From positions 35,779,540-35,843,539 of the forward strand of contig NC_091134.1 of assembly GCF_041381155.1 (NCBI RefSeq): a stretch of 64,000 nt of DNA, in the 5' to 3' direction. Below the pieces are notes generated by a model. That model ran no database searches. It saw nothing but the letters and a program-made list of their open reading frames with translations, and was not told the DNA's origin. The position numbers and the translations under genes were made by a program. Shown here in pieces: positions 1 to 64,000 of the stretch (position 1 is its first letter; every line of letters starts with the position of its first letter). Source of the stretch: Argopecten irradians. Its lineage: Eukaryota; Mollusca; Bivalvia; Pectinida; Pectinidae.

Positions 1-476
1 TGAAATAAGAAAAGGCTTCTTTTTATTTATTTATTCAGCGACTACAAAGTCAGTATATCACTATCGATAAATCAGAGTGCATGCCTATTATCGTGACGAT
101 CATATTATCGTAATTCGAGTTTATGTATTTAAAAAATATCCAAAAACATCTGAAAACATATATACCCAAAATGATTTAATTAAATCATTAGGAGTTGGAA
201 AATCACGATAATATGCTGATTACAGTAATAGGCATGAACCCTGCTGTAATAGTCATAAGATAAGGACCGTTAAAAACCACATTCTGATCAAACCTAATGA
301 CATTACGTTTGAGTCGAATTATTTTCGTTGATCCGTTGAATTTCAAGATAACGAGTTTTGACTATATATGAATTAGCTATTCAATGATTCAATTTTATTA
401 TAATTAATGATCAATTAACTTAAGAGCCACTACCATCTACTGGATAATGTAGCTTTAAAAACAAGTTCCACTCTAC

Positions 477-3400
477 CTTATTCATTTCCAGCATGTCATA
501 AAATTTGTCGACAGCTTCGTTGAATCCTGTGGCCCGTATTTCTCCCGACTCGTCTGTGAAATTAACACTGAAGAGCTTTCCTTCCCCGCGGGAATTGCTC
601 CATGTCCTTACACTACCCTTCTGGGTAATTCTCGCCCGGATTCGCCATCTATATCAAAGTACATCCAAGTTTTTTTTAAATCGAATTCCCTCATATTATT
701 GATTTTGGATTCATTGGAATACATAAGTTTTACATGTTATTGACTACTACTGGAAGCTGTAGTCAAGAGTATAATTTTATATTTTCCAAAACTGCTAATT
801 TGTTTCAGTTAAAGATATTCTTCAGATGATGCAACCATTTCTTCAGTCTTGCCAAAATCAGTAAACTGGTTGTCAGTGGAAGAGCAACATGTCCACAATC
901 CTAACTTCCGTACCTGTTTTGGTAGGGTGTGAGAGATGAGATGGTGTGCACACGACTGCTGCCTGGTGTTGACGGTGTATTAGACCCCTTCATACTGTAA
1001 TTACCTGGTCCTTTATTAGGGTTACCTGCTGTTAAGTTAAAACATATTGATGTTGATGCTCTGCTCGTGCTTATGTCGTTATTTAAATATGATAGAAGTA
1101 TGCATTTTGTGACTTTCTCACAAGTATATAATTTCACAATTTAGTCAAAGGCTTTACTTTCATGTGTAGCAGACGTAATAGTTGTTACATGTTTCTGAAG
1201 TTTTTTAATTTATGACTTCTTTTCTAGATATTGTAAAAGTTTGGGTACAAGTACTGTGATCAGCCATATTTTACCTATTTCAAGTTTTGTGCTACATGAG
1301 TCTTCTGCTTATCATTTTTTTGGTATATTGTTCATAAAGCTCTTGATGTGATTGCTTAAATTCATAATTGCAGAAAATTCCTCAAATTTAACATTCTACT
1401 ATTTTTGCCTTAAATTTGATTGTGTTTATATTGTCTTTTTTCATGTTACAAAATTATCTGCCATTGTTGAAAGTGTTAATTGTTACATTAGTTTGTAGCA
1501 GAATAATTCTCGTAAAATTATGCTACGCTCATGTAACTATTAATATCTTCACAAGGGAGATGAATCTGTAATATCAAAATACACAGTTACCAAGTTTTTG
1601 AGTTATGTGATGTCCCTGCTTTATGTTTAGTATGATTTCAAGTCTTTGTCATTTCAAAAAGAATGAGATACAAACTTGTCAGTTTTTGTTCCATCATACC
1701 TAGTCAAAATTTCGTAAAAATACTCATTTTGGCACAGCCTTATTTCAGCGCAAACTTGATTTTGAACAGATATGATGCACAATAGTTTATGTGCATATGA
1801 TTTTGAATTAACACCTTTGGTACTGCCATATTAGCAACATAAAATTAGCGCAAAAAATAATTTTGACAAAAGAGGCACTAAAAATAGTAACATTTTTACA
1901 GAAGTAATTTGAAGATATAATGATGAGCTATTAAGTGTCTGTGGCATGGAATTGTCAGTACCTTTGTACGGGTTTGCTGGTGGAGACTGCTTGGTTGTGT
2001 TTTGCTTCTGACTGACAACACCTAATGTACAAACAAAAAACGGTTATGTTAGGGTATATACATCTATATAGTTAAAAACATTATATTCATCATGATAGCA
2101 GATCTACTCTTAAGTCGAGTCTGTTGATATGTCCAGACGTAATTTTGACATTATTGAGTGACATTGCTATCCAAACAGATCTTTCACTTGAAAACATGAA
2201 TGCATATTGTAAAGGCAAATAATGAGATAAGAATGCCAAAATTCATAACATTTTAAATTTTAATTCAAAACAAATATAAAAGTTAACAAAACAATTGAAC
2301 ACTTTTCGTGTCTGTTAATAAACAATACATTATACTAATTCATTTCTGCCCTTGTGAACTAGAACCACAAACAATAAATATTCAAATGCATTTGAATCAC
2401 ATAACTTAATCTCTTTTTACTAGTTACAATACAGATTATTCAGAATCACCTAGTTTTTCTAATTTTTTTGGCTATTCCAGACAAAAACACTATTTAGCAC
2501 ATTCACCCTGAAGACACATTTGGACTCTTCTGATTCAAACACTGGAATAGTTCATTATGAATTTTCAGGGTTGAATGAAATAGATAGATGAAGGTCAAAT
2601 CTACTATTTCCTCAACTTTCAGTTATCAAATTTCTAATACCAGACAAAAGAAATGAAATTCAGTTTTTTTCTACATACCATCCACATTTTTATCTGGAAT
2701 AACATTCACATCTTTACCCGTTTCACAACTTAAGATTAATATCATACAAAATATGATAGTGTTTAAAATTATGCATATAAATACTTAATTAATTTCAAGA
2801 AACTTTTGTTTCTGATTTCAATATAATTTGCAATTTTGAAAATATATTTTTCAAGTATTCATATAAATAGAATAAAAGCATGATTTGTTCGAACAACCGT
2901 AGGAAATTGATTCTGATTTCAACTTTTTTTCACCATTACATTATATATTAAATAGGTATGTCTGTACAATTTCATTTTAGTCTTTACTTTTACCAGGTAA
3001 TACTATAATATATACCTGGAAATTCATATTTCCGTATGAAATTCCCATCAGTCACCTTAACAAAACTAAAGATGCCATTTGACAGTACTGCACATTCAAG
3101 ACTTTTTGTTCTAATTCTCTAATAGTCCACATATCTGTTCAAAGACTTCGGGGTTTGTGACCCACCTTCGTAACAGACCATAATCAGAATTGGCACCTTC
3201 ACAATCGCGCTTACCCATATAGCTTTGACCACCCGATTCCTGTTTTGGCATCTGAGGAGGGAGCTGCGCAGAGTCTGAAAAATAACACAAAGTGTTGACT
3301 TTGATACGGCAACTAGTATATAATTTTAATCATAACAAATACAACACCAAATATCATTACCTGTTCTTGGTAGCACTACAAGAAAACTTGTCTTATTTTA

Positions 3401-6400
3401 CCAACAGTATACAGAAATAGATTAAATCACAATATCCTAATGTTTGTGTATCTATAGATCAATGACCAACAGAAAATATTGTGAAATATAGAGCATTTCA
3501 ACTTAATTCAGTTTCTTGTTGTAATTTTTAATGTTTTTACAAGCCTATCATAATGCAAAGAACATATCAAATCTATGCATTTCTTTTAAAATATTATATT
3601 ACTTGTACGTCAATTCACTGTACATTTTGTATGATTGAAAATTATCACACTCTTAAATTTGAATTTTCAACTGAAAATATGATATTGATTATTTTGTGTC
3701 ATTACATTGATATTTAAATTTATGAGAAAGTAATGTTAGTATTGGCATGAATGCAAATATGAAAGAAAAATAAAACAAAATAGTTAAATAACATTTGCAC
3801 TATAGTGATTGTTACTCAAAATCATAATTCAAAGAGCAGGAATACCACAATAACTGCACAGCAATGTCTGATTAATAATATTGGAAACACAAATTTATCA
3901 TAGGGATAAAGCTAAAAAGTAAAACTAACGGTGGCCATCCTTGTCTGCTGTAGGTTGCTGTGCTTTCAGCTGTTGAGGATTTCCAAGGCGCTGTCCCACA
4001 TCTGAACCTTTGGACAGGACGGAAACATCAAGCAGGATCATCACTCTTCTACAAAACAATTTATTATCATCACTGAAAGATGCTAATTGTAAAATCATTG
4101 CAGCTAACTGCCAAAATACTTTAATTTACAAGAACCAACTATTACCCTTTTACTAATTATTTTAATATTTTCCCTTAAAAGTCAGTATATTTCAAAACAT
4201 TTTAGTTATTTTGATATTAAAGCAGAAGGAAACTAACTTCAAAAAATATACTTTGTATTATAAATAAATGTGAATAAAAGGCATTGGAATATTTTCATAT
4301 TTATTATCGGCCATTACACTATGGCATAAATTATATCAACAGTTGATCCTTTTACTGAATGTACAAGGGAATCAGATTATTTCATACGATGGTTGTAAAC
4401 ATACTTGTCTCCTTGGATGGTGTTACAGAGATAACGATTCACTTTCACAACAGCCAAGTTGTCCATTTCTCCACTCTCCATCAGAGAGTTCAACTGTGTT
4501 GCCAACATGGCATCTACATAGATACAAAATTTCATTTTATTGGCAGCAAAACAAGAAAATATTTCGATGGAAAACTTTTTATGATTAGATCAATGATTTG
4601 TCAATTTTCATTTCCTCGTGTACGGAGAGCCATATCACAATATATTCATTTATGATTAGGAATGCTTTTGTAGATGAACAGGGACAGGTCAGGTCCCCCG
4701 GCCAGGAATCAAACATGGGTCTCCGGCGTGAAATCTACGGCTCTACCGACTTAGCCAAAGAAGCATGCTCCATCAGCTGAGTGACAAAGACCGTATTTAA
4801 CACTATGTACAAATTAAACCACACAGACCAGCTCCTTTTACACTTTATAGATGATTCAAATTTGTTGCACCTCAAAAATGTTAGCAGATCAAGGCACATT
4901 AATTTTTCTAAATATGAACATACTGATCCTAGTCCATTTCTTTCATGAAAAGGTAAGATAACAAGAAAATCTTGGCATCTTTAAAGATTTTTTAACATTG
5001 TTTATAACCATGTTTGTTACGATATCAACTTTCAAAATAAGTTACTTTAAATAGTTTTCAACAATGTATATTTGGCCGAGATAACCTACGTGAATATGAT
5101 GTTTCTCCATCAGAAAGTAAAAGCCTGTATCTGTCTGCAGTTGAGCCTTGGGCAGATATCCGCTTTGAACTCTGAAATAATTCATGAAAAATTCATCAAA
5201 TTTTAAAGTAAACAATACCCAAGATCTACTTTTGTAGACTGGCCGAATCATGTTATAATGAGGAACTTCGAAAATGAAATGTATTGGTGATGTCAAAAGT
5301 TAGTAATTACATGTAACTATAGCTACTGTTGTCTAGCTAATTTAACTATTGCAAATTATGAAATTTGCTATTGCAATATGGAGGGGCGCGTAATCAGTTT
5401 ACCCAAAATAAACCTTACAGCATCGACACTAAGTAAGACCGGGGGCCCGAGGCCCTCTTAAATTTGCTACGGGCCCCCTGATTGTTGCCGTTTGTGGCAC
5501 CGGCGGCCCTGACTATTTTACAGGAAAAATAATCTTACGAAGACAGGTAATCCACTGAATTTGCATTTGTCGGCTCTGTATGAGTGTACTAACGCATCCT
5601 AACTAACGAGCACTATAAATTCTGTCGCCCTCTCGCAACGTGTAACGAAGACGAATAGAGGTACGTGAATCTTGTGATAGCGGCATCACGAAACGTTGTC
5701 TATTAAATAACATCATTCCCTTTATCTAAGCGGTCGGGGAAAAGACAGTTGATTTACATTCCAAGATGTCGTTTTGAGTGATGGATGGGAATTACCTCCT
5801 CCACAGGCGAAAAAAACACAAAAACCTCTCAGGAAATACAAAAAAGTAATCAAATATTGAAAAAATGAAGAATCAGATGATGATGATGAATTCGATAATA
5901 TTATGCAAACAAGACTTGTTGCAGTTACAAAGAAAAGCGTTTAAGCTTATAATGGAAAACTTGAAATAAATATGAAACAATCAACGGATCAATGTTTGTG
6001 TGATTTCCCGGTTTATTAAACCTCTGAATATACATTGGTTTCAAAGGAAAGAAACATCTCGAAAAGGAAGAAATTATCCACTTCATCAATATATGATTTA
6101 ATCTAGAAGAATTAAAAAATTATGGGAGAGCGCTATCAGTGTACCCAAAAAACCTTTACAATCGCGATTTAACACTTACATGACATTAAGAATGATAAGT
6201 TTTACCTCAAATATCACTCCATCTATCAGTTATTGTTGGAGCATACAGTGGGAATGACTTTGTCATACTTACAAGAACTTGTAAAACGGGATTATCAACA
6301 GACTCTCCACCGATAATGGACTGAAATAGAATACAGATGTTGCTAGAGGCATTGTTTTATAAATACCGATAATTATATTATCATATATGTACAACAACCA

Positions 6401-6606
6401 TATAACTGTTGTAACCTGAAAAGATAGAGAACTGTGAAATGATCAACAGAACAGGATTCTTCGCACCTTGGTAAATTTACGTAAACAGACGTGTTTAGCA
6501 GGTAGACACGAAATTGTATATGACACATCTGCATATTTTAAACTCTTATTCTTATCAAAATAAGCTTCATTACCTCTAGAGCCCCTGCTGTCAGCTGTTG
6601 TACCAT
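477..6606 (-). CDS. RPA1: RPA1, replication protein A 70 kDa subunit, 5' half (partial)
   Basis: Single-stranded-DNA-binding subunit of the RPA heterotrimer, acting in nuclear replication, repair and recombination. Nine exons read on the minus strand with matching phases: 6574-6606, 6273-6320, 5090-5171, 4405-4513, 3930-4048, 3215-3274, 1962-2021, 914-1028 and 477-648, together 266 codons. The start gives [11 protein letters not shown], like the family N-terminus. The protein-interaction OB fold (DBD-F) follows, with YRLLLSDGE and [12 protein letters not shown], then GNPQQ and a Pro/Gly/Ser linker, then SLTPYQNRW opening DBD-A and [33 protein letters not shown], nearly invariant in the family. 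The last exon ends at NK, where the family continues with an aromatic strand; no such exon is seen in bases 1-476, so the rest lies beyond the left edge. Alternative acceptors exist for the exon at 2021 (the one chosen keeps phase) and at 1028/1025 (both in frame). Recognition rests on memory of the family, not on an alignment. Confidence 0.93.
4676..4790 (-). repeat. tRNA-derived SINE head or tRNA-like relic in an RPA1 intron
   Basis: On the minus strand the stretch reads TTGGCTAAGTCGGTAGAGC, like a tRNA A box, followed about 30 bases on by GTTTGATTCCTGG, like a B box, and then a run of G. The spacing suits an internal RNA polymerase III promoter. I could not fold a clean cloverleaf or name the anticodon, so this is more likely the head of a SINE than a working tRNA gene. 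Confidence 0.45.
5375..6170. repeat. Probable mobile-element insert in RPA1 intron 2 (short terminal direct repeats)
   Basis: A similar stretch occurs near both ends: around 5380-5425 (GCGCGTAATCAGTTTACCC..) and around 6124-6170 (GCGCTATCAGTGTACCC..), followed each time by A-rich text with CTTTACA or CTTACAG and TCG. The interior has no long open frame. I infer a small degraded element, but boundaries and class are uncertain. Confidence 0.3.
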
Positions 6607-6654
6607 TTCTTTCCTTGATTTGTGATGTTTTCTTTATACTGCTTCGTTGACAAA

Positions 6655-6730
6655 ATGTGAGCGATTTCCCGCTATTTCCTTAGAGTACTCGCGCATGCGT
6701 CGGTTGCGTCATTGATTATTTCCGGTGGTA
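6655..6730 (-). promoter_or_regulatory. RPA1 core promoter with E2F-, NRF1- and ETS-like sites
   Basis: Within 130 bases upstream of the RPA1 start codon (6606) lie TTTCCCGC at 6665-6672 (E2F consensus), GCGCATGCG at 6691-6699 (NRF1 palindrome core), a GCGTCA half-site near 6706 and TTTCCGG at 6719-6725 (ETS). No TATA box is evident. E2F plus NRF1 close to the start fits an S-phase housekeeping gene. Sites are read by eye; the transcription start is not known. Confidence 0.55.
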
Positions 6731-7108
6731 AAAATAGTCTGTTATTTCGTCGAAAATAACTTTTTTCGGCACCTTACGATTGATAATAAACAGGGATTGT
6801 GTTTTCAATTTTTACAAATAACATGTATATATAATATTGATTGTGTTACGATAAAAGCATGAAATATATGTTATTATGAGCATATGATTATCGCCCTTTG
6901 AACATCTTACTTTCACTTTCGAGTTACTCGGAATCGGGAGCGCTATTATTTCCTACTGTGGTTCTTATTCCTCGAATTTATTCGTGTTAATTGGTTTTAC
7001 GGGTTCGATTCGGATTGAAAATGGTGTCATCGTGACAGGTAAACTTAACTGTACTTAACATTGATTTCTTACTCAATAATATTTCAGGGGCCTGTACAAT
7101 AAGTAAAA

Positions 7109-7245
7109 CACAGGAGTTTGACATATAATATATAGAAAAAATATCCAGTCTATATACTATAACATATAATTTTTTTATAAAGAATAAAGGGGTATTTTTT
7201 AAATATGTATACTATATATTATTGACAGAACGTCAAACTCATGTG
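7109..7245. repeat. Short inverted-repeat element (about 137 bp)
   Basis: The ends CACAGGAGTTTGAC and GTCAAACTCATGTG are inverted copies with one mismatch over 14 bases, and the interior is very AT-rich. It lies in the intergenic space between RPA1 and the TRIM-DUSP gene. Probably a tiny MITE. Confidence 0.4.
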
Positions 7246-7452
7246 AAAAAAACCCAAAGTCATTGTATCCAAATTGAACTAAGCTAGGCTAGTACATGTA
7301 GATATAGTTATACATGCATATTTCTCTCAATATGACATTTGTATCTTGGCGTGTTTCACTTTTTTCTTTTACGTTTTGAAAAAGTACTTACAAACAGTTT
7401 GTATGTACTTTTGTATGTTCTTTTTGAAAACACAGAAGACAAATTTGAAACT

Positions 7453-7863
7453 TTAAAGGGCCACTACCTTTCCGAAACGGCTAAGTTTGATTTTTAAAAT
7501 AGGAATGTAAAACGAGATCAATAATTTTGTAGAGTCGCAGAAGTTATTAACTTTGCGTTTACTAGCACACTTATCATCACCTTCAGAACTGTTTAATTAG
7601 AATAAATAAAATGTTAATTTTCATAACGCGGGTTGTTTTATGTTTCCCGCCGTCGTCCTAAATGCCGCATGGTAGTTGACTATCACTGCGCCAGACGGCA
7701 AAACAGCAAAATGAATCTCCACTGTTATCGTACATTAGACAGGAAATCTTGCATATGTTTGGTGTTGTAACCTCATCTTAAGCCATCGTTATATATTTTC
7801 TTTTGTTATTAATGTTTTTAAGAAACCTTTAAATTTTGCTCCGGAAAGGTAGTGGGCCTTTAA
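7453..7863. mobile_element. TTAA-flanked MITE, copy 1
   Basis: Begins AGGGCCACTACCTTTCC and ends GGAAAGGTAGTGGGCCT, inverted repeats with one mismatch, with TTAA at 7453-7456 and 7860-7863. About 403 bases between the TTAA copies, without coding capacity. A second copy with the same ends lies at 51816-52223. TTAA duplications are typical of piggyBac-type transposition, but these ends do not show the usual piggyBac CCC start, so the superfamily is open. Confidence 0.75.
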
Positions 7864-8286
7864 CATTTTCTTCGAGAAGGATTTACGATGTCATTGTATG
7901 TCAAGAGAAGGTTTTTATAAGTTGTAATAACTTTTGCCTTATCCTTTTGTCTTTTGTTTTGACAATTTAACATGTTTAAACTAATAATGTCTTATGCTCG
8001 GTTTTAACCAGAACAAGAACGTTAAGCATCAACAATCAATCAATCGACCTAAAAAAAAAAATCAATGTAAGTAGACCACTGTGTATAACTTTTTTTTTCC
8101 CACTACAATAATTTAACTGTAACTTGATGAAAACCAAAAGGTCTTAACTTAAAGATCCTTAAAAGAGCCCACGTACATTTTAGGTAGATGCAAATCATAA
8201 AGTTAACGTCCTCTGTTTGTTGTGATGAGATTTTCTTCTTTAATTCTATTAAAATTTTGATTAATGCGCAGGACATAATCAGTGTG

Positions 8287-11200
8287 ATGGAGGATACAAT
8301 GGCTGGAGGATTAAAAGAGGAGTTGTCCTGTCCTATCTGTTTGGAGGTGTACCAGGACCCAGTCATGTTACCATGCCAACACAACTTTTGTAGAGAATGC
8401 CTGAGTATCATCGTACAGCAACACCACACAGAAATATTTCTCTGTCCATCTTGTAGATGCAAAACCCCCTTAACTGAGAAACAGGTTACAAATCTACCTA
8501 AGAATTTTGCTTTAGCAAATATTATAAGCAAGCTTCAAGTTCTTGAAGATGAAGGGTCAGAGTCAAGAACTGGACATCAGCCTGAAAAGAAGACAGAAAT
8601 TTGTCTGACACATAAGCGAAATCTGTCTGTGTATTGCAATGCTTGTGATGCGGTGCTATGTACAAAATGTCTCTCAAATCATTCCGGACATGACACTATG
8701 GATTTGGAGGATAAAGTCAGTTTATGTAAGGTAAGTTATTATTTACATATAAAAAAATGCATCTTATACAGGCATATGGATGAATTCTTAGAACAAGGAA
8801 TTTTATGATATTATTTGAAAGGGCCATGAGCCTAAATATAAACCTTGAAAGTTTGGGTAAAATTTATGATGTGCCATGCAGATACCTAACTAAATAATAT
8901 ATTTCAATTATTCATAACAATATCCAATCATATTCCATTTAGTAAAAACAATTAATTCAATATTTTTGTATATCTGTACTCTATACCACATTTCAAATAA
9001 AATGATATCTATTGCCTCAGCCTGTATCCTTACAATCATTGTTAACACTAAACAGTGGAATTAATTTTGATATTTTATAAAATAGATAATTTTATATTTT
9101 CCAGAGTAAAGTGAGGCAGTCGGTCCTTCCACAGATTTCATCACTTATTGATTATATGAACAAGTTCCATAGAAATCAGACTGCCTGTCAGAAGGATTTT
9201 GAGGTAAAGAATCATAGAATATATCTCACCCACTATAGGTGGAAACAGAGAATCTCAACCTGAGGTGAAAGATACTAATCACTACTTAAGTTATTAACAT
9301 TAGGTTAAATCTCAAACAGGGTGTTAAACTTGTAGACATCCCTGTCGAGGATAAGAGAATATATAACGTTAGTGACTATCTATTGCTTCAGATGTTAGGT
9401 TTTCACACAATAATTAACTTGATAAAGAATTCATGAATTTAATTGAAACTTGCAATTTTATATCACTTATGAAGTACTAGCACAGACTGGGATTGAATGT
9501 GATAAAAAAGTCAATCAAGCTATAATATATATTTTTGGGGGCAACATTTTGGTTTCATGATGATAACTAGAAAAAGGGCTGATGAATTTAATGGAAACTT
9601 TATAATTATAAAATGACAATGTATGTTGTATTGTAAGATTGAAGGGTCGGGTATAAAGTTCACTTTGCTGAAAATAGATATATTGCACACGCGATTAATA
9701 CAACGCGTAGTGCTTGTATTATAGCTCTCTGGAATACTGTATGTGTAGGACTTGCCCTACAATGACATCTAGTGGTGATAATTTCATTCATAAACTTCCA
9801 TTCATAAATTCCCTAATCATTGAATAATATTCCTTTCGACCAATCAGAAGGTGGCCTTTCAATTACTGCATTACCAGTAAAGCAGCCGTAGGAAGACTGC
9901 CTTTTGATTGGTAGAATACACAGAGTGTGTATAGTTCTAGAATACACAGCTCCATCTAGGTCAACTGTACCCACTGCACACTGGCGACTCCTCTATTTAA
10001 CTTTCATAATCTCTATCAATGATAATTCAAATAAGACTTAATATCAAAGGCTTATAGACCTGAGAGTTATAAAGTAAACTAATCAGAGGTTCTTTCTGCG
10101 TACATTAAAATAATTATAATGTTCTTATAATGAATAGATCTGAGGTAAAGGCAATATTACTTACCGATATAAGGCTGCCCTCATGTGTGCTTGGTTTTAC
10201 CTAAATAAGTGTATGTGCACCATAAGAGTCAAGACTGTAGGATAAACACTCATTTTTAATGAATATAAGACTTTTTATTTCTTTATAATTTTAAAATCTT
10301 TTATTTCATGTGGGAATTTTAATTAAGAAGAATGTCAAACAAAACATATATGTAATTTCTGTGATTAATTGAATATTCTCGAAATTTTTTATATCAAAGT
10401 CTTTATAATGGTTTATATATTTTGATTTTGGAAATTCATTCAGTCCCACTATGTAAACTTTCCAAGCGCATTTGGCAGTCACATAGACTATGATCTTAAA
10501 TCGCTTATCATGACATCATAATCAGTGTGATGTTACAATTGTCGTACCAGCGATCACGGAAAATGGCTGTTCAAATGGCTGCATGTTCCATCTTTGACTA
10601 GATCAAATGATTAATTAATTATAGATGCAAAATCCCATGGTATTTCAACAATTGTTCCATGCTAGCGCACTTCATGGACTTTGCCTCTGTCCAGTTGGCA
10701 TTCATATTTGTGTTTGTTTGATGTCTTATTAAGAATTAGGGCCATTTAAGACTATCCGGATTTGGTTTCCAAATGAGCTATATAACATGAGAACAAATTG
10801 ATGGATTTTGATCAAACCTCTTACTATAATATGATAGCATACCTAAGCAATAACAATAAATTTGCCATAGATTAGAAAATATAATTGACAACAGGGGATA
10901 CATGTTACTTGCAACACTTACTGTAAGCTTGTTAGTGGGGGAAGATGAAATAGGTTCCCATGTACCCATCTGGCAGCTTTTCGAAACATGGTATTTTAGG
11001 ACCGGTATGATGTCTAGTTTCATTTCATGCTTGTTGCCATTGACTACTAATGTCCAATGTGGGGTCATATGGCAGCCATCTTGGATTTCAGTAATCGAAA
11101 ATGGCTAAAATCACACATTCGCAAATATGCGCATAGATAGAGAACCAGACAACACACGGAGGCAAATAAGCACATTTTGTGACATGATTGAAACATGCTG

Positions 11201-14200
11201 AATACGATAAAATCATAATAATGACGTTACATCTTCTCAGTTTTGTGAAATGGAGTGAAAATAAGGAAATTTTCAGCTTTTTCTCTAAAAAAATTAATAA
11301 ATGACATAATTTTCATCACAAGAAAAAACACTTTGGACTAAACACTTTGTAACAGTCATTTCGAATTGATCTAACCCTTGTGTAAACAAATGTGTACTAT
11401 AAAAAGTTAGATCACATGCGTAAGGATGAATAAATCAAATATTCTGGCACATTGTAACAGTTATTCTGAATTGAATTGACTCTTGTCTAAACATATGTGC
11501 ATTAGAAAAGGACAAATTTATGTTTTTTAGAAGAAGAAGCGAGATGGATCCGCCAACACCACCATTTATAGAGAAAAATAACATAATTACAAAAAATACA
11601 TATTCCAAGAGCAAGTAAACATCCAAAGGCTAGTTCACATGTTTTATCTATAATTCACACAGTTCCCAATTTCAACTATAACGTGGTTAGCACCGTAATA
11701 ATTTCTATTTAGTGAAAATAACTGGAAAACAAAGAATTTTTCATAAACTTTCGGCTCGAGGCAGAACGAAAAGTACCAATGAGTTCGAATTATTCTCCTT
11801 GAATTTTTTTTTACCTGAAGACACGATAGCACAGCTCGATCATTACCACAAAATTAAATCCTTTCAGTCTCACGACTGCTCCTTTGGTTTTCACCAAGCT
11901 GCTGCAGGTTGGCGAAGGGTTTCTGCACTCCAGAGGAATTAATATCCACATCTATTTCGGCAATTCCGTCATGCTCCACCTAGTGCGGGAATCTTTGGAG
12001 TTGAACACCCGTCTGGTCCTAAAACTTTTGCTCAAAGTCGACTTCATTCCTTCCAGAGAGAAGTCCGAGGTTCCCAGATATCTGACCTTCATCAGCTGGT
12101 CACACCTCCATTTGCGTTGGTTTGTCAGTTTTCTGGGTTATTTCAACTCCCTGGCAGATGTGGTAACACTAGGGAGACTTCACATCAGACCTCTCCAGAT
12201 GTTCCTTCTCGCAAACTGGGTCCCTCCCAGCAGGGAATGGGAGGCGTGGCTTCCTGTCAACCAGTCCGTCAAGAGGTTTTCGTGGTGTTCGGTTCTGAAA
12301 GACTATGTTCTCCAGAGATTTCCGTTGTCCAAGCCAGTTCCCTCCAACCATGACCTTGTTCACGGATGAAAGGTTTAGGGGCTTACCTCGACGGCAATTA
12401 CCAGTCGGGGGAGTGGTCTAGGGATCAGCTCTCCGAGGACATCAACGTGCTGGAGATGAGGGCTGTTTTGTTGGCTCTGGAGGCTTTTCAGAATATTCTG
12501 CATTTTAAGGTGGGTTGTGTGGCTATGGATAACTCTACAGTTGTCGCGTATCTGGAGAGACAAGGGGAAGGTCTCACGTCATTTATGCCCTCACCATCCA
12601 TATTATTCTTCTCTGTCAGGAAATGCAGATGACTCTCTTAGTCAAGCATCTCTCAGGTAGATTGAATGTCCTGAGCGCTAGCTGGTTCTGACAGAATGAC
12701 ATCTTCAAATGGCTTGGGCTGTGGACATTCTATCTCTAGATTGGGAGGGGATGCATGCTTATGCATTTCCTCCATTCAACCTGGTGGGCAGGGTTCTAAT
12801 AGATAGTTATGGGAGTATCACTCATCTCTCCTTTTGATAGTGGCCCTGTGGCCGAGACAACCCTGGTTTCCGGAGCTCTTGTCATTTCTGGTGGATGTTC
12901 CTCTGCTTCTCCCACTCAGAATCAATCTCCTGCGCCAGCTTTGGTCCCGAGATCCTCCACCTTCACGCGTGGAAGCTATCTCAGGAGGCCTCGTTCAGAC
13001 AGGCTTTTCTTCAGACGTGTCAGCTAGCAGTGCCCGATCAATTAGGTCTTCATCACCTGCTGTTTACCAGTCATGGAAGATCTTCTGTGATTGGTGTATC
13101 GATAGGAAGATTGATCCGGTCAAGGCGTCTGTCCAGCAGATTGTGGATTTCCACCTCTGTCTTGATTAGGGTGTTCAGTCTGGACAGGCCTAGGGTATGG
13201 CAGTTAGCTCCACAGTGGAATCTAGCACTTGTGTAAAATCACTGAAGGAGACTCCTTATGGGCCTATGGGCCTTTGGTGTCGGTCTCCATTAAATTTTAT
13301 TTTTTTACTTTTAAGACTGTCTTCCTTCTTGCTCTTGCCTAAGGCAAGGAGGAATGATATCCATCTGTTCACTCTTCGTTCCTTCCTAGGGCTAAATATA
13401 GCTCTGTCTTTACCCTAATCACTGATCCTGCCTTTTTGTCAAAGATTCCTTCCTTGACAGTTTTTATTGAGTTTAAGGAGAATGATCGCTTGTTTTGTCC
13501 CTGTCGGGCGCTTAGGGTTTATCTTGATAAAACTAGGGGCGAGGTAGTATTCTTCTTGGGTCAGGAGAATTTCTCCTCCCAGTCCATATCTGGCATCATG
13601 TATGCTGCTTTTTGGCGTGGTCAGTCTACTTTCAGTGACTTTTACCCCCGGTCCCTGTCCTTTCATTCTGATGGACTGGAGGGTGGGGGTGGGGGTTGGG
13701 GGGGATCCATCTTTTAATAATACATGTATCAACAAGGTGTGTTGTCCATCAATTTTTTTCTTGTGATGAAAATTATGTCATTTATCAAATTTTTTAGTGA
13801 AGAAAAGCTGAAAATTTCCTTATTTTCCCTCTATTTCACAAAATTGGGAAGACGTAACGTCATTATTAAGATTTTATCGTATTCAACATGTTTTAATCAT
13901 ATCGAAAAATGTGATTATTTGCCACTGTGTGTTTTCTGGTTCTCTATCTATGCGTGTATATGCTAATGTGTGATTTTGGCCATTTTTGATAACTGAATTC
14001 CAAGATGGCCGCCATATGACCCTCATGGGACATTAGTTGTCAATGGCAACAAGCATAAAATGAAACTAGACATCATACCGGTCCTAAAAAACCATGTTTC
14101 CAAAAACTATCAGAGGGGTACATGGGAATCTATTTGTCCTCCCCCACTATATCTTAGCCACTGTAGTCCCAACATTTTTATAACTGCATAATATATATTA

Positions 14201-17200
14201 TCATGATAATAGAAATAGTTGGTTAGCAAGGCGATGCTGTAAAATATTTGAGTGCATAATTGATTTGGTTAGGACTGCTAAACATAGGTTTCTGCAATTA
14301 CATGACTTAAAAAAATCCTTTTTGTTATCCCCCGCCCAACGAAGTTGGCGGGGGATATACAAATGGGTTCCGTCCGTCCGTCCTTCCGTCCGTACGAATG
14401 GTTTCCGGAGCATAACTCTAAAACCAGTAGAGATATTTCCACGAAACTTCATACACACATTGGTCTTATGGTCTAGTAGTGCCTTTTGCTATTTTTAGGT
14501 TTTCATTTTTTGCATTTCTTCCGTAACCATGGAAAAATTGCTGAAAATATCATATTTTTGTACCAGGTTCGTTTCCGGAGCATAACTCTAAAACCAGAAG
14601 AGATATTTCCACGAAACTTCATAGACACATTGGTCTTTTGGTCTAGTAGTCTTTTTTGTTTAGTTTTCTTTTGCTTTTTCTGTAACCATGGAACATTGCT
14701 GAAAATCAATTTGTAGTGTTCGACTAAACATAAAAAGATGTCTGCGTTTTTTCTCTGACATGCTGAAATCAATTTTGTGCAGTTCGTTTCCGCAGCATAA
14801 CTGGAAAACCAGTTGAGATATATGCACGGAACTCCATAGGCACATTAGTCTTATGATCTAGTAGTGCCTTTTGCTATTTTAAGGTTTTCACTTTTTGTAC
14901 TTTTTTCTGTAACCATGGAAACATTGCTGAAAATGGCAGATTTTTGTGTAAGAATCGTTTCCGGAGCACAACTCTAAAACCAGCAGAGATATTTCCATGA
15001 AACTTCATAGACACATTGTTCTTATGGTCTAGTAGTGCCTTTTGCTATTTTTAGGTTTTCATTTTTTGCACTTTTTCTGTAACCATGGAAACATTGCTGA
15101 AAATATCATATTTTTGTGCCAGGTTCGTTTCCGCAGCATAACTGGAAAACCAGTTGAGATATATGCACGGAACTCCATAGGCACATTAGTCTTATGATCT
15201 AGTAGTGCCTTTTGCTATTTTAAGGTTTTCACTTTTTGTACTTTTTTCTGTAACCATGGAAACATTGCTGAAAATGGCAGATTTTTGTGTAAGAATCGTT
15301 TCCGGAGCACAACTCTAAAACCAGCAGAGATATTTCCATGAAACTTCATAGACACATTGTTCTTATAGTCTAGTAGTGCCTTTTGCTATTTTTAGGTTTT
15401 CATTTTTTGCACTTTTTCCGTTACCATGGAAACATTGCTGAAAATATCATGGTAAATGTTACTTTGCAAAACTCCACCCATCTTTGTGTATATAGTCTGA
15501 TATAAATGTCAAGGCTGTATACCTGATTCAACAATTGCAGCCCCGCTCTACTTGAATTATACTCCATCTTTCTTTAGCTCAACTTCCTTTTTCCTGGTTT
15601 TTTTCCCATACACATAAGTCTCCACAATCAAACTTACTTCAGCTTTGATATCTCCATTGGCGGGGGATCTGAATGACTATGTCCTTGTTTCCATTTGAGA
15701 ATTTATAAAAGGAAATTATATTGAAGTTTCAATTTTTGCTTGCAAAAGCTTAAAATTATCTGGAAAAATCTATGATTATAGCTTCAAAAGATATCAGATA
15801 TGTGATATGTTTAATACCCTATATGGAGGAGACAAACAGTATTTATAGTTTTTGATAAAAACTGTTCATAAGAACAGAAATTAAATTTAGAGTGAGGCTC
15901 AAAGAACACTAACAGGCTTCATTGATGGGTACAAAGGTGTCCATGCTTTGTCTCTAAAACCTTTTGTTAATATTAAGTAATAGGAAACTTTATTCTCCAT
16001 TTTTTCACAGAAAGACATAGATCAGGAATTGAAGAATGTAACAAAAACTTTCAGTCAGGTGAGGTCAGTATTGGACCATCATGAATCCAAACTGGTTTCT
16101 ATCCTGCAAAGCAGAAAAGAAGAATGGTGCATGTATTCCGACGAGGCACTTCAAAAAGGAAAAAGATGGCAAAGAATTGCAGAACAGTTGGAAAAACGAG
16201 TGTTTGCTTTTCTCAACTTAGAGCCTGGCTTAGAAACTTCCCAGGTAAGCTGTTTAATGATATATATGTACATTTGTATACTTCCACTTTTACCAGCTTT
16301 CAGAAATTTAAAACAATCTTAACTCACTCTCTGTATAAAGCTTAGTATATGGGTGACATTCAATATGAATAACATATTTTTTTAAATCTGAAGAACAGTG
16401 CTTTTGATTGCATTTTGAATGAATTTATCACTATGGTTGACTGTGGATTTTGGTGTCACTTTCTCTGTAGGCTTCAAAGGAAATCTTTGTAGGCCTGTGA
16501 TTGGTTAAGACTTTTTTTCCTGAGCTGCCTTGTGATCGGTTCAGACTCTTTTTCCTGAGCTGCAGTCAGTTTAAATATGAGATTAGTCCAGGGGTGGATA
16601 TAACGTCAGTTGTAGTAACCCCTGGAGTACCACTCTCCACCCACCTCGGATCCCCCTACTAATATAAAATCATGAATTGCCTGTCCACTTATCGGCCTAA
16701 CCACTCATCAATGTCAAATCATATTTCATTCAACATGCAAACTTGAGGATTTACAGTAATACACCCAATAAATCGTTTACAATATATTCTCTCATTCAGT
16801 AGAAGGTTAATAATAACATTTTTTTTTAGATTTCCGAACAGTGCAAACAATTGTAAGTATCATCTTTGTTTTTTCCCTGCATTGCTGAAATCACTGATTA
16901 TTTATGATAGTTGAAGTTGTCTACTGTTTTTTCCTACATAGAAGAAATATTGATGAAATTACTGATTATTTAGCATGAACGTTGGAGTTGTCTACATATA
17001 TATGCATCTTTGCTATTTACATGTACTCACAGGTTTCAATATCAGCATGTGATTTGGGCTGAATTACATTAGATAGCATATACAGATAAGTAAAGTATCC
17101 CCTGAAATTGCAATGGTACTGTCTCTCCTGAAAGATAATGAAACCCCTGTATACTGAGCAGCAGTGTCGTAAATTGTGAATACCTGGTGACAGCTATGTT

Positions 17201-20200
17201 TATTACTGTAAAGGGACAACTCAGTCTAAGAGTACATTAAAATTTGCACATATATCAGAAACAAACCAGTTGTAATGAAAATGAGATTAGTTGGTTTCAC
17301 TGTGATATGCCAGAAAAATTCAGTAATGAATATGTTCAGTCTCGCTTACTGTCCACCTTGCACATTGTAGTAGGACATCTTGTATGCAGAACTCTGACCC
17401 TTGCTAGTGGACCAGAGCAACTTTTGTCTAGAACTACTCATACCTCTCTTTCAGTTTTGTGTTTACCTCATTAGGTGCATGCCCTTATCTTAAAAACAAT
17501 TTCATCTACTCTCTTGTGGTTATGTACTGCATTATGCGATAGTGTTGCGTCTGGCGTCCGGCCGTCAACAATCGACTTCATCTCCATAACCGCTGGTTGG
17601 AATTTACCAAAATTTGACTGGTAGCATCCTTATGCGGTACTGACTGAAATTTGTACAAATGGTCGGGCTGCAACCGCCTTTGCTGGTCTTATATGATGAT
17701 CAGTGATTCGTGGGAGGGGGGAGATCTAAATCTCATTGAAAAGATGCCTGTATCTCAGTAACCTTATTTTTTTAATATATCTGTTATTGGAAAAATTTAA
17801 AAAAAATACTATACTAGGCTTTACCTATTACAATTACCGGTAGTTTAAAGATGATCCACCGCTGACAAATGGTATTTATTCTCTATCAAAAACTGGTACA
17901 GACGATGAACTATATTTCTTCAGTTACAAAAGTTACTTACTTTATAACATTACCACAATTGATATGTTTGAGCTTCATATTTTAATTCAAGATAAAAATA
18001 TTGAAAATAATTAATTGCATTCTGATAAAATTCTGTGGCAATATGTGTTATTTAGACATATATATACACGATTAAACATCAGTTATTGTTCAAATGATGG
18101 TATCAATTTTGCTGTGTCGGAAGTGGAGCATCTTTAATTTAATTCCATTTTATATAAATTATGAAATAATGTGTTACAGACAAGAAGATTCTGAAGCAGC
18201 AGAACAGGACTTTGGTGAATATGAATCGTTTTCATGTAACCCTGAATTCATGTGCAAATGGAAGATCTTACTTGTAAAACACATGGATAATCTATTAGAA
18301 GTGTCTAACAGCTTGGAGATGATGTCAAATAGCCTAGATAAACTTAAAATCACAAGTGTACTAGATGGTAAGTTAATTTTTATTAACCCAACATCAGATG
18401 ATTTATCAATATTCTTTCCATCCCCAAATAATTCTTGATACCTTTTCCTATAGAAAAATAAACGATCCCTTCTCAATTTTACATGGATGTTCCGCTTCCT
18501 CCCTAATTGTGTATATTTGTGTCAGATGGTCATCTTAAAATTTGGTAACTGAAAATGTTTATTGCTATTTTTTAAATAGTACCTACTCCAAGGATCTTTC
18601 TTAAATGTCATTTGTAGGCGACCCTTGATGACTAGTTGTCCAAAAACCTGGTACATGTTGCATTTTGGGAGCGATCAGAAATATTCAGCATATTTGTTTA
18701 TTTTCTACACTGTTAAACATAATGATTAAAATCCATCATCAGAAAGGACGAGGGACTTATCAGAGGTAGATTTCTTTTGTTAGAAAGTGCAGGAAAAATT
18801 TCTCCATAAAAACCATAGAACCTAAACTTGCTGTCTTTCTTATTATTGGCACATTGCACTTTGGATACAGGTAATATCTGTTTATATACACTTGCAGTAA
18901 ACTATTTTCACAAGTTATTAACCTCTGTATTGGCATGTAGGGGAATTTTTGGTTTGTGAAGAAGTCTTGTTTAATGGTTTAAATGTGGCATATATCAGCA
19001 TTATTTACTTTTATGAGCATTTAGCATTTACCAGATTACAATGGAAAACCTTTGTTGATGAAAATGAAATCTTTTGTTGCAGAGAGGGAAGAAAAGGAAA
19101 AAGAGGAGATGGAGAGAAAGGAGGAAAAACGACATGCTTACGAGGTGAGACTAGCGAAACTGGATGAGAAGGAAAACAAGCGTAAAGCCAGGGAACACGA
19201 AATTGAGGAGGAGATGAAAAGACAGGAGGAGGAAAGATCTTCTCAGAGGTAAGGGGGCTGCTGTTAGGCAGTCTGATGCTATAGCCAGTCATGTAGTCGG
19301 GAATTGATGATAGAGAGGTTAAGCAACCTTACATGTACGTGTACGTGTTGACAGGGAAACCTGAATTTAGCGTGTATGACGTCATCATTTTATGTTGCCT
19401 CGTATCTACTACACATAGCCATAACTTGTAGCGCGGTGATTACACGTACATACAAACGTGTACTGTTTGAATGCCTATATATTTAAATGAATTTTATAGT
19501 CGTTTCTTTTTTGAAGGATTTATGCTGTATTACAGTGTGTAATTGCTTTTGAATGAAGGCACAAAACATTAGATTAACAGCCCTAGCTAACATAAATCCA
19601 TACAAGTACACGTCATAAAAAGTTGTTTTCCTGAGGTTAGGCGATAACGTCAACATGTACGTCTACGTGTATTCTACACGTACATGTACATATTAGGTTG
19701 CTTAAACTCTCTAATAACGTATCAGTAGGCAGTCGTCCAGTAAGAAAGTTTATGGTAAAAAAATGTTCTGTATACCAATTATTGAGTTGGGATCAGCTTT
19801 ATCATCAGGTTTTATGTTTCCTTTGATCTTATTGGTGTCTTGATGATTTTGAATCAGTCAAAAATGACATACATAGAATATATTACATGAATAATATTGG
19901 TCACTGTCTAGAAACTTTTATTGTTTTCCTGGTTGCTATGAGACTACGACTATAAAAAAATTGATTATGCCATTATCGCTCCCTCGGCTAACTTCGAATA
20001 TTTCTCTCCAAAATATGATATCTTCAAACTTCACACCATGAAAAGGTATACACACAAATATTTCATGTTATACAGTAATTGGCCAATAATCCAATATAAA
20101 TCCTATCTCAAGTTATAGAAAGTTCGGTTATCACAGAGGCAAACAGATGATGAATAGAGTCGTACAATAAGATTAGATTGTATTGTTTGTGGCAGCTTCA

Positions 20201-21509
20201 GAAAAGATGAAAGACCAGCCTGGAGACTAGGAGGATCCTGTGGAGGAGTGGGGTGGCAAGAAAGGGAGAAACAAAAGATGGAGAGCTGGGAAAAGGAATC
20301 AAGCCCTGTTAAACAGTATGTTACATAATTACCTAGTCACATTCTGGAGTAAAAAAAATAAGATAACATACATTTTGGATTACACTGAAAATGGGAAAGG
20401 CTTTAGTTAAAGTTATGTTAAGAAATGCTTATTGTATTCAATTTTTGGTGTTTTTTTATTTTGCTGTTTTGATCACTCTGGTTACCGTTTGTATACATAG
20501 TGTGTTCTAAATATTATTTCTCCTGATTTATGGCCTAAGCAATGAGGAAAATGTTATTAATGATATAGACTAAACCTCTTTCTGATTGTCTCTGCCTCAC
20601 AGAGCTGAGGATGAAACTTGGCGAGGGGAAAGGGCAGAGAGGCCTTGGAAAGGAAGTCATGGTGGTGACGTGCTTGGTGAAGGGGCCAGATCGGGTTCCA
20701 GTGGAGGGGGCTTAAAAGAAGGAGATTCTGAAGGTGGCCGATGGGGTTCTGGTGGAGGCAAGTTCGATGGTGGTTATAGCTGTTGGTCTCGAGGAGGAGA
20801 CTCTGAGGGTGGCAGAAGAGGTGCAGGTGATTCAAAGAGCAGAGGGGGCTCAAGAGGGGGAGATTCCGAATCCATACCTAAACACAAACCAGCAGTAAGC
20901 TGTCCTGACAAAAAGACACAGCAAAAAATTATCAAGAAGATGTTGCGAAAGCCACTGGAGGAAAAGTCAGAGGTCTTCATAGTTTCAAAAATCTGGATAA
21001 CAAAATGGAAGGCATTTTTAAGTCGAAAGGAAGGAGATGGAATTCACCCTGGTCCGGTGAATAATGCCTCCATTATGGGAACTGAGGATAAATTAAACGA
21101 TAACTTGTTAGAAGAAGAGGATTTTGTGTCCATTGATGAACCTTACTGGACACAGATTGTTGAGTGGTTTGGTTTGATGAACGGACAAAAGCCGATCAAG
21201 CGTAAGGTCATCTCTCAAGGACTGCTCTCAAAATCTTTAACTATCGAGATCTATCCTATGGAGGTTGTGCTGAATTGCAGAAACAGAAGAGAATCTCGGT
21301 GCTATAGTCAGTCGGAAACACTTCAATTTCTGAAGAATGAGTTCCGCAAAATTTTCAAGATTCCAGTCAGGAAAGATTTGCAGTTGAAAATCAATGTAGG
21401 AAGTTCCAGTAAATGTTCATGGATGGATATCTCAAACCAGGCAGACGACACCTGCCTAAAGGATGCTGGGATATCACAAGGCACCGAAATCCTCTGTCCA
21501 TGCTGGTGA
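8287..21509 (+). CDS. TRIM-like RING/B-box protein with C-terminal DUSP and ubiquitin-like domains
   Basis: Predicted E3 ubiquitin ligase fused to a deubiquitinase adaptor module. Eight coding exons: 8287-8730, 9105-9203, 16011-16244, 16830-16852 (23-nt microexon), 18180-18367, 19083-19248, 20202-20315, 20603-21509; 2175 nt, 724 residues, every junction in phase. RING at residues 15-56 (C15, C18, C30, H32, C35, C38, C53, C56); B-box 2 near 103-135; coiled coil near 150-330; a very charged Glu/Lys/Arg helix from exon 6; a Gly-Asp-Ser-Glu-Gly/Arg-rich stretch near 430-515; a DUSP domain near 545-632 (FIVSKIWITKWKAFL, HPGP, WFGL, PIKRKVI); and a ubiquitin-like domain near 633-724 (TLQFLKNEFRKIFKIP, CLKDAGISQGTEIL) as in USP4/USP15. 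No Cys/His protease domain follows; TGA closes the frame at 21507. No SPRY or NHL domain. ATG at 8287 was chosen because it precedes the RING and a good acceptor lies at 8271, suggesting a 5' UTR intron; a later in-frame ATG is at 8299. A possible poly(A) signal is AATAAA at 22050. Single-gene status is inferred from phase and from the paralogue at 33.6-39.4 kb. Confidence 0.82.
9640..10010. repeat. Unclassified interspersed-like sequence in the first long intron
   Basis: Less AT-rich than its surroundings and without an open frame; it contains two similar stretches, AGAATACACAGAGTG.. and AGAATACACAGCTCC.., near 9910 and 9950. No coding exon is seen between 9204 and 10435. I infer an old repeat; no second copy was found in the window. 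Confidence 0.25.
10438..10725. repeat. Dispersed repeat, copy A (second copy near 36.1 kb)
   Basis: Shares ordered blocks with 36084-36280: CAGTCCCACTATGTAA, ATGGCTGTTCAAATG, GATTAATT, ATGCAAAATCCC and TTGTCCAGTTGGCATTCAT. The blocks are collinear but the copies are diverged and differ in spacing. No coding potential. Confidence 0.6.
10930..11330. repeat. Left arm of a 400-bp inverted repeat flanking a DIRS-like element
   Basis: The reverse complement of this arm matches 13750-14155 almost throughout, for example GGACCGGTATGATGTCTAG, GATAGAGAACCAGA, GGAAATTTTCAGCTTTT and ATGACATAATTTTCATCAC. By eye the arms are roughly 85 percent identical. Long inverted terminal repeats around a reverse-transcriptase/tyrosine-recombinase core are what DIRS1-type elements carry. 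Confidence 0.75.
11866..13705 (+). pseudogene. Decayed DIRS-type retrotransposon: RT end, RNase H and tyrosine recombinase
   Basis: Broken frames on the plus strand spell, in order, the end of a DIRS-type reverse transcriptase (VFTKLLQVG.., SRGINIHIYF, REKSEVPRYLTFI, GRLHIRPLQMFL), an RNase H segment (WGAYLDGNYQSGEWS-like, INVLEMRAVLLALEAFQ, AMDNSTVVAYLERQG) and a tyrosine recombinase with SAM-like N-terminus (SSPAVYQSWKIFCDWCIDRK) and catalytic part (FLLALAKARRNDIHLFTLR, DRLFCPCRALRVYLDKT). Many stops and frame changes separate the parts, and the gag-like and upstream RT regions are missing. The element sits in intron 2 of the TRIM-DUSP gene in the same orientation and is bounded by long inverted arms. 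It is a relic with no working protein. Confidence 0.82.
13750..14155. repeat. Right arm of the 400-bp inverted repeat flanking the DIRS-like element
   Basis: Inverted partner of 10930-11330, beginning at TTGTGATGAAAATTATGTCA and ending near CCTCCCCCACTATATC. The retrotransposon core lies between the arms with only short unmatched stretches (about 540 bases on the left and 45 on the right). Confidence 0.75.
14328..15672. repeat. Alternating tandem array (six units of about 170-215 bp) inside a GGCGGGGGAT-bounded element
   Basis: Six related units begin with GTTTCCG(G/C)AGCA at 14401, 14571, 14786, 14957, 15127 and 15298. Units alternate between two types, GGAGCATAACTCTAAAACC and GCAGCATAACTGGAAAACC, and 14786-15126 with 15127-15466 form a nearly identical dimer repeat of 341 bases. 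The left end carries a GC-rich palindrome (CCGCCCAACGAAGTTGGCGG) with GGCGGGGGATATAC and a TCCGTCCG run; the right end repeats GGCGGGGGAT at 15659. Several in-unit frames look open only because the units are copies. No protein is supported. Confidence 0.8.
16440..16660. repeat. Partial copy of the CCAGGGGTTACT foldback family
   Basis: Contains TCCAGGGGTGGATATAACGTCAGT and TAACCCCTGGAGTA, the same blocks that end the foldback copies near 56.6 and 60.2 kb, preceded by two imperfect copies of GATTGGTT..TTTTCCTGAGCTGC. Only the arm belonging to one end is present. Confidence 0.6.
17530..17720. repeat. Interspersed repeat fragment
   Basis: A local rise in GC content with GTCTGGCGTCCGGCCGTCAA, CGACTTCATCTCC and TTTGACTGGTAGCATCC, a style of text I associate with bivalve interspersed repeats. 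It lies in the 16852-18180 intron. No second copy was seen in this window, so assignment is tentative. Confidence 0.3.
17830..18130. repeat. Dispersed repeat D, copy 1
   Basis: Shares collinear blocks with 22140-22785: CGCTGACA.ATGGTATT, CTCTATCAAAAAC, AGTTACTT, AAGATAAAAATATT, AAAATAATTAATTGC, CTGTGGCAATAT, ATTATTGTTCAAATGATG and GTGGAGCATCTTTAA. Copy 2 contains an insertion of another element between these blocks; this copy does not. Confidence 0.65.
19313..19711. mobile_element. MITE with TA target duplication in a TRIM-DUSP intron
   Basis: Ends GAGAGGTTAAGCAACCT and AGGTTGCTTAAACTCTC are inverted copies with one mismatch; TA flanks both ends (19311-19312 and 19712-19713). The subterminal parts are rich in ACGTGTACGTG / CACGTACATGTACA on both sides. 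About 399 bases, non-coding. TA duplication fits Tc1/mariner-type mobilisation. Confidence 0.65.
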
Positions 21510-22130
21510 TTTTGTATGAATGAAAAATGAAATTCTTTTACTGTGTTGAAAAAGATGGTGTGACATTGAAATTACAACCCTCAGGTAAATTCACCGACGT
21601 CCAAACCTTTTTCAAGCCCCGGGTTGGACGTTCATGAATTACCCCTCGGGTTTTGAGTTTACTGTCTAGGTAGAGAGTGTCTATGTACATGTATAGTTTA
21701 CCATTGATGCGAGTATAATGTATGCATGTTGCAATTGATTACAGTATCTGTAACATAATTGTAACAAAGGGGCTCCTATTGATACACCTAAATATATAAA
21801 AAGCTATATGAATATATTAAAATTATGTAAAAACCTCTACAATCAAATGCAAATATACAGAACTGTTAGTGAATTATCTTCAAAATTAGTATGATTTTGA
21901 AATTTCTCAAGATGGGCATTATGAGAGTGTTCAAGTGTAAAATAATTTTATTTTGAAACGACTGTAAGATAATGATACCAAATCAGCATCAGCATATTTG
22001 TTGTTTTTTGGGGTTTTTTTTCGTTAAAATTGATTTGTTTTTGTTTCACAATAAATGTTAATCCATTTACAGTTTTTTCATTGATTATTCCAAATGTTTT
22101 AGATATACCTGGTAGATACACCCAGATAGT
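21510..22130. other. 3' flank of the TRIM-DUSP gene
   Basis: Downstream of the TGA at 21507 the text is AT-rich and non-coding, with a hairpin-prone GAATTACCCCTCGGG stretch and a possible poly(A) signal AATAAA at 22050-22055. I see no further gene here. Confidence 0.4.
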
Positions 22131-22134
22131 TCAA

Positions 22135-22785
22135 TTGCTATTGAGACATAGACTGCTCCATGATGCTCCATCGCTGACATATGGTATTTTTTCTCTATCA
22201 AAAACAGGAACAGACAGTAATTTTCTTCAGTTATAAAAGTTACTTTACACCATTTCCACCATTGAGAAGTTCATCTTCTCATTGTACTTCAAGATAAAAA
22301 TATTAAAAATAATTAATTGCGTCCCGAAAAAAACCTGTGGCAATATTTCCTACCGTATGAGGTTCTGATTGTGCATGCACCAAAAGCAAAGTAAATGATC
22401 TAATTAGTTTTTTGTGTCAAAATACATACAGGGTGTTTCAGAAAACATGTCTCGACTTTAAACTGTTATAACTTCTTCATGAAACATCATAATTGCAAGA
22501 ATTTAGACATTGGGGAAAATAAGCCATTTGTTGGAATGCAATATAAACATGGAATGCAATATAAACATCATGTGATAAAATACACCTTTAGATACACAAC
22601 AATCAAACTCTATAGATCTCCATGTTTAAATTGTGTAAAATTTATATCTGGACCTTTCTGTGTTTGTGCTTTATCAATCAATAAATTTGGAACATGTTTT
22701 CTGAAACACCCTATATAACACCAATTATTGTTCAAATGATGAGTATCGTTTATGCTATGTCGTGGTGGAGCATCTTTAAGTGGAC
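22135..22785. repeat. Dispersed repeat D, copy 2, interrupted by a mariner-like MITE
   Basis: Collinear with 17830-18130 but split: the left part ends around 22390 and the right part resumes at ATTATTGTTCAAATGATG near 22724, after the inserted element at 22429-22713. This gives a relative age order: repeat D first, MITE second. Confidence 0.65.
22429..22713. mobile_element. Mariner-like MITE nested in repeat D
   Basis: The terminal sequence GGGTGTTTCAGAAAACATGT is repeated exactly in inverted form at the right end, and TA lies at 22427-22428 and 22714-22715. The CAGGGTG start and TA duplication are typical of mariner/Tc1 ends. About 285 bases, no transposase frame. Confidence 0.75.
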
Positions 22786-23016
22786 AACATCTGCTATTAA
22801 CTACAACATAATTATCACTCAGAAAACATACATTTTGACAGATTGTAAATCCTGTTTCAGATAAAACTACATTTATAATGTATTTAACCACCATCAGAAG
22901 TCACAATATTGCTTACATATTCTCAGTAAATATCAAGTTTGTTCAAGGATGTGTTCTATAGTTTGATTATCAAAACTGTTAGTCAGTGATAAATTTGTTG
23001 TATTTTAGATATTAAG

Positions 23017-23324
23017 CACAGGGGGCCAACTCAATGAAAATGGATGTTGTCATACATTTTTTTTTGTATTTGAAGGATGGACTGATGAGTATATATGACA
23101 GTCATGTGATTTTGTTAAAAAAATACGAGATTTGAAAAATTATTAAAAAAATCTTGATATTTACTATAAAACTATAGTAAATATCCCGATTTTTTTAATA
23201 ATTTTTCAAATCTCGTATTTTTTGAAAAAAAATCACATGATTGTCATATATACTCATCAGTCCATCCTCCAAATACAAAAAAAATGTATGACAACATCCA
23301 TTTTCATTGAGTTGGCCCCCTGTG
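23017..23324. mobile_element. Full-length foldback hAT-like MITE with 8-bp target duplication
   Basis: Nearly the whole element is one inverted repeat: arms of about 150 bases run from CACAGGGGGCCAACTCA to the matching TGAGTTGGCCCCCTGTG. Flanking ATATTAAG occurs at 23009-23016 and 23325-23332, an exact 8-base duplication. CA(G)GGG ends with 8-base duplications point to hAT. The transcript would form a long hairpin. Confidence 0.85.
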
Positions 23325-23799
23325 ATATTAAGTACATCTCTGATTCAACTTTAATGACTTTTTTCTTATTTTGCAGCTATAGTTGCTATGGTAACCATCC
23401 AAAGTATGCATAAATTACAACAATATGGTAATTTTGACAATTTTGGCCATATTTTGCTAAGTTTTTATCCGAAACTATATAGCACATCATTGAACAAACT
23501 TAATATTTACCGAGAATAAGTAAGCACTTCCAATACATTTTTAAGAGAAATATGAAGTTTATTCAAGGATGTGTCACGCCAAAAATACCGAGGCCTTTTA
23601 CCACGGCGCCACATTTACGTCCCCCAAAAAGGACGTTTCGACAAAATCACTGTATCACAATGGATGCTAGTTTCTGTAACTCTTTAAAATCTTCTTGCAG
23701 TTTTTGGAAGACTTATAACAAATACTCAAGGTCTGTCCTATCATGATGCTTCACACGTACATCTACTATTTGTTTAGTAATGTCGACAAAGATTATAAA

Positions 23800-23945
23800 A
23801 CTCCTTCATATGTGAATACGAACGATAGGGATATTCTACCATTGGGTTTTACGATATTTTGTGAGGGTAGAATATCCCTATACTTTAAGTCCATATAGGA
23901 AAGAGTATTTTTCTCTCATACCTCAATGTCTAATTACTGTTTTAC
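23800..23945. repeat. GGATATTCTACC repeat, copy 1
   Basis: Contains GATAGGGATATTCTACCAT and, 20-odd bases later, the inverted GGGTAGAATATCCCTAT, then TTTTCTCTCATACCTC. The same block order occurs at 27245-27410. It is a small imperfect palindrome and probably a MITE end. Confidence 0.5.
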
Positions 23946-24176
23946 AATTATAAAACCCGCCATTTTGAGACTGAGGTTTGAAGAAACGATAGTGGCTTGG
24001 TATGGCTTGAAGAGTAGACAAAAGCCGATCGAATGGCACTTGTCTATCTCATGGGATGTAATGTGATGAAACGTAGGAGCAGAAGGTACTATGGTAGAGC
24101 AAGATGTTAAAAGTTAACTTCAATTCTATACGGGAAGATTCCAGATGGGAAAGATCTACAATTGAAATGCAAGGTA

Positions 24177-24283
24177 CACGGGGACCTGGCACGAATTGTT
24201 TAACCAACAATATACATAATCACATAGTACGAAATATCTATAATGTGTACTGTCAGTTAAAAATTTCGTGCCAGGTCCCTGTG
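24177..24283. mobile_element. Small hAT-like MITE (107 bp)
   Basis: Ends CACGGGGACCTGGCACGAA and TTCGTGCCAGGTCCCTGTG are inverted copies with one mismatch over 19 bases. The flanks GCAAGGTA (24169-24176) and TCAAGGTA (24284-24291) agree in seven of eight positions, as expected for a hAT target duplication. Confidence 0.7.
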
Positions 24284-24908
24284 TCAAGGTATATGCGGTT
24301 CCAGAAATACATTATTAAACCATATTATAAGTTTCTATAAACTTATTGATTTTGGCAGCAAAAAATCTTGTTATTTTCTATAGATCTAATACATGTAATA
24401 GAAATGGAAATGAAGTTAGTTTTATGGGAAAAAATATATATATTACGCATTTGCTTTTAAAATAGTTAAGTATAATTAAAACGTTTATCAAAATATCAAC
24501 AAAACCAATATAACAGTAAAACCAATATAAGAATCAATCACAGTGCTGTTGAGATTATGTATGCAATACTAATACAGATGAACTATTAATTTCCTTAATA
24601 TAGATGAAATAAGTATTTCCTTATCAATACAGATATATATTTATTTAGTATATAGAAATTCTCACAACAATATTGATTTACATTTATATACATGTAATAA
24701 AGTAAAATTTCCTTAAGGGCCCACTAAGTTTCTAAAACAATACATTAAAAGTTTTAGTTTCTTAAAAACAGTAATTTAACATCAGAACATTTATATCATG
24801 GACCAAGGTGTTATAAAAATAAACAAATACAAGCTTCCCTGTACAACAGTGGAAATTTAGTTTGCTCTTTGACATCATACCCTAACTCTCAATAAATTTA
24901 AATATATG

Positions 24909-25240
24909 AACAGTCGGGCAAGAATGGCTAAAGTCGGTAAAAATGGTGTGAATGTATCCAGTATAATTTCTTATGAAATGGAAAAATAAAATCTCTCGTC
25001 AAAATCTGTCTGCGTACGAAGAAATTAATTTAAAGTATGGATATTCTAAAACGTCCTCCCGGCTCACTATGTCCGTGGTTACATTTCCACGCAGCCTCGC
25101 TTTCAATGCTTTCAACTTTTCTTTGCTTTAATGGTCAGAACTGGGAAACTAAGCAGAACTTGACCGTCGTATTAATATGTGAGAACTTTTAGAAGGCCAA
25201 TGGACGCATTTAGACTGGTTTTCTTTGCCCGACTATTCAC
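24909..25240. mobile_element. TIR element with 12-bp flanking direct repeat
   Basis: The ends AGTCGGGCAA and TTGCCCGACT are inverted copies, with further partial matches outside them. Exact direct repeats TTTAAATATATG flank the element at 24897-24908 and 25241-25252. A duplication this long suggests a Mutator-like mechanism (9-11 bases is usual) with chance extension. About 332 bases, no transposase. Confidence 0.6.
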
Positions 25241-25252
25241 TTTAAATATATG

Positions 25253-26685
25253 TACATTGTAGATACATGTCATTTAAAAAGATCAAGAACAAACATGATT
25301 CTGAAGAAGAAGGGAATAATGTTGATATATGAAATATGTATTTACATGTATCTATAAGACAATTGCCTTACTCGAACCAACCATCCTCACTTCATAACAA
25401 ACATTGCAAAATAACATGGAAGATAATAAGAAAGAAACAATGATACAAAGTTTTGAAGGAATTGTAAAATTTTGTTCAGATGTTTATCAAAAGTTGCACA
25501 TTGAGCGCGGACATATAATTTACCCACTGTCCCTCATTTAACATATTATTTACAGGGTATTTATCAAATCAACAGTGATATGCAGTACACGATAACCGAC
25601 AAACTGACAATCATAATTAGCATTTCATTAAAAAAATACACTATTATAGACGAATTACCTGAAATGCCATCTCATTGGTCATGTTCAATTTAATATTGAC
25701 CAATAAAATACTGTGTAGTAGCATACGTAGCTATTCGTGTGTCAGATGTCATGTCAGGTGTCAAGAAACTTGTAGCTGGTTTCAGTTGACATCATCAATT
25801 TCACAATTCTCCATGAGGATTATGTACAGAGAGATAGCAAAGGTCTCAAGAGCTTGGCATTACATAGGATGTCATTTGATCTTCTTGATTCATGTTGAGA
25901 ATAAGAATCTAATTTACATGAAAATGAAATTGACTTGGAAATGGATATGTTGACTGCACAGCAGTTTTTAACATTACAAAGTAGATAATAAAAATGTCGT
26001 TAAAAATTGGTCCAAGATAACTAAATCACTGCAAAAAAAATGAAATGTTCTATTTCAAGTAATAGTGACATTGACCTTTCACGTGAAAAAACCAAAGAAA
26101 ATTATAAACTTGGGTACTTGAAGGCTGTCACAGAAATACATATGCCTATAATAAATTACCTGTTTTATATTAACCTAACAAAAAACTTTCTGTTTTCGAA
26201 TACCATCAGTGGACGTACACGGCGTAACTCCCTATACACTGACCCCTGGATTAACGCCATTCAACGACGAACCAATTGTTAAAAAATGTATATTTGGGCC
26301 TATACGAATTGCACAACAAAACTACGTATGATTACCGTGTAGTAATGAACATCACATCATTATTATTTAGTCCATTAATCTACACTATATTTCTTGCCAA
26401 ATTTCCGTGGGACCGATGTCTTTGATTTTCTCTGAAACTGAAAAGAGCCGAAGTATATATATACATGTACGTTTAAAGTACATATTATTACAATTTGTCT
26501 ACATACAATAAAATAAGAGTACACGAATATGATTTGTGTCCTTCTAAAAACTGAGAAGTTTTCTTTCTTCAATGATGGTATATTTCAAATTACAATTTTT
26601 CAAATATATTTAAAACACATTTTGTGATGTCATCCATTGTCTTTCTAGTACAATATCTAAGATAAACCACAAACCTCACCTGGTG
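25253..26685. other. Intergenic stretch without recognised gene
   Basis: Open frames here are short, lack family resemblance, splice context or codon structure, and I consider them chance. AT-rich simple stretches are the only structure seen. Confidence 0.4.
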
Positions 26686-26687
26686 CT

Positions 26688-26800
26688 GTCCAATATGTTA
26701 CCTTTAACTGTTCATTATTTACCTGTAGCTGTCCAATAAAATCGAACTTATTGGACAGATACAGGTTAATAATGGACTGTCAAAGGTAAAATATTGGAAA
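26688..26800. repeat. Imperfect hairpin of about 110 bases
   Basis: The left arm has TTACCTTT, CATTATT, ACCTGTA and CTGTCCAATAA; the right arm carries the same blocks inverted, TTATTGGACAG, TACAGGT, AATAATG and AAAGGTAA, around an 8-base loop at about 26741. CCAATAT and ATATTGG close the outer ends. Mismatches are spaced through the stem. Probably a foldback element; a pre-miRNA-like RNA is possible but not shown. Confidence 0.55.
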
Positions 26801-27244
26801 GATTTCACTGTATACCAAATGCATTTATTATTTAGATAAATGAGGTTTATGCGAGGACTTTCAAGTCGTAGAAGCGCAAAATATCTGGATATATGACAGG
26901 AGCCGATAACACTAAAAAGATAATAATTACGCTATAGACGTTATAGTCTGGTTCCTCTAGATCTGTTTCATCATGGTCCTCCGATAAAGTATTAAACGGG
27001 AATTTCAGCACTCTGTCAACGGAAGAATCTCGCTTAGGTTGACGCCCGTTGAAAATTTCGCTTGAAATGTCTTTACCAGTCTTTGGGGTCGACGATGGTC
27101 AGCTTTCGACGGACTCTGTGGGTTTCTGTCCCGTTGTCTAAAATAATGAGAGCTACTATTGTTTCATATGTATCCTATAAGCTTTTATGTCAACTTTAGC
27201 TCAAACTACTATGGCATTGAAGAAACAGTATTATAAGACTCTGT

Positions 27245-27410
27245 CACATATGGATATGAAGGATAGGAATTTTCTACCATCGGGATCACAAAATGTTGGG
27301 AAAAACCTCGGCAAGCCTCGGGTTTTACAATATTTTCTTACCCTTAGGTACAGTATCCCTTTCCTTTGTATCAACATATGGAAGATTATTTTCTCTTAAA
27401 CCTCGTCGCA
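27245..27410. repeat. GGATATTCTACC repeat, copy 2
   Basis: Carries GGATAGGAATTTTCTACCAT, CACAAAATGTTG, GGGTTTTACAATATTTTCTTACCC and ATTATTTTCTCTTAAACCTC, a diverged version of the blocks at 23800-23945. Non-coding. Confidence 0.45.
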
Positions 27411-28561
27411 AGATACTGGTGATACTTTGCGCAAAACGTAACTAACATTTCAGAATGCAATCGTGTTGTGTAAGCCGTACTATGAAATATGAAGTATTAT
27501 ATACCAAAATAAAGGACAAGATTCATAGATTGCATATATAAGGTCATATGACACATATTTTGCTCATATTAATGAATAAATGACAGATGTTTGTCGTCAT
27601 AAGGTCATTTTCGTCTTGTCCCACGTTACATCGCATTTGCAATCAAACAGAGGAACCCTTATTTTGGCGCCAATAACAGTAATATTGCAACCAACGGAAG
27701 TACATCACGTCAGCATTATGACGTAAAAACCGTTTATGATTCTTTAGTTATTTTGCGGGCGAAACAGAAAAGAAATCACAAAGAGAAAGCGTGTCCCATG
27801 GTACAACTAAGAATACCCCATCTTGTTTATCAATGCTGGAATGTATTTAAATGATGGCGTAAGTATAAAATAATCATTCAGGAGAAAGTACATGTTAAAA
27901 AGAATTGTTTGAGATAAAAATTATACAAAAATATAAAGCGGCATATATATACCATTGAATTTGCCGTGTCCAAAGCAAATGTCCCAAGCGCGAGTTTGTC
28001 TTTACTTTATCAGCGCCGTAACGTTTAAGAACATTTTATAATACAATACTTCGTTTTTGATGTATGCGCAATTCCAATATAAAAGTACAAGATGCGCTTT
28101 TCATTTTGATATATAATATGACCCATGTCAACTTTAAATTACTAAATATATGACTATCACCGCATGTTACATAGAAATGTCCCACGATCATTTTGCGTCT
28201 TAATAGTGTATTTCCATGACGTCGTTAAATACAACGGAACTCTGGCGTTGAAAAGCGCATGTATAGATAAGGCCTAAGTTTATATTGTGAAGTTGTTTTC
28301 AATATGCTACCCTATTATCCGTTGACCACTACTCAAATCATCCAAACAGTAACAGTAGAATGTATAGACCTACACGCCTTGTCCGCCAATCAATACATTT
28401 ACAATCGTGTAAACTTACATGTACAACTGTCGGAAGAATCCCGGGGCCCCTCCTACCGGTACCCGTTAGCTGACTTTGCTAACTGAAATCAATGATAAGC
28501 TCTACCAAAATGAAAAGATCAACAGGTGCGCTTTCCTCTATGAATGCTATTTTTTCGTCCG

Positions 28562-30812
28562 TGGGCGGGAAAATATTGCGAAAATGAAGTGTGGAAAGAA
28601 ATTAGCCACAAAGTTAAACTTGCCAATTCGAAGGCTCAGCAAAGGAGCTAGGTTACGCACCAACATCCTTAAGATCGAAAGTTCGTGTTGGAACTTCACA
28701 TGTCGAAAAGACCCGGAAAGATGCTTTATCAGAAGAAGATAAACGTCTTATTTATGAGTTTTGGAAGCCACCAGGAATCTCAAGACCAACTGGGAATAAA
28801 TCAGATGTGAAAAAGGAAAGGATCGGACCAAAGACATACCTCGGCCACAATGTGTACATTTTGGAAAAGACACAGACCGAGGTATTAATTGACTTTAAGG
28901 TCAGCATCCTCACATCAAAGTGTCACAGCGATCATTTGAATGTTGCAAACCTTTCTTTGTGAGACAAGTAAGACCTAAAGATCGTCACACGTGCTGCTGC
29001 AGATACCATGTGGAAATAAAAACTGCGTTCAAATCTTGTATGGATTTTCGGAGAAAGGTTATGCGCGAAACAGACACGGACAATCTGGAAAATATACCCA
29101 TATACGAGCATATCAGTGACGCAGTGAAAGATTCACTTTGTGAAGAAGAAAAAGACCAAACCAATACGAATCTGATATGCTTAAAACGAAATTGTCAAAG
29201 CTGCGGTGTAGATAAGATAAAACTTCTTCCGGAAGAAACAGACCGATCTAAAAACGCACCAAACGTTATGTGGGGAAAATTTGAGAAGGTAGATGTAAAA
29301 ATCAAAGGTAACAAAACTGTCAAAAAACTCATGTTGGTCAAACAAAATACTAAACCGTGGATCATGTTTACCCATTTTCTCAACCTTATGAAATCATTTC
29401 CTTTGCACCAACACAGAGCTTCCTGGCAACAGGACCAATTGAAAAAATTAGTCACAAACTTGCCCGTTGGACATTGTGTATGCGTACACGATTTTTCCGA
29501 AAACTACAAATGTACCGAAAACCATGAACTTCAAAGTAGCTATTTTCAAAGACATGAAGTGTCAATTCATGTTTCAATTGTCTACCGCCATGCTGTCTTG
29601 GAGTACGATGGCGTATCAAGCACAGAGGAAAATCCCGAAATAATTACGGAACATTTCTTTGTTATCAGTTCAGATCAACAACATGACCAGTATTTTGTAC
29701 ACCATGTTCGGACAGAGATCGCCAACTACCTGAAAGAAATAGTTTGCCAAGTGAGCTCTATGCACGAATTCACGGACGGGTGTGCTTCTCAGTACAAAAG
29801 CTGACATTGCTTTGGGGACCTCAGCAACTCCTGTGCGGATTATGGGTACTCTCTCTTCACTAGGAATTTTGTTTTGAAACTTCACATGAAAAAAGTAAGT
29901 TCTTATCATAAGAAAAATGTCCTTTAGAGAGAGCATTGAAAGTGTGTTTTTAATATTTTGTCAATATATGTATAAAATGTGTATATATATCTATCTATAT
30001 TTATTGGTATATGCACCATGAGGAAACCAACAAGTTGATTCGAAACATGTGCTAAAGTAAAGATATTTGTTTCAGGTCCACAGGATGCTGCTGGTGGGCT
30101 CCTTAAAAGATCTGCGGACAACGCTGTATTATGAGGTCGTACACTTATCCAAACTGCAATAGATATATACGTGTATGCCGCATGCAATCTCGTACACACG
30201 AAGTCTATATGTAAACGTCGGATTTTCAAATATATCGAAACTATTCTAAGAACCCGTGAACTATCTTACAAACAATTACACAATATTAGGGCTATACATC
30301 TAGTCCGAGTCAATGATACTGGTATGGTTACAAGAGGACTCTCCTGCTTTTCATGTGATAACTGTGTGTTAGGCCTGTATGATGAATGTGAAAACACCGC
30401 AAAGGTTGGCTCTGATGTCCGTGTTGAAATGAAAAGGGATTTTGTTTTAACAAATGAAGATGAGCATGTGGATGAAACCCAGCAGCCGATCAAATCACTC
30501 GTGTCAGTGGACCAAGTGATAGCAGTTATCGCCGACGACGCAAATCACGACTATTACCTACTTAAAGTGAAACAAGATCTACGCGTTCTCGATACAGAGA
30601 CCACGGACGCATGGGGCGCTACTCTGTCATCCGGAATAGAAGTGTTTTCTGGTCTTTACTACAACCCATTCCCGTCAAATCCGCTCCGCTACAGACTTAT
30701 ACTTATAAAAATAAAGACCGCTATTGTCCCCGCTAACTCTCTTATCTACGTGTTTACGGAATTAAGGGGGTTGAAACACTATCGGTTCCAGAGGAAGTAC
30801 ATAAAGACATAA
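28562..30812 (+). pseudogene. Broken member of an unnamed multicopy protein family (possible RNase H-like transposase)
   Basis: Three frames on the plus strand read as one protein. About 28660-28905: SEEDKRLIYEFWKPPGISRP, TGNKSDVKK, GPKTYLGHNVYILEKTQTEV. From 28908: HIKVSQRSFECCKPFFVRQ, HTCCCRYHVEIKTAFKSCMD, CVHDFSENYKCTENHELQS, HEVSIHVSIVYRHAVLE, FTDGCASQYKS, CFGDLSNSCADYGYSLFTRN. After a probable intron (29895-30076): GPQDAAGGLLKRSADNAVL, then GRTLIQTAIDIYVYAACN and a C-rich LSCFSCDNC segment, ending at 30812. I recall this set of motifs from many copies in invertebrate genomes; Asp in HDFSENY and FTDGC would suit a DDE-type fold, which is inference. It is broken by a one-base frame slip near 28900 and TGA codons at 29802 and 30133, both where the family seems to have Arg. 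The reading frames are otherwise open over about 200-290 codons, so decay is young. Confidence 0.62.
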
Positions 30813-31419
30813 TACAGTGTGTAGAAAAAAGTGTAAACTATTTGTGAAGAAATATGATATGCGTTGGCTACAACGTGTTAATTCAATATATTAATGCTTA
30901 ACGTGTACCATTGTGAATATGAAAACAATACACGTACTAAGTTTGACGTCAGGGGTCTAACGTTTTACAACAACATGGTCATGTGATATGATTATATATG
31001 AACGACAACACACTAAACCAAATATCAATATTAAGGTAAATACATACTTTAGCGAAATAAACTATATGATATATATGTAAAATATGAAAAGGGTATAGCG
31101 ATTCTCTTCCTATTATGACATTAGAATCTCCCTAACATCATATTGAATGCAGATAATATGAAACGAGTCCATGATTCAAACGATATACAATGATAGCCAG
31201 AAACGGATCTGCATGTTAAAATGTATTTGAGGTTAAAGATAGATTTCTGGAGATTAAATACATATATTACTTTTGTGTTTATGTGTCACAATTTGTTTTT
31301 GATGATATCTTAGACTCAAAGCGTTTATCCGTAATTGGCGAAGTTTGACGTCATGTCAGTGTAACGTTAAGTATCGCCAGTATCTTGCGACATTATAACA
31401 TTTTTACAATAATGATAGA

Positions 31420-31770
31420 CCTATTTTTGAATGCCATTTTGAAATAAGCTCAAAGAAAATTGACCAATCGACACGCTTCCTGTGTCCAAACTGTTGGGAG
31501 TCTACTGAGCTCACAGAGGCACACATCGAAAACCTGCCGAAGGATTTTGTGTTACAGGGCATCATTTCGAAATTCAGTCTATGAAACTGAGAAAGGACCA
31601 GAATGATGTCGAAGTGACAACCTGTTCCATTCACAACAAAGCTAAGATGGTATACTGCTATACATGTGAAGAGGCCATGTGTATTGACTGCTTCCCAATA
31701 CGAAGCCACGAAAACCACAACATCGTCCAATTTAGGATACGATCAAGCTGTATCAGGCAGGTGTTAAAAT
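31420..31770 (+). pseudogene. Truncated TRIM relic: end of RING plus B-box
   Basis: One frame reads RFLCPNCWESTELTEAHIEN and LPKDFVLQGIISKF (the last RING Cys pair and the linker), stopping at 31581; a neighbouring frame continues with CSIHNKAKMVYCYTCEEAM and CIDCFPIRSHENHNIVQF, a complete B-box 2. The first six RING ligands are absent or unrecognisable, and the two parts are out of frame by one base. The B-box resembles the minus-strand TRIM gene at 38991-39417 (CEEAMC, R.HENH.IV), so this is probably a partial inverted duplicate. A possible exon at 31869-31957 (after TTATCAG) ends in a stop but has no clear link. Confidence 0.6.
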
Positions 31771-32584
31771 AAAGAAATTTATCTCTGTAAATGGTACTTC
31801 TACTACCAGTTATATTCAATCTTCTGCTTAAAGATGTACCTCAGAAAATATATTTTTTATCTTATCAGATATCTCAATCGGCATTTCCGGACAACTATGA
31901 AGAAGGGCCTTCGGTCTCGTTATCACAGTACGAAATAGCTCCTGAAATTAAAGTTTGAAATACTTCACAATTTAACCACGGAGATGGTTCATATATATAC
32001 TGACAATATTTTTTGTAGGAAGAAGTACAACAGTTGCTGTTGCCTAGAGTTACAGGATTCTTGTAAAGAAATGAAGAAAAAACCATTGTATGTTATCCAT
32101 CGCGATGAGAAAATGTTATAGGTTAAACAGCTTCTGAAATATCAACATTATGCTTTTTGTCAGAATTGTTATGATTGCATAATAAAAAAATTACCTAGAT
32201 CGCCAGACTTTTTCAATTGCCGTATCAAAACCGATAAGGTGTTCTCTATTAATAGTAGATATGATATTGTCATTTTACTATATACTCACACAATTTAATA
32301 TCATGTATTGCAGTCAATATAAATACAAAAGCCTATATACGCCCACTCCATATGGTTACATGCAATTCTATTTTGTAACAATGATATGAATACATATTAG
32401 ACACATTAGAATTTCCTTATCCATTACATCCACATTTGAAAGATTCTTACAATCTCTGCCCGGAATAAAATTTGTACTTGTAACATACGGAAACTTCCGC
32501 ATGTTTTGTCAAGAAGTAAAAATGACGTAAGAATTCTTGAAGTTAAACTTTAAAATTTATTAACAGTAACTTTGACTTGACAAA

Positions 32585-32682
32585 GGGCTATTCTGGAGTG
32601 TCCAAAATGTAGCCGTTGTGTTCCGTACAAAGTCGGAGACCTAACTGACTTACGAATGAAATATATCATGCTTAAATAATGT
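32585..32682 (+). pseudogene. RING-finger relic
   Basis: A short frame reads RAILECPKCSRCVPYKVGDL and TDLRMKYIMLK before a TAA at 32680. This resembles the end of a TRIM RING (hydrophobic-x-CPxCxxxV) with the following linker. No first half of the RING and no B-box are nearby. A third piece of TRIM-like sequence within 8 kb supports local duplication and decay, but the call rests on about 30 residues. Confidence 0.33.
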
Positions 32683-33138
32683 ACAGACAATAAAATTTCA
32701 TAATTATGATTGACAGATATCGCTCATTGGCAGATTGATTAGCCGTTGTCAGATCGAGTCCTTAAGGCAATTAGAATGACCGTGACAATAATCCGGTTAC
32801 GTAACAGAATGGAAAATAAAATCTTTCATAACAGGTATCGAAGTAAATTGCCAGAGGATATACACAGTTATCACGCATACGGGTTTTTATCTCAAATATC
32901 ACAAACGATATATGTAGAGTAAATATAATCAAGAATATAATCAAGCCTTAGGAATGTCATAGTATACACAATAGCAGAGATTTAAATAGTATTACATTTA
33001 AATCTCTGACGATAGTAAACTGATAATTGATGTTAAAATCCAGCAACTATTAACACAAGTTCAAAGCACTTTAAAATTTATCACAAAATTCTTTCTGATA
33101 CTTGCTTTCACACATATTTGTAAAGAGCAATTACGTAC

Positions 33139-33622
33139 TATTATTTAATATATCTCCAGGAAAGTCAGGTAGTCAGTACTACATATACATCGTCACCAAT
33201 ACTATCGGGAAGACATTCTGTTTTAATATATCTCCAGGAAAGTCAGGTAGTCAGTACTACATATACATCGTCACCAATACTATCGGGAAGGCATTCTGTT
33301 TTAATATATCTCCAGGAAAGTCAGGTAGTCAGTACTACATATACATCGTCACCAATGCTATCGGGAAGGCATTCTGTTTTAATATATCTCCAGGAAAGTC
33401 AGGTAGTCAGTACTACATATACATCGTCACCAATACTATCGGGAAGACATTCTGTTTTAATATATCTCCAGGAAAGTCAGGTAGTCAGTACTACATATAC
33501 ATCGTCACCAATACTATCGGGAAGGCATTCTGTTTTAATATATCTCCAGGAAAGTCAGGTAGTCAGTACTACATATACATCGTCACCAATACTATCGGGA
33601 AGACATTCTGTATTAATATATA
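33139..33622. repeat. 78-bp minisatellite, six copies
   Basis: Six copies start at 33147, 33225, 33303, 33381, 33459 and 33537 (AATATATCTCCAGGAAAGTC..), with a degenerate seventh start at 33615. Copies differ at single sites (GAAGACATTC versus GAAGGCATTC; CAATACTATC versus CAATGCTATC). As 78 is divisible by three, a 26-residue repeat stays open on the plus strand, but there is no start context, splice signal or family match, so it is treated as a minisatellite. It begins within 20 bases of the stop codon of the minus-strand TRIM gene. Confidence 0.9.
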
Positions 33623-33638
33623 CCTAGAAACTGTTTAT

Positions 33639-36600
33639 TCAATTATCAAACATTTCGTAAATATCTTGTGCGTTAGACGTACTGCTATGGTCCATGTCAG
33701 ATACGACACTAATCGTTGATGTAGCACTTTGCGCTTCGTCCCTTCTCTTGTGGTCTTTCCTTGAACTCTTCTTAGATTTTGTACCAGTCTGAAAGCATTT
33801 GATGAAATCAGGTCATCAAGGGTCAACACTTTTATCATCTTAATCTGGATAAAGTAAATTTACATACACAACCTATAAGATCTATAAGAAGGCGACCAAT
33901 TAAGACAACGTCTTTGGTTATACTAGTGTCTGAAAGAACTATTAAACTTTCATTTTTTACAACAGGTTCACTTCAATGTGTTTGAGAATTATATACAATA
34001 AGAATTCAATTTTATTTGTAACATGCATTTTCATAAGCTTAAAATTTACTTTATCAGCTCTTAAAGGACAAAATGGCGTTGCCATGTATAATGTCACTTC
34101 TGATTGGTTGATATCACGTCCCAACATGAATTTTGAATATATTATCTTTAATAAATTGAATTTTAAGGATTTCTTTGAATATATAACACAAAAATCTTAA
34201 TGTACTCTCATCATAAACCACTTCACGGTTTATTTAGAACGCACTCACTTATTTAGACCTACCTGATATGATACAACCGGTGTGTCCAAATTGTAACGAT
34301 TATCCCGATTGTCGTAATATCTCAATCCATCGTGATAAGAACTTTGGCTGCTTTGCCTTCCACTGTAACTTTCTCTTGAACTCTTTCTCTCATACCCATC
34401 AACTGGGCACATTAGCCTCACTCTCTTCAGCTTCGGCTTCTTTTCTGTATACTGACATAAAGAAATGAATATCAGTATTAAAATGACTGTTATCATATTT
34501 AGTTGCCTGCATTGAAAAGCCAGTCTTGTTATTGATATATTTTGTGTGTTTTAGACCTCTACTTTACCGGTATACATAAGTACATGAGCATAAAGGCCAA
34601 TATCATCGATACCATAGGGATAACTTTCACTATCGTTATAGCCATCCCTGGACTACCTCATAATAAAGCTGAGAGCAGTTTTGAAGAAAAACCAATTACA
34701 TGCCTGCAGATTTATATTTCCTTTCAAGGCTATAGGGTAGCAACGCCCAACTATAAATCAACATAACGTACCGTCAATCGATTTTTTGATGTACATTGAA
34801 GGAAAAAACTACATGATCATTTGTTGCCAAACATAGAGCCTTCAGTTTTGCTATGAAATATCCCAGTGGTGGACATAACGACAATAACAGTAACCCATGG
34901 ACTGTCGAGGATGACAATCGAGATAAAGAGATTACAAAAGTTACTTACCACAGGATTTTGTGACATCCAGGTGCTGTTCAAATTACCGTCAGAATGCCAT
35001 TCATCAGCATGATTATCTGACGGTAAATACTTCTTTGTTGTTTCCTGACATTTAAGATTGGGTTCTGTAAACATCATATATCCAAATGACAAAAAATATA
35101 TAAAGCACCTATTTGAAGAATTGATCTTTAATTTGTTTAGCAATCGGTTGTCAATCTATACAGAATGTCGGGTGTATTAATTAAAGCTGTACATAGCGTA
35201 AATGGTAATATTAATATAGTGATGATTCAGGATAGTTTACAAAATTTAATCTTCTTTTTATGTTTTTTAATTATAAACGTTGACAGTGATACCTACCTAT
35301 CGTCATTTTGTTGATCTCAGATTTAATCTTCTTCAGTTCACCTGTTAATTCCAACATTTGTTTGAAAAGTCTTGAGTCTTTCTCCTCACAAATCAGTCGT
35401 GTATTGTCTACTTTCATTTCAAGTTCTTCTTGCGTCGCCTTCGTACATCTGTGACAGTAGAATCCATATAATTAAGAAAGTTAAATGTGCTGCCGAGAAG
35501 GGAAATATCTTGCAAAGAGCTTTATGGCATTGTTTCATATTATCTATTCCATAACTATGCATGTTTTACGATACAAAATCCATGTGATAAATTCCATTGC
35601 AGTTGGTTATCATTTATGTTTTCACACTCCAGTGTGCAAACACCTACGGCGCCTCTGATTGGTCAGTTCTAAGATCCCTTGATTCCGATTGACTCTCAAC
35701 TTCGGGCTACTTTTCATGGCGCATTTTCTTTTAGGAGTGTACTTACTGTATAACAGGTAGTTGCTTATCCAAAGTATTAAACAATAGACTATTGGCTCTC
35801 TATTTACATAATGTAGGCACTATATTTCATGGCGGAAAGATATCACTACACATTGTATGGTGGTAAGTTTCAATGAATGAATACGAGAAAATGGTCATCA
35901 CAGTATAAATATAGAGTTAAAGCTCTTTTCAAAAATTGAAAATTAACTAACTCGAGTTTGATAAACATGATAAACAACAGTCACGCGTTAGGGAACCTCT
36001 ATGTTCAAATCTATCTACTAGATATACATTTAACCCATATTGATCTTGGCTTTCATACAGTTATATTTACATTTTTACACTGCAGTCCCACTATGTAACC
36101 TTATCAAGGGCAGATGGCTGTTCAAATGTCTGTTTCATGTTTGACGATAACGAATGATTAATTCATTATGCATGCAAAATCCCTCTTGATTTCATCTTCA
36201 AATTGTAACCAAATGAGCGCGCTTTATGCAATTTGCCTTTGTCCAGTTGGCATTCATTTTGGCTATGAATGCCAACTGAAAGACGTTCAATGCTTAAATA
36301 CATTGTTAAAGTATTATAACATTTCATACTTGAAACCTTTTTTTACATTTATGTATGTTTTATTTATGATTATATTTGAAACTATATTTTAAACTTTTGG
36401 AACATTGCTAGGTACTCCATACAGATACTGAAGAGTCATTTTCAAAAGTAATGTGAGGATTTTCAACAATGTTTATTCCCCATAAGTTTTTGCTTTTTTT
36501 AAATGCAGAAACATGGATTAGCCCTGCCAAAGTTAGTTTCAATTCAATAAAAAAATATTGTATAGTGAACGAATTTAGTAATCAAATCAGTTTACTATCA

Positions 36601-39417
36601 ACGAATGTTTTCACAATATAAATATACATGTACCATTTTTTAACATTAAAAAATACTAATATTTAACTAAACACTCAATCAGTTATATTGATTTTCAGAT
36701 TTTGTTTATATCTCAAAGCATTCATACGTAAATAATAAACATATGTCTTTTAACGAGAAGGGTTATAGTGCCTTCAATGAATTGCATGTGGAGGCTGTCG
36801 AGTTTAATCCTTACATCATTTGAAACCCTGATCTATAAAACTTACCTTTCTTTATCAACTTTTATGTCCTGTAAAATAAAAACGTTGATAAGCTATGAAA
36901 CGTAATTTATCAGGTGCACACCAACTCAATAGTCAATAACTGTTTTAATAGAAAAAATTTTACACAGTAAATCATATAATGGAGTTTTTGGCTGATAAAT
37001 TTGTTATGATAAGTCTGTGACATATTCATAACCTTGTTTACGTTTTTAAGTTTTACCACTAAGAAATAAACCTTGTATTTAGTTCAATTTTAAATAGCAC
37101 TTTTCATTTCAATAAGAAAAAAATAAATGTGATTCAATTAATAATTGCCAATAACACGGAAATAATAAAACATCAATTACCGAAACGTTAAGACAAGAAA
37201 CAAAACTTTAAATAGTATTCACTCTAAACACTGACGTTAAATGAAATGATGGGAAAACAAATCAGAAAACAGTTTGTCAGTTGTTCATTATAAATAATAT
37301 CAAATGAAATATTTGGACCTTTCATTCATGTGTTAAAAGAAGGTTTCGAACTATGTCCCATTCTTTGAAACCATCGATGTCAGGATGTAAAAAATTGGCG
37401 CTGATTAGTTAAAAGGTGATTCAGTGGGATAGCACTATAAAGGAATCAATTGTTTCCACTATTTCAATGAGACAGCTCCCACTATTACGATTTAGGACGC
37501 ATACATTAGCCCATAAATGAAATTAGCTATTGATAAAACCGAATGAAATCAACCCATGCGAAAGATGCGCGTACCTTACTTCAATTTATGTATAGGTTTT
37601 TTAAGCTACAAACACAAAAATACCTGAATATTTGAATGATTTTGAAAATCTAAGATGGCGAATTTTGCGGCGAGATTTTCAAGAACGCCCAACTCTAAAT
37701 TTAGTTTGTCAGTCTGACGTTGATAACGTGATTCTAGTTCTTGTTTCTTCGACTCTACTGCAGACATTAAATCCGACTCTCTTTTATTAAGTGTTGACCG
37801 AAGTTCCCGGAAACCGACAGAGATTCCTTGGTAATTACTATGAAGCAGGCCCTGCACAGATAAAATGAACAAAGGATTACCCATACGAACTTCATGTCAT
37901 CTGAAATCGTGTAATATCAACGCGATATGATTGGATGTTTAACAACTTCCATACACTGACTTACTGTGTAGAATCTAGATATTTTGCCATATACATATAT
38001 GTGTGTTAAACAGTATTACACACACATATAAAGAACATATCTATCGAGTCAAAACCTCGTGGTACATACTTTTTTGTATCAACGCCCAGTAAAAATCCGC
38101 AAAACTTCTCTTCTAATAACTTTGAATATATTCAAAGATGTATTATTGGTTAAATTATGAATCTCATTGGAAATATAACATTTACGAAAATAAAACTACA
38201 TTTTAAGAAGAACTTCGTAAGAGCCGAAGTTATATAGTGTTCATATCCAGCGTTATATTTATTTTTAGACAAACAGACGGTTATCGACATATGTTTTATA
38301 TTTTACTTAATAATTAAGCTATATAAATCATTAAAGACACATTGTATCACACAGATGTACCATCACTCTTTTACGACTCTCGTCAAGTTCTCCCTTCATA
38401 GCAGCCAATGATTCCGTTAACTTGTTAACATTTGGCATTAGTGACTGCTTAACCTCTTCCTGTAAATATGAAAAAAATGAAATTCAAATGTTTTTTATTA
38501 TCATTTCATATCTCAAAGTGTTCGTATAAGAGTAGTTATTCATCGAAAAGTTATCAATAATTTTGCTATAAGACAAAAAGTCTAAAGACTATAAGAAAAC
38601 AGAAACAAATACAAAGCTGAAAATGGTCTACAAAAAGTTGCAATATTAATGAAAATATGGATGTTACTAATTCACTGCTATAGATAGTAAAACCTTATGC
38701 AAAAAAATCTCCAAAATGACATTAAAAGACAGAAAACATGAGCTCTGATAAGTTTAATCATGTCATAAAACTTATCTTAAACAATAACATATTGCATATA
38801 TTTTTAATGACCATTTCATTTTATGAGGAAAATATTTTGGCATTTACAATGGTAAATGTTTATCATTGTTATATCTAGTAGTCTTTAAAAATATTTATGA
38901 TTAATAAACAAATTTTTAATTTTTGAAATGGGTAGATATAATAAAGTTAACTTCAGAAACAATTAACTAAATGTTGTTAATTGATTATACCTGGTACATC
39001 TTCATTTTGTCCTTGATATCAACAATAGTGTGGTTTTCATGATTCCGTGTTGGAATACACTTAAAACACATGGCCTCTTCACATTCATTGCAGTACGCCA
39101 TCAGAGGTTTCTTGTGCTGGCAGCAGCTCATTTTCCTGTTTTACAGACTGAATTTTTGTAATGATATTCTGCAACGCAAAATTCCTTGGCAACGTTTCGA
39201 TGGCTGTCGCTGAGTGAGATTCCCGACAACTTGGACACTGGAATCGCTTTGATTGGTTCCCGATGACAGACACATTCGCCTTTAAACATCTACGACAGAA
39301 GTTGTGCTGGCACGGGAGGGAGACAGGATCATCGTACATGTCTAGGCAGATAGGACAGGACAGCTCCTCTTCTAAACCCAGCTGGGTTGTCAGTGATTGG
39401 TCTTTGGAGCATGTCAT
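33639..39417 (-). CDS. TRIM-like RING/B-box/coiled-coil protein, one frame slip in exon 1
   Basis: Predicted E3 ubiquitin ligase. Exons on the minus strand: 38991-39417, 38361-38459, 37624-37851, 36846-36868 (23-nt microexon), 35297-35448, 34949-35064, 34263-34451, 33639-33788; about 460 residues if one surplus base is discounted. RING near residues 19-65 (CPICLDMYDDPVSLPCQHNF, CRRCL, CPSC); B-box 2 (CCQHKKPLMAYCNECEEAMC, CIPTRNHENHTIV) lies one base out of frame with it. The slip maps to A-runs seen as TTTT at 39131-39134 or 39139-39142; removing one base from either restores the frame. Coiled coil from exons 2-5 (KLTESLAAMKGELDESRKRV; ELESRYQRQTDKLNLELG; ELKKIKSEINKM). The tail is Ser/Lys/Arg-rich (GYERKSSRESYSGRQSSQSS) and ends DIYEMFDN; no SPRY, NHL or DUSP domain. 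Exon sizes 99, 228 and 23 match the TRIM-DUSP gene (99, 234, 23). AATAAA overlaps the stop codon. Either a sequencing error or a young pseudogene; all later exons are clean. Confidence 0.75.
33995..34242. repeat. Half copy of the GCTTCGC-centred foldback family
   Basis: Matches the left half of the element near 41.25-41.57 kb (TTACTTTATCAGC, AAAATGGCGT, CTTCTGATTGG, ATATAACACAAAAATCT, TCTCATCATAAACC). The centre reads CCACTTCACGG where the other copy has CCGCTTCGCGG, as CpG loss would give, and the right arm is missing. It lies in an intron of the minus-strand TRIM gene. Confidence 0.6.
34585..34925. repeat. Degraded copy of the CCAGGGGTTACT foldback family
   Basis: ATACCATAGGGATAACTTTCACTATCGTTAT..CCATCCCTGGACTACCTCA on the left and CCCAGTGGTGGACATAACGACAATAACAGTAACCC on the right correspond to the two arms of the copy at 60215-60545. 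It lies in a TRIM-gene intron and abuts the exon at 34949. Confidence 0.55.
36084..36280. repeat. Dispersed repeat, copy B (partner near 10.4-10.7 kb)
   Basis: Shares CAGTCCCACTATGTAA, GGCTGTTCAAATG, GATTAATT, ATGCAAAATCCC and TTGTCCAGTTGGCATTCAT in the same order with 10438-10725. It lies in a TRIM-gene intron. Non-coding. Confidence 0.6.
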
Positions 39418-39494
39418 CGTCTGATTTAGTAAAAAATACTTTACAATATTAATTAATAACTATAACTACACAGTACGAAATTTATCACACACAA

Positions 39495-39940
39495 TGAACA
39501 GTGACCCAAAGACTGATCAAGGACGTATATGAGAAGGATAAGTCACACTGGGTTTTGGGGAAGTCCAAGGCAGGCGCTTTTGTGTTTGTGCACTGACCGT
39601 GACGTTGGGCGACGACTGATTTTCCTTTGATATCCGCCGGCGCAGCCTTTGATGTAGCTTGCGGGTGCGAGGGTTACCGTCTTACTTTCTGAAGCGGGGC
39701 CGTCATTTCATGAGCTGTCGATTATTTTAACGAAAATTTAAGACATATCCTCTTAATAATCCGTCTTTAAAGGAAGTAATATACGTCGTGAAATTTAATA
39801 AACTTTACAATGGTGTTTCGTTTGACTCGATAAGACAAGTATTTGTTGAGAAAAACGGTTTTTATTCCCGGTTCATCGGCGTCTCGCGTGGTGTTTAGTA
39901 ATGTAAAGAGACAGTCACGAATCCTTCTCTCTTATAAATC
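39495..39940. mobile_element. Non-autonomous element with GAGAAGGAT ends, copy 1
   Basis: The copy at 50500-50950 is the same sequence in inverted orientation: GCGCTTTTGTGTTTGTGCACTGA, GACTGATTTTCCTTTGATATCC, TCTTACTTTCTGAAGC, AGACAAGTATTTGTTGA and TTATAAATCCC are shared. Both ends carry inverted GAGAAGGAT..GTCAC / GTGAC..ATCCTTC. About 440 bases, without coding capacity. It lies directly upstream of the minus-strand TRIM start codon and so may supply or disrupt promoter sequence. Confidence 0.65.
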
Positions 39941-40091
39941 CCTGGACTGATACTTCACTTTAAAACACACAGAGTTTATATTGAATTAGTTACAATGTTA
40001 TTCAGTATAGTATGATTGGTACTACATTAAAGGATTATTAAGCTCGCTTCTTAAGTTAAGTTTTGATAAGCTAAATTGAGTTTATTTACAG

Positions 40092-40169
40092 ATACAGCAT
40101 CCCACTACCAGCATGTATACGGCTTGACACCTATATGCATGACGTAGTCTCACCAGACCTTCAATCCAG
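40092..40169 (+). other. Orphan exon-like segment
   Basis: A 78-base stretch lies between a good acceptor (TTTATTTACAG) and a good donor (GTGAGC). One frame is open (SIPLPACIRLDTYMHDVVSP..). There is no partner exon that I can recognise, so it could be a non-coding RNA exon, a 5' UTR exon or chance. Confidence 0.2.
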
Positions 40170-41159
40170 GTGAGCTAAAATGTTATACATGTACACTTAT
40201 CGATATTTCATTCAGCGTTGAGGCCTATCATGTCTAGGGACTGTATACATATCTGAATATAGTGTTATCAACCTCAAGCAGATGCTATAATATACAGTGT
40301 CCTCCTACCTTTGAACATGGAGGTACAATGTATCTATTAATTATCATTGATATATAACTATTTAATTAAAAATAAAAGGAATCGGACGTATTCGAATTTC
40401 TTAAAAAATGGAAAAAGTCTTTATACTTACCTAGATTGTTATTTCGATCTTTGATCAATGTATATTGCTCTTTGCCCAGGTGTATTACAATCTACGAACT
40501 CTTCAAAACGAAAGCGGAAGTAAAAAAAAATCACGGAGATATGACCTTGTTGTCAATGACACTATCCCACCTCGTGACACCTTTAAACACTCATTTACAT
40601 CTCTGTCAAATAATTATTTAATAATAACTTAATATTTCAAACAATGAAGGTATCAGTTGATTTTAAAAGAAAATAACTTTTCTCGTGCTAAAAACATTAA
40701 CATTTAATTTTCGTGAAAAGTTAATCATTTACATTCATATTCCACGAAATCAAAACGTCAGCTTTTTCTACAAAACAATAATTTTATGTCTTAAGTATTC
40801 AAATATGAGTAAAAGTGATTAGTTTTCGTTGTCTGCCCGTGAGGTATCGATTTGAAAAAATAAAACTGAGAAAATGTGAACAAATAGAAATGAAGATAAT
40901 GATCTAGTCCATCATTTGAATATCAATTTACTCCTCCTTATGCAATGACAAACTAAATGTGTTTAATACTAAGTGGGGTTTCTAGAAATTTTATACAAAT
41001 ACATTGTAGATACACTACAAATGTAATCAAGTATTTTCATAACAAAAATGTTATATCCTAAAAATGATTCAAAGTTTTTATTTAATTGTTTACTTGTGAC
41101 TGAAATCAAGGCATTCAAAATATACTAAAATCTATAATAGAATAATTAATTTTTCTTTG

Positions 41160-41410
41160 TTTTCATACCAAATCTGGCTTTCACATTGGCCAATATTTTT
41201 TTTGCATACCACTATAATTCAATTTTGCTTGTTACGAGCATTTTCATTGGTTTAAAAATTTACTTTATCAGCCCATAAAGGAAAAAATGGCGTCGCCGTT
41301 TGTGACGTTGCTTCTGATTGGCTGAGATGACGGCGTAATGATTTCATAGACAAAAGAGTCCCAGAATGAATTTTGAGTATTGAAGAGATCATCTTTAGTA
41401 ATTTGAATTA
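41160..41410. repeat. Outer part of the GCTTCGC-centred foldback element
   Basis: Matches 33995-34190 in order (CATTTTCAT..TTAAAA, TTTACTTTATCAGC, AAAATGGCGT, CTTCTGATTGG, ATGAATTTTGA). It adjoins the hairpin at 41410-41570, and 41575-41690 (GAGAATGGCGCG, ACGTTATCGTGACGTCACAA) forms the other flank. Confidence 0.55.
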
Positions 41411-41570
41411 TAAGGATTAATTTGAATAGATTTTTTATGTTATGGAGATATAACACAAAAATCTGAGTGTACTCTCATCATAAACCGCTTCGCGGTTTAT
41501 TTAGAGTACACTCAGATTTTTGTGTTATATCTCCATAACATAAAAAATCTATTCAAGTTAATCCTTAAAT
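41410..41570. repeat. Near-perfect foldback hairpin centred on CCGCTTCGCGG
   Basis: Arms of about 70 bases match almost exactly (GGATTAA, AATAGATTTTTTATGTTATG, GAGATATAACACAAAAATCT and their inverses), meeting at AAACCGCTTCGCGGTTT near 41484-41500. Only a few bases in the inner part are unpaired. It would fold into a long stem as DNA or RNA. Confidence 0.85.
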
Positions 41571-41574
41571 GAAA

Positions 41575-41690
41575 TAAAAATCCGAGAATGGCGCGAAACC
41601 CCGACGTTATCGTGACGTCACAACAGAGACATTGACGTTGTGTATTGATTCGGAAAAAAAACCCTTGAAAAACCACTATAATGGTACATT
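41575..41690. repeat. Foldback-flank sequence, copy 1 (partner at 44.7 kb)
   Basis: TCCGAGAATGGCGCG, CGACGTTATCGTGACGTCAC, ACATTGACGTTG and TTGGAAAA-like blocks recur in the same orientation at 44695-44800. Two CRE-like TGACGTCA cores are conserved between the copies' neighbourhoods. Non-coding. Confidence 0.6.
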
Positions 41691-41733
41691 TAAACATGCT
41701 TCATTTTATCAAATAGAATATAAAATTAAATAT

Positions 41734-41888
41734 AAGTATTGATGTCACTATTTTTTAATTTTATCGGGTTATGAAAAAAAAATTGTTTGCATACTTTTGT
41801 GAGAATCCGCTACGCGGATTCACACAGTTTGCAAACAAATTTGTTTTTCATATCCCGAAAAAAATAAAAAATAGTGACATCAATGCTT
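41734..41888. repeat. Foldback hairpin centred on CCGCTACGCGG
   Basis: The arms start AAGTATTGATGTCACTATTT and end AAATAGTGACATCAATGCTT, with further pairing through TATCGGG/CCCGA and TTTGCA/TGCAAA to the centre AATCCGCTACGCGGATT at about 41806-41822. A diverged copy lies at 48931-49050. Confidence 0.8.
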
Positions 41889-42099
41889 AAGTGAAAGAGA
41901 TTTTCCCTTAGTATTTGTCGCTGATATCCATCTTTTATCAACCTTTTTCATGGGATACGTTTTGTTGCAGTGTTTTGAAATGGTTACTGGTAAATAGGGA
42001 GTTACATTATTTCTTTGATATGCTGAGGTTACATGAGTCTGGTAACAAAAGTAGGTCAGAGTTACGATATACTTTACTGATTCATTCAAAGTCCGCCAA

Positions 42100-43370
42100 T
42101 GTGATTGTTTAATGAATGTTTTACGAATGGTTTCTACGCATTTTGTTTCATAGATAAATCGTATTGAGCCACTGTTAGTAGTTTCATTTCGAGGTAAATC
42201 CCCCTTAAAACATAGAGGTGGATAGACTAACAGGAGACTTGTGGATCGGCTGTCATCCTCGCTACCACCTGCTCGTTTTACATGCGTACGACGGACACTA
42301 CGGAGATACTATTACTCCGTCACAGGTCAATGTGTTAATCATCATAAGTAGTTGTGTACATCATCACTAGTTTGTGTGCTCATCAAAAAATAATCATTAA
42401 GCATACATGGATCCTGGAACAAGAATGACGGGTTCAACTGTGGCTTCTGAATGTTGTTAGCAGGCACATTAGCGACACAACTCGTCCTCTGTAATGTCCC
42501 TTACACAGGCTGACCATTAATGCGTAAACTTAAATTATCTAGTACTTTGACGTCAAACAGTAGCAATGTACAGCATCAAGTACATATATTTACATATGCC
42601 CATATATAGTCAACGGGAGGGGAGTTGCGTTCAAATTAGCGTAAACGCAACGACGCATGAATACAAACCCAGAGTAGGATCGGACTACTTCTAGTTCACG
42701 CTTCGGTAAAATTTTGCGTCATATGATAATCTAAATAAACTTTAATTACTTAATTTATATTTTACCTTTTCACAGATGACAGATTTGCTTTGAATTGATA
42801 ATAAATTAAAAAAAGGATTTCGGTCTTCTATTTGTCTCAAGACTGATCCTTAGGTCGATCGCTGGTCGAGGCTACAACCGGGGGCTTTCCTCAGGAATGT
42901 TAGCCTAACGTCAGTCACACACCATGCAAACACTTGTCTGTCATCCGTACAATCAAATAAAAGTCGTGACTATGAAGAATTTAGTCTATATTGCGTACGT
43001 AGACCGATACATACATTACAAACATTCAGCAGCTCAACAGTCATACCATTTGATCAACAGACTATTTCACAGTTACTTTCCTCGGTTGAAAATCAAATAT
43101 GGCGGCTCGCTCCACTTCGGACCGCATCACTACCCTGACAACGATATATACCGGTAGTCGTTCCGCCTCGGTTATCTCAATTTTTATTCGAATTGGACAT
43201 TATTGATATATTATCAAATTGAAAAAAAACCACTTAATTTAAAAATAATTTAAAGGTGTCATTGTTAAATTTCAAATCAAACTGCATCTATAACATTCAA
43301 CAATCGGAACTATATCTTCGGTCACCCTGACTACCTTAGTTTCCCAACTTAGCAACCACAACCGTTTTAA
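42100..43370. other. Intergenic stretch without recognised gene
   Basis: No exon, family motif or clear repeat was found. Small open frames lack support. The stretch is slightly less AT-rich around 42.2-42.5 and 42.6-43.1 kb, perhaps old repeat sequence. Confidence 0.35.
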
Positions 43371-43395
43371 ATTTGACGTAAAGTAGACTTATTTA

Positions 43396-43572
43396 TGTAA
43401 ATATAAAGATTGAACAGTGTTTTGATTGCGTTAAAGGTGGTATGAACGCAATGGGATACAGACATATTCTACATGTAGCGCTAACGCGCTACATTGAATA
43501 TGTCTGTATCCCATTGCGTTCATACCACCTTTAACGCAATCAAAACACTGTTCAATCTCTATATGCTTTACG
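43396..43572. repeat. Foldback hairpin centred on GTAGCGCTAACGCGCTAC
   Basis: Arms of about 70 bases pair almost perfectly (GATTGAACAGTGTTTTGATT, GCGTTAAAGGTGGTATGAAC, GCAATGGGATACAGACATAT and their inverses), meeting at TGTAGCGCTAACGCGCTACA near 43476-43495. Pairing continues weakly outside through ACGTAAAG/CTTTACGT. It is the cleanest of the three large hairpins in this 2-kb neighbourhood. Confidence 0.85.
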
Positions 43573-44619
43573 TCACGTTAGAATCGTAGTCTAAATAAAC
43601 ATTTAAGTTAATTTGCTTGCACTGCGTAGTGGTATTTCAGATATTCTTCGGTGAGTTAATAGTAGTTTGTTTGTATGTAGAATTGTTTCACTTGAGATGA
43701 CGACTGTTTAAAGAAACTGTGAGTGTAACCTGGGCCATTTTCGTTTATTCGGAATAACCGGTTCGACCATTTGTAAAAGTCAATATTTCAAGTATAAATC
43801 CTTACGGACCTGCAGTTTATGATTCCGGTATGTGAGGGTCTTGTCAAGGCTCGTCTGAAACAATATAAAATCACCAGGTCCGTCTTTAATTCATAAACGA
43901 ACAACTAGGTCCAACCAGTCAAACCGCATAATCGAAAACGGCCCTGTTTCTATCATAAACATAGATATATATTGACATTCACTTCTAGTTTTTAAGTGGT
44001 GACGCGGAAATCGGACCTCGAATGCAACGTCAAATGTGAATAACTAAAAACGTAATTACAAGACGATCAATATTTGCTGTATATTTCCATATCGTTACAG
44101 CTGATCGACAACGTGTTTGTATCAGACTGACAGAAATTAGCATCAAAAGTGGAATATCCAACGTGTGCTAACATTTCAGCAAACGATTGAAGCTGTCTGT
44201 ATCATTGGCAAGTTGAATGCATATATTAGTTAAATCACGTTGTTGGATTGGTTACGATATAAACCCACTCTGTCAGTTACGAAAAAAACCACTAGTGGTG
44301 TATTATTCAATACTCCAACAAATTACCTTGTAATACTTTCAGCACTAGGGAGAACACACTCCAAACTGACCAACAACGTTAACGTTATAGGACCACTCAC
44401 CAACTACATGACCACAAAATGAGCAAGAAGAAACCAAAGTGATTCTCTTTTACAGAAAATATCAAATAGAAATAATTGTATTTTTGTCAAGCCCGGTTTA
44501 TCAAATTGAATGATATAAGCAAAGCATGGCGAGAAAGGCCAAGACGAAATCCTTTATACTATAATCAGCACTTAATAACCTAATCGACGCCAACCACCTG
44601 TAAATTATAAGGATATATT

Positions 44620-44805
44620 ATTGTATAATTAATTTTCTCGTTGTTTCTGGCTTTCTGATTAGCCTATTCATTTCTTTCATTCACGATGAAAAAAAATAAT
44701 CCGAGAATGGCGCGGAAACCCGACGTTATCGTGACGTCACAATAGAAACATTGACGTTGCGTATCGATTTGGAAAAATAATTCCTTGGAAAAAAATCAAT
44801 GAAAT
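44620..44805. repeat. Foldback-flank sequence, copy 2
   Basis: Shares ATCCGAGAATGGCGCG, CGACGTTATCGTGACGTCACAA and ACATTGACGTTG with 41575-41690, preceded by TTCTGGCTTTCTGATT, which resembles text near 41168. No hairpin centre is present, so this is a fragment. Confidence 0.55.
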
Positions 44806-45239
44806 TGAAAAATAAAACAACAATTTTGGTTTTATTTCAAAACAGTGTCTATCTTAAGTGGTGTACTCTTTTTTGGACACCTAAAGATATATATCAAGTA
44901 CTGTCGGGAAAATCGCCATCTTTCGACAAAAAAATAAGCGAAAATACTGCATTCCATTGCCACTTCCGAGAGGTCAGGGACAATGAGAAGAAGCTGTTGT
45001 TTACATATATACATTCCACCTTTATGACGTCGTAACACTCAAGTCCACAAATTAAAAATCGCTTCCGACAAACCCAGATATGTACTGGGACAGACAGTTG
45101 ATGATAAGATTCGATTACACTTTATCCTATCAGGTATTGACCACATTATTGCAAATACGTTAACAGGGACTGAAGCAGCGAAATACAACATTAAAATTCT
45201 GGGTTGCTCCCTCCTGTAAAAACGGACCACCTTGAACTG

Positions 45240-45835
45240 AGTCGCCAGAAGAAAGAATAACGTTTGGGCATGTTGATTGCGGGCGCCGTCTTCTTTTTTA
45301 TTGACCAGTAAAAGATCCTTCCGTTCTCCTGCAAATTGTACCTGCTGTCCTTATTGCATGATCGTAGAAGGCGACTAAATTTAGGATCTTATCTTTTCTT
45401 TTTTTTCCTAACTTATAGTCTTCTTCCAAATGTTTCTCTTTACCTCACTTTTGGGCTTTAGTTGAGCACTCGCACCTGTGAGCAAGCCTCTGGGTTCTGG
45501 CCCCTGGCCGAGACACACCAAGTGGTAGTTTCTGCTCCTGCTTAGCGCTCAGCATACCGGGAGTGGGACGACTGGTTCACCCGTTGTCCGTATACGACTG
45601 GTTCACCCGTTGTCCGTATAATGTGATAGGGTGGGGTGTGCTGCTTGGTGTCTTTGGCGGCAAGCTTTAGTGATAGAGCACTATAAAAATGGACGAGTTC
45701 CACTATACATGAAGACATAACACGAAGATACCACCGTCTCCCAAAACACGCACTTTGCACCTTACACACGCAAGACACCACACACATCAACGGGAGGCCG
45801 ACCTTAAATGACCCTGGCTGTAAATAGGACGTAAA
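45240..45835. repeat. SINE-like interspersed repeat with an internal 26-bp duplication
   Basis: A GC-richer block with GGCCGAGACACACCAAGTGG, CTGCTTAGCGCTCAGCAT, GGGAGTGGGACGACTGG, GGTGTCTTTGGCGGCAAGC and GAGCACTATAAAAATGG, a text I recall as a common bivalve interspersed repeat; I cannot name the family with certainty. CGACTGGTTCACCCGTTGTC plus TTGTCCGTATA occurs twice in tandem (about 45567-45621). GGTTCACCC resembles a polymerase III B box. No coding capacity. Confidence 0.55.
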
Positions 45836-47224
45836 AACAATAAATAAAAACCGTTTTTACAACACCCTGCAAGACTATAGAATCCGGTAGATGAAAATCC
45901 GATCATCATATCACACAACAGTCAGTGAAAATATATTTAGACAGTTTCAGCAGGAAGGTGTCAAGTTTTTACTATCAGTCTGTCCTGTGATAAATATATA
46001 ATTCATTAAACAAGATATATGATCAGTTGTTGCATCCCTTTCCTCTTGGTTGTCGTCAAATTTGGCCCAATGTGTTGTTTTGGAATTGTTTTTTTTTTTA
46101 TTTTTTTTTCAAATTTTTAAAAAGAAATTACGCTTCGGTCCTTGGTGAGCTACCAAGAGTCATTGAGAGCCCAATCCCAATTTAGTGATTCTGCTGATAT
46201 CAGAAGAAAACACATGACATTACTTGGTATACTATTACCGTCATGTAGATAGTGTATTAGGATTAATGCACTTGGGGGAGCGATTATGCTTTATTAGCTG
46301 GTGAATTTTCCAGAAGTCTATGTGGTCTTTTTATGTGACAACTGACATCTAACGCGATGGTACTTAAAACAAAATATTACGTACGCGTGTTGGCTGGAAG
46401 AGGGCATGTATGATTTTAATGTTTTGGAAGCTTTATGAATTTCTGAAAAAATATCTACCATGACTTAGATATATTGCTGTTCGATGTTATGTTCTCTAGC
46501 CTGTGCGTTAGAATTAGTACAGTATAGATTTTGAGAAAATGGATCAACTTAAGGATTATCTAGGAATCGTACAGACATTAATTATACATGTCGCTAGCTT
46601 TATGAGTCGTCAAGTATCTATGTCCTCATAGATTAAAAGGTCAAATTGATAGAATCACTGACAGACTTCACGCACTTGATTGGCAGATATATTATGTGTG
46701 TTTACATGTCATAGTTCCATTCTGTATCCAAACTCAGGTGACCGTTAAGACCCGTGGGCCTCTTGTTATCTTTTATTATGTATGTTTAATCCTTGATTTG
46801 CTTGATAATTTACCAATGTACTTGACAGTTTAAGGTTAATATTTTGTTATCTTAACATTCTTGCGATAACTCTTTTTATTGTAGTAGCCAACCTATAAAC
46901 ATGAATAAAGGAAAGTAGAACTTCATTTTTGTATTCCCATCATGAGTGATATGAGTGTCTTTGTATCATTGTATTATAAAATACCATGTCCTTCCGTGAA
47001 TATATCAATCTCTGTTTCGAATGAATTAAACTTTTGTTTGGTCATATATATATATATTTTTCCGTTGACATATAGGCCTAGTCCTGTGGACATATAGTCC
47101 GATACTCTACCTGCAACATAGACTACTGTACCTTGGCTAGTGAAGTTGATATATCCGAATTGTAAGCATTTATATCGAAACAACGTTTGATGACGTCGCC
47201 ATTTCCATATAACCGACTTTTCCC
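45836..47224. other. Intergenic stretch, mostly featureless
   Basis: AT-rich text with a T/A homopolymer run at 46087-46120. At 46735-46770 CAGGTGACCGTTAAG..GTGGGCCTCTTGTT matches the tail of the 61-kb repeat (61379-61413), so a degraded copy of that element ends here. No gene is seen. Confidence 0.4.
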
Positions 47225-47231
47225 CTGAAAC

Positions 47232-47322
47232 CACAGGTTTACGACGCGCAAAAAAAAAATTACTAAAATATTTTTAGTTTTTTTTTTTTTTTTTTTTTTT
47301 GCGCGCGCGTCGTAAACCTGTG
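47232..47322. mobile_element. Tiny hAT-like MITE (91 bp) with homopolymer core
   Basis: The ends CACAGGTTTACGACGCGC and GCGCGTCGTAAACCTGTG are perfect inverted copies around an A-run, a short AT stretch and a long T-run. CTGAAAC flanks both sides (47225-47231 and 47323-47329). The CACAGG ends and 7-8-base duplication resemble the larger hAT-like MITE at 23.0 kb. Confidence 0.75.
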
Positions 47323-48757
47323 CTGAAACTAAGCATCGGATAACACTCATTATCCCAATGGAATGGGGATTCTAAATTATACAAAATATTACATTCTTAT
47401 ATGTGGCGGAACAAATTCCAATTGCAAGAGTGCTTGTGAGATTTACTAAATAAACTAGGTGAGCGATACAGTCCCTCTTAACCTCTTGTTAACAGTTTCT
47501 TTTACAACATAGAAACATATTCAAAAACACCAAATTCCTTTGATTCTGTCTATCGTCAGTGTAACTCTAAAATCATTCAATTTAGCTTTATGAAATATCC
47601 TGCATATCACAAGAGGCCAAATGAGTCTTAACAGTAACTGACTATTAATATATATGTACATCCATTGAGTAGAACTACACAGTAATATAAAACAAAAACC
47701 CAATGGGCCTGAATTCCTTACCTGCTACTTAGAAATCATAGTACATAAAAATTATAGGAGAGTCAAGAAGAATTTCTCTGTACATGTATCATGCTCACCT
47801 CTCATGCTACAGATCCACCTCTATGTACACATATCATGCTACAGATCCAAATCATGTCTATTATCCCTAAGATAATTGACAAGAAGTTGTGTGAAGATTT
47901 TAACATAACGGGGAATTTGACACCTGCGACCTTGAATGAAGGTCAAGTTTATTTATTTGAACAAACTTCTTAAGCCTTCAACCCAGCATGCTACATGGCC
48001 AATTTGGGTACCAGTACCTAGGCCTTTTGGTTATTGAGAAGAAATCGTTCGTATGAAAAGTCAGAACACTTATGACTACATTAAAATACGTTTATAACGA
48101 ACGTACTTACAGCGTACTCATGGTTATAACGTTATTTATTTTTTTTTAAACAATTACATGCTATACATCTGAAGGCTGCCAAGGTTTGGGCCTTGGGATT
48201 AGCCTTCAAAAATATAAACAAATATCCCCACACAGGAGGGCTCTCATTCACCACACGACTTACATACATGTACTACACGACTTATCACATACATACCTTC
48301 ATAACATCAACATAGACATTTATCCCAAAACAACATCACTTGTTACACATAGTTATAATGTAGTGGTTTTCATTCTCCATTAATGTTCATATAAGATATT
48401 TGCAATATAATGTTTATAGGTACCTAACGAAGTATGATTTTGTTGGTCCCCAAAGGTTTGTTATTCGTGTTCGACTGTATAGGTGATCCTGACCTTTTAG
48501 GTCACACGACCTAAAATTATAATGTTCTTGTTATGCCTTTAACTATTGGGGACCTTCCATTTTTGATATTTAGATAATAACTATAGAAACATATTCCAAT
48601 CTGATCTAGCACAACATCAATCAATCTTGATAGCCAATAATGAAATGTTCTATATAAAAATACACTACTGCGAGGCGCAGGGAATATTGCTTTTGTGGCA
48701 CCTTGTTAACCAATCGTCAAGTCTTTTGTGTGTAGTCGTGCATTAACATCACATTGT

Positions 48758-48862
48758 GAACGAGATAACTAAGTCGTTATAACGAGATACTAAGTCGTTA
48801 TAACGAGATACTAAGTCGTTATAACGAGATAGGCCTACTACTTAGTCGTTATAACGAGATAA
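48758..48862. repeat. Tandem 21-bp repeat built on the palindrome TCGTTATAACGA
   Basis: Units of 21-22 bases (AACGAGATACTAAGTCGTTAT) run four times, one with a GGCCTACTA insertion, each joint making the 12-base palindrome TCGTTATAACGA. Too regular and spacer-free for CRISPR. No function assigned. Confidence 0.8.
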
Positions 48863-48930
48863 AAATATTTATTTGTATGTCCTCAATCAGCCACCGTACG
48901 ATCATACAGTCTAAGTAATTAATCAAGAAT

Positions 48931-49050
48931 TTGTCATTATTTTTAAAATGTTTGCAAACTTTTATGAGTAACCGCTAACGTTACGCTGATTTACACAGAT
49001 CGTAAACAAAGTTTTCACGCCCCGATGAATTTAAAAAATAATGACATCAA
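48931..49050. repeat. Diverged copy of the CCGCTACGC foldback
   Basis: TTGTCATTATTTTTAAA..GTTTGCAAACTTTTATGAG, the centre AACCGCTAACGTTACGCTG, ACACAGATCGTAAACAAAG and AAATAATGACATCAATG correspond in order to the hairpin at 41734-41888, with more mismatches. Confidence 0.6.
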
Positions 49051-50260
49051 TGACTCGCATCAATGCTGATCCTGTAGTTTAGAAGGAATCATTGTCCGGC
49101 CATCTGTTTAATTTCATTCGTACTGTAGGCCTTATATTTATTTCTAACACGTTCTTTCAACACAAATTACAGGAGTTGCATTTTCTTGACCAATCCGGAT
49201 ATTTTTGCCCGTGATCCGAATACTTGTTGGACAATGCATTCTGTTTCCGGTGTAAACACAAGCTTGCTTTTAATTTACTTTCAGAACAAAAACGGTGGGT
49301 ATAGGCCCTAAGCCTAGCTTTCCTGCTATTGCATAAAAAACACATTTGCAAATGTTTATTCATCGTTTAACCATGTGTGGAAAGGCTATGGCGTGTTGAA
49401 AAACTATTGCATTGATAACTTCGTAATGCAGGCTTTCGATTTCTACCGATGCACGACCCACATAATATTTCTAAACTGTTAGGAACTAGTCCTAGCTAGC
49501 GCGGTATAAAAGTCAAAGTGGATCTCCATCAAAATGCATGTAATCGCATAATGACTGTAAGAGATGACGTGACCGAGCATATCTTGTACGTTACTGCACT
49601 TTTTATTATTAAATGGTTAACATGTGAACAGGCTACTGGCATGGCTACCTCAGTACCTGTATTATATATAATCATTTTGTGCAGTACGTCCTAATATGAA
49701 TTTAAGGCAAAGCCTCAGAAGAGCGCAGCTACATGTAAAAGATTATAACATCATAACTTTATATTGTCTATATTTTCCTACGAGATTAACAATAAAATAT
49801 TTCACTGACATGCACATACTATCGATAGTTAGAAAGAATTCAAAATAATCCAAATTGAATAGTTCAATATACTTCAATCTTGTTTTATCAGATGCAGAGA
49901 AAACTTGGCAACATGCCATGCTATCAGAAATACGCGCGAATCTGTGCCGCCATTTTGGCGTCAGGTTTTGTGACGTCACTGCTGACGGTGCCGTGCGATT
50001 GAGAGCATACACAATATATATTGGGCCAGTACATTTATTGCGTTGTTCTTGTATATGTGTAAATTAAAACTACTTACAGTAATTTTAAAGCTTATACTGA
50101 TAACAAATTTAGTCTGGTACAGAAATTTCAAATCTCGTCGTGCTGATAACGAGAATTAAAACATGGCTGCCTACATGGAGGCGCGAGACTTTTCCCGCGG
50201 GACACAATTTCAAAGTCCAAGGGGTACTAGAATGTATCGGAATCTATATGCTCACACACC
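49051..50260. other. Intergenic stretch without recognised gene
   Basis: Short open frames on both strands have no family resemblance. A GC-richer part at 49930-50000 holds GCCGCCATTTTGGCG and TGACGTCA, which look like promoter-type motifs (YY1- and CREB-like) but have no gene attached. Confidence 0.3.
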
Positions 50261-50271
50261 TGTTATGGTTA

Positions 50272-50288
50272 GTAGAGCTTCGCTCTAC
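50272..50288. repeat. Small hairpin GTAGAGCTTCGCTCTAC
   Basis: A perfect 7-base stem with a TTC loop, followed by GC-rich text with CGCGCAGAGAGCTGCGC. The GCTTCGC centre is the same as in the 41.5-kb foldback, so it may be a remnant of that kind of element. Confidence 0.45.
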
Positions 50289-50499
50289 GCGTCCTTCGGC
50301 CGCGCAGAGAGCTGCGCTCTTATTAAATTGAATTGAAAAATTATGGACGTAGAATTAATTGAAAAATAAGTAAAAATATTAAAAAAAAATAAGCTGATCA
50401 ATAGCCTCTATGTCTATATAGATATAATACACAGATTATACAATTCAATGGTAAAGAAAAATGGAGATTCAAAAACAAATATCTGTAATTACAAGGATT

Positions 50500-50950
50500 T
50501 ATGTTAGTGAGAAGGATTTGTCACTGTTTCTTAACTCTACTAAACACCACACAAGATGCCTATGAACCGTGAATAAAAAGTATTTTCCTTAACAAATACT
50601 GGTCTTATTGAGTCAAAAGAAACAACAATCAAAATCTTAATTAATAAATTTCACGATGTCTTATACTTGTTTTAAGGACGAAAGCTTTAGAAGAAAGGTC
50701 GTTAATTTTCATTAAAAATAATAAGACATCTTGTGGAATGACAGCCTGCTTCAGAAAGTAAGAAGGTTAGCCTTGCAACAGCAAGCTTATTAAAGCCACA
50801 TCAAAAGTTGTGCCTGCATGTGGATATCAAAGGAAAATCAGTCCTTCCCCTAACGTCACATTCAGTGCACAAACACAAAAGCGCTTGTAGCATATTCGTC
50901 CAAAACCCTGAGTGACAAATCCTTCGCATTTATAAATCCCAATCATTATA
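50500..50950. mobile_element. Non-autonomous element with GAGAAGGAT ends, copy 2 (inverted)
   Basis: Inverted copy of 39495-39940, with ends GAGAAGGATTTGTCACTG and GAGTGACAAATCCTTCGC. TTATAAATCCC follows it on the right, as it follows copy 1. The two copies are diverged but collinear over their length. Copy 2 lies about 500 bases upstream of the CUEDC2 start codon. Confidence 0.65.
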
Positions 50951-51450
50951 CATGTTATCCTTTAGATGGTTATCCTGCAGTATTTCAAATTCTTTCATTT
51001 CTTTCAGCATTCACAATTGAATCTGGCCAACCCTTCTATATATCAACTACTCTAAAATTGATTAAGTTCTGAAATTACACAGTTTGTACAACTTGAAATT
51101 ATGTCCCCATATATTTTCTTTCATTGGTATTGCAGACAAATAGGTTGGAGGTGACATTTTCGTCAAACTTTTCCTTCACGATCTTAAAAATGTTTATTAA
51201 ATCCCCTCAAATTCTTCTGTGTTTATCGGGTAATTGTTGGTAATTTTGTTACTTGCTCGATCTGAATCCAGGTAATGTACTCTTTGTTGTACATTTTCTA
51301 ACATCTGAATATCCTAAATTTGTATGGACTCCAAGCATATGAATCTAATTTTTATGCAAAATATTGTGAATCTGTAGGTTTCAGCTAGCAGCTGTGATTT
51401 TGGAATACTCCTATATTTCACTTGTGGAAAGTTTCAAAAAGACATTTTGC

Positions 51451-54400
51451 ATGGCTACAACCAGGAAAACAATTGTACAGGATGAACTACACAAATTCTT
51501 AGTGAAGAATGATCTGGATTATGGCATGTTGTAAGTTACACCTGGATTTTTATATACATATATCTTTAAATTAATTATATTAATTGTTATCTAATATTCT
51601 GACTTAACAGGAGAGGTCAAGTTTTCAAGTAGTTTCTAATATTCTATATATGTGCATACATTTGTATACCTTTGCTAGAAGTGGTACTGTACATGAATTT
51701 CACAGAATAATTATCAATGATATCGAACATGACCATAAGCATTAGAAATTCTAGAAAATTCTGAATAAAAATAAAGATATTGAAAGTTTTCATATTTTCA
51801 GTCTAAAATCTGCATTTAAAGGGCCACTACCTTTTTGAAACGGCTTTTAATTTTTTAAATAGGAATGTAAAACGAGATCGATAATTTTGTAGAGTCGCAG
51901 AAGTTATTAACTATACATTTACTAGCACACTTATCATCACCTTCAGAACTGTTTCATTAGAATAAATAAAATGTTAATTTTCATAACGCGGGTCGTATTA
52001 TGTTTCCTGCGGTTGTCTTAAATGCCGCGCGGTAGTTGACTATAACTGCGCCAGACGGCAAAACAGCGAAATGAATTTCCACTGTTATCGTACATTAGAG
52101 AGGAAATCTTGCATATGTTTGGTGTTGTAACCTCATCTTAAGCCATCGACATATATTTTCTTTTGTTATTAATGTTTATAAGAAACCTTTAAATTTTGCT
52201 CTGGAAAGGTAGTGGGCCTTTAAGGATGTACTCCTCTGAGAAGTCAATATTTTCTTGTATTAAACTTTTTTTCTCATATAGAATTTTGGAAATAGAAGTT
52301 CATACCATAGAAGAAAATGGAAGAAAAAGCCTATGACCGTGTGCTCGTTTTTGAGCTATTGTCTTTCAAAGATACCTAGTTGACAAAATAGTGGATTTTA
52401 TGGGAATTTGCTAATTTGACCATATACACAAGAGATTAAAACCATAATTTCCTAATGAGATGTTTGATATGTATTGCTGTTTGTAGAATTTATTTTCCAG
52501 TAGTCTTCTTTAAAAATATACCAGTTTTGAATAACAACATATGATAAGGGGCGCTTATTGAGTAATATGGTATATTAATCTATAACCTTTGTAGGGATAT
52601 TGACGATGTAGTGCTGGATTACGTGATCACTATCCTAGAAGACCTGGGTAATGGTGAGGATGTGGAAGAGAATATTGATGTGGATCAGTTTGTGGAGATG
52701 ATGGATGCCTATGTGCCAGGCTTTGGTGAAATATCAAGGTAATTCTATAGTGTTCGTCTTATACAGGAAATTAAAAAATATTGTTCTTTAAGTCGTTTAA
52801 TGCTCATCAACAATGAGGGTAATTTTCAATGATTTATTGTAAAATTTAGTTAATGTCCCACCAATGTATTTATTATTTACAGGGTTTATTCATGATATAT
52901 TGTAATTATATGATGCATATATATAATGTATAAGAGCTCATTAACTTTATAGAATGTTAATTGTTGTTCGATCATTGTAAAATACATGTGATGTTCAATG
53001 TATTAACCATTTGAGTTATAAATATATATATATAGTATTTATATATACTGTTAAATAGCTGGTTGATTAAATATTTTAAACTAACAAAATATCTTGTTGA
53101 TATATATTTTTTAAAATTAAGATATTTTTTTTTCTACAGTGTAGATATTTGTGAATGGATGTTTCAACTTGCGTCCAATCTTTCTATGAAACAAACAGGT
53201 ATCTATGCCATAATATCTTAACCAATGTATTCGTATTAAGGTACAGGGGAGATGTGATAATATTTATCATATAGTAAGTTGTTCATGGTAAATGTCAATG
53301 TCTCATTCAGGTATTCTAATCAATATAGAATTACAGTCAATAATTCGAAATGATTCTTATTCTTGATCATAAGTGAATTTTCTACTCATGAGAATAAGTA
53401 GTGGCTGTATTTGGGCAAATAAAATCACATTTTATTTTGAGATATTTTAAAAAATTATAACCTATTGAGTACTGGGAAGAGTAGATAACTCTGTAATGCA
53501 ATATGTATATGTATTCAGATATGAAATGACCCCTACTAATGAATAGATAGATAATACTGTAAGACTTTTAAAAATGCTCTAAAGTCACTATTTATCTGAT
53601 GATTTTACCAGTAAAAATAAAAAGGTGTGCTGATTTTTACTACAGACAATGCCCCAACCAGACAGAGGCAGACCTCCCTCAGTGATGACCTCTTAGAGGC
53701 CATAACAGCCTCACCTAGTGACATACAGAATGCAAACTGTGAAAAGGTAACATTAAACAAACAGCTGATGACAGGTATCAGCCACAGAACCACTATACAC
53801 AACTACAGGTATTCTGATCTGTCAGAGTTACTTCCCTTCATTTCACTCCATCAGTACACAGTTACTTCCCTTAATTTCACTCTGATCAGTCAGAGTTACT
53901 TCCCTTCATTTCACTCCATCAGTACACAGTTACTTCCCTTAATTTCACTCCATCAACACAGAGTTACTTCTTTCGTTCACTCTGCCAGTACTGATAGAGT
54001 GAATTAAAGGGCAATAACTCTGATAGATCAGAATGAGCTACAGGTAACAAATAACAAATAAAAACAAAACACATATTATAAATGATGAATAAAATCAGCA
54101 AAATAGTAATAATTAACCCACACTAAGGCCCCTCGCTTGCTTTAATCTGGGCCAACAAGGGTGATCTACTAAGGTGGCAGTGTACAGTAGATTTGAAAAA
54201 ATCAGCAAAATTAAGTGCAGGCTTTAATTATGTACACACAGCTTTTTAACCTTAAATGACATCTATATCAAAGTATATATATTTGTAATCTACACAACAT
54301 TTGCAATTGTTATGCAGAGTTCATTTTTGGACAAGTCTGCTTTTTGTGGTATTGTGAGCCTGTAAAAACCATGGTAACCAAATTTGTTTTTTTGAAAAAA

Positions 54401-57400
54401 TGCAAAAAATTGGGATTTTCAACCCAAAATTACACCCCCTCTAGGAGAATTTTTTTTCTTGAACACAGTTTAAAACCAAGCATCACTGCCGTGATAGCGG
54501 AACTGAGCCTATTTCGACATATGTATATCATTAAACTTTTGAGCAATCTTACCTAGTACCCCGGCTATCAATTTCTGCTGCTACAGTATTGAGTTTTTCC
54601 ATCTTAGACGCACATTCGGATATCCTCTAAACCATTAATCTCGAACCCATTTTGGGGAATTTCTTTATGCAAATGTGAAGCTTCCATATAATTCTCTAGA
54701 TTGAATTCACCAATTTTAGGACATATACATTTTTTAATTTTTTATGCATATAATAAAACAGGGGCTTTCTGCTTAATAAAAATTTCACCCATTGCCATTC
54801 GGTCTTACTGTACACTGCTACCTTATACAGCATGTTTTGTATTTTAAAGTTTTCCGAAAACCCAAATAATGTCTAAACAAAGTTGTGACGAACAAAATGA
54901 CCTATCCGGATACTGTGTATCTCTAATAGTCACCGAGTAATGCCAATTTCCCCATAAGGTATCTTTTCACCAATATTCCTCCAATACAAGTAACAAGGGG
55001 AGGTAATTTGAAAAAATAAAAGTTAAATAACTATGCTGTTTTCTGAAATAAAATTATTCTGAAAATTTAATATGGTATTTGGAGTTTCTCTCTATGCAGA
55101 AAAGTGAAAAATACTGGGTTGCTATGAAATCTGACCCTGTTTTGTGACGTCATAGCAACCATGACGTCATGATAATTGTGACGTCATCACTATCTGTGCA
55201 AATGACGTCATAAATACTTAGTGTTATTATTCTTGACAATACAAATCCTATTTTGCTTTACTATAGCATTAAATATACTTATTCTGATAGATAAATCTTA
55301 ACATGACATTCAAAATGTCATAATTTCCAGCATATTTAATCACAATATTGAGTTTTCAACCTCGAAATACAGAATATTACATGTATTCATACAAAAGTGT
55401 ACGCTATTCCCATTTTATTGAAAAAAAGCCCCTTTTCCCTCTTTTCTTAAGAAAATGCCAATAACTGACAATATCGGCTTAACCGAACACTCACTCTAGT
55501 ACAAAAAATACATATTACAGCCTTATTTATATGAAAACTGAGAAATCAATGAAAAAAATCCCAAAATTAGCACTTTTGCTGTAAATCTCCATGGATACCG
55601 GGTAATTAGCAGAGCAAAATTAATTGGAATTCATATTAAATGGACCGAGAGACACCCGGTTAGCTGTTGTCAGCTTGCTGTTCAAGTGTAAAATGATTAA
55701 TCAATTAACAGTCAAGCATATCATACCATACCTAGGTAGCAAATTACAGAATGGCTAAATGAGCCAATTACCTCCCTTTAGTTGTAACAAATGAAAAATA
55801 TATGTATTTACACAGTTTCAAACTGTTTGACTGTGATTTCTAAGATAAATAAATGAAAATTTAGCAAAATCAATTATAATCAAGGTCATTTTCCAAAAAA
55901 TGAGAATTTCAGTCACTTATAAGGTGGCAGTGTACAGTAGATTTGAAAAAATCAGCAAAATTAAGTGCAGGCTTTAATTATGTACACACAGCTTTTTAAC
56001 CTTAAATGACATCTATATCAAAGTATATATATTTGTAATCTACACAACATTTGCAATTGTTATGCAGAGTTCATTTTTGGACAAGTCTGCTTTTTGTGGT
56101 ATTGTGAGCCTGTAAAAACCATGGTAACCAAATTTGTTTTTTTTTTGAAAAAATGCAAAAAATTGGGATTTTCAACCCAAAATTACACCCCCTCTAGGAG
56201 AATTTTTTTTCTTGAACACAGTTTAAAACCAAGCATCACTGCCGTGATAGCGGAACTGAGCCTATTTCGACATATGTATATCATTAAACTTTTGAGCAAT
56301 CTTACCTAGTACCCCGGCTATCAATTTCTGCTGCTACAGTATTGAGTTTTTCCATCTTAGACGCACATTCGGATATCCTCTAAACCATTAATCTCGAACC
56401 CATTTTGGGGAATTTCTTTATGCAAATGTGAAGCTTCCATATAATTCTCTAGATTGAATTCACCAATTTTAGGACATATACATTTTTTTATTTTTTATGC
56501 ATATAATAAAACAGGGGCTTTCTGCTTAATAAAAATCTCACCCATGGCCATTCGGTCTTACTGTACACTGCTACCTAAAGATGGGTTATAATTATAAAGC
56601 TTTGCATCCTGGCTATACTCCAGGGGTTACTTTCACTGTCGTAATATCCACCCCTGAACTAACTCATAAGTAAAACTGAAGGTAGTTCAGGAGAGAAAAA
56701 ACCAGACCAATCCCAGGTCAGTCACAGAGAGCAATGCCCAACTTCAAAGCCACAAGGTCAACTACAATGTACCATTATTTGATTCTTTTGATGAACAGCA
56801 CATTAAAGGACCAAATTAACTGCTCTTCTGTTGTCACAGACCGAACCTTCTGTTTTTTTATGACATCGTCCAGAAGTGGATATGATGACAGTAAAAGTAA
56901 CCTGTTGAATGCTGAGGATGAAAACTTTGTTGTATAGTAAACATTTTCAGTAGGAAATGAAACTAAATAATCCGTGTATGTATGACTCACAGGAAAAGGA
57001 GACAGAAAAGATAGTGGAAGAGGAGGGTGACGAAGTAAAAATTCTCAGAGAAATGTTTCCAGCTGCATGTACAATGGAGGTAACACACTGTCTTGGACTT
57101 GCAAGTGGAAATGTGGAGAGTGCTATACAGCTGATATTGGACCGACAGGAGTCTGGGGAGTGTATCAAACAGGTTAGTTATATAGCAAACTACAACAGCC
57201 CCTCACAGGATGTAAGATTATCGTAGACCAACTTATTTTCGTTGAACTTTCTTTGTTTTGATCTTTTGGTATGTGCCACAAATGCATGGTGATTAACTTT
57301 TGAGTATAAAGTACAGTCAAACCTGCTCTAACGACTGCATCTATATAGTGATCGCCTGTCTATAACGACTGGTTTTAAGACTCCCCGTGCGTTTTGACTA

Positions 57401-59767
57401 TATAATGGCACTGTGCATAACGACCACCTGTCTAATGTGGCTAACGACTGGTAACTTTAGCCCCGTCAAAGTTGTCTAACGACAGGTCGCTGAGATAGAA
57501 TTTTCGATCACAGTGTGTGTGTAGTAGCATCCCTTTGACCTACAGTACTTCCGGTAATTAACTCCCTTAGTAAGCAAATGTACAGGACTGTATGGTTTAT
57601 AACCTAGGGGTTGTAACATTTGAGGTACAAATATAGTTGCCGACTTGAGGATGGAAGTTTTAACGACCATTTATGTCTATCAAAGACTGAAATTATGTTA
57701 TTGTTTGGTCGCGAACACCATGTGCACGAAAAGATCAGTTGTAAAGCGTGATTTTGAAGCCACAATTCGGATGATACGGTAGGCAAAATAAAACGTCAAT
57801 TTATTGATATGTTCCATTTTTCATCGTTGATAATTAGCATTACTAAGAAATGGCCTGTACTTTACCTATTTCAAATTCTTTACTATAAGAGTCAGTCTCA
57901 TTATCGCCCGATGCAACCCGGGTATTCTCGATGTGTTTATCAATAAAATACGGCCCAATTACTTGGTAGAAATGCTACAGAAAGTTAATATGTGTACCTG
58001 CATTGTAATTTTTAATAGTTTTGAAGCTATATATTGTGAGAAAACGACTCCAAATCGATCTTCCATGTCCAGAGATTAATCCGTCAAAACTGGTTACAGG
58101 GCAATATTACAAACGACTTGCCAACGTACACGTATACATTTTCTGAAATTAATCTTGCACAGATATGTCAGGCCATATCAAGTCAGTAATTAGGTAATTA
58201 TTATGTTCATATGTATCAAAACAAGTTGATTTTATTATGATCAAAATTTACGATTGCATTTGAAAGCCCCATCCAAACATTAAAAAATAAAACGAACGCA
58301 AATGACGGCAATGTATTGGCACAATTAGTTCTTAAATGATGCATGGTAATAAATGTAAAAATGTCCAATAGCAGGTCTGTATTGCATTAATATGATTCTG
58401 TTTTATTTACTGGCTTTCTGTCTCCCCGTCTGTGGTCGTTATAGACAGGTTTCACTGTAGTTCTATTGTTGAGCTGTAGAGCACAAAAATGATAGAATCA
58501 AAGATAAACAAGTAATCTTAATGCAAAACTATAGTGATTGGACATAATAATGAAAATGAGAACACAATTAAAATTTCGAGTTATAATGTTTAGGAGCCAT
58601 AAACATATAAAGTCTGTAAGACATACACAGATACATGTGTAACAGTTTATAATAAAAGATGGTCTTACCTGGTGTTAACTGGTATAGGAAGGGGTTCATT
58701 GTGTACTTGATACTACATTTACATTACTTAAATGGACCATACAGCATGTATATTGATATTGGTCTTTCAGGTGGCTGAGAAGACGAAGAAGAAACCAAAA
58801 GTATCAGTACTTGATGATAAAGATCTGAAAGACACCCTAATCGCCAGGTATGAAATTTTTTTTGTATGTGTTGCTTAAGGTTATGAAATTCATATTTGTT
58901 TGTATGTGCTACTTAAGGTTATGAAATACATATTTGTTATAGACAAAAAATAATTGTTTATTTTTTCATTGACTACCGGTTAAATATAATTTTGAAATAC
59001 TGGAATGTCCATGACTTACTCACAAGTTTGATTGAAGTAGGAAGCTATTTTTTTATATGAATGAGTTTGATGAAAAGGTTTAAATGTCTTTTATAGGAAA
59101 TAAAATCCATCTTTTAAGATATCAATACTGATTCCATCTTTTATCTGTTACAGATACTCCTATGTGGATGCTGATGAACATAAGAAAACCTTCAGCCCTA
59201 TAGCACCGAAACCTGTACGTTTAGTCTGCTTACATCTTCCCCATCATCAGTTAATGCAAATTTTGGTGGTTTTCATTTAACAGTAATTGAATCACCATTT
59301 TATCTGAAGGGAGACATATTGTATTAAATTAGAACTGCTTCATCTAACCTCTCTAGGGGGGTTTTGAGATAGATTAGGGTGTGTAAACATAAACGATAAC
59401 CAACTGCTATGGAGTTAATCACATGAATTTTCCACTGTGAAACATGCATAGATAATTTATTTTACCTAATTTAAAGTTAAACTGTTCAAAATATATTTTT
59501 GAAGTCTGCTATTTCTGAATCAATCATAATATGCAGAGCAGTTTAAGGAAGAAAATGTACACATTTCAATTGAACATCTAATGATAGCAGATTTTTCTTT
59601 CATTTATTAAACTGTTTCAGGAATCTAAGAAAATGGTGAGATATTTAGAGAACAGGATAGTAACTACAAAAGGAGAGAAGTTCACAGAGATCAAGAAGGA
59701 TGAGGACGAAGACATGAAGAAAACTTATGTGAATCTCAAACCAGCCAGAAAGTACAGGTTTCATTAA
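51451..59767 (+). CDS. CUEDC2: CUE domain-containing protein 2
   Basis: Ubiquitin-binding regulator; in mammals it has been tied to phosphatase recruitment to the IKK complex and to hormone-receptor turnover. Eight exons, all junctions in phase: 51451-51530, 52595-52738, 53140-53198, 53646-53746, 56993-57172, 58771-58847, 59154-59214, 59621-59767; 849 nt, 282 residues, close to the human length of 287. N-terminal block: [39 protein letters not shown] domain near residues 140-185: [33 protein letters not shown]-terminal block: [50 protein letters not shown], the last being the family signature. The start was chosen because no ATG in frame lies upstream within the exon and the residue count fits. 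AATAAA follows at 59792. Introns carry many mobile elements. Confidence 0.94.
51816..52223. mobile_element. TTAA-flanked MITE, copy 2, in CUEDC2 intron 1
   Basis: Same ends (AGGGCCACTACCTTTTTG, GGAAAGGTAGTGGGCCT) and interior as 7453-7863, for example GAGTCGCAGAAGTTATTAA and ACTGTTATCGTACATTAGA, differing by scattered substitutions, and flanked by TTAA. Same orientation as copy 1. Confidence 0.75.
53808..54040. repeat. Short tandem and inverted array of CAGAGTTACTTCCCTT
   Basis: About five copies of a 33-36-base unit (AGAGTTACTTCCCTTCATTT, CACTCCATCAGTACA) lie head to tail and are followed by inverted pieces (GAGTGAATTAAAGGGCAATAACTCTGA). GATCTGTCAG and CTGATAGATC close the ends. It directly follows CUEDC2 exon 4, so the plus-strand open frame through the exon into the array is not meaningful. 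A single related unit occurs at 62035-62095. Confidence 0.7.
54171..54824. repeat. 0.65-kb direct repeat, left copy, in CUEDC2 intron 4
   Basis: Nearly identical to 55921-56576; differences are a few homopolymer lengths and scattered substitutions. Each copy has inverted ends: AAGGTGGCAGTGTACAGTA and TACTGTACACTGCTACCTT. TA flanks the left copy on both sides, as for a TA-targeting DNA element. A 70-residue open frame occurs in both copies but has no family match and no indication of use. Confidence 0.85.
54825..55920. other. 1.1-kb spacer between the two 0.65-kb repeats
   Basis: Non-coding and AT-rich, with a cluster of TGACGTCA-type sites at 55140-55215 (ATGACGTCATGATAATTGTG, TGACGTCATCAC, ATGACGTCATAA). 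It has no reverse-transcriptase or transposase trace, which argues against the pair being LTRs of one retrotransposon. Confidence 0.5.
55921..56576. repeat. 0.65-kb direct repeat, right copy
   Basis: Direct-orientation copy of 54171-54824 starting AAGGTGGCAGTGTACAGTAG and ending CTGTACACTGCTACCT. It begins directly after CACTTAT and is followed by AAAGATGGG, so the right-hand TA duplication is not clean. Confidence 0.85.
56600..56925. mobile_element. CCAGGGGTTACT foldback element, copy in CUEDC2 intron 4
   Basis: Left arm: CTATACTCCAGGGGTTACTT, CACTGTCGTAATATCCACCC, CTGAACTAACTCATAAG. The right arm carries the inverse with changes: CATCGTCCAGAAGTGGATAT, GATGACAGTAAAAGTAACCT, GAATGCTGAGGATG. 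It ends 68 bases before CUEDC2 exon 5. Related copies lie at 16.5, 34.6 and 60.2 kb. Confidence 0.65.
57312..58461. mobile_element. 1.15-kb non-autonomous DNA element with ACAGTCAAACCTG ends
   Basis: The left end ACAGTCAAACCTGCTCTAACGAC pairs with the right end GTCGTTATAGACAGGTTTCACTGT; subterminal variants of TCTATAACGAC, CTAACGACTGG and CATAACGACCACC are repeated. The interior has no long frame. It occupies most of CUEDC2 intron 5. The superfamily is not certain from the ends alone. Confidence 0.6.
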
Positions 59768-59791
59768 GGATACCCTAACATCTCTGTGTTC

Positions 59792-59797
59792 AATAAA
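59792..59797 (+). promoter_or_regulatory. CUEDC2 polyadenylation signal
   Basis: AATAAA lies 25 bases after the CUEDC2 stop codon, in CAATAAATAAAG. The short 3' UTR this implies is plausible, but the cleavage site is not known. Confidence 0.55.
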
Positions 59798-60214
59798 TAA
59801 AGACTTTACAAAGGAAGTGACCAACGTAGACAGGCATTCAGAACAAACATGTGTTAGTAGAGAAACTGCACAGATTACACAAGTTTAGTATTAAGTATTG
59901 TTTGGTTGTTTATCATAAAAAAATTTCATTATATACTTTTGATTCATCACCTGACCACATGCAAATTAAAATCGCCAGACAGCAGACAGTGTCATACTGG
60001 GATCTTCAGCTATTTCACTTAATATTTATATTTGTATAATATTTATGTATTTTATCAAATTTTACTATGTGTATTGTGTGTTAATTTACTAGGTTTTGAA
60101 AAAGGCAGGCAAATGTTTTGAAAAAGGCAGGCAAATGATTTTTAGTTTTGTTCCCAGGATCATGGAACAGCCATGGGTCTCAATCAAACCAAGGTTTTGA
60201 TGCAAGGTAGTGTA

Positions 60215-60545
60215 TCTCAGCATCCTTGATACTCCAGGGGTTACTATCACTGACGTTATATCCACCCCTGGACTATCTCATAGTGAAACTGGAGGCAACA
60301 AAACACACATTTAATTTTATTTTTTGATTAACATGAAAGGAATTGTATACATTACATTGTGGTTTACTGTGTTGCTTTGAAGTTGGGCATCACTCTCTGT
60401 AATTTTCAAAGGGAGTCTCTGCAGGGTTGTGAATGTTGGTTTTTTTTTCCCCTGAACTGACTCTAGTTTTATTATGAGATAGTCCAGGGTTGGATATAAC
60501 ATTATTGATAGTAACCTCTATAGTATTGAGGATGGTATATCAGAT
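60215..60545. mobile_element. CCAGGGGTTACT foldback element, best-preserved copy
   Basis: The left arm begins TCCTTGATACTCCAGGGGTTACTATCACTG.., with ACGTTATATCCACCCCTGGA and CTATCTCATAGTGAAACT; the right arm is its inverse (TTATGAGATAGTCCAGGGT, TGGATATAACATTATTGATA, GTAACCTCTATAGTATTGAG). The middle shares TTGAAGTTGGGCAT with the copy at 56.7 kb, in inverse orientation. Non-coding. Confidence 0.7.
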
Positions 60546-60884
60546 GACATTCTAAAGTTATATCATTTTTATTTGCTAGTTAAGTCAACACTGAATGAAT
60601 CCCAAGAGTGTTTTATGATCCTGGAACCAAATTGTAATGGCCATTTCTATGCAGAAAATTTCAACTTTTACAGTTTTTAGTCGCCCATATTTGAGATTAT
60701 CATAAAATTATGTTTTTCAAGACTGTTCGAAACAGTTTGTTATATAAGTTTAATTTTCTTTGCTTAAAAACAAATTGTGAAAAGCGTAAATGATTAATGG
60801 GGATGAAATCCCAGAAATACAATATCATGCATTCATGTTTCATGTTATAAAGTAAAATAATGTCATATTTTAGCCATTTTCAGG

Positions 60885-61413
60885 TCATCTGAACTGAAGG
60901 GTCAGGGTGACCTGCGTTAACATTTCACATTTTGAACATTTCGACCTGTGCTATTTAGCTGAAACTTACATGAAATGATCCTGACATGGTCCTGACAAAG
61001 TGTTGTTATTTTTCGGGTCAATCCAAAATCCAAGATGGCAGACATAGCCGCCATCTTGAAAACACATTTTAACTTCTCAAGTTCTACCAGTGCAATTTAG
61101 CTGAAACTTGCATGAACTGATCCTGACATGGTCCCGACAAAGTGTTGTTATTTTTCGGGTTGATCCAAAATCCAAGATGGCCGCCACAGCCGCCATCTTG
61201 AAAACACATTTTGAACTTCTTCTCAAGTTCTATCGGTGCGATTTGGCTGAAACTTGCATGAAATGATCCTGACATGGTCCAGACAAAGTGTTGTTACATC
61301 TCTAGTTGATCCCAAATAGAAGATGGCTACCATGACATTATATCTAATTAATTTTCAATATGATTATTGCCAAGGTAGTCAGATGACTGTTAAGGCCCTT
61401 GGGCCTCTTGTTG
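60885..61413. repeat. Three-unit tandem repeat with bivalve-type GGCCTCTTGTT tail
   Basis: Three units of about 142-146 bases share GCTGAAACTT(A/G)CATGAA, GATCCTGACATGGTCC, GACAAAGTGTTGTTA and a CCAAGATGG..GCCATCTTG palindrome. The block opens with TCAGGTCATCTGAACTGAAG and closes with CAGATGACTGTTAAGGCCC plus TTGGGCCTCTTGTT; a lone tail of the same kind lies at 46735-46770. It is in the convergent gap between CUEDC2 and MEI4. Confidence 0.7.
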
Positions 61414-62767
61414 AAATTACAATGGCACATGTAAGTGTTACAAAATCTCAATGAAGTTAAAAGCACATCTATCAACCCAGCAACTTCAGCAAACATTATA
61501 CAGAAGAATTTCATAATCTCCAAGTCAGTCAAACCATGATCCAGGTATTGTTTATAATTTCTGAGTATGCAAGGGAAGTTGATGATTGTGTGTTTGTAAG
61601 ATAGTATGTATGTGCATATGAAGTAAGTAATTCATTATCTCTGTATAGCCTAGTGTAGCTTGAGTCTACATTCCTGATTTTTCAATAAGTGTAATTTAAG
61701 AGTTACTTTCATCATTTTATTTTTCGGTTCCTGCCAGTGTTCCACTGCATAGATCTGTTCATGATACCAAACACTATGTCATATAGCCAGTTTAGGAGTT
61801 GTAAAAGCAGTATTGCTCCATACTGTTTTATACATATGGTGATCTCCTGTGAGTGGGATCTAAAGGATAATTCTTGATTTCATTTTGATATCTCTAAATC
61901 ATTCAGAGAATATAAATAGTGTCAGAATTTGATTACATGTAGTTGCTTATAGTCAAACATTCCAGTTCTTCATACAGATAGAATCAAAAGTTTGTGAACA
62001 GTAAATATAGGTAGTCCCATAATTCTCTTTCAGATCTATTTCAAGAGTTAATTCCCTTATTTCACTCTGTCAGTACTGTACCTTAAGACAAGGGGAAGTA
62101 ATTGGATCAAAATGTAATGCTGGTCACAACACTGGCTTTAATATCAAGATGTCGGTAGCTAATTATATAATCTATTACAGCCTATAGAAACAAGTTTTTA
62201 TATCTGTTGTGTGTAATTTTCATTATCTTACCATAATCTTTAGTAATATTACATGTTTTTTATACCATGGTTTTAATTGTTGCTAACGTTTTTAAGTACA
62301 AAAATAAAGATGTTGAAATAGAAAATCAAACTTTTTTGTGCCTCATTAACAATACAGGGGAGATTTATACAAAAAGAATTGACACCATGATTTGAGCTTC
62401 TACAAAATACACTAATCAATGTTAACAAAAACACATAAGACCAAACATTTATGTATACATATATTTGTACAAATACAATCTTCCGTTGTATTTCATGATA
62501 TAAATTATCATACAACTGATTAATCAATTATTGAAGTTCTAATTCAATTAGGTTCATAATTTGTTTATTTATTTTGCAAATTTTGTGATGAAATCATATA
62601 CAAGCACAATAATAAGTTGTTTTAGGGGAAAAAAATGGCAGATCATGAGATGTATTTCTAAACGAATGTATATTTACATTCAAGAGGAATGTTTTTTGTA
62701 TTTTCAGTTTAGAAATGCACATACCTTTTGTGTGTTTGTCCACAATACATGCAATAAAAACCTAATT
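61414..62767. other. Convergent intergenic region before MEI4
   Basis: AT-rich, without a recognised gene. A fragment of the AGAGTTA..CCCTTATTTCACTC repeat is at 62035-62095. On the minus strand AATAAATAAAC near 62563-62573 could be the MEI4 poly(A) signal, about 200 bases past its stop. Confidence 0.4.
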
Positions 62768-63839
62768 TTAGAGATTGTTTTTGTGTAGCTTCAGTTCTAG
62801 CTGTCCACACACATTCCAGATAGAGTGTGCGTACAATGGGAATCTGTGTGTGATGTGTAGAAGTGAATCCTCTAGTGAATCCTTCAGTGACTGTAGTCTG
62901 TTGCCGTCATCAGTCCTGGAGCAGATATGGTCAGCTCCTAGTATAGTCTGCAGTAGCTGGATAACAAATATGATGTTTTCAAACCATGATACATGCAAAG
63001 GTTTAGAATTTAGACACACATCTTGTAAATGTTGTGAAAACTTTTGGATTTCATTCACAAAAATTTCCTGGGTAAGTCTTGTAACAGGCGGTTTAGAGAA
63101 CTCAAGTACCAGATTTGTTCCTTCTTGTCTAGCATTTGCCTGAAAGAAAAATCACTAAATTGAGTAAATTCTGGTGCATGGTACGGATGTAAAATTAATA
63201 CTAACACTTTAATTAAGGAAATTGGAAAGTCATAAATAAGACAGATTGACTGCTATCGGGACAAGTCTAAATTCTCATATTTGTAGGTACTGTATTAAAT
63301 TGATAAAATGGAAACATTATTACTGATGTTAAGATTCTTAATTTTAGCAATAAGATAACAATACAGTGTAACTCTAAAATAGGGTATAGCTGTACATACA
63401 TGTGAAAGGTAAATGTCTTCTTTGAGAATGTCTGCCACAAGACTTCTGATTATATCTTTGATGAGGGACACAATTTGGACATTGGACATCAGATCTGGTA
63501 CCTGTTGCATAAGCTGTACCACACATTGTACACAGTGGTGCATGGACTTGGCCGAGGTAGTGAATGTTTTCTCCTGTACACACTTCAAGACTGTCTGTAA
63601 GCTTTTCACAATGGTTGTTTGATTTAAACTAGTTAATGATTTTAGTTTTGCTGCAGAAGCTGAATTGTTGTCTCCGTCACCAGTGACTTTTGATGATTGC
63701 CTTGTGATCTGCTGTATGTTAATAACACTCTGTAAAAATTGTGTATTTCTCTGCAGACATTCTAGGTCTTCTGTTTCTGTTCTATCAGCTCTGTCTGAGC
63801 CAGATAATGGTGGAGTGGGAAACAACACTGCTTCATCAG
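62768..63839 (-). CDS. MEI4: MEI4-like meiotic double-strand-break protein, last two exons (partial)
   Basis: MEI4 works with REC114 and IHO1/Mer2-type proteins to promote SPO11 breaks on meiotic chromosome axes. Two minus-strand exons fit together in phase: 63400-63839 (starts with two bases of a split codon) and 62768-63139, ending in TAA; about 269 residues. Helical text matches my memory of vertebrate MEI4 at three places: LECLQRNTQFLQSVINI (like the family's QFLQ-LLEL segment), WFENIIFVIQLLQTIL (like YENIFYLFWVLEQLL) and SLLHITHRFPLYAHSIWNV (like TIFQLSDAFPLFTFYLWRL). Human MEI4 is 385 residues, so roughly 100 N-terminal residues lie beyond the right edge. No enzymatic motif is expected. 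The alternative is an unrelated helical-repeat protein; an alignment would decide. Confidence 0.7.
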
Positions 63840-64000
63840 CTAAAAATAAAAGGGAAGCATGTCAAATTATTAGGTCTATCAATTCTTAGAAACTATTGCG
63901 CTTCTGCCCATTTTATAGTCATATCTTCTTAAAGATCAATAGGTCATGTTATACTGACACAAAGCAAACCAGTCATCCCACATCCATGAAAGTCATGAAA

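Follow-up and report, generated by a model that had tools for sequence, protein, structure and literature searches.

A candidate chimeric TRIM gene of Argopecten irradians with an eIF3a-derived middle and a DUSP-UBL tail

One locus in the scallop Argopecten irradians probably forms a single protein-coding gene assembled from three sources, a TRIM protein, the tail of eIF3 subunit A (eIF3a) and a DUSP-UBL tandem, whose product would act as a TRIM ligase with a docking tail. It was analysed in a window of 64,000 nt, the whole stretch of DNA under study, and positions below are coordinates of this window; the species' own genome, in which searches were made, comprises 845.8 Mb in 1508 contigs. 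Eight exons join into 2175 nt that encode 724 aa, with continuous phases, a sole stop codon at the end and GT-AG borders at all seven introns. An earlier account drawn from the letters alone (the sequence-only reading) had proposed eight in-phase exons, and these were reproduced with every boundary that it named. The features of the gene are as follows.

8287..8730, plus strand: exon 1, with the start codon, RING (Pfam, 2.5e-10) and B-box (2.3e-7), residues 1-148
9105..9203, plus strand: exon 2, 99 nt, probable coiled coil
16011..16244, plus strand: exon 3, 234 nt, probable coiled coil
16830..16852, plus strand: exon 4, 23 nt; the TRIM paralogue next to it on the minus strand has a candidate exon of this size too
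18180..18367, plus strand: exon 5, the last TRIM-derived exon, with intron phase 1 as in exon 5 of the paralogue (phases taken from exon lengths)
19083..19248, plus strand: exon 6, charged helix from EIF3A (82.5% nucleotide identity, dN/dS 0.145)
20202..20315, plus strand: exon 7, Trp/Arg/Gly segment from EIF3A (dN/dS 0.388)
20603..20870, plus strand: 5' part of exon 8, Gly-rich tail of the last EIF3A exon (73-81% nucleotide identity)
20880..21509, plus strand: 3' part of exon 8, intronless DUSP and USP-type ubiquitin-like domain with the stop codon
22050..22055, plus strand: candidate polyadenylation signal, the sole AATAAA within 21510-22600

The acceptor of exon 7 is a tandem site, and a start at 20196 gives a product of 726 aa that is also open. 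For the 5' part of exon 8, dN/dS is 0.274, a value made uncertain by repeats in the alignment.

RBCC proteins oligomerise via their coiled coil and transfer ubiquitin via their RING, and the tail contributes to the choice of target. In the scallop product, the RING near the N-terminus and the B-box that follows it (zf-B_box) are both over the Pfam cut-off, and the C3HC4 positions of the RING are visible by eye in the translation. A coiled coil probably follows the B-box. No Pfam coiled-coil match was found in the 724-aa product; a TRIM_CC match, below the cut-off, was observed in the neighbouring TRIM paralogue, and the corresponding exons of the product measure 99, 234 and 23 nt. Exons of 23 nt are common among TRIM genes, and catalogued TRIM C-terminal classes include SPRY, NHL, FN3 and MATH. 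None of the catalogued C-terminal domains was found in the tail of the product, where Pfam returned DUSP, a sub-threshold Ubiquitin_3 and a chance-level match to the helical SLM4 (E 0.28). In zebrafish, the coiled-coil exons of finTRIM genes measure 96 and 234 bp according to the available part of one report (PMC2657112).

The same window contains a relative of the TRIM part.

33639..39417, minus strand: TRIM paralogue whose eight candidate exons measure 427, 99, 228, 23, 152, 116, 189 and 150 nt

The phases of its exons 2-5 equal those of the chimeric gene, and this agreement in exon sizes and phases supports the first five exons of the latter. The paralogue carries no DUSP, its tail has no Pfam family match, and its exon 1 has a frame break that leaves RING and B-box in different frames. 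The RBCC exon has at least 136 matches in the genome (best 150 of 349 candidates scored), and its nearest relative among the matches listed is this paralogue, at 55% identity. At E <= 0.1, exon 3 matched nothing else in the genome (one candidate scored). In parallel, the RING end and B-box (6.6e-9) of a further TRIM copy were found on the plus strand at 31477-31772, with stops in the RING part, and this copy looks like a relic. The paralogue's frame break and the decayed copies nearby mark the locus as prone to pseudogenes. A tandem array was also observed at 33099-33719, just past the end of the paralogue; its translated unit measures some 26 residues, or about 78 bases.

The middle of the protein comes from an unrelated gene. 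When 184 of its residues were compared with the scallop's own genome, seven matches were obtained, three of them to itself, two on contig C11 and two on contig C792. Protein identity reaches 75% and 61% for two exons at 20.94 Mb of C11, and 51% and 58% on C792. On C11, the matched gene is that of eIF3 subunit A, as other exons there match eIF3A chains in PDB (1e-22 and 1.7e-5); the C11 source exons themselves had no PDB match, so the EIF3A identity rests on those other exons of the locus. The middle region itself matched no Pfam family at E <= 0.1 and no PDB entry at E <= 1, one further search gave three chance-level matches (E 0.12-0.13) and another none at E <= 10. At the DNA level, the homology extends well beyond the exons.

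18743..20870, plus strand: duplicated segment from the 3' end of EIF3A together with its introns (source C11 20938733-20941211; 69-81% DNA identity, colinear)

Since this colinear homology includes the introns, segmental duplication is, on the DNA alignment, the origin of exons 6 and 7 and of about 270 bases of exon 8. The captured exons are read in EIF3A's own frame. The copy starts at most 25-30 nt before the end of the preceding EIF3A exon (judged by eye, from a predicted exon end), and the captured piece has no complete upstream EIF3A exon. Of four earlier EIF3A exons, none has a separate counterpart in the window; two charged ones among them match weakly, at exon 6 or by chance. Relative to the last EIF3A exon, exon 8 shows gaps of 320 and 2 nt, a net in-frame loss of 318 nt near the start of the source exon; in the two best aligned blocks its gaps are otherwise of 3 or 6 nt. 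A part of intron 6 (about 19310-19717) does not align to C11 and is a dispersed repeat with many copies among the scored candidates. The sequence-only reading had described a charged helix and a Gly-rich segment at this place; both are present, but their EIF3A origin had been overlooked and with it the three-way nature of the chimera.

The second copy of the EIF3A 3' region, at C792:6900-9680, has frames that are broken relative to C11 and appears to be either a duplicate contig or a pseudogene. Of note, a repeat (17845-18135 and 22162-22777) flanks the captured piece on both sides and also occurs just upstream of the C11 source, in opposite orientation, and in the region of a USP gene on contig C12. 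Its position may be due to chance, or it may have helped the duplication.

The case for coding constraint on the EIF3A-derived exons, made within one genome, is good but not conclusive. By the Nei-Gojobori method, 176 aligned codons of exons 6-8 and C11 EIF3A gave a dS of 0.749, a dN of 0.181 and an omega of 0.242 (bootstrap 0.153-0.377; of 2000 replicates, 0.1% reached 0.5 or more). Synonymous changes numbered 54.5, against 37.1 expected under a neutral copy and a perfectly conserved EIF3A (P 0.018); the excess was also seen in exon 6 alone (P 0.014) and in exons 6 and 7 together (P 0.034). Of 20,000 runs of a neutral simulation, a single one left the 570-nt stretch with neither stops nor frame shifts, and 1.3% left it without stops if frame shifts are disregarded, figures to be read with the fact that any frame shift is treated as fatal and that the locus was chosen because its frames are open. 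Relative to C11, 18 of the 22 gaps in introns have lengths not divisible by three (end gaps stripped), whereas exons 6 and 7 have one 3-nt gap each, that of exon 7 at its start. The exon 8 alignment crosses repeats, and its gaps of 320 and 2 nt are singly not multiples of three. The distance in alignable introns is 0.19-0.29 (exon 8 and the repeat-bearing part of intron 6 left out); a dN of 0.18 lies little below it, which makes the rate evidence for selection moderate rather than strong.

These figures bear on the reading that the chimera is decaying, its EIF3A and DUSP-UBL copies being open by luck without yielding a useful protein. Such a fate would suit the surroundings, with the frame break of the neighbouring TRIM gene, the RING/B-box relic at 31477-31772 and, 2.5 kb downstream, a probable relic of the DUSP-UBL module itself.

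23988..24176, plus strand: probable decayed DUSP-UBL copy, one patch of 43 nt (77% identity) and, colinear with it, one of 42 nt (79%)

No EIF3A part was detectable alongside this copy. The similar size of intron and exon divergence also fits decay. Nevertheless, we consider it very unlikely, given the outcome of the neutral simulation, the omega value and the synonymous excess, the mostly frame-breaking gaps of the introns as opposed to those of exons 6-7, and a DUSP-UBL frame, 33% identical to USP15, that still runs through about 210 codons without a stop.

The TRIM and EIF3A parts would be joined by splicing of exon 5 to exon 6 (18367/19083), a junction predicted from the genomic sequence. 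The exon 5 donor is strong by eye (GATG/gtaagtta), and its phase is the one required by exon 6, so that splicing would carry the EIF3A frame into DUSP-UBL. Moreover, the first Met of exon 8 falls within the N-terminal helix of the DUSP. With no earlier Met in exon 8, an upstream coding exon in phase 1 is required, and TRIM exon 5 is such an exon. The locus could instead produce two transcripts, namely a short TRIM ending after exon 5 and a separate EIF3A-tail/DUSP-UBL transcript with an unrecognised promoter and first exon. A short form is possible, as reading through the exon 5 donor adds 23 codons before a stop, and the neighbouring paralogue is likewise domain-less, with a tail outside Pfam families. 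We nonetheless regard two transcripts as quite unlikely in view of the strong, phase-matched donor, the captured piece that has no complete upstream EIF3A exon, and an exon 8 devoid of Met ahead of the DUSP helix. The single-gene reading, which the sequence-only reading had also favoured, is therefore the best one, phase match and truncated EIF3A piece both opposing two genes.

The C-terminal part, compared with profiles and structures, is a DUSP-UBL tandem of USP4/11/15 type. In Pfam, DUSP was found over the cut-off at residues 545-626 (1.5e-16) and Ubiquitin_3 below the cut-off (0.0037). A phmmer search of PDB with exon 8 returned 13 distinct sequences at E <= 1, all of them USP4, USP11 or USP15 constructs by depositor name, one being named merely 'ubiquitin carboxyl-terminal hydrolase'. 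The best match, to the USP15 DUSP-UBL (1.4e-26), spans both domains and the N-terminal helix of USP15. Identity to human USP15 is 33% over 195 aligned residues, in a frame that is open over about 210 codons. The domain identities first proposed by eye were thus borne out, for RING, B-box and DUSP by Pfam, including the proposed search for DUSP on the 724-aa product, and for UBL by phmmer to USP15.

The sequence-only reading had also seen no protease domain, and this held up: queries with the Cys-box and His-box of USPs recovered both boxes from the USP gene on C12 but nothing credible from the window (best E 2.4). A protease core hidden downstream was rejected on the same ground. Across 428 open frames of the C12 USP region, no match to the window at E <= 1e-3 came from the five DUSP-UBL exons or from the boxes found. 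The strongest match (window 24906-25232) was discarded as a dispersed repeat, the best 40 of 864 candidates all being 98-100% identical; the repeat, at 24907-25240, lies downstream of the gene and has many copies among the scored candidates.

In the whole genome, six DUSP matches were over the cut-off, two of them in one minus-strand gene on C12. This gene is of USP4/11/15 type, with Cys and His boxes and a DUSP-UBL spread across at least 5 exons, and it shares 62% of 198 aligned residues with human USP15. The tail of the chimeric gene is only 31% identical to the C12 USP over 185 aligned residues, and exon 8 matches the C12 USP exons weakly in pairwise comparison (best E 0.001); the link to USPs rests on the Pfam and phmmer/PDB results. 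The other five DUSP matches have no RBCC-exon match within 500 kb, among the matches listed, and the combination of TRIM and DUSP-UBL appears to be a single locus in this genome.

An intronless tail facing a C12 USP gene with introns fits an old retrocopy of a USP mRNA as the source of the DUSP-UBL. The EIF3A piece kept its introns and is for this reason not a retrocopy. No second DNA copy of the DUSP-UBL part of exon 8 was found in the genome (one candidate scored). Among viral contigs, 13 pattern matches to DUSP-UBL relatives were obtained and none was confirmed; in phages there were none. Elsewhere on C11 (13511785-13513880), a separate intronless frame of 465 aa holds DUSP and Ubiquitin_3, both above the Pfam cut-off, and a coiled-coil-like end, and is followed by a frame with BTB_2 (3.2e-20). 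If joined, the two frames probably form one DUSP-UBL-BTB gene of KCTD type, and DUSP-UBL may thus have been recruited into ligase machinery twice.

What the tail would bind can be approached through its relatives. From the accessible parts of the literature, the DUSP-UBL of USP4 and USP15 binds E3 ligases and SART3, a recruitment factor (PMC6333900, PMC8125482), that of USP4 promotes ubiquitin release (PMC4243247), and the USP4 linker GLFVKH is essential for SART3 binding (PMC8125482). The tail has GLLSKS as the counterpart of this linker and keeps the USP4 DUSP-UBL interface pair E134/Y136 (IEIY). By the USP4 numbering that we assume, R40 is replaced by Ile and the F51 segment is missing in the alignment. 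SART3 was rejected as a partner since the linker residues are not kept. Fold and domain packing are probably conserved and the known partner surface is not; with the interface pair kept and the linker changed, SART3 is a less likely partner than one that is new or has diverged.

A special case, compatible with the three-source ligase, is that the gene works on the USP4/USP15 pathway, its DUSP-UBL serving as a decoy that competes with USP15 for shared partners and opposes it or targets its clients. The binding of E3 ligases and SART3 by the USP4/15 module, as described in those sources, would give such a decoy its partners, and the E134/Y136 counterparts are in place. Yet the change of GLFVKH to GLLSKS, the loss of the counterparts of R40 and F51 under the assumed numbering and the low identity to the genome's own USP speak against it, and this special case is doubtful. 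USP15 is reported to deubiquitinate and stabilise TRIM25, in the part of the source available (PMC8125482). The earlier suggestion that the tail hard-wires this relation is unsupported, at 33% identity to human USP15 and with an altered linker, and nothing in the analysis supports the role in innate immunity that was also suggested.

As for the eIF3a part, we place the captured piece, by human sequence position, downstream of the segment that binds eIF3b and eIF3i. In the reports seen in part, it is a segment of the eIF3a spectrin domain that binds these two subunits (PMC4320536, PMC5737393). Docking of the eIF3a part to eIF3b/eIF3i was rejected on this positional ground, and the eIF3a part is thus regarded chiefly as a spacer, perhaps one in contact with RNA.

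For the three-source ligase, the following course can be proposed. A TRIM gene (exons 1-5) would have acquired, downstream of exon 5, the 3' end of EIF3A as a genomic duplicate, and a piece of the last EIF3A exon would have been fused, within one exon, to the intronless DUSP-UBL module. Exon 5 would then splice to exon 6, EIF3A's frame being read on into DUSP-UBL. In the protein, the coiled coil would oligomerise the product and the RING would transfer ubiquitin, while the eIF3a-derived helix and Gly-rich stretch would form a long flexible spacer, possibly facing RNA or the ribosome. With no protease attached, a docking role remains for the DUSP-UBL, which would hold a partner or substrate for ubiquitination by the ligase. 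It is rather unlikely, in our estimate, that the gene goes further and represents a selected, expressed TRIM class in which the eIF3a tail places the ligase near ribosomes or mRNA and DUSP-UBL picks the clients.

Several other features were observed in the window. Intron 2 holds an element (10938-14145) whose long inverted ends (10938-11350 and 13732-14145; 84-88%) surround several open frames; the two frames tested had no Pfam match, and a DIRS-like nature is our guess. A dispersed repeat with many copies among the scored candidates lies in the 3' untranslated region (21554-21666). At 28899-30812, two long open frames of 301 and 225 aa have no Pfam match and may, as a guess, encode a transposon-derived protein. 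Finally, near-identical open frames of 98-99 codons at 54260-54556 and 56010-56309, 1.75 kb apart, form a local direct duplication.

TRIM proteins switch targets by switching tails. A natural ligase that carries the docking module of a deubiquitinase would offer a direct test of DUSP-UBL binding in a protein devoid of protease and, if true, would be a ligase built from parts of its opposing enzyme and of the translation machinery. As the EIF3A source is traceable with its introns, one of the capture steps can be dated and placed in order, and the birth of a three-part gene followed in relatives. No TRIM-DUSP or TRIM-eIF3a protein was found among the matches listed, mostly from open literature, where 'DUSP' mostly finds dual-specificity phosphatases. 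The word 'DUSP' is absent from the main text, as far as available, of three TRIM surveys (PMC3503706, PMC3137616, PMC2533329). In line with the sequence-only reading, no described TRIM class with a DUSP-UBL tail was thus met in the literature searched.

The gene can be set against its two donors and against known TRIM chimeras. It shares with USP4, USP11 and USP15 a DUSP-UBL that is homologous over about 200 residues, N-terminal helix included, but in the scallop gene the module is C-terminal, no protease core was found and one exon stands for the 5 or more of the C12 gene. With the C-terminal tail of eIF3a it has in common exons 6, 7 and part of 8, copied from the 3' exons of EIF3A in the same frame, although the last exon has lost a net 318 nt and the earlier exons tested have no separate window copy. 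Zebrafish ftr06 (chromodomain) and ftr52 (RanBD-CypA), members of an expanding TRIM family, acquired their tails by exon insertion or shuffling, according to the part of the source available (PMC3137616). They resemble the scallop gene in the gain of a C-terminal domain and in finTRIM coiled-coil exons of 96/234 bp, against 99/234 here (PMC2657112, in part). The captured domains differ, and the fused ftr52 transcript is described, in the same limited text, as having a premature stop in fish, whereas the scallop gene has none. In TRIM5-CypA of owl monkeys and macaques, the RBCC gained a retrotransposed cyclophilin A as a new last exon, as the accessible text reports (PMC2279257). There as here an RBCC is combined with a domain captured from an unrelated gene, in the scallop by a predicted splice of exon 5 to exon 6. 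TRIM tail capture itself is thus known, and what appears to be new is a chimera with two captured parts: unlike TRIM5-CypA, the scallop gene has a DUSP-UBL as its tail and, in between, a second captured piece, from EIF3A, that has kept its introns.
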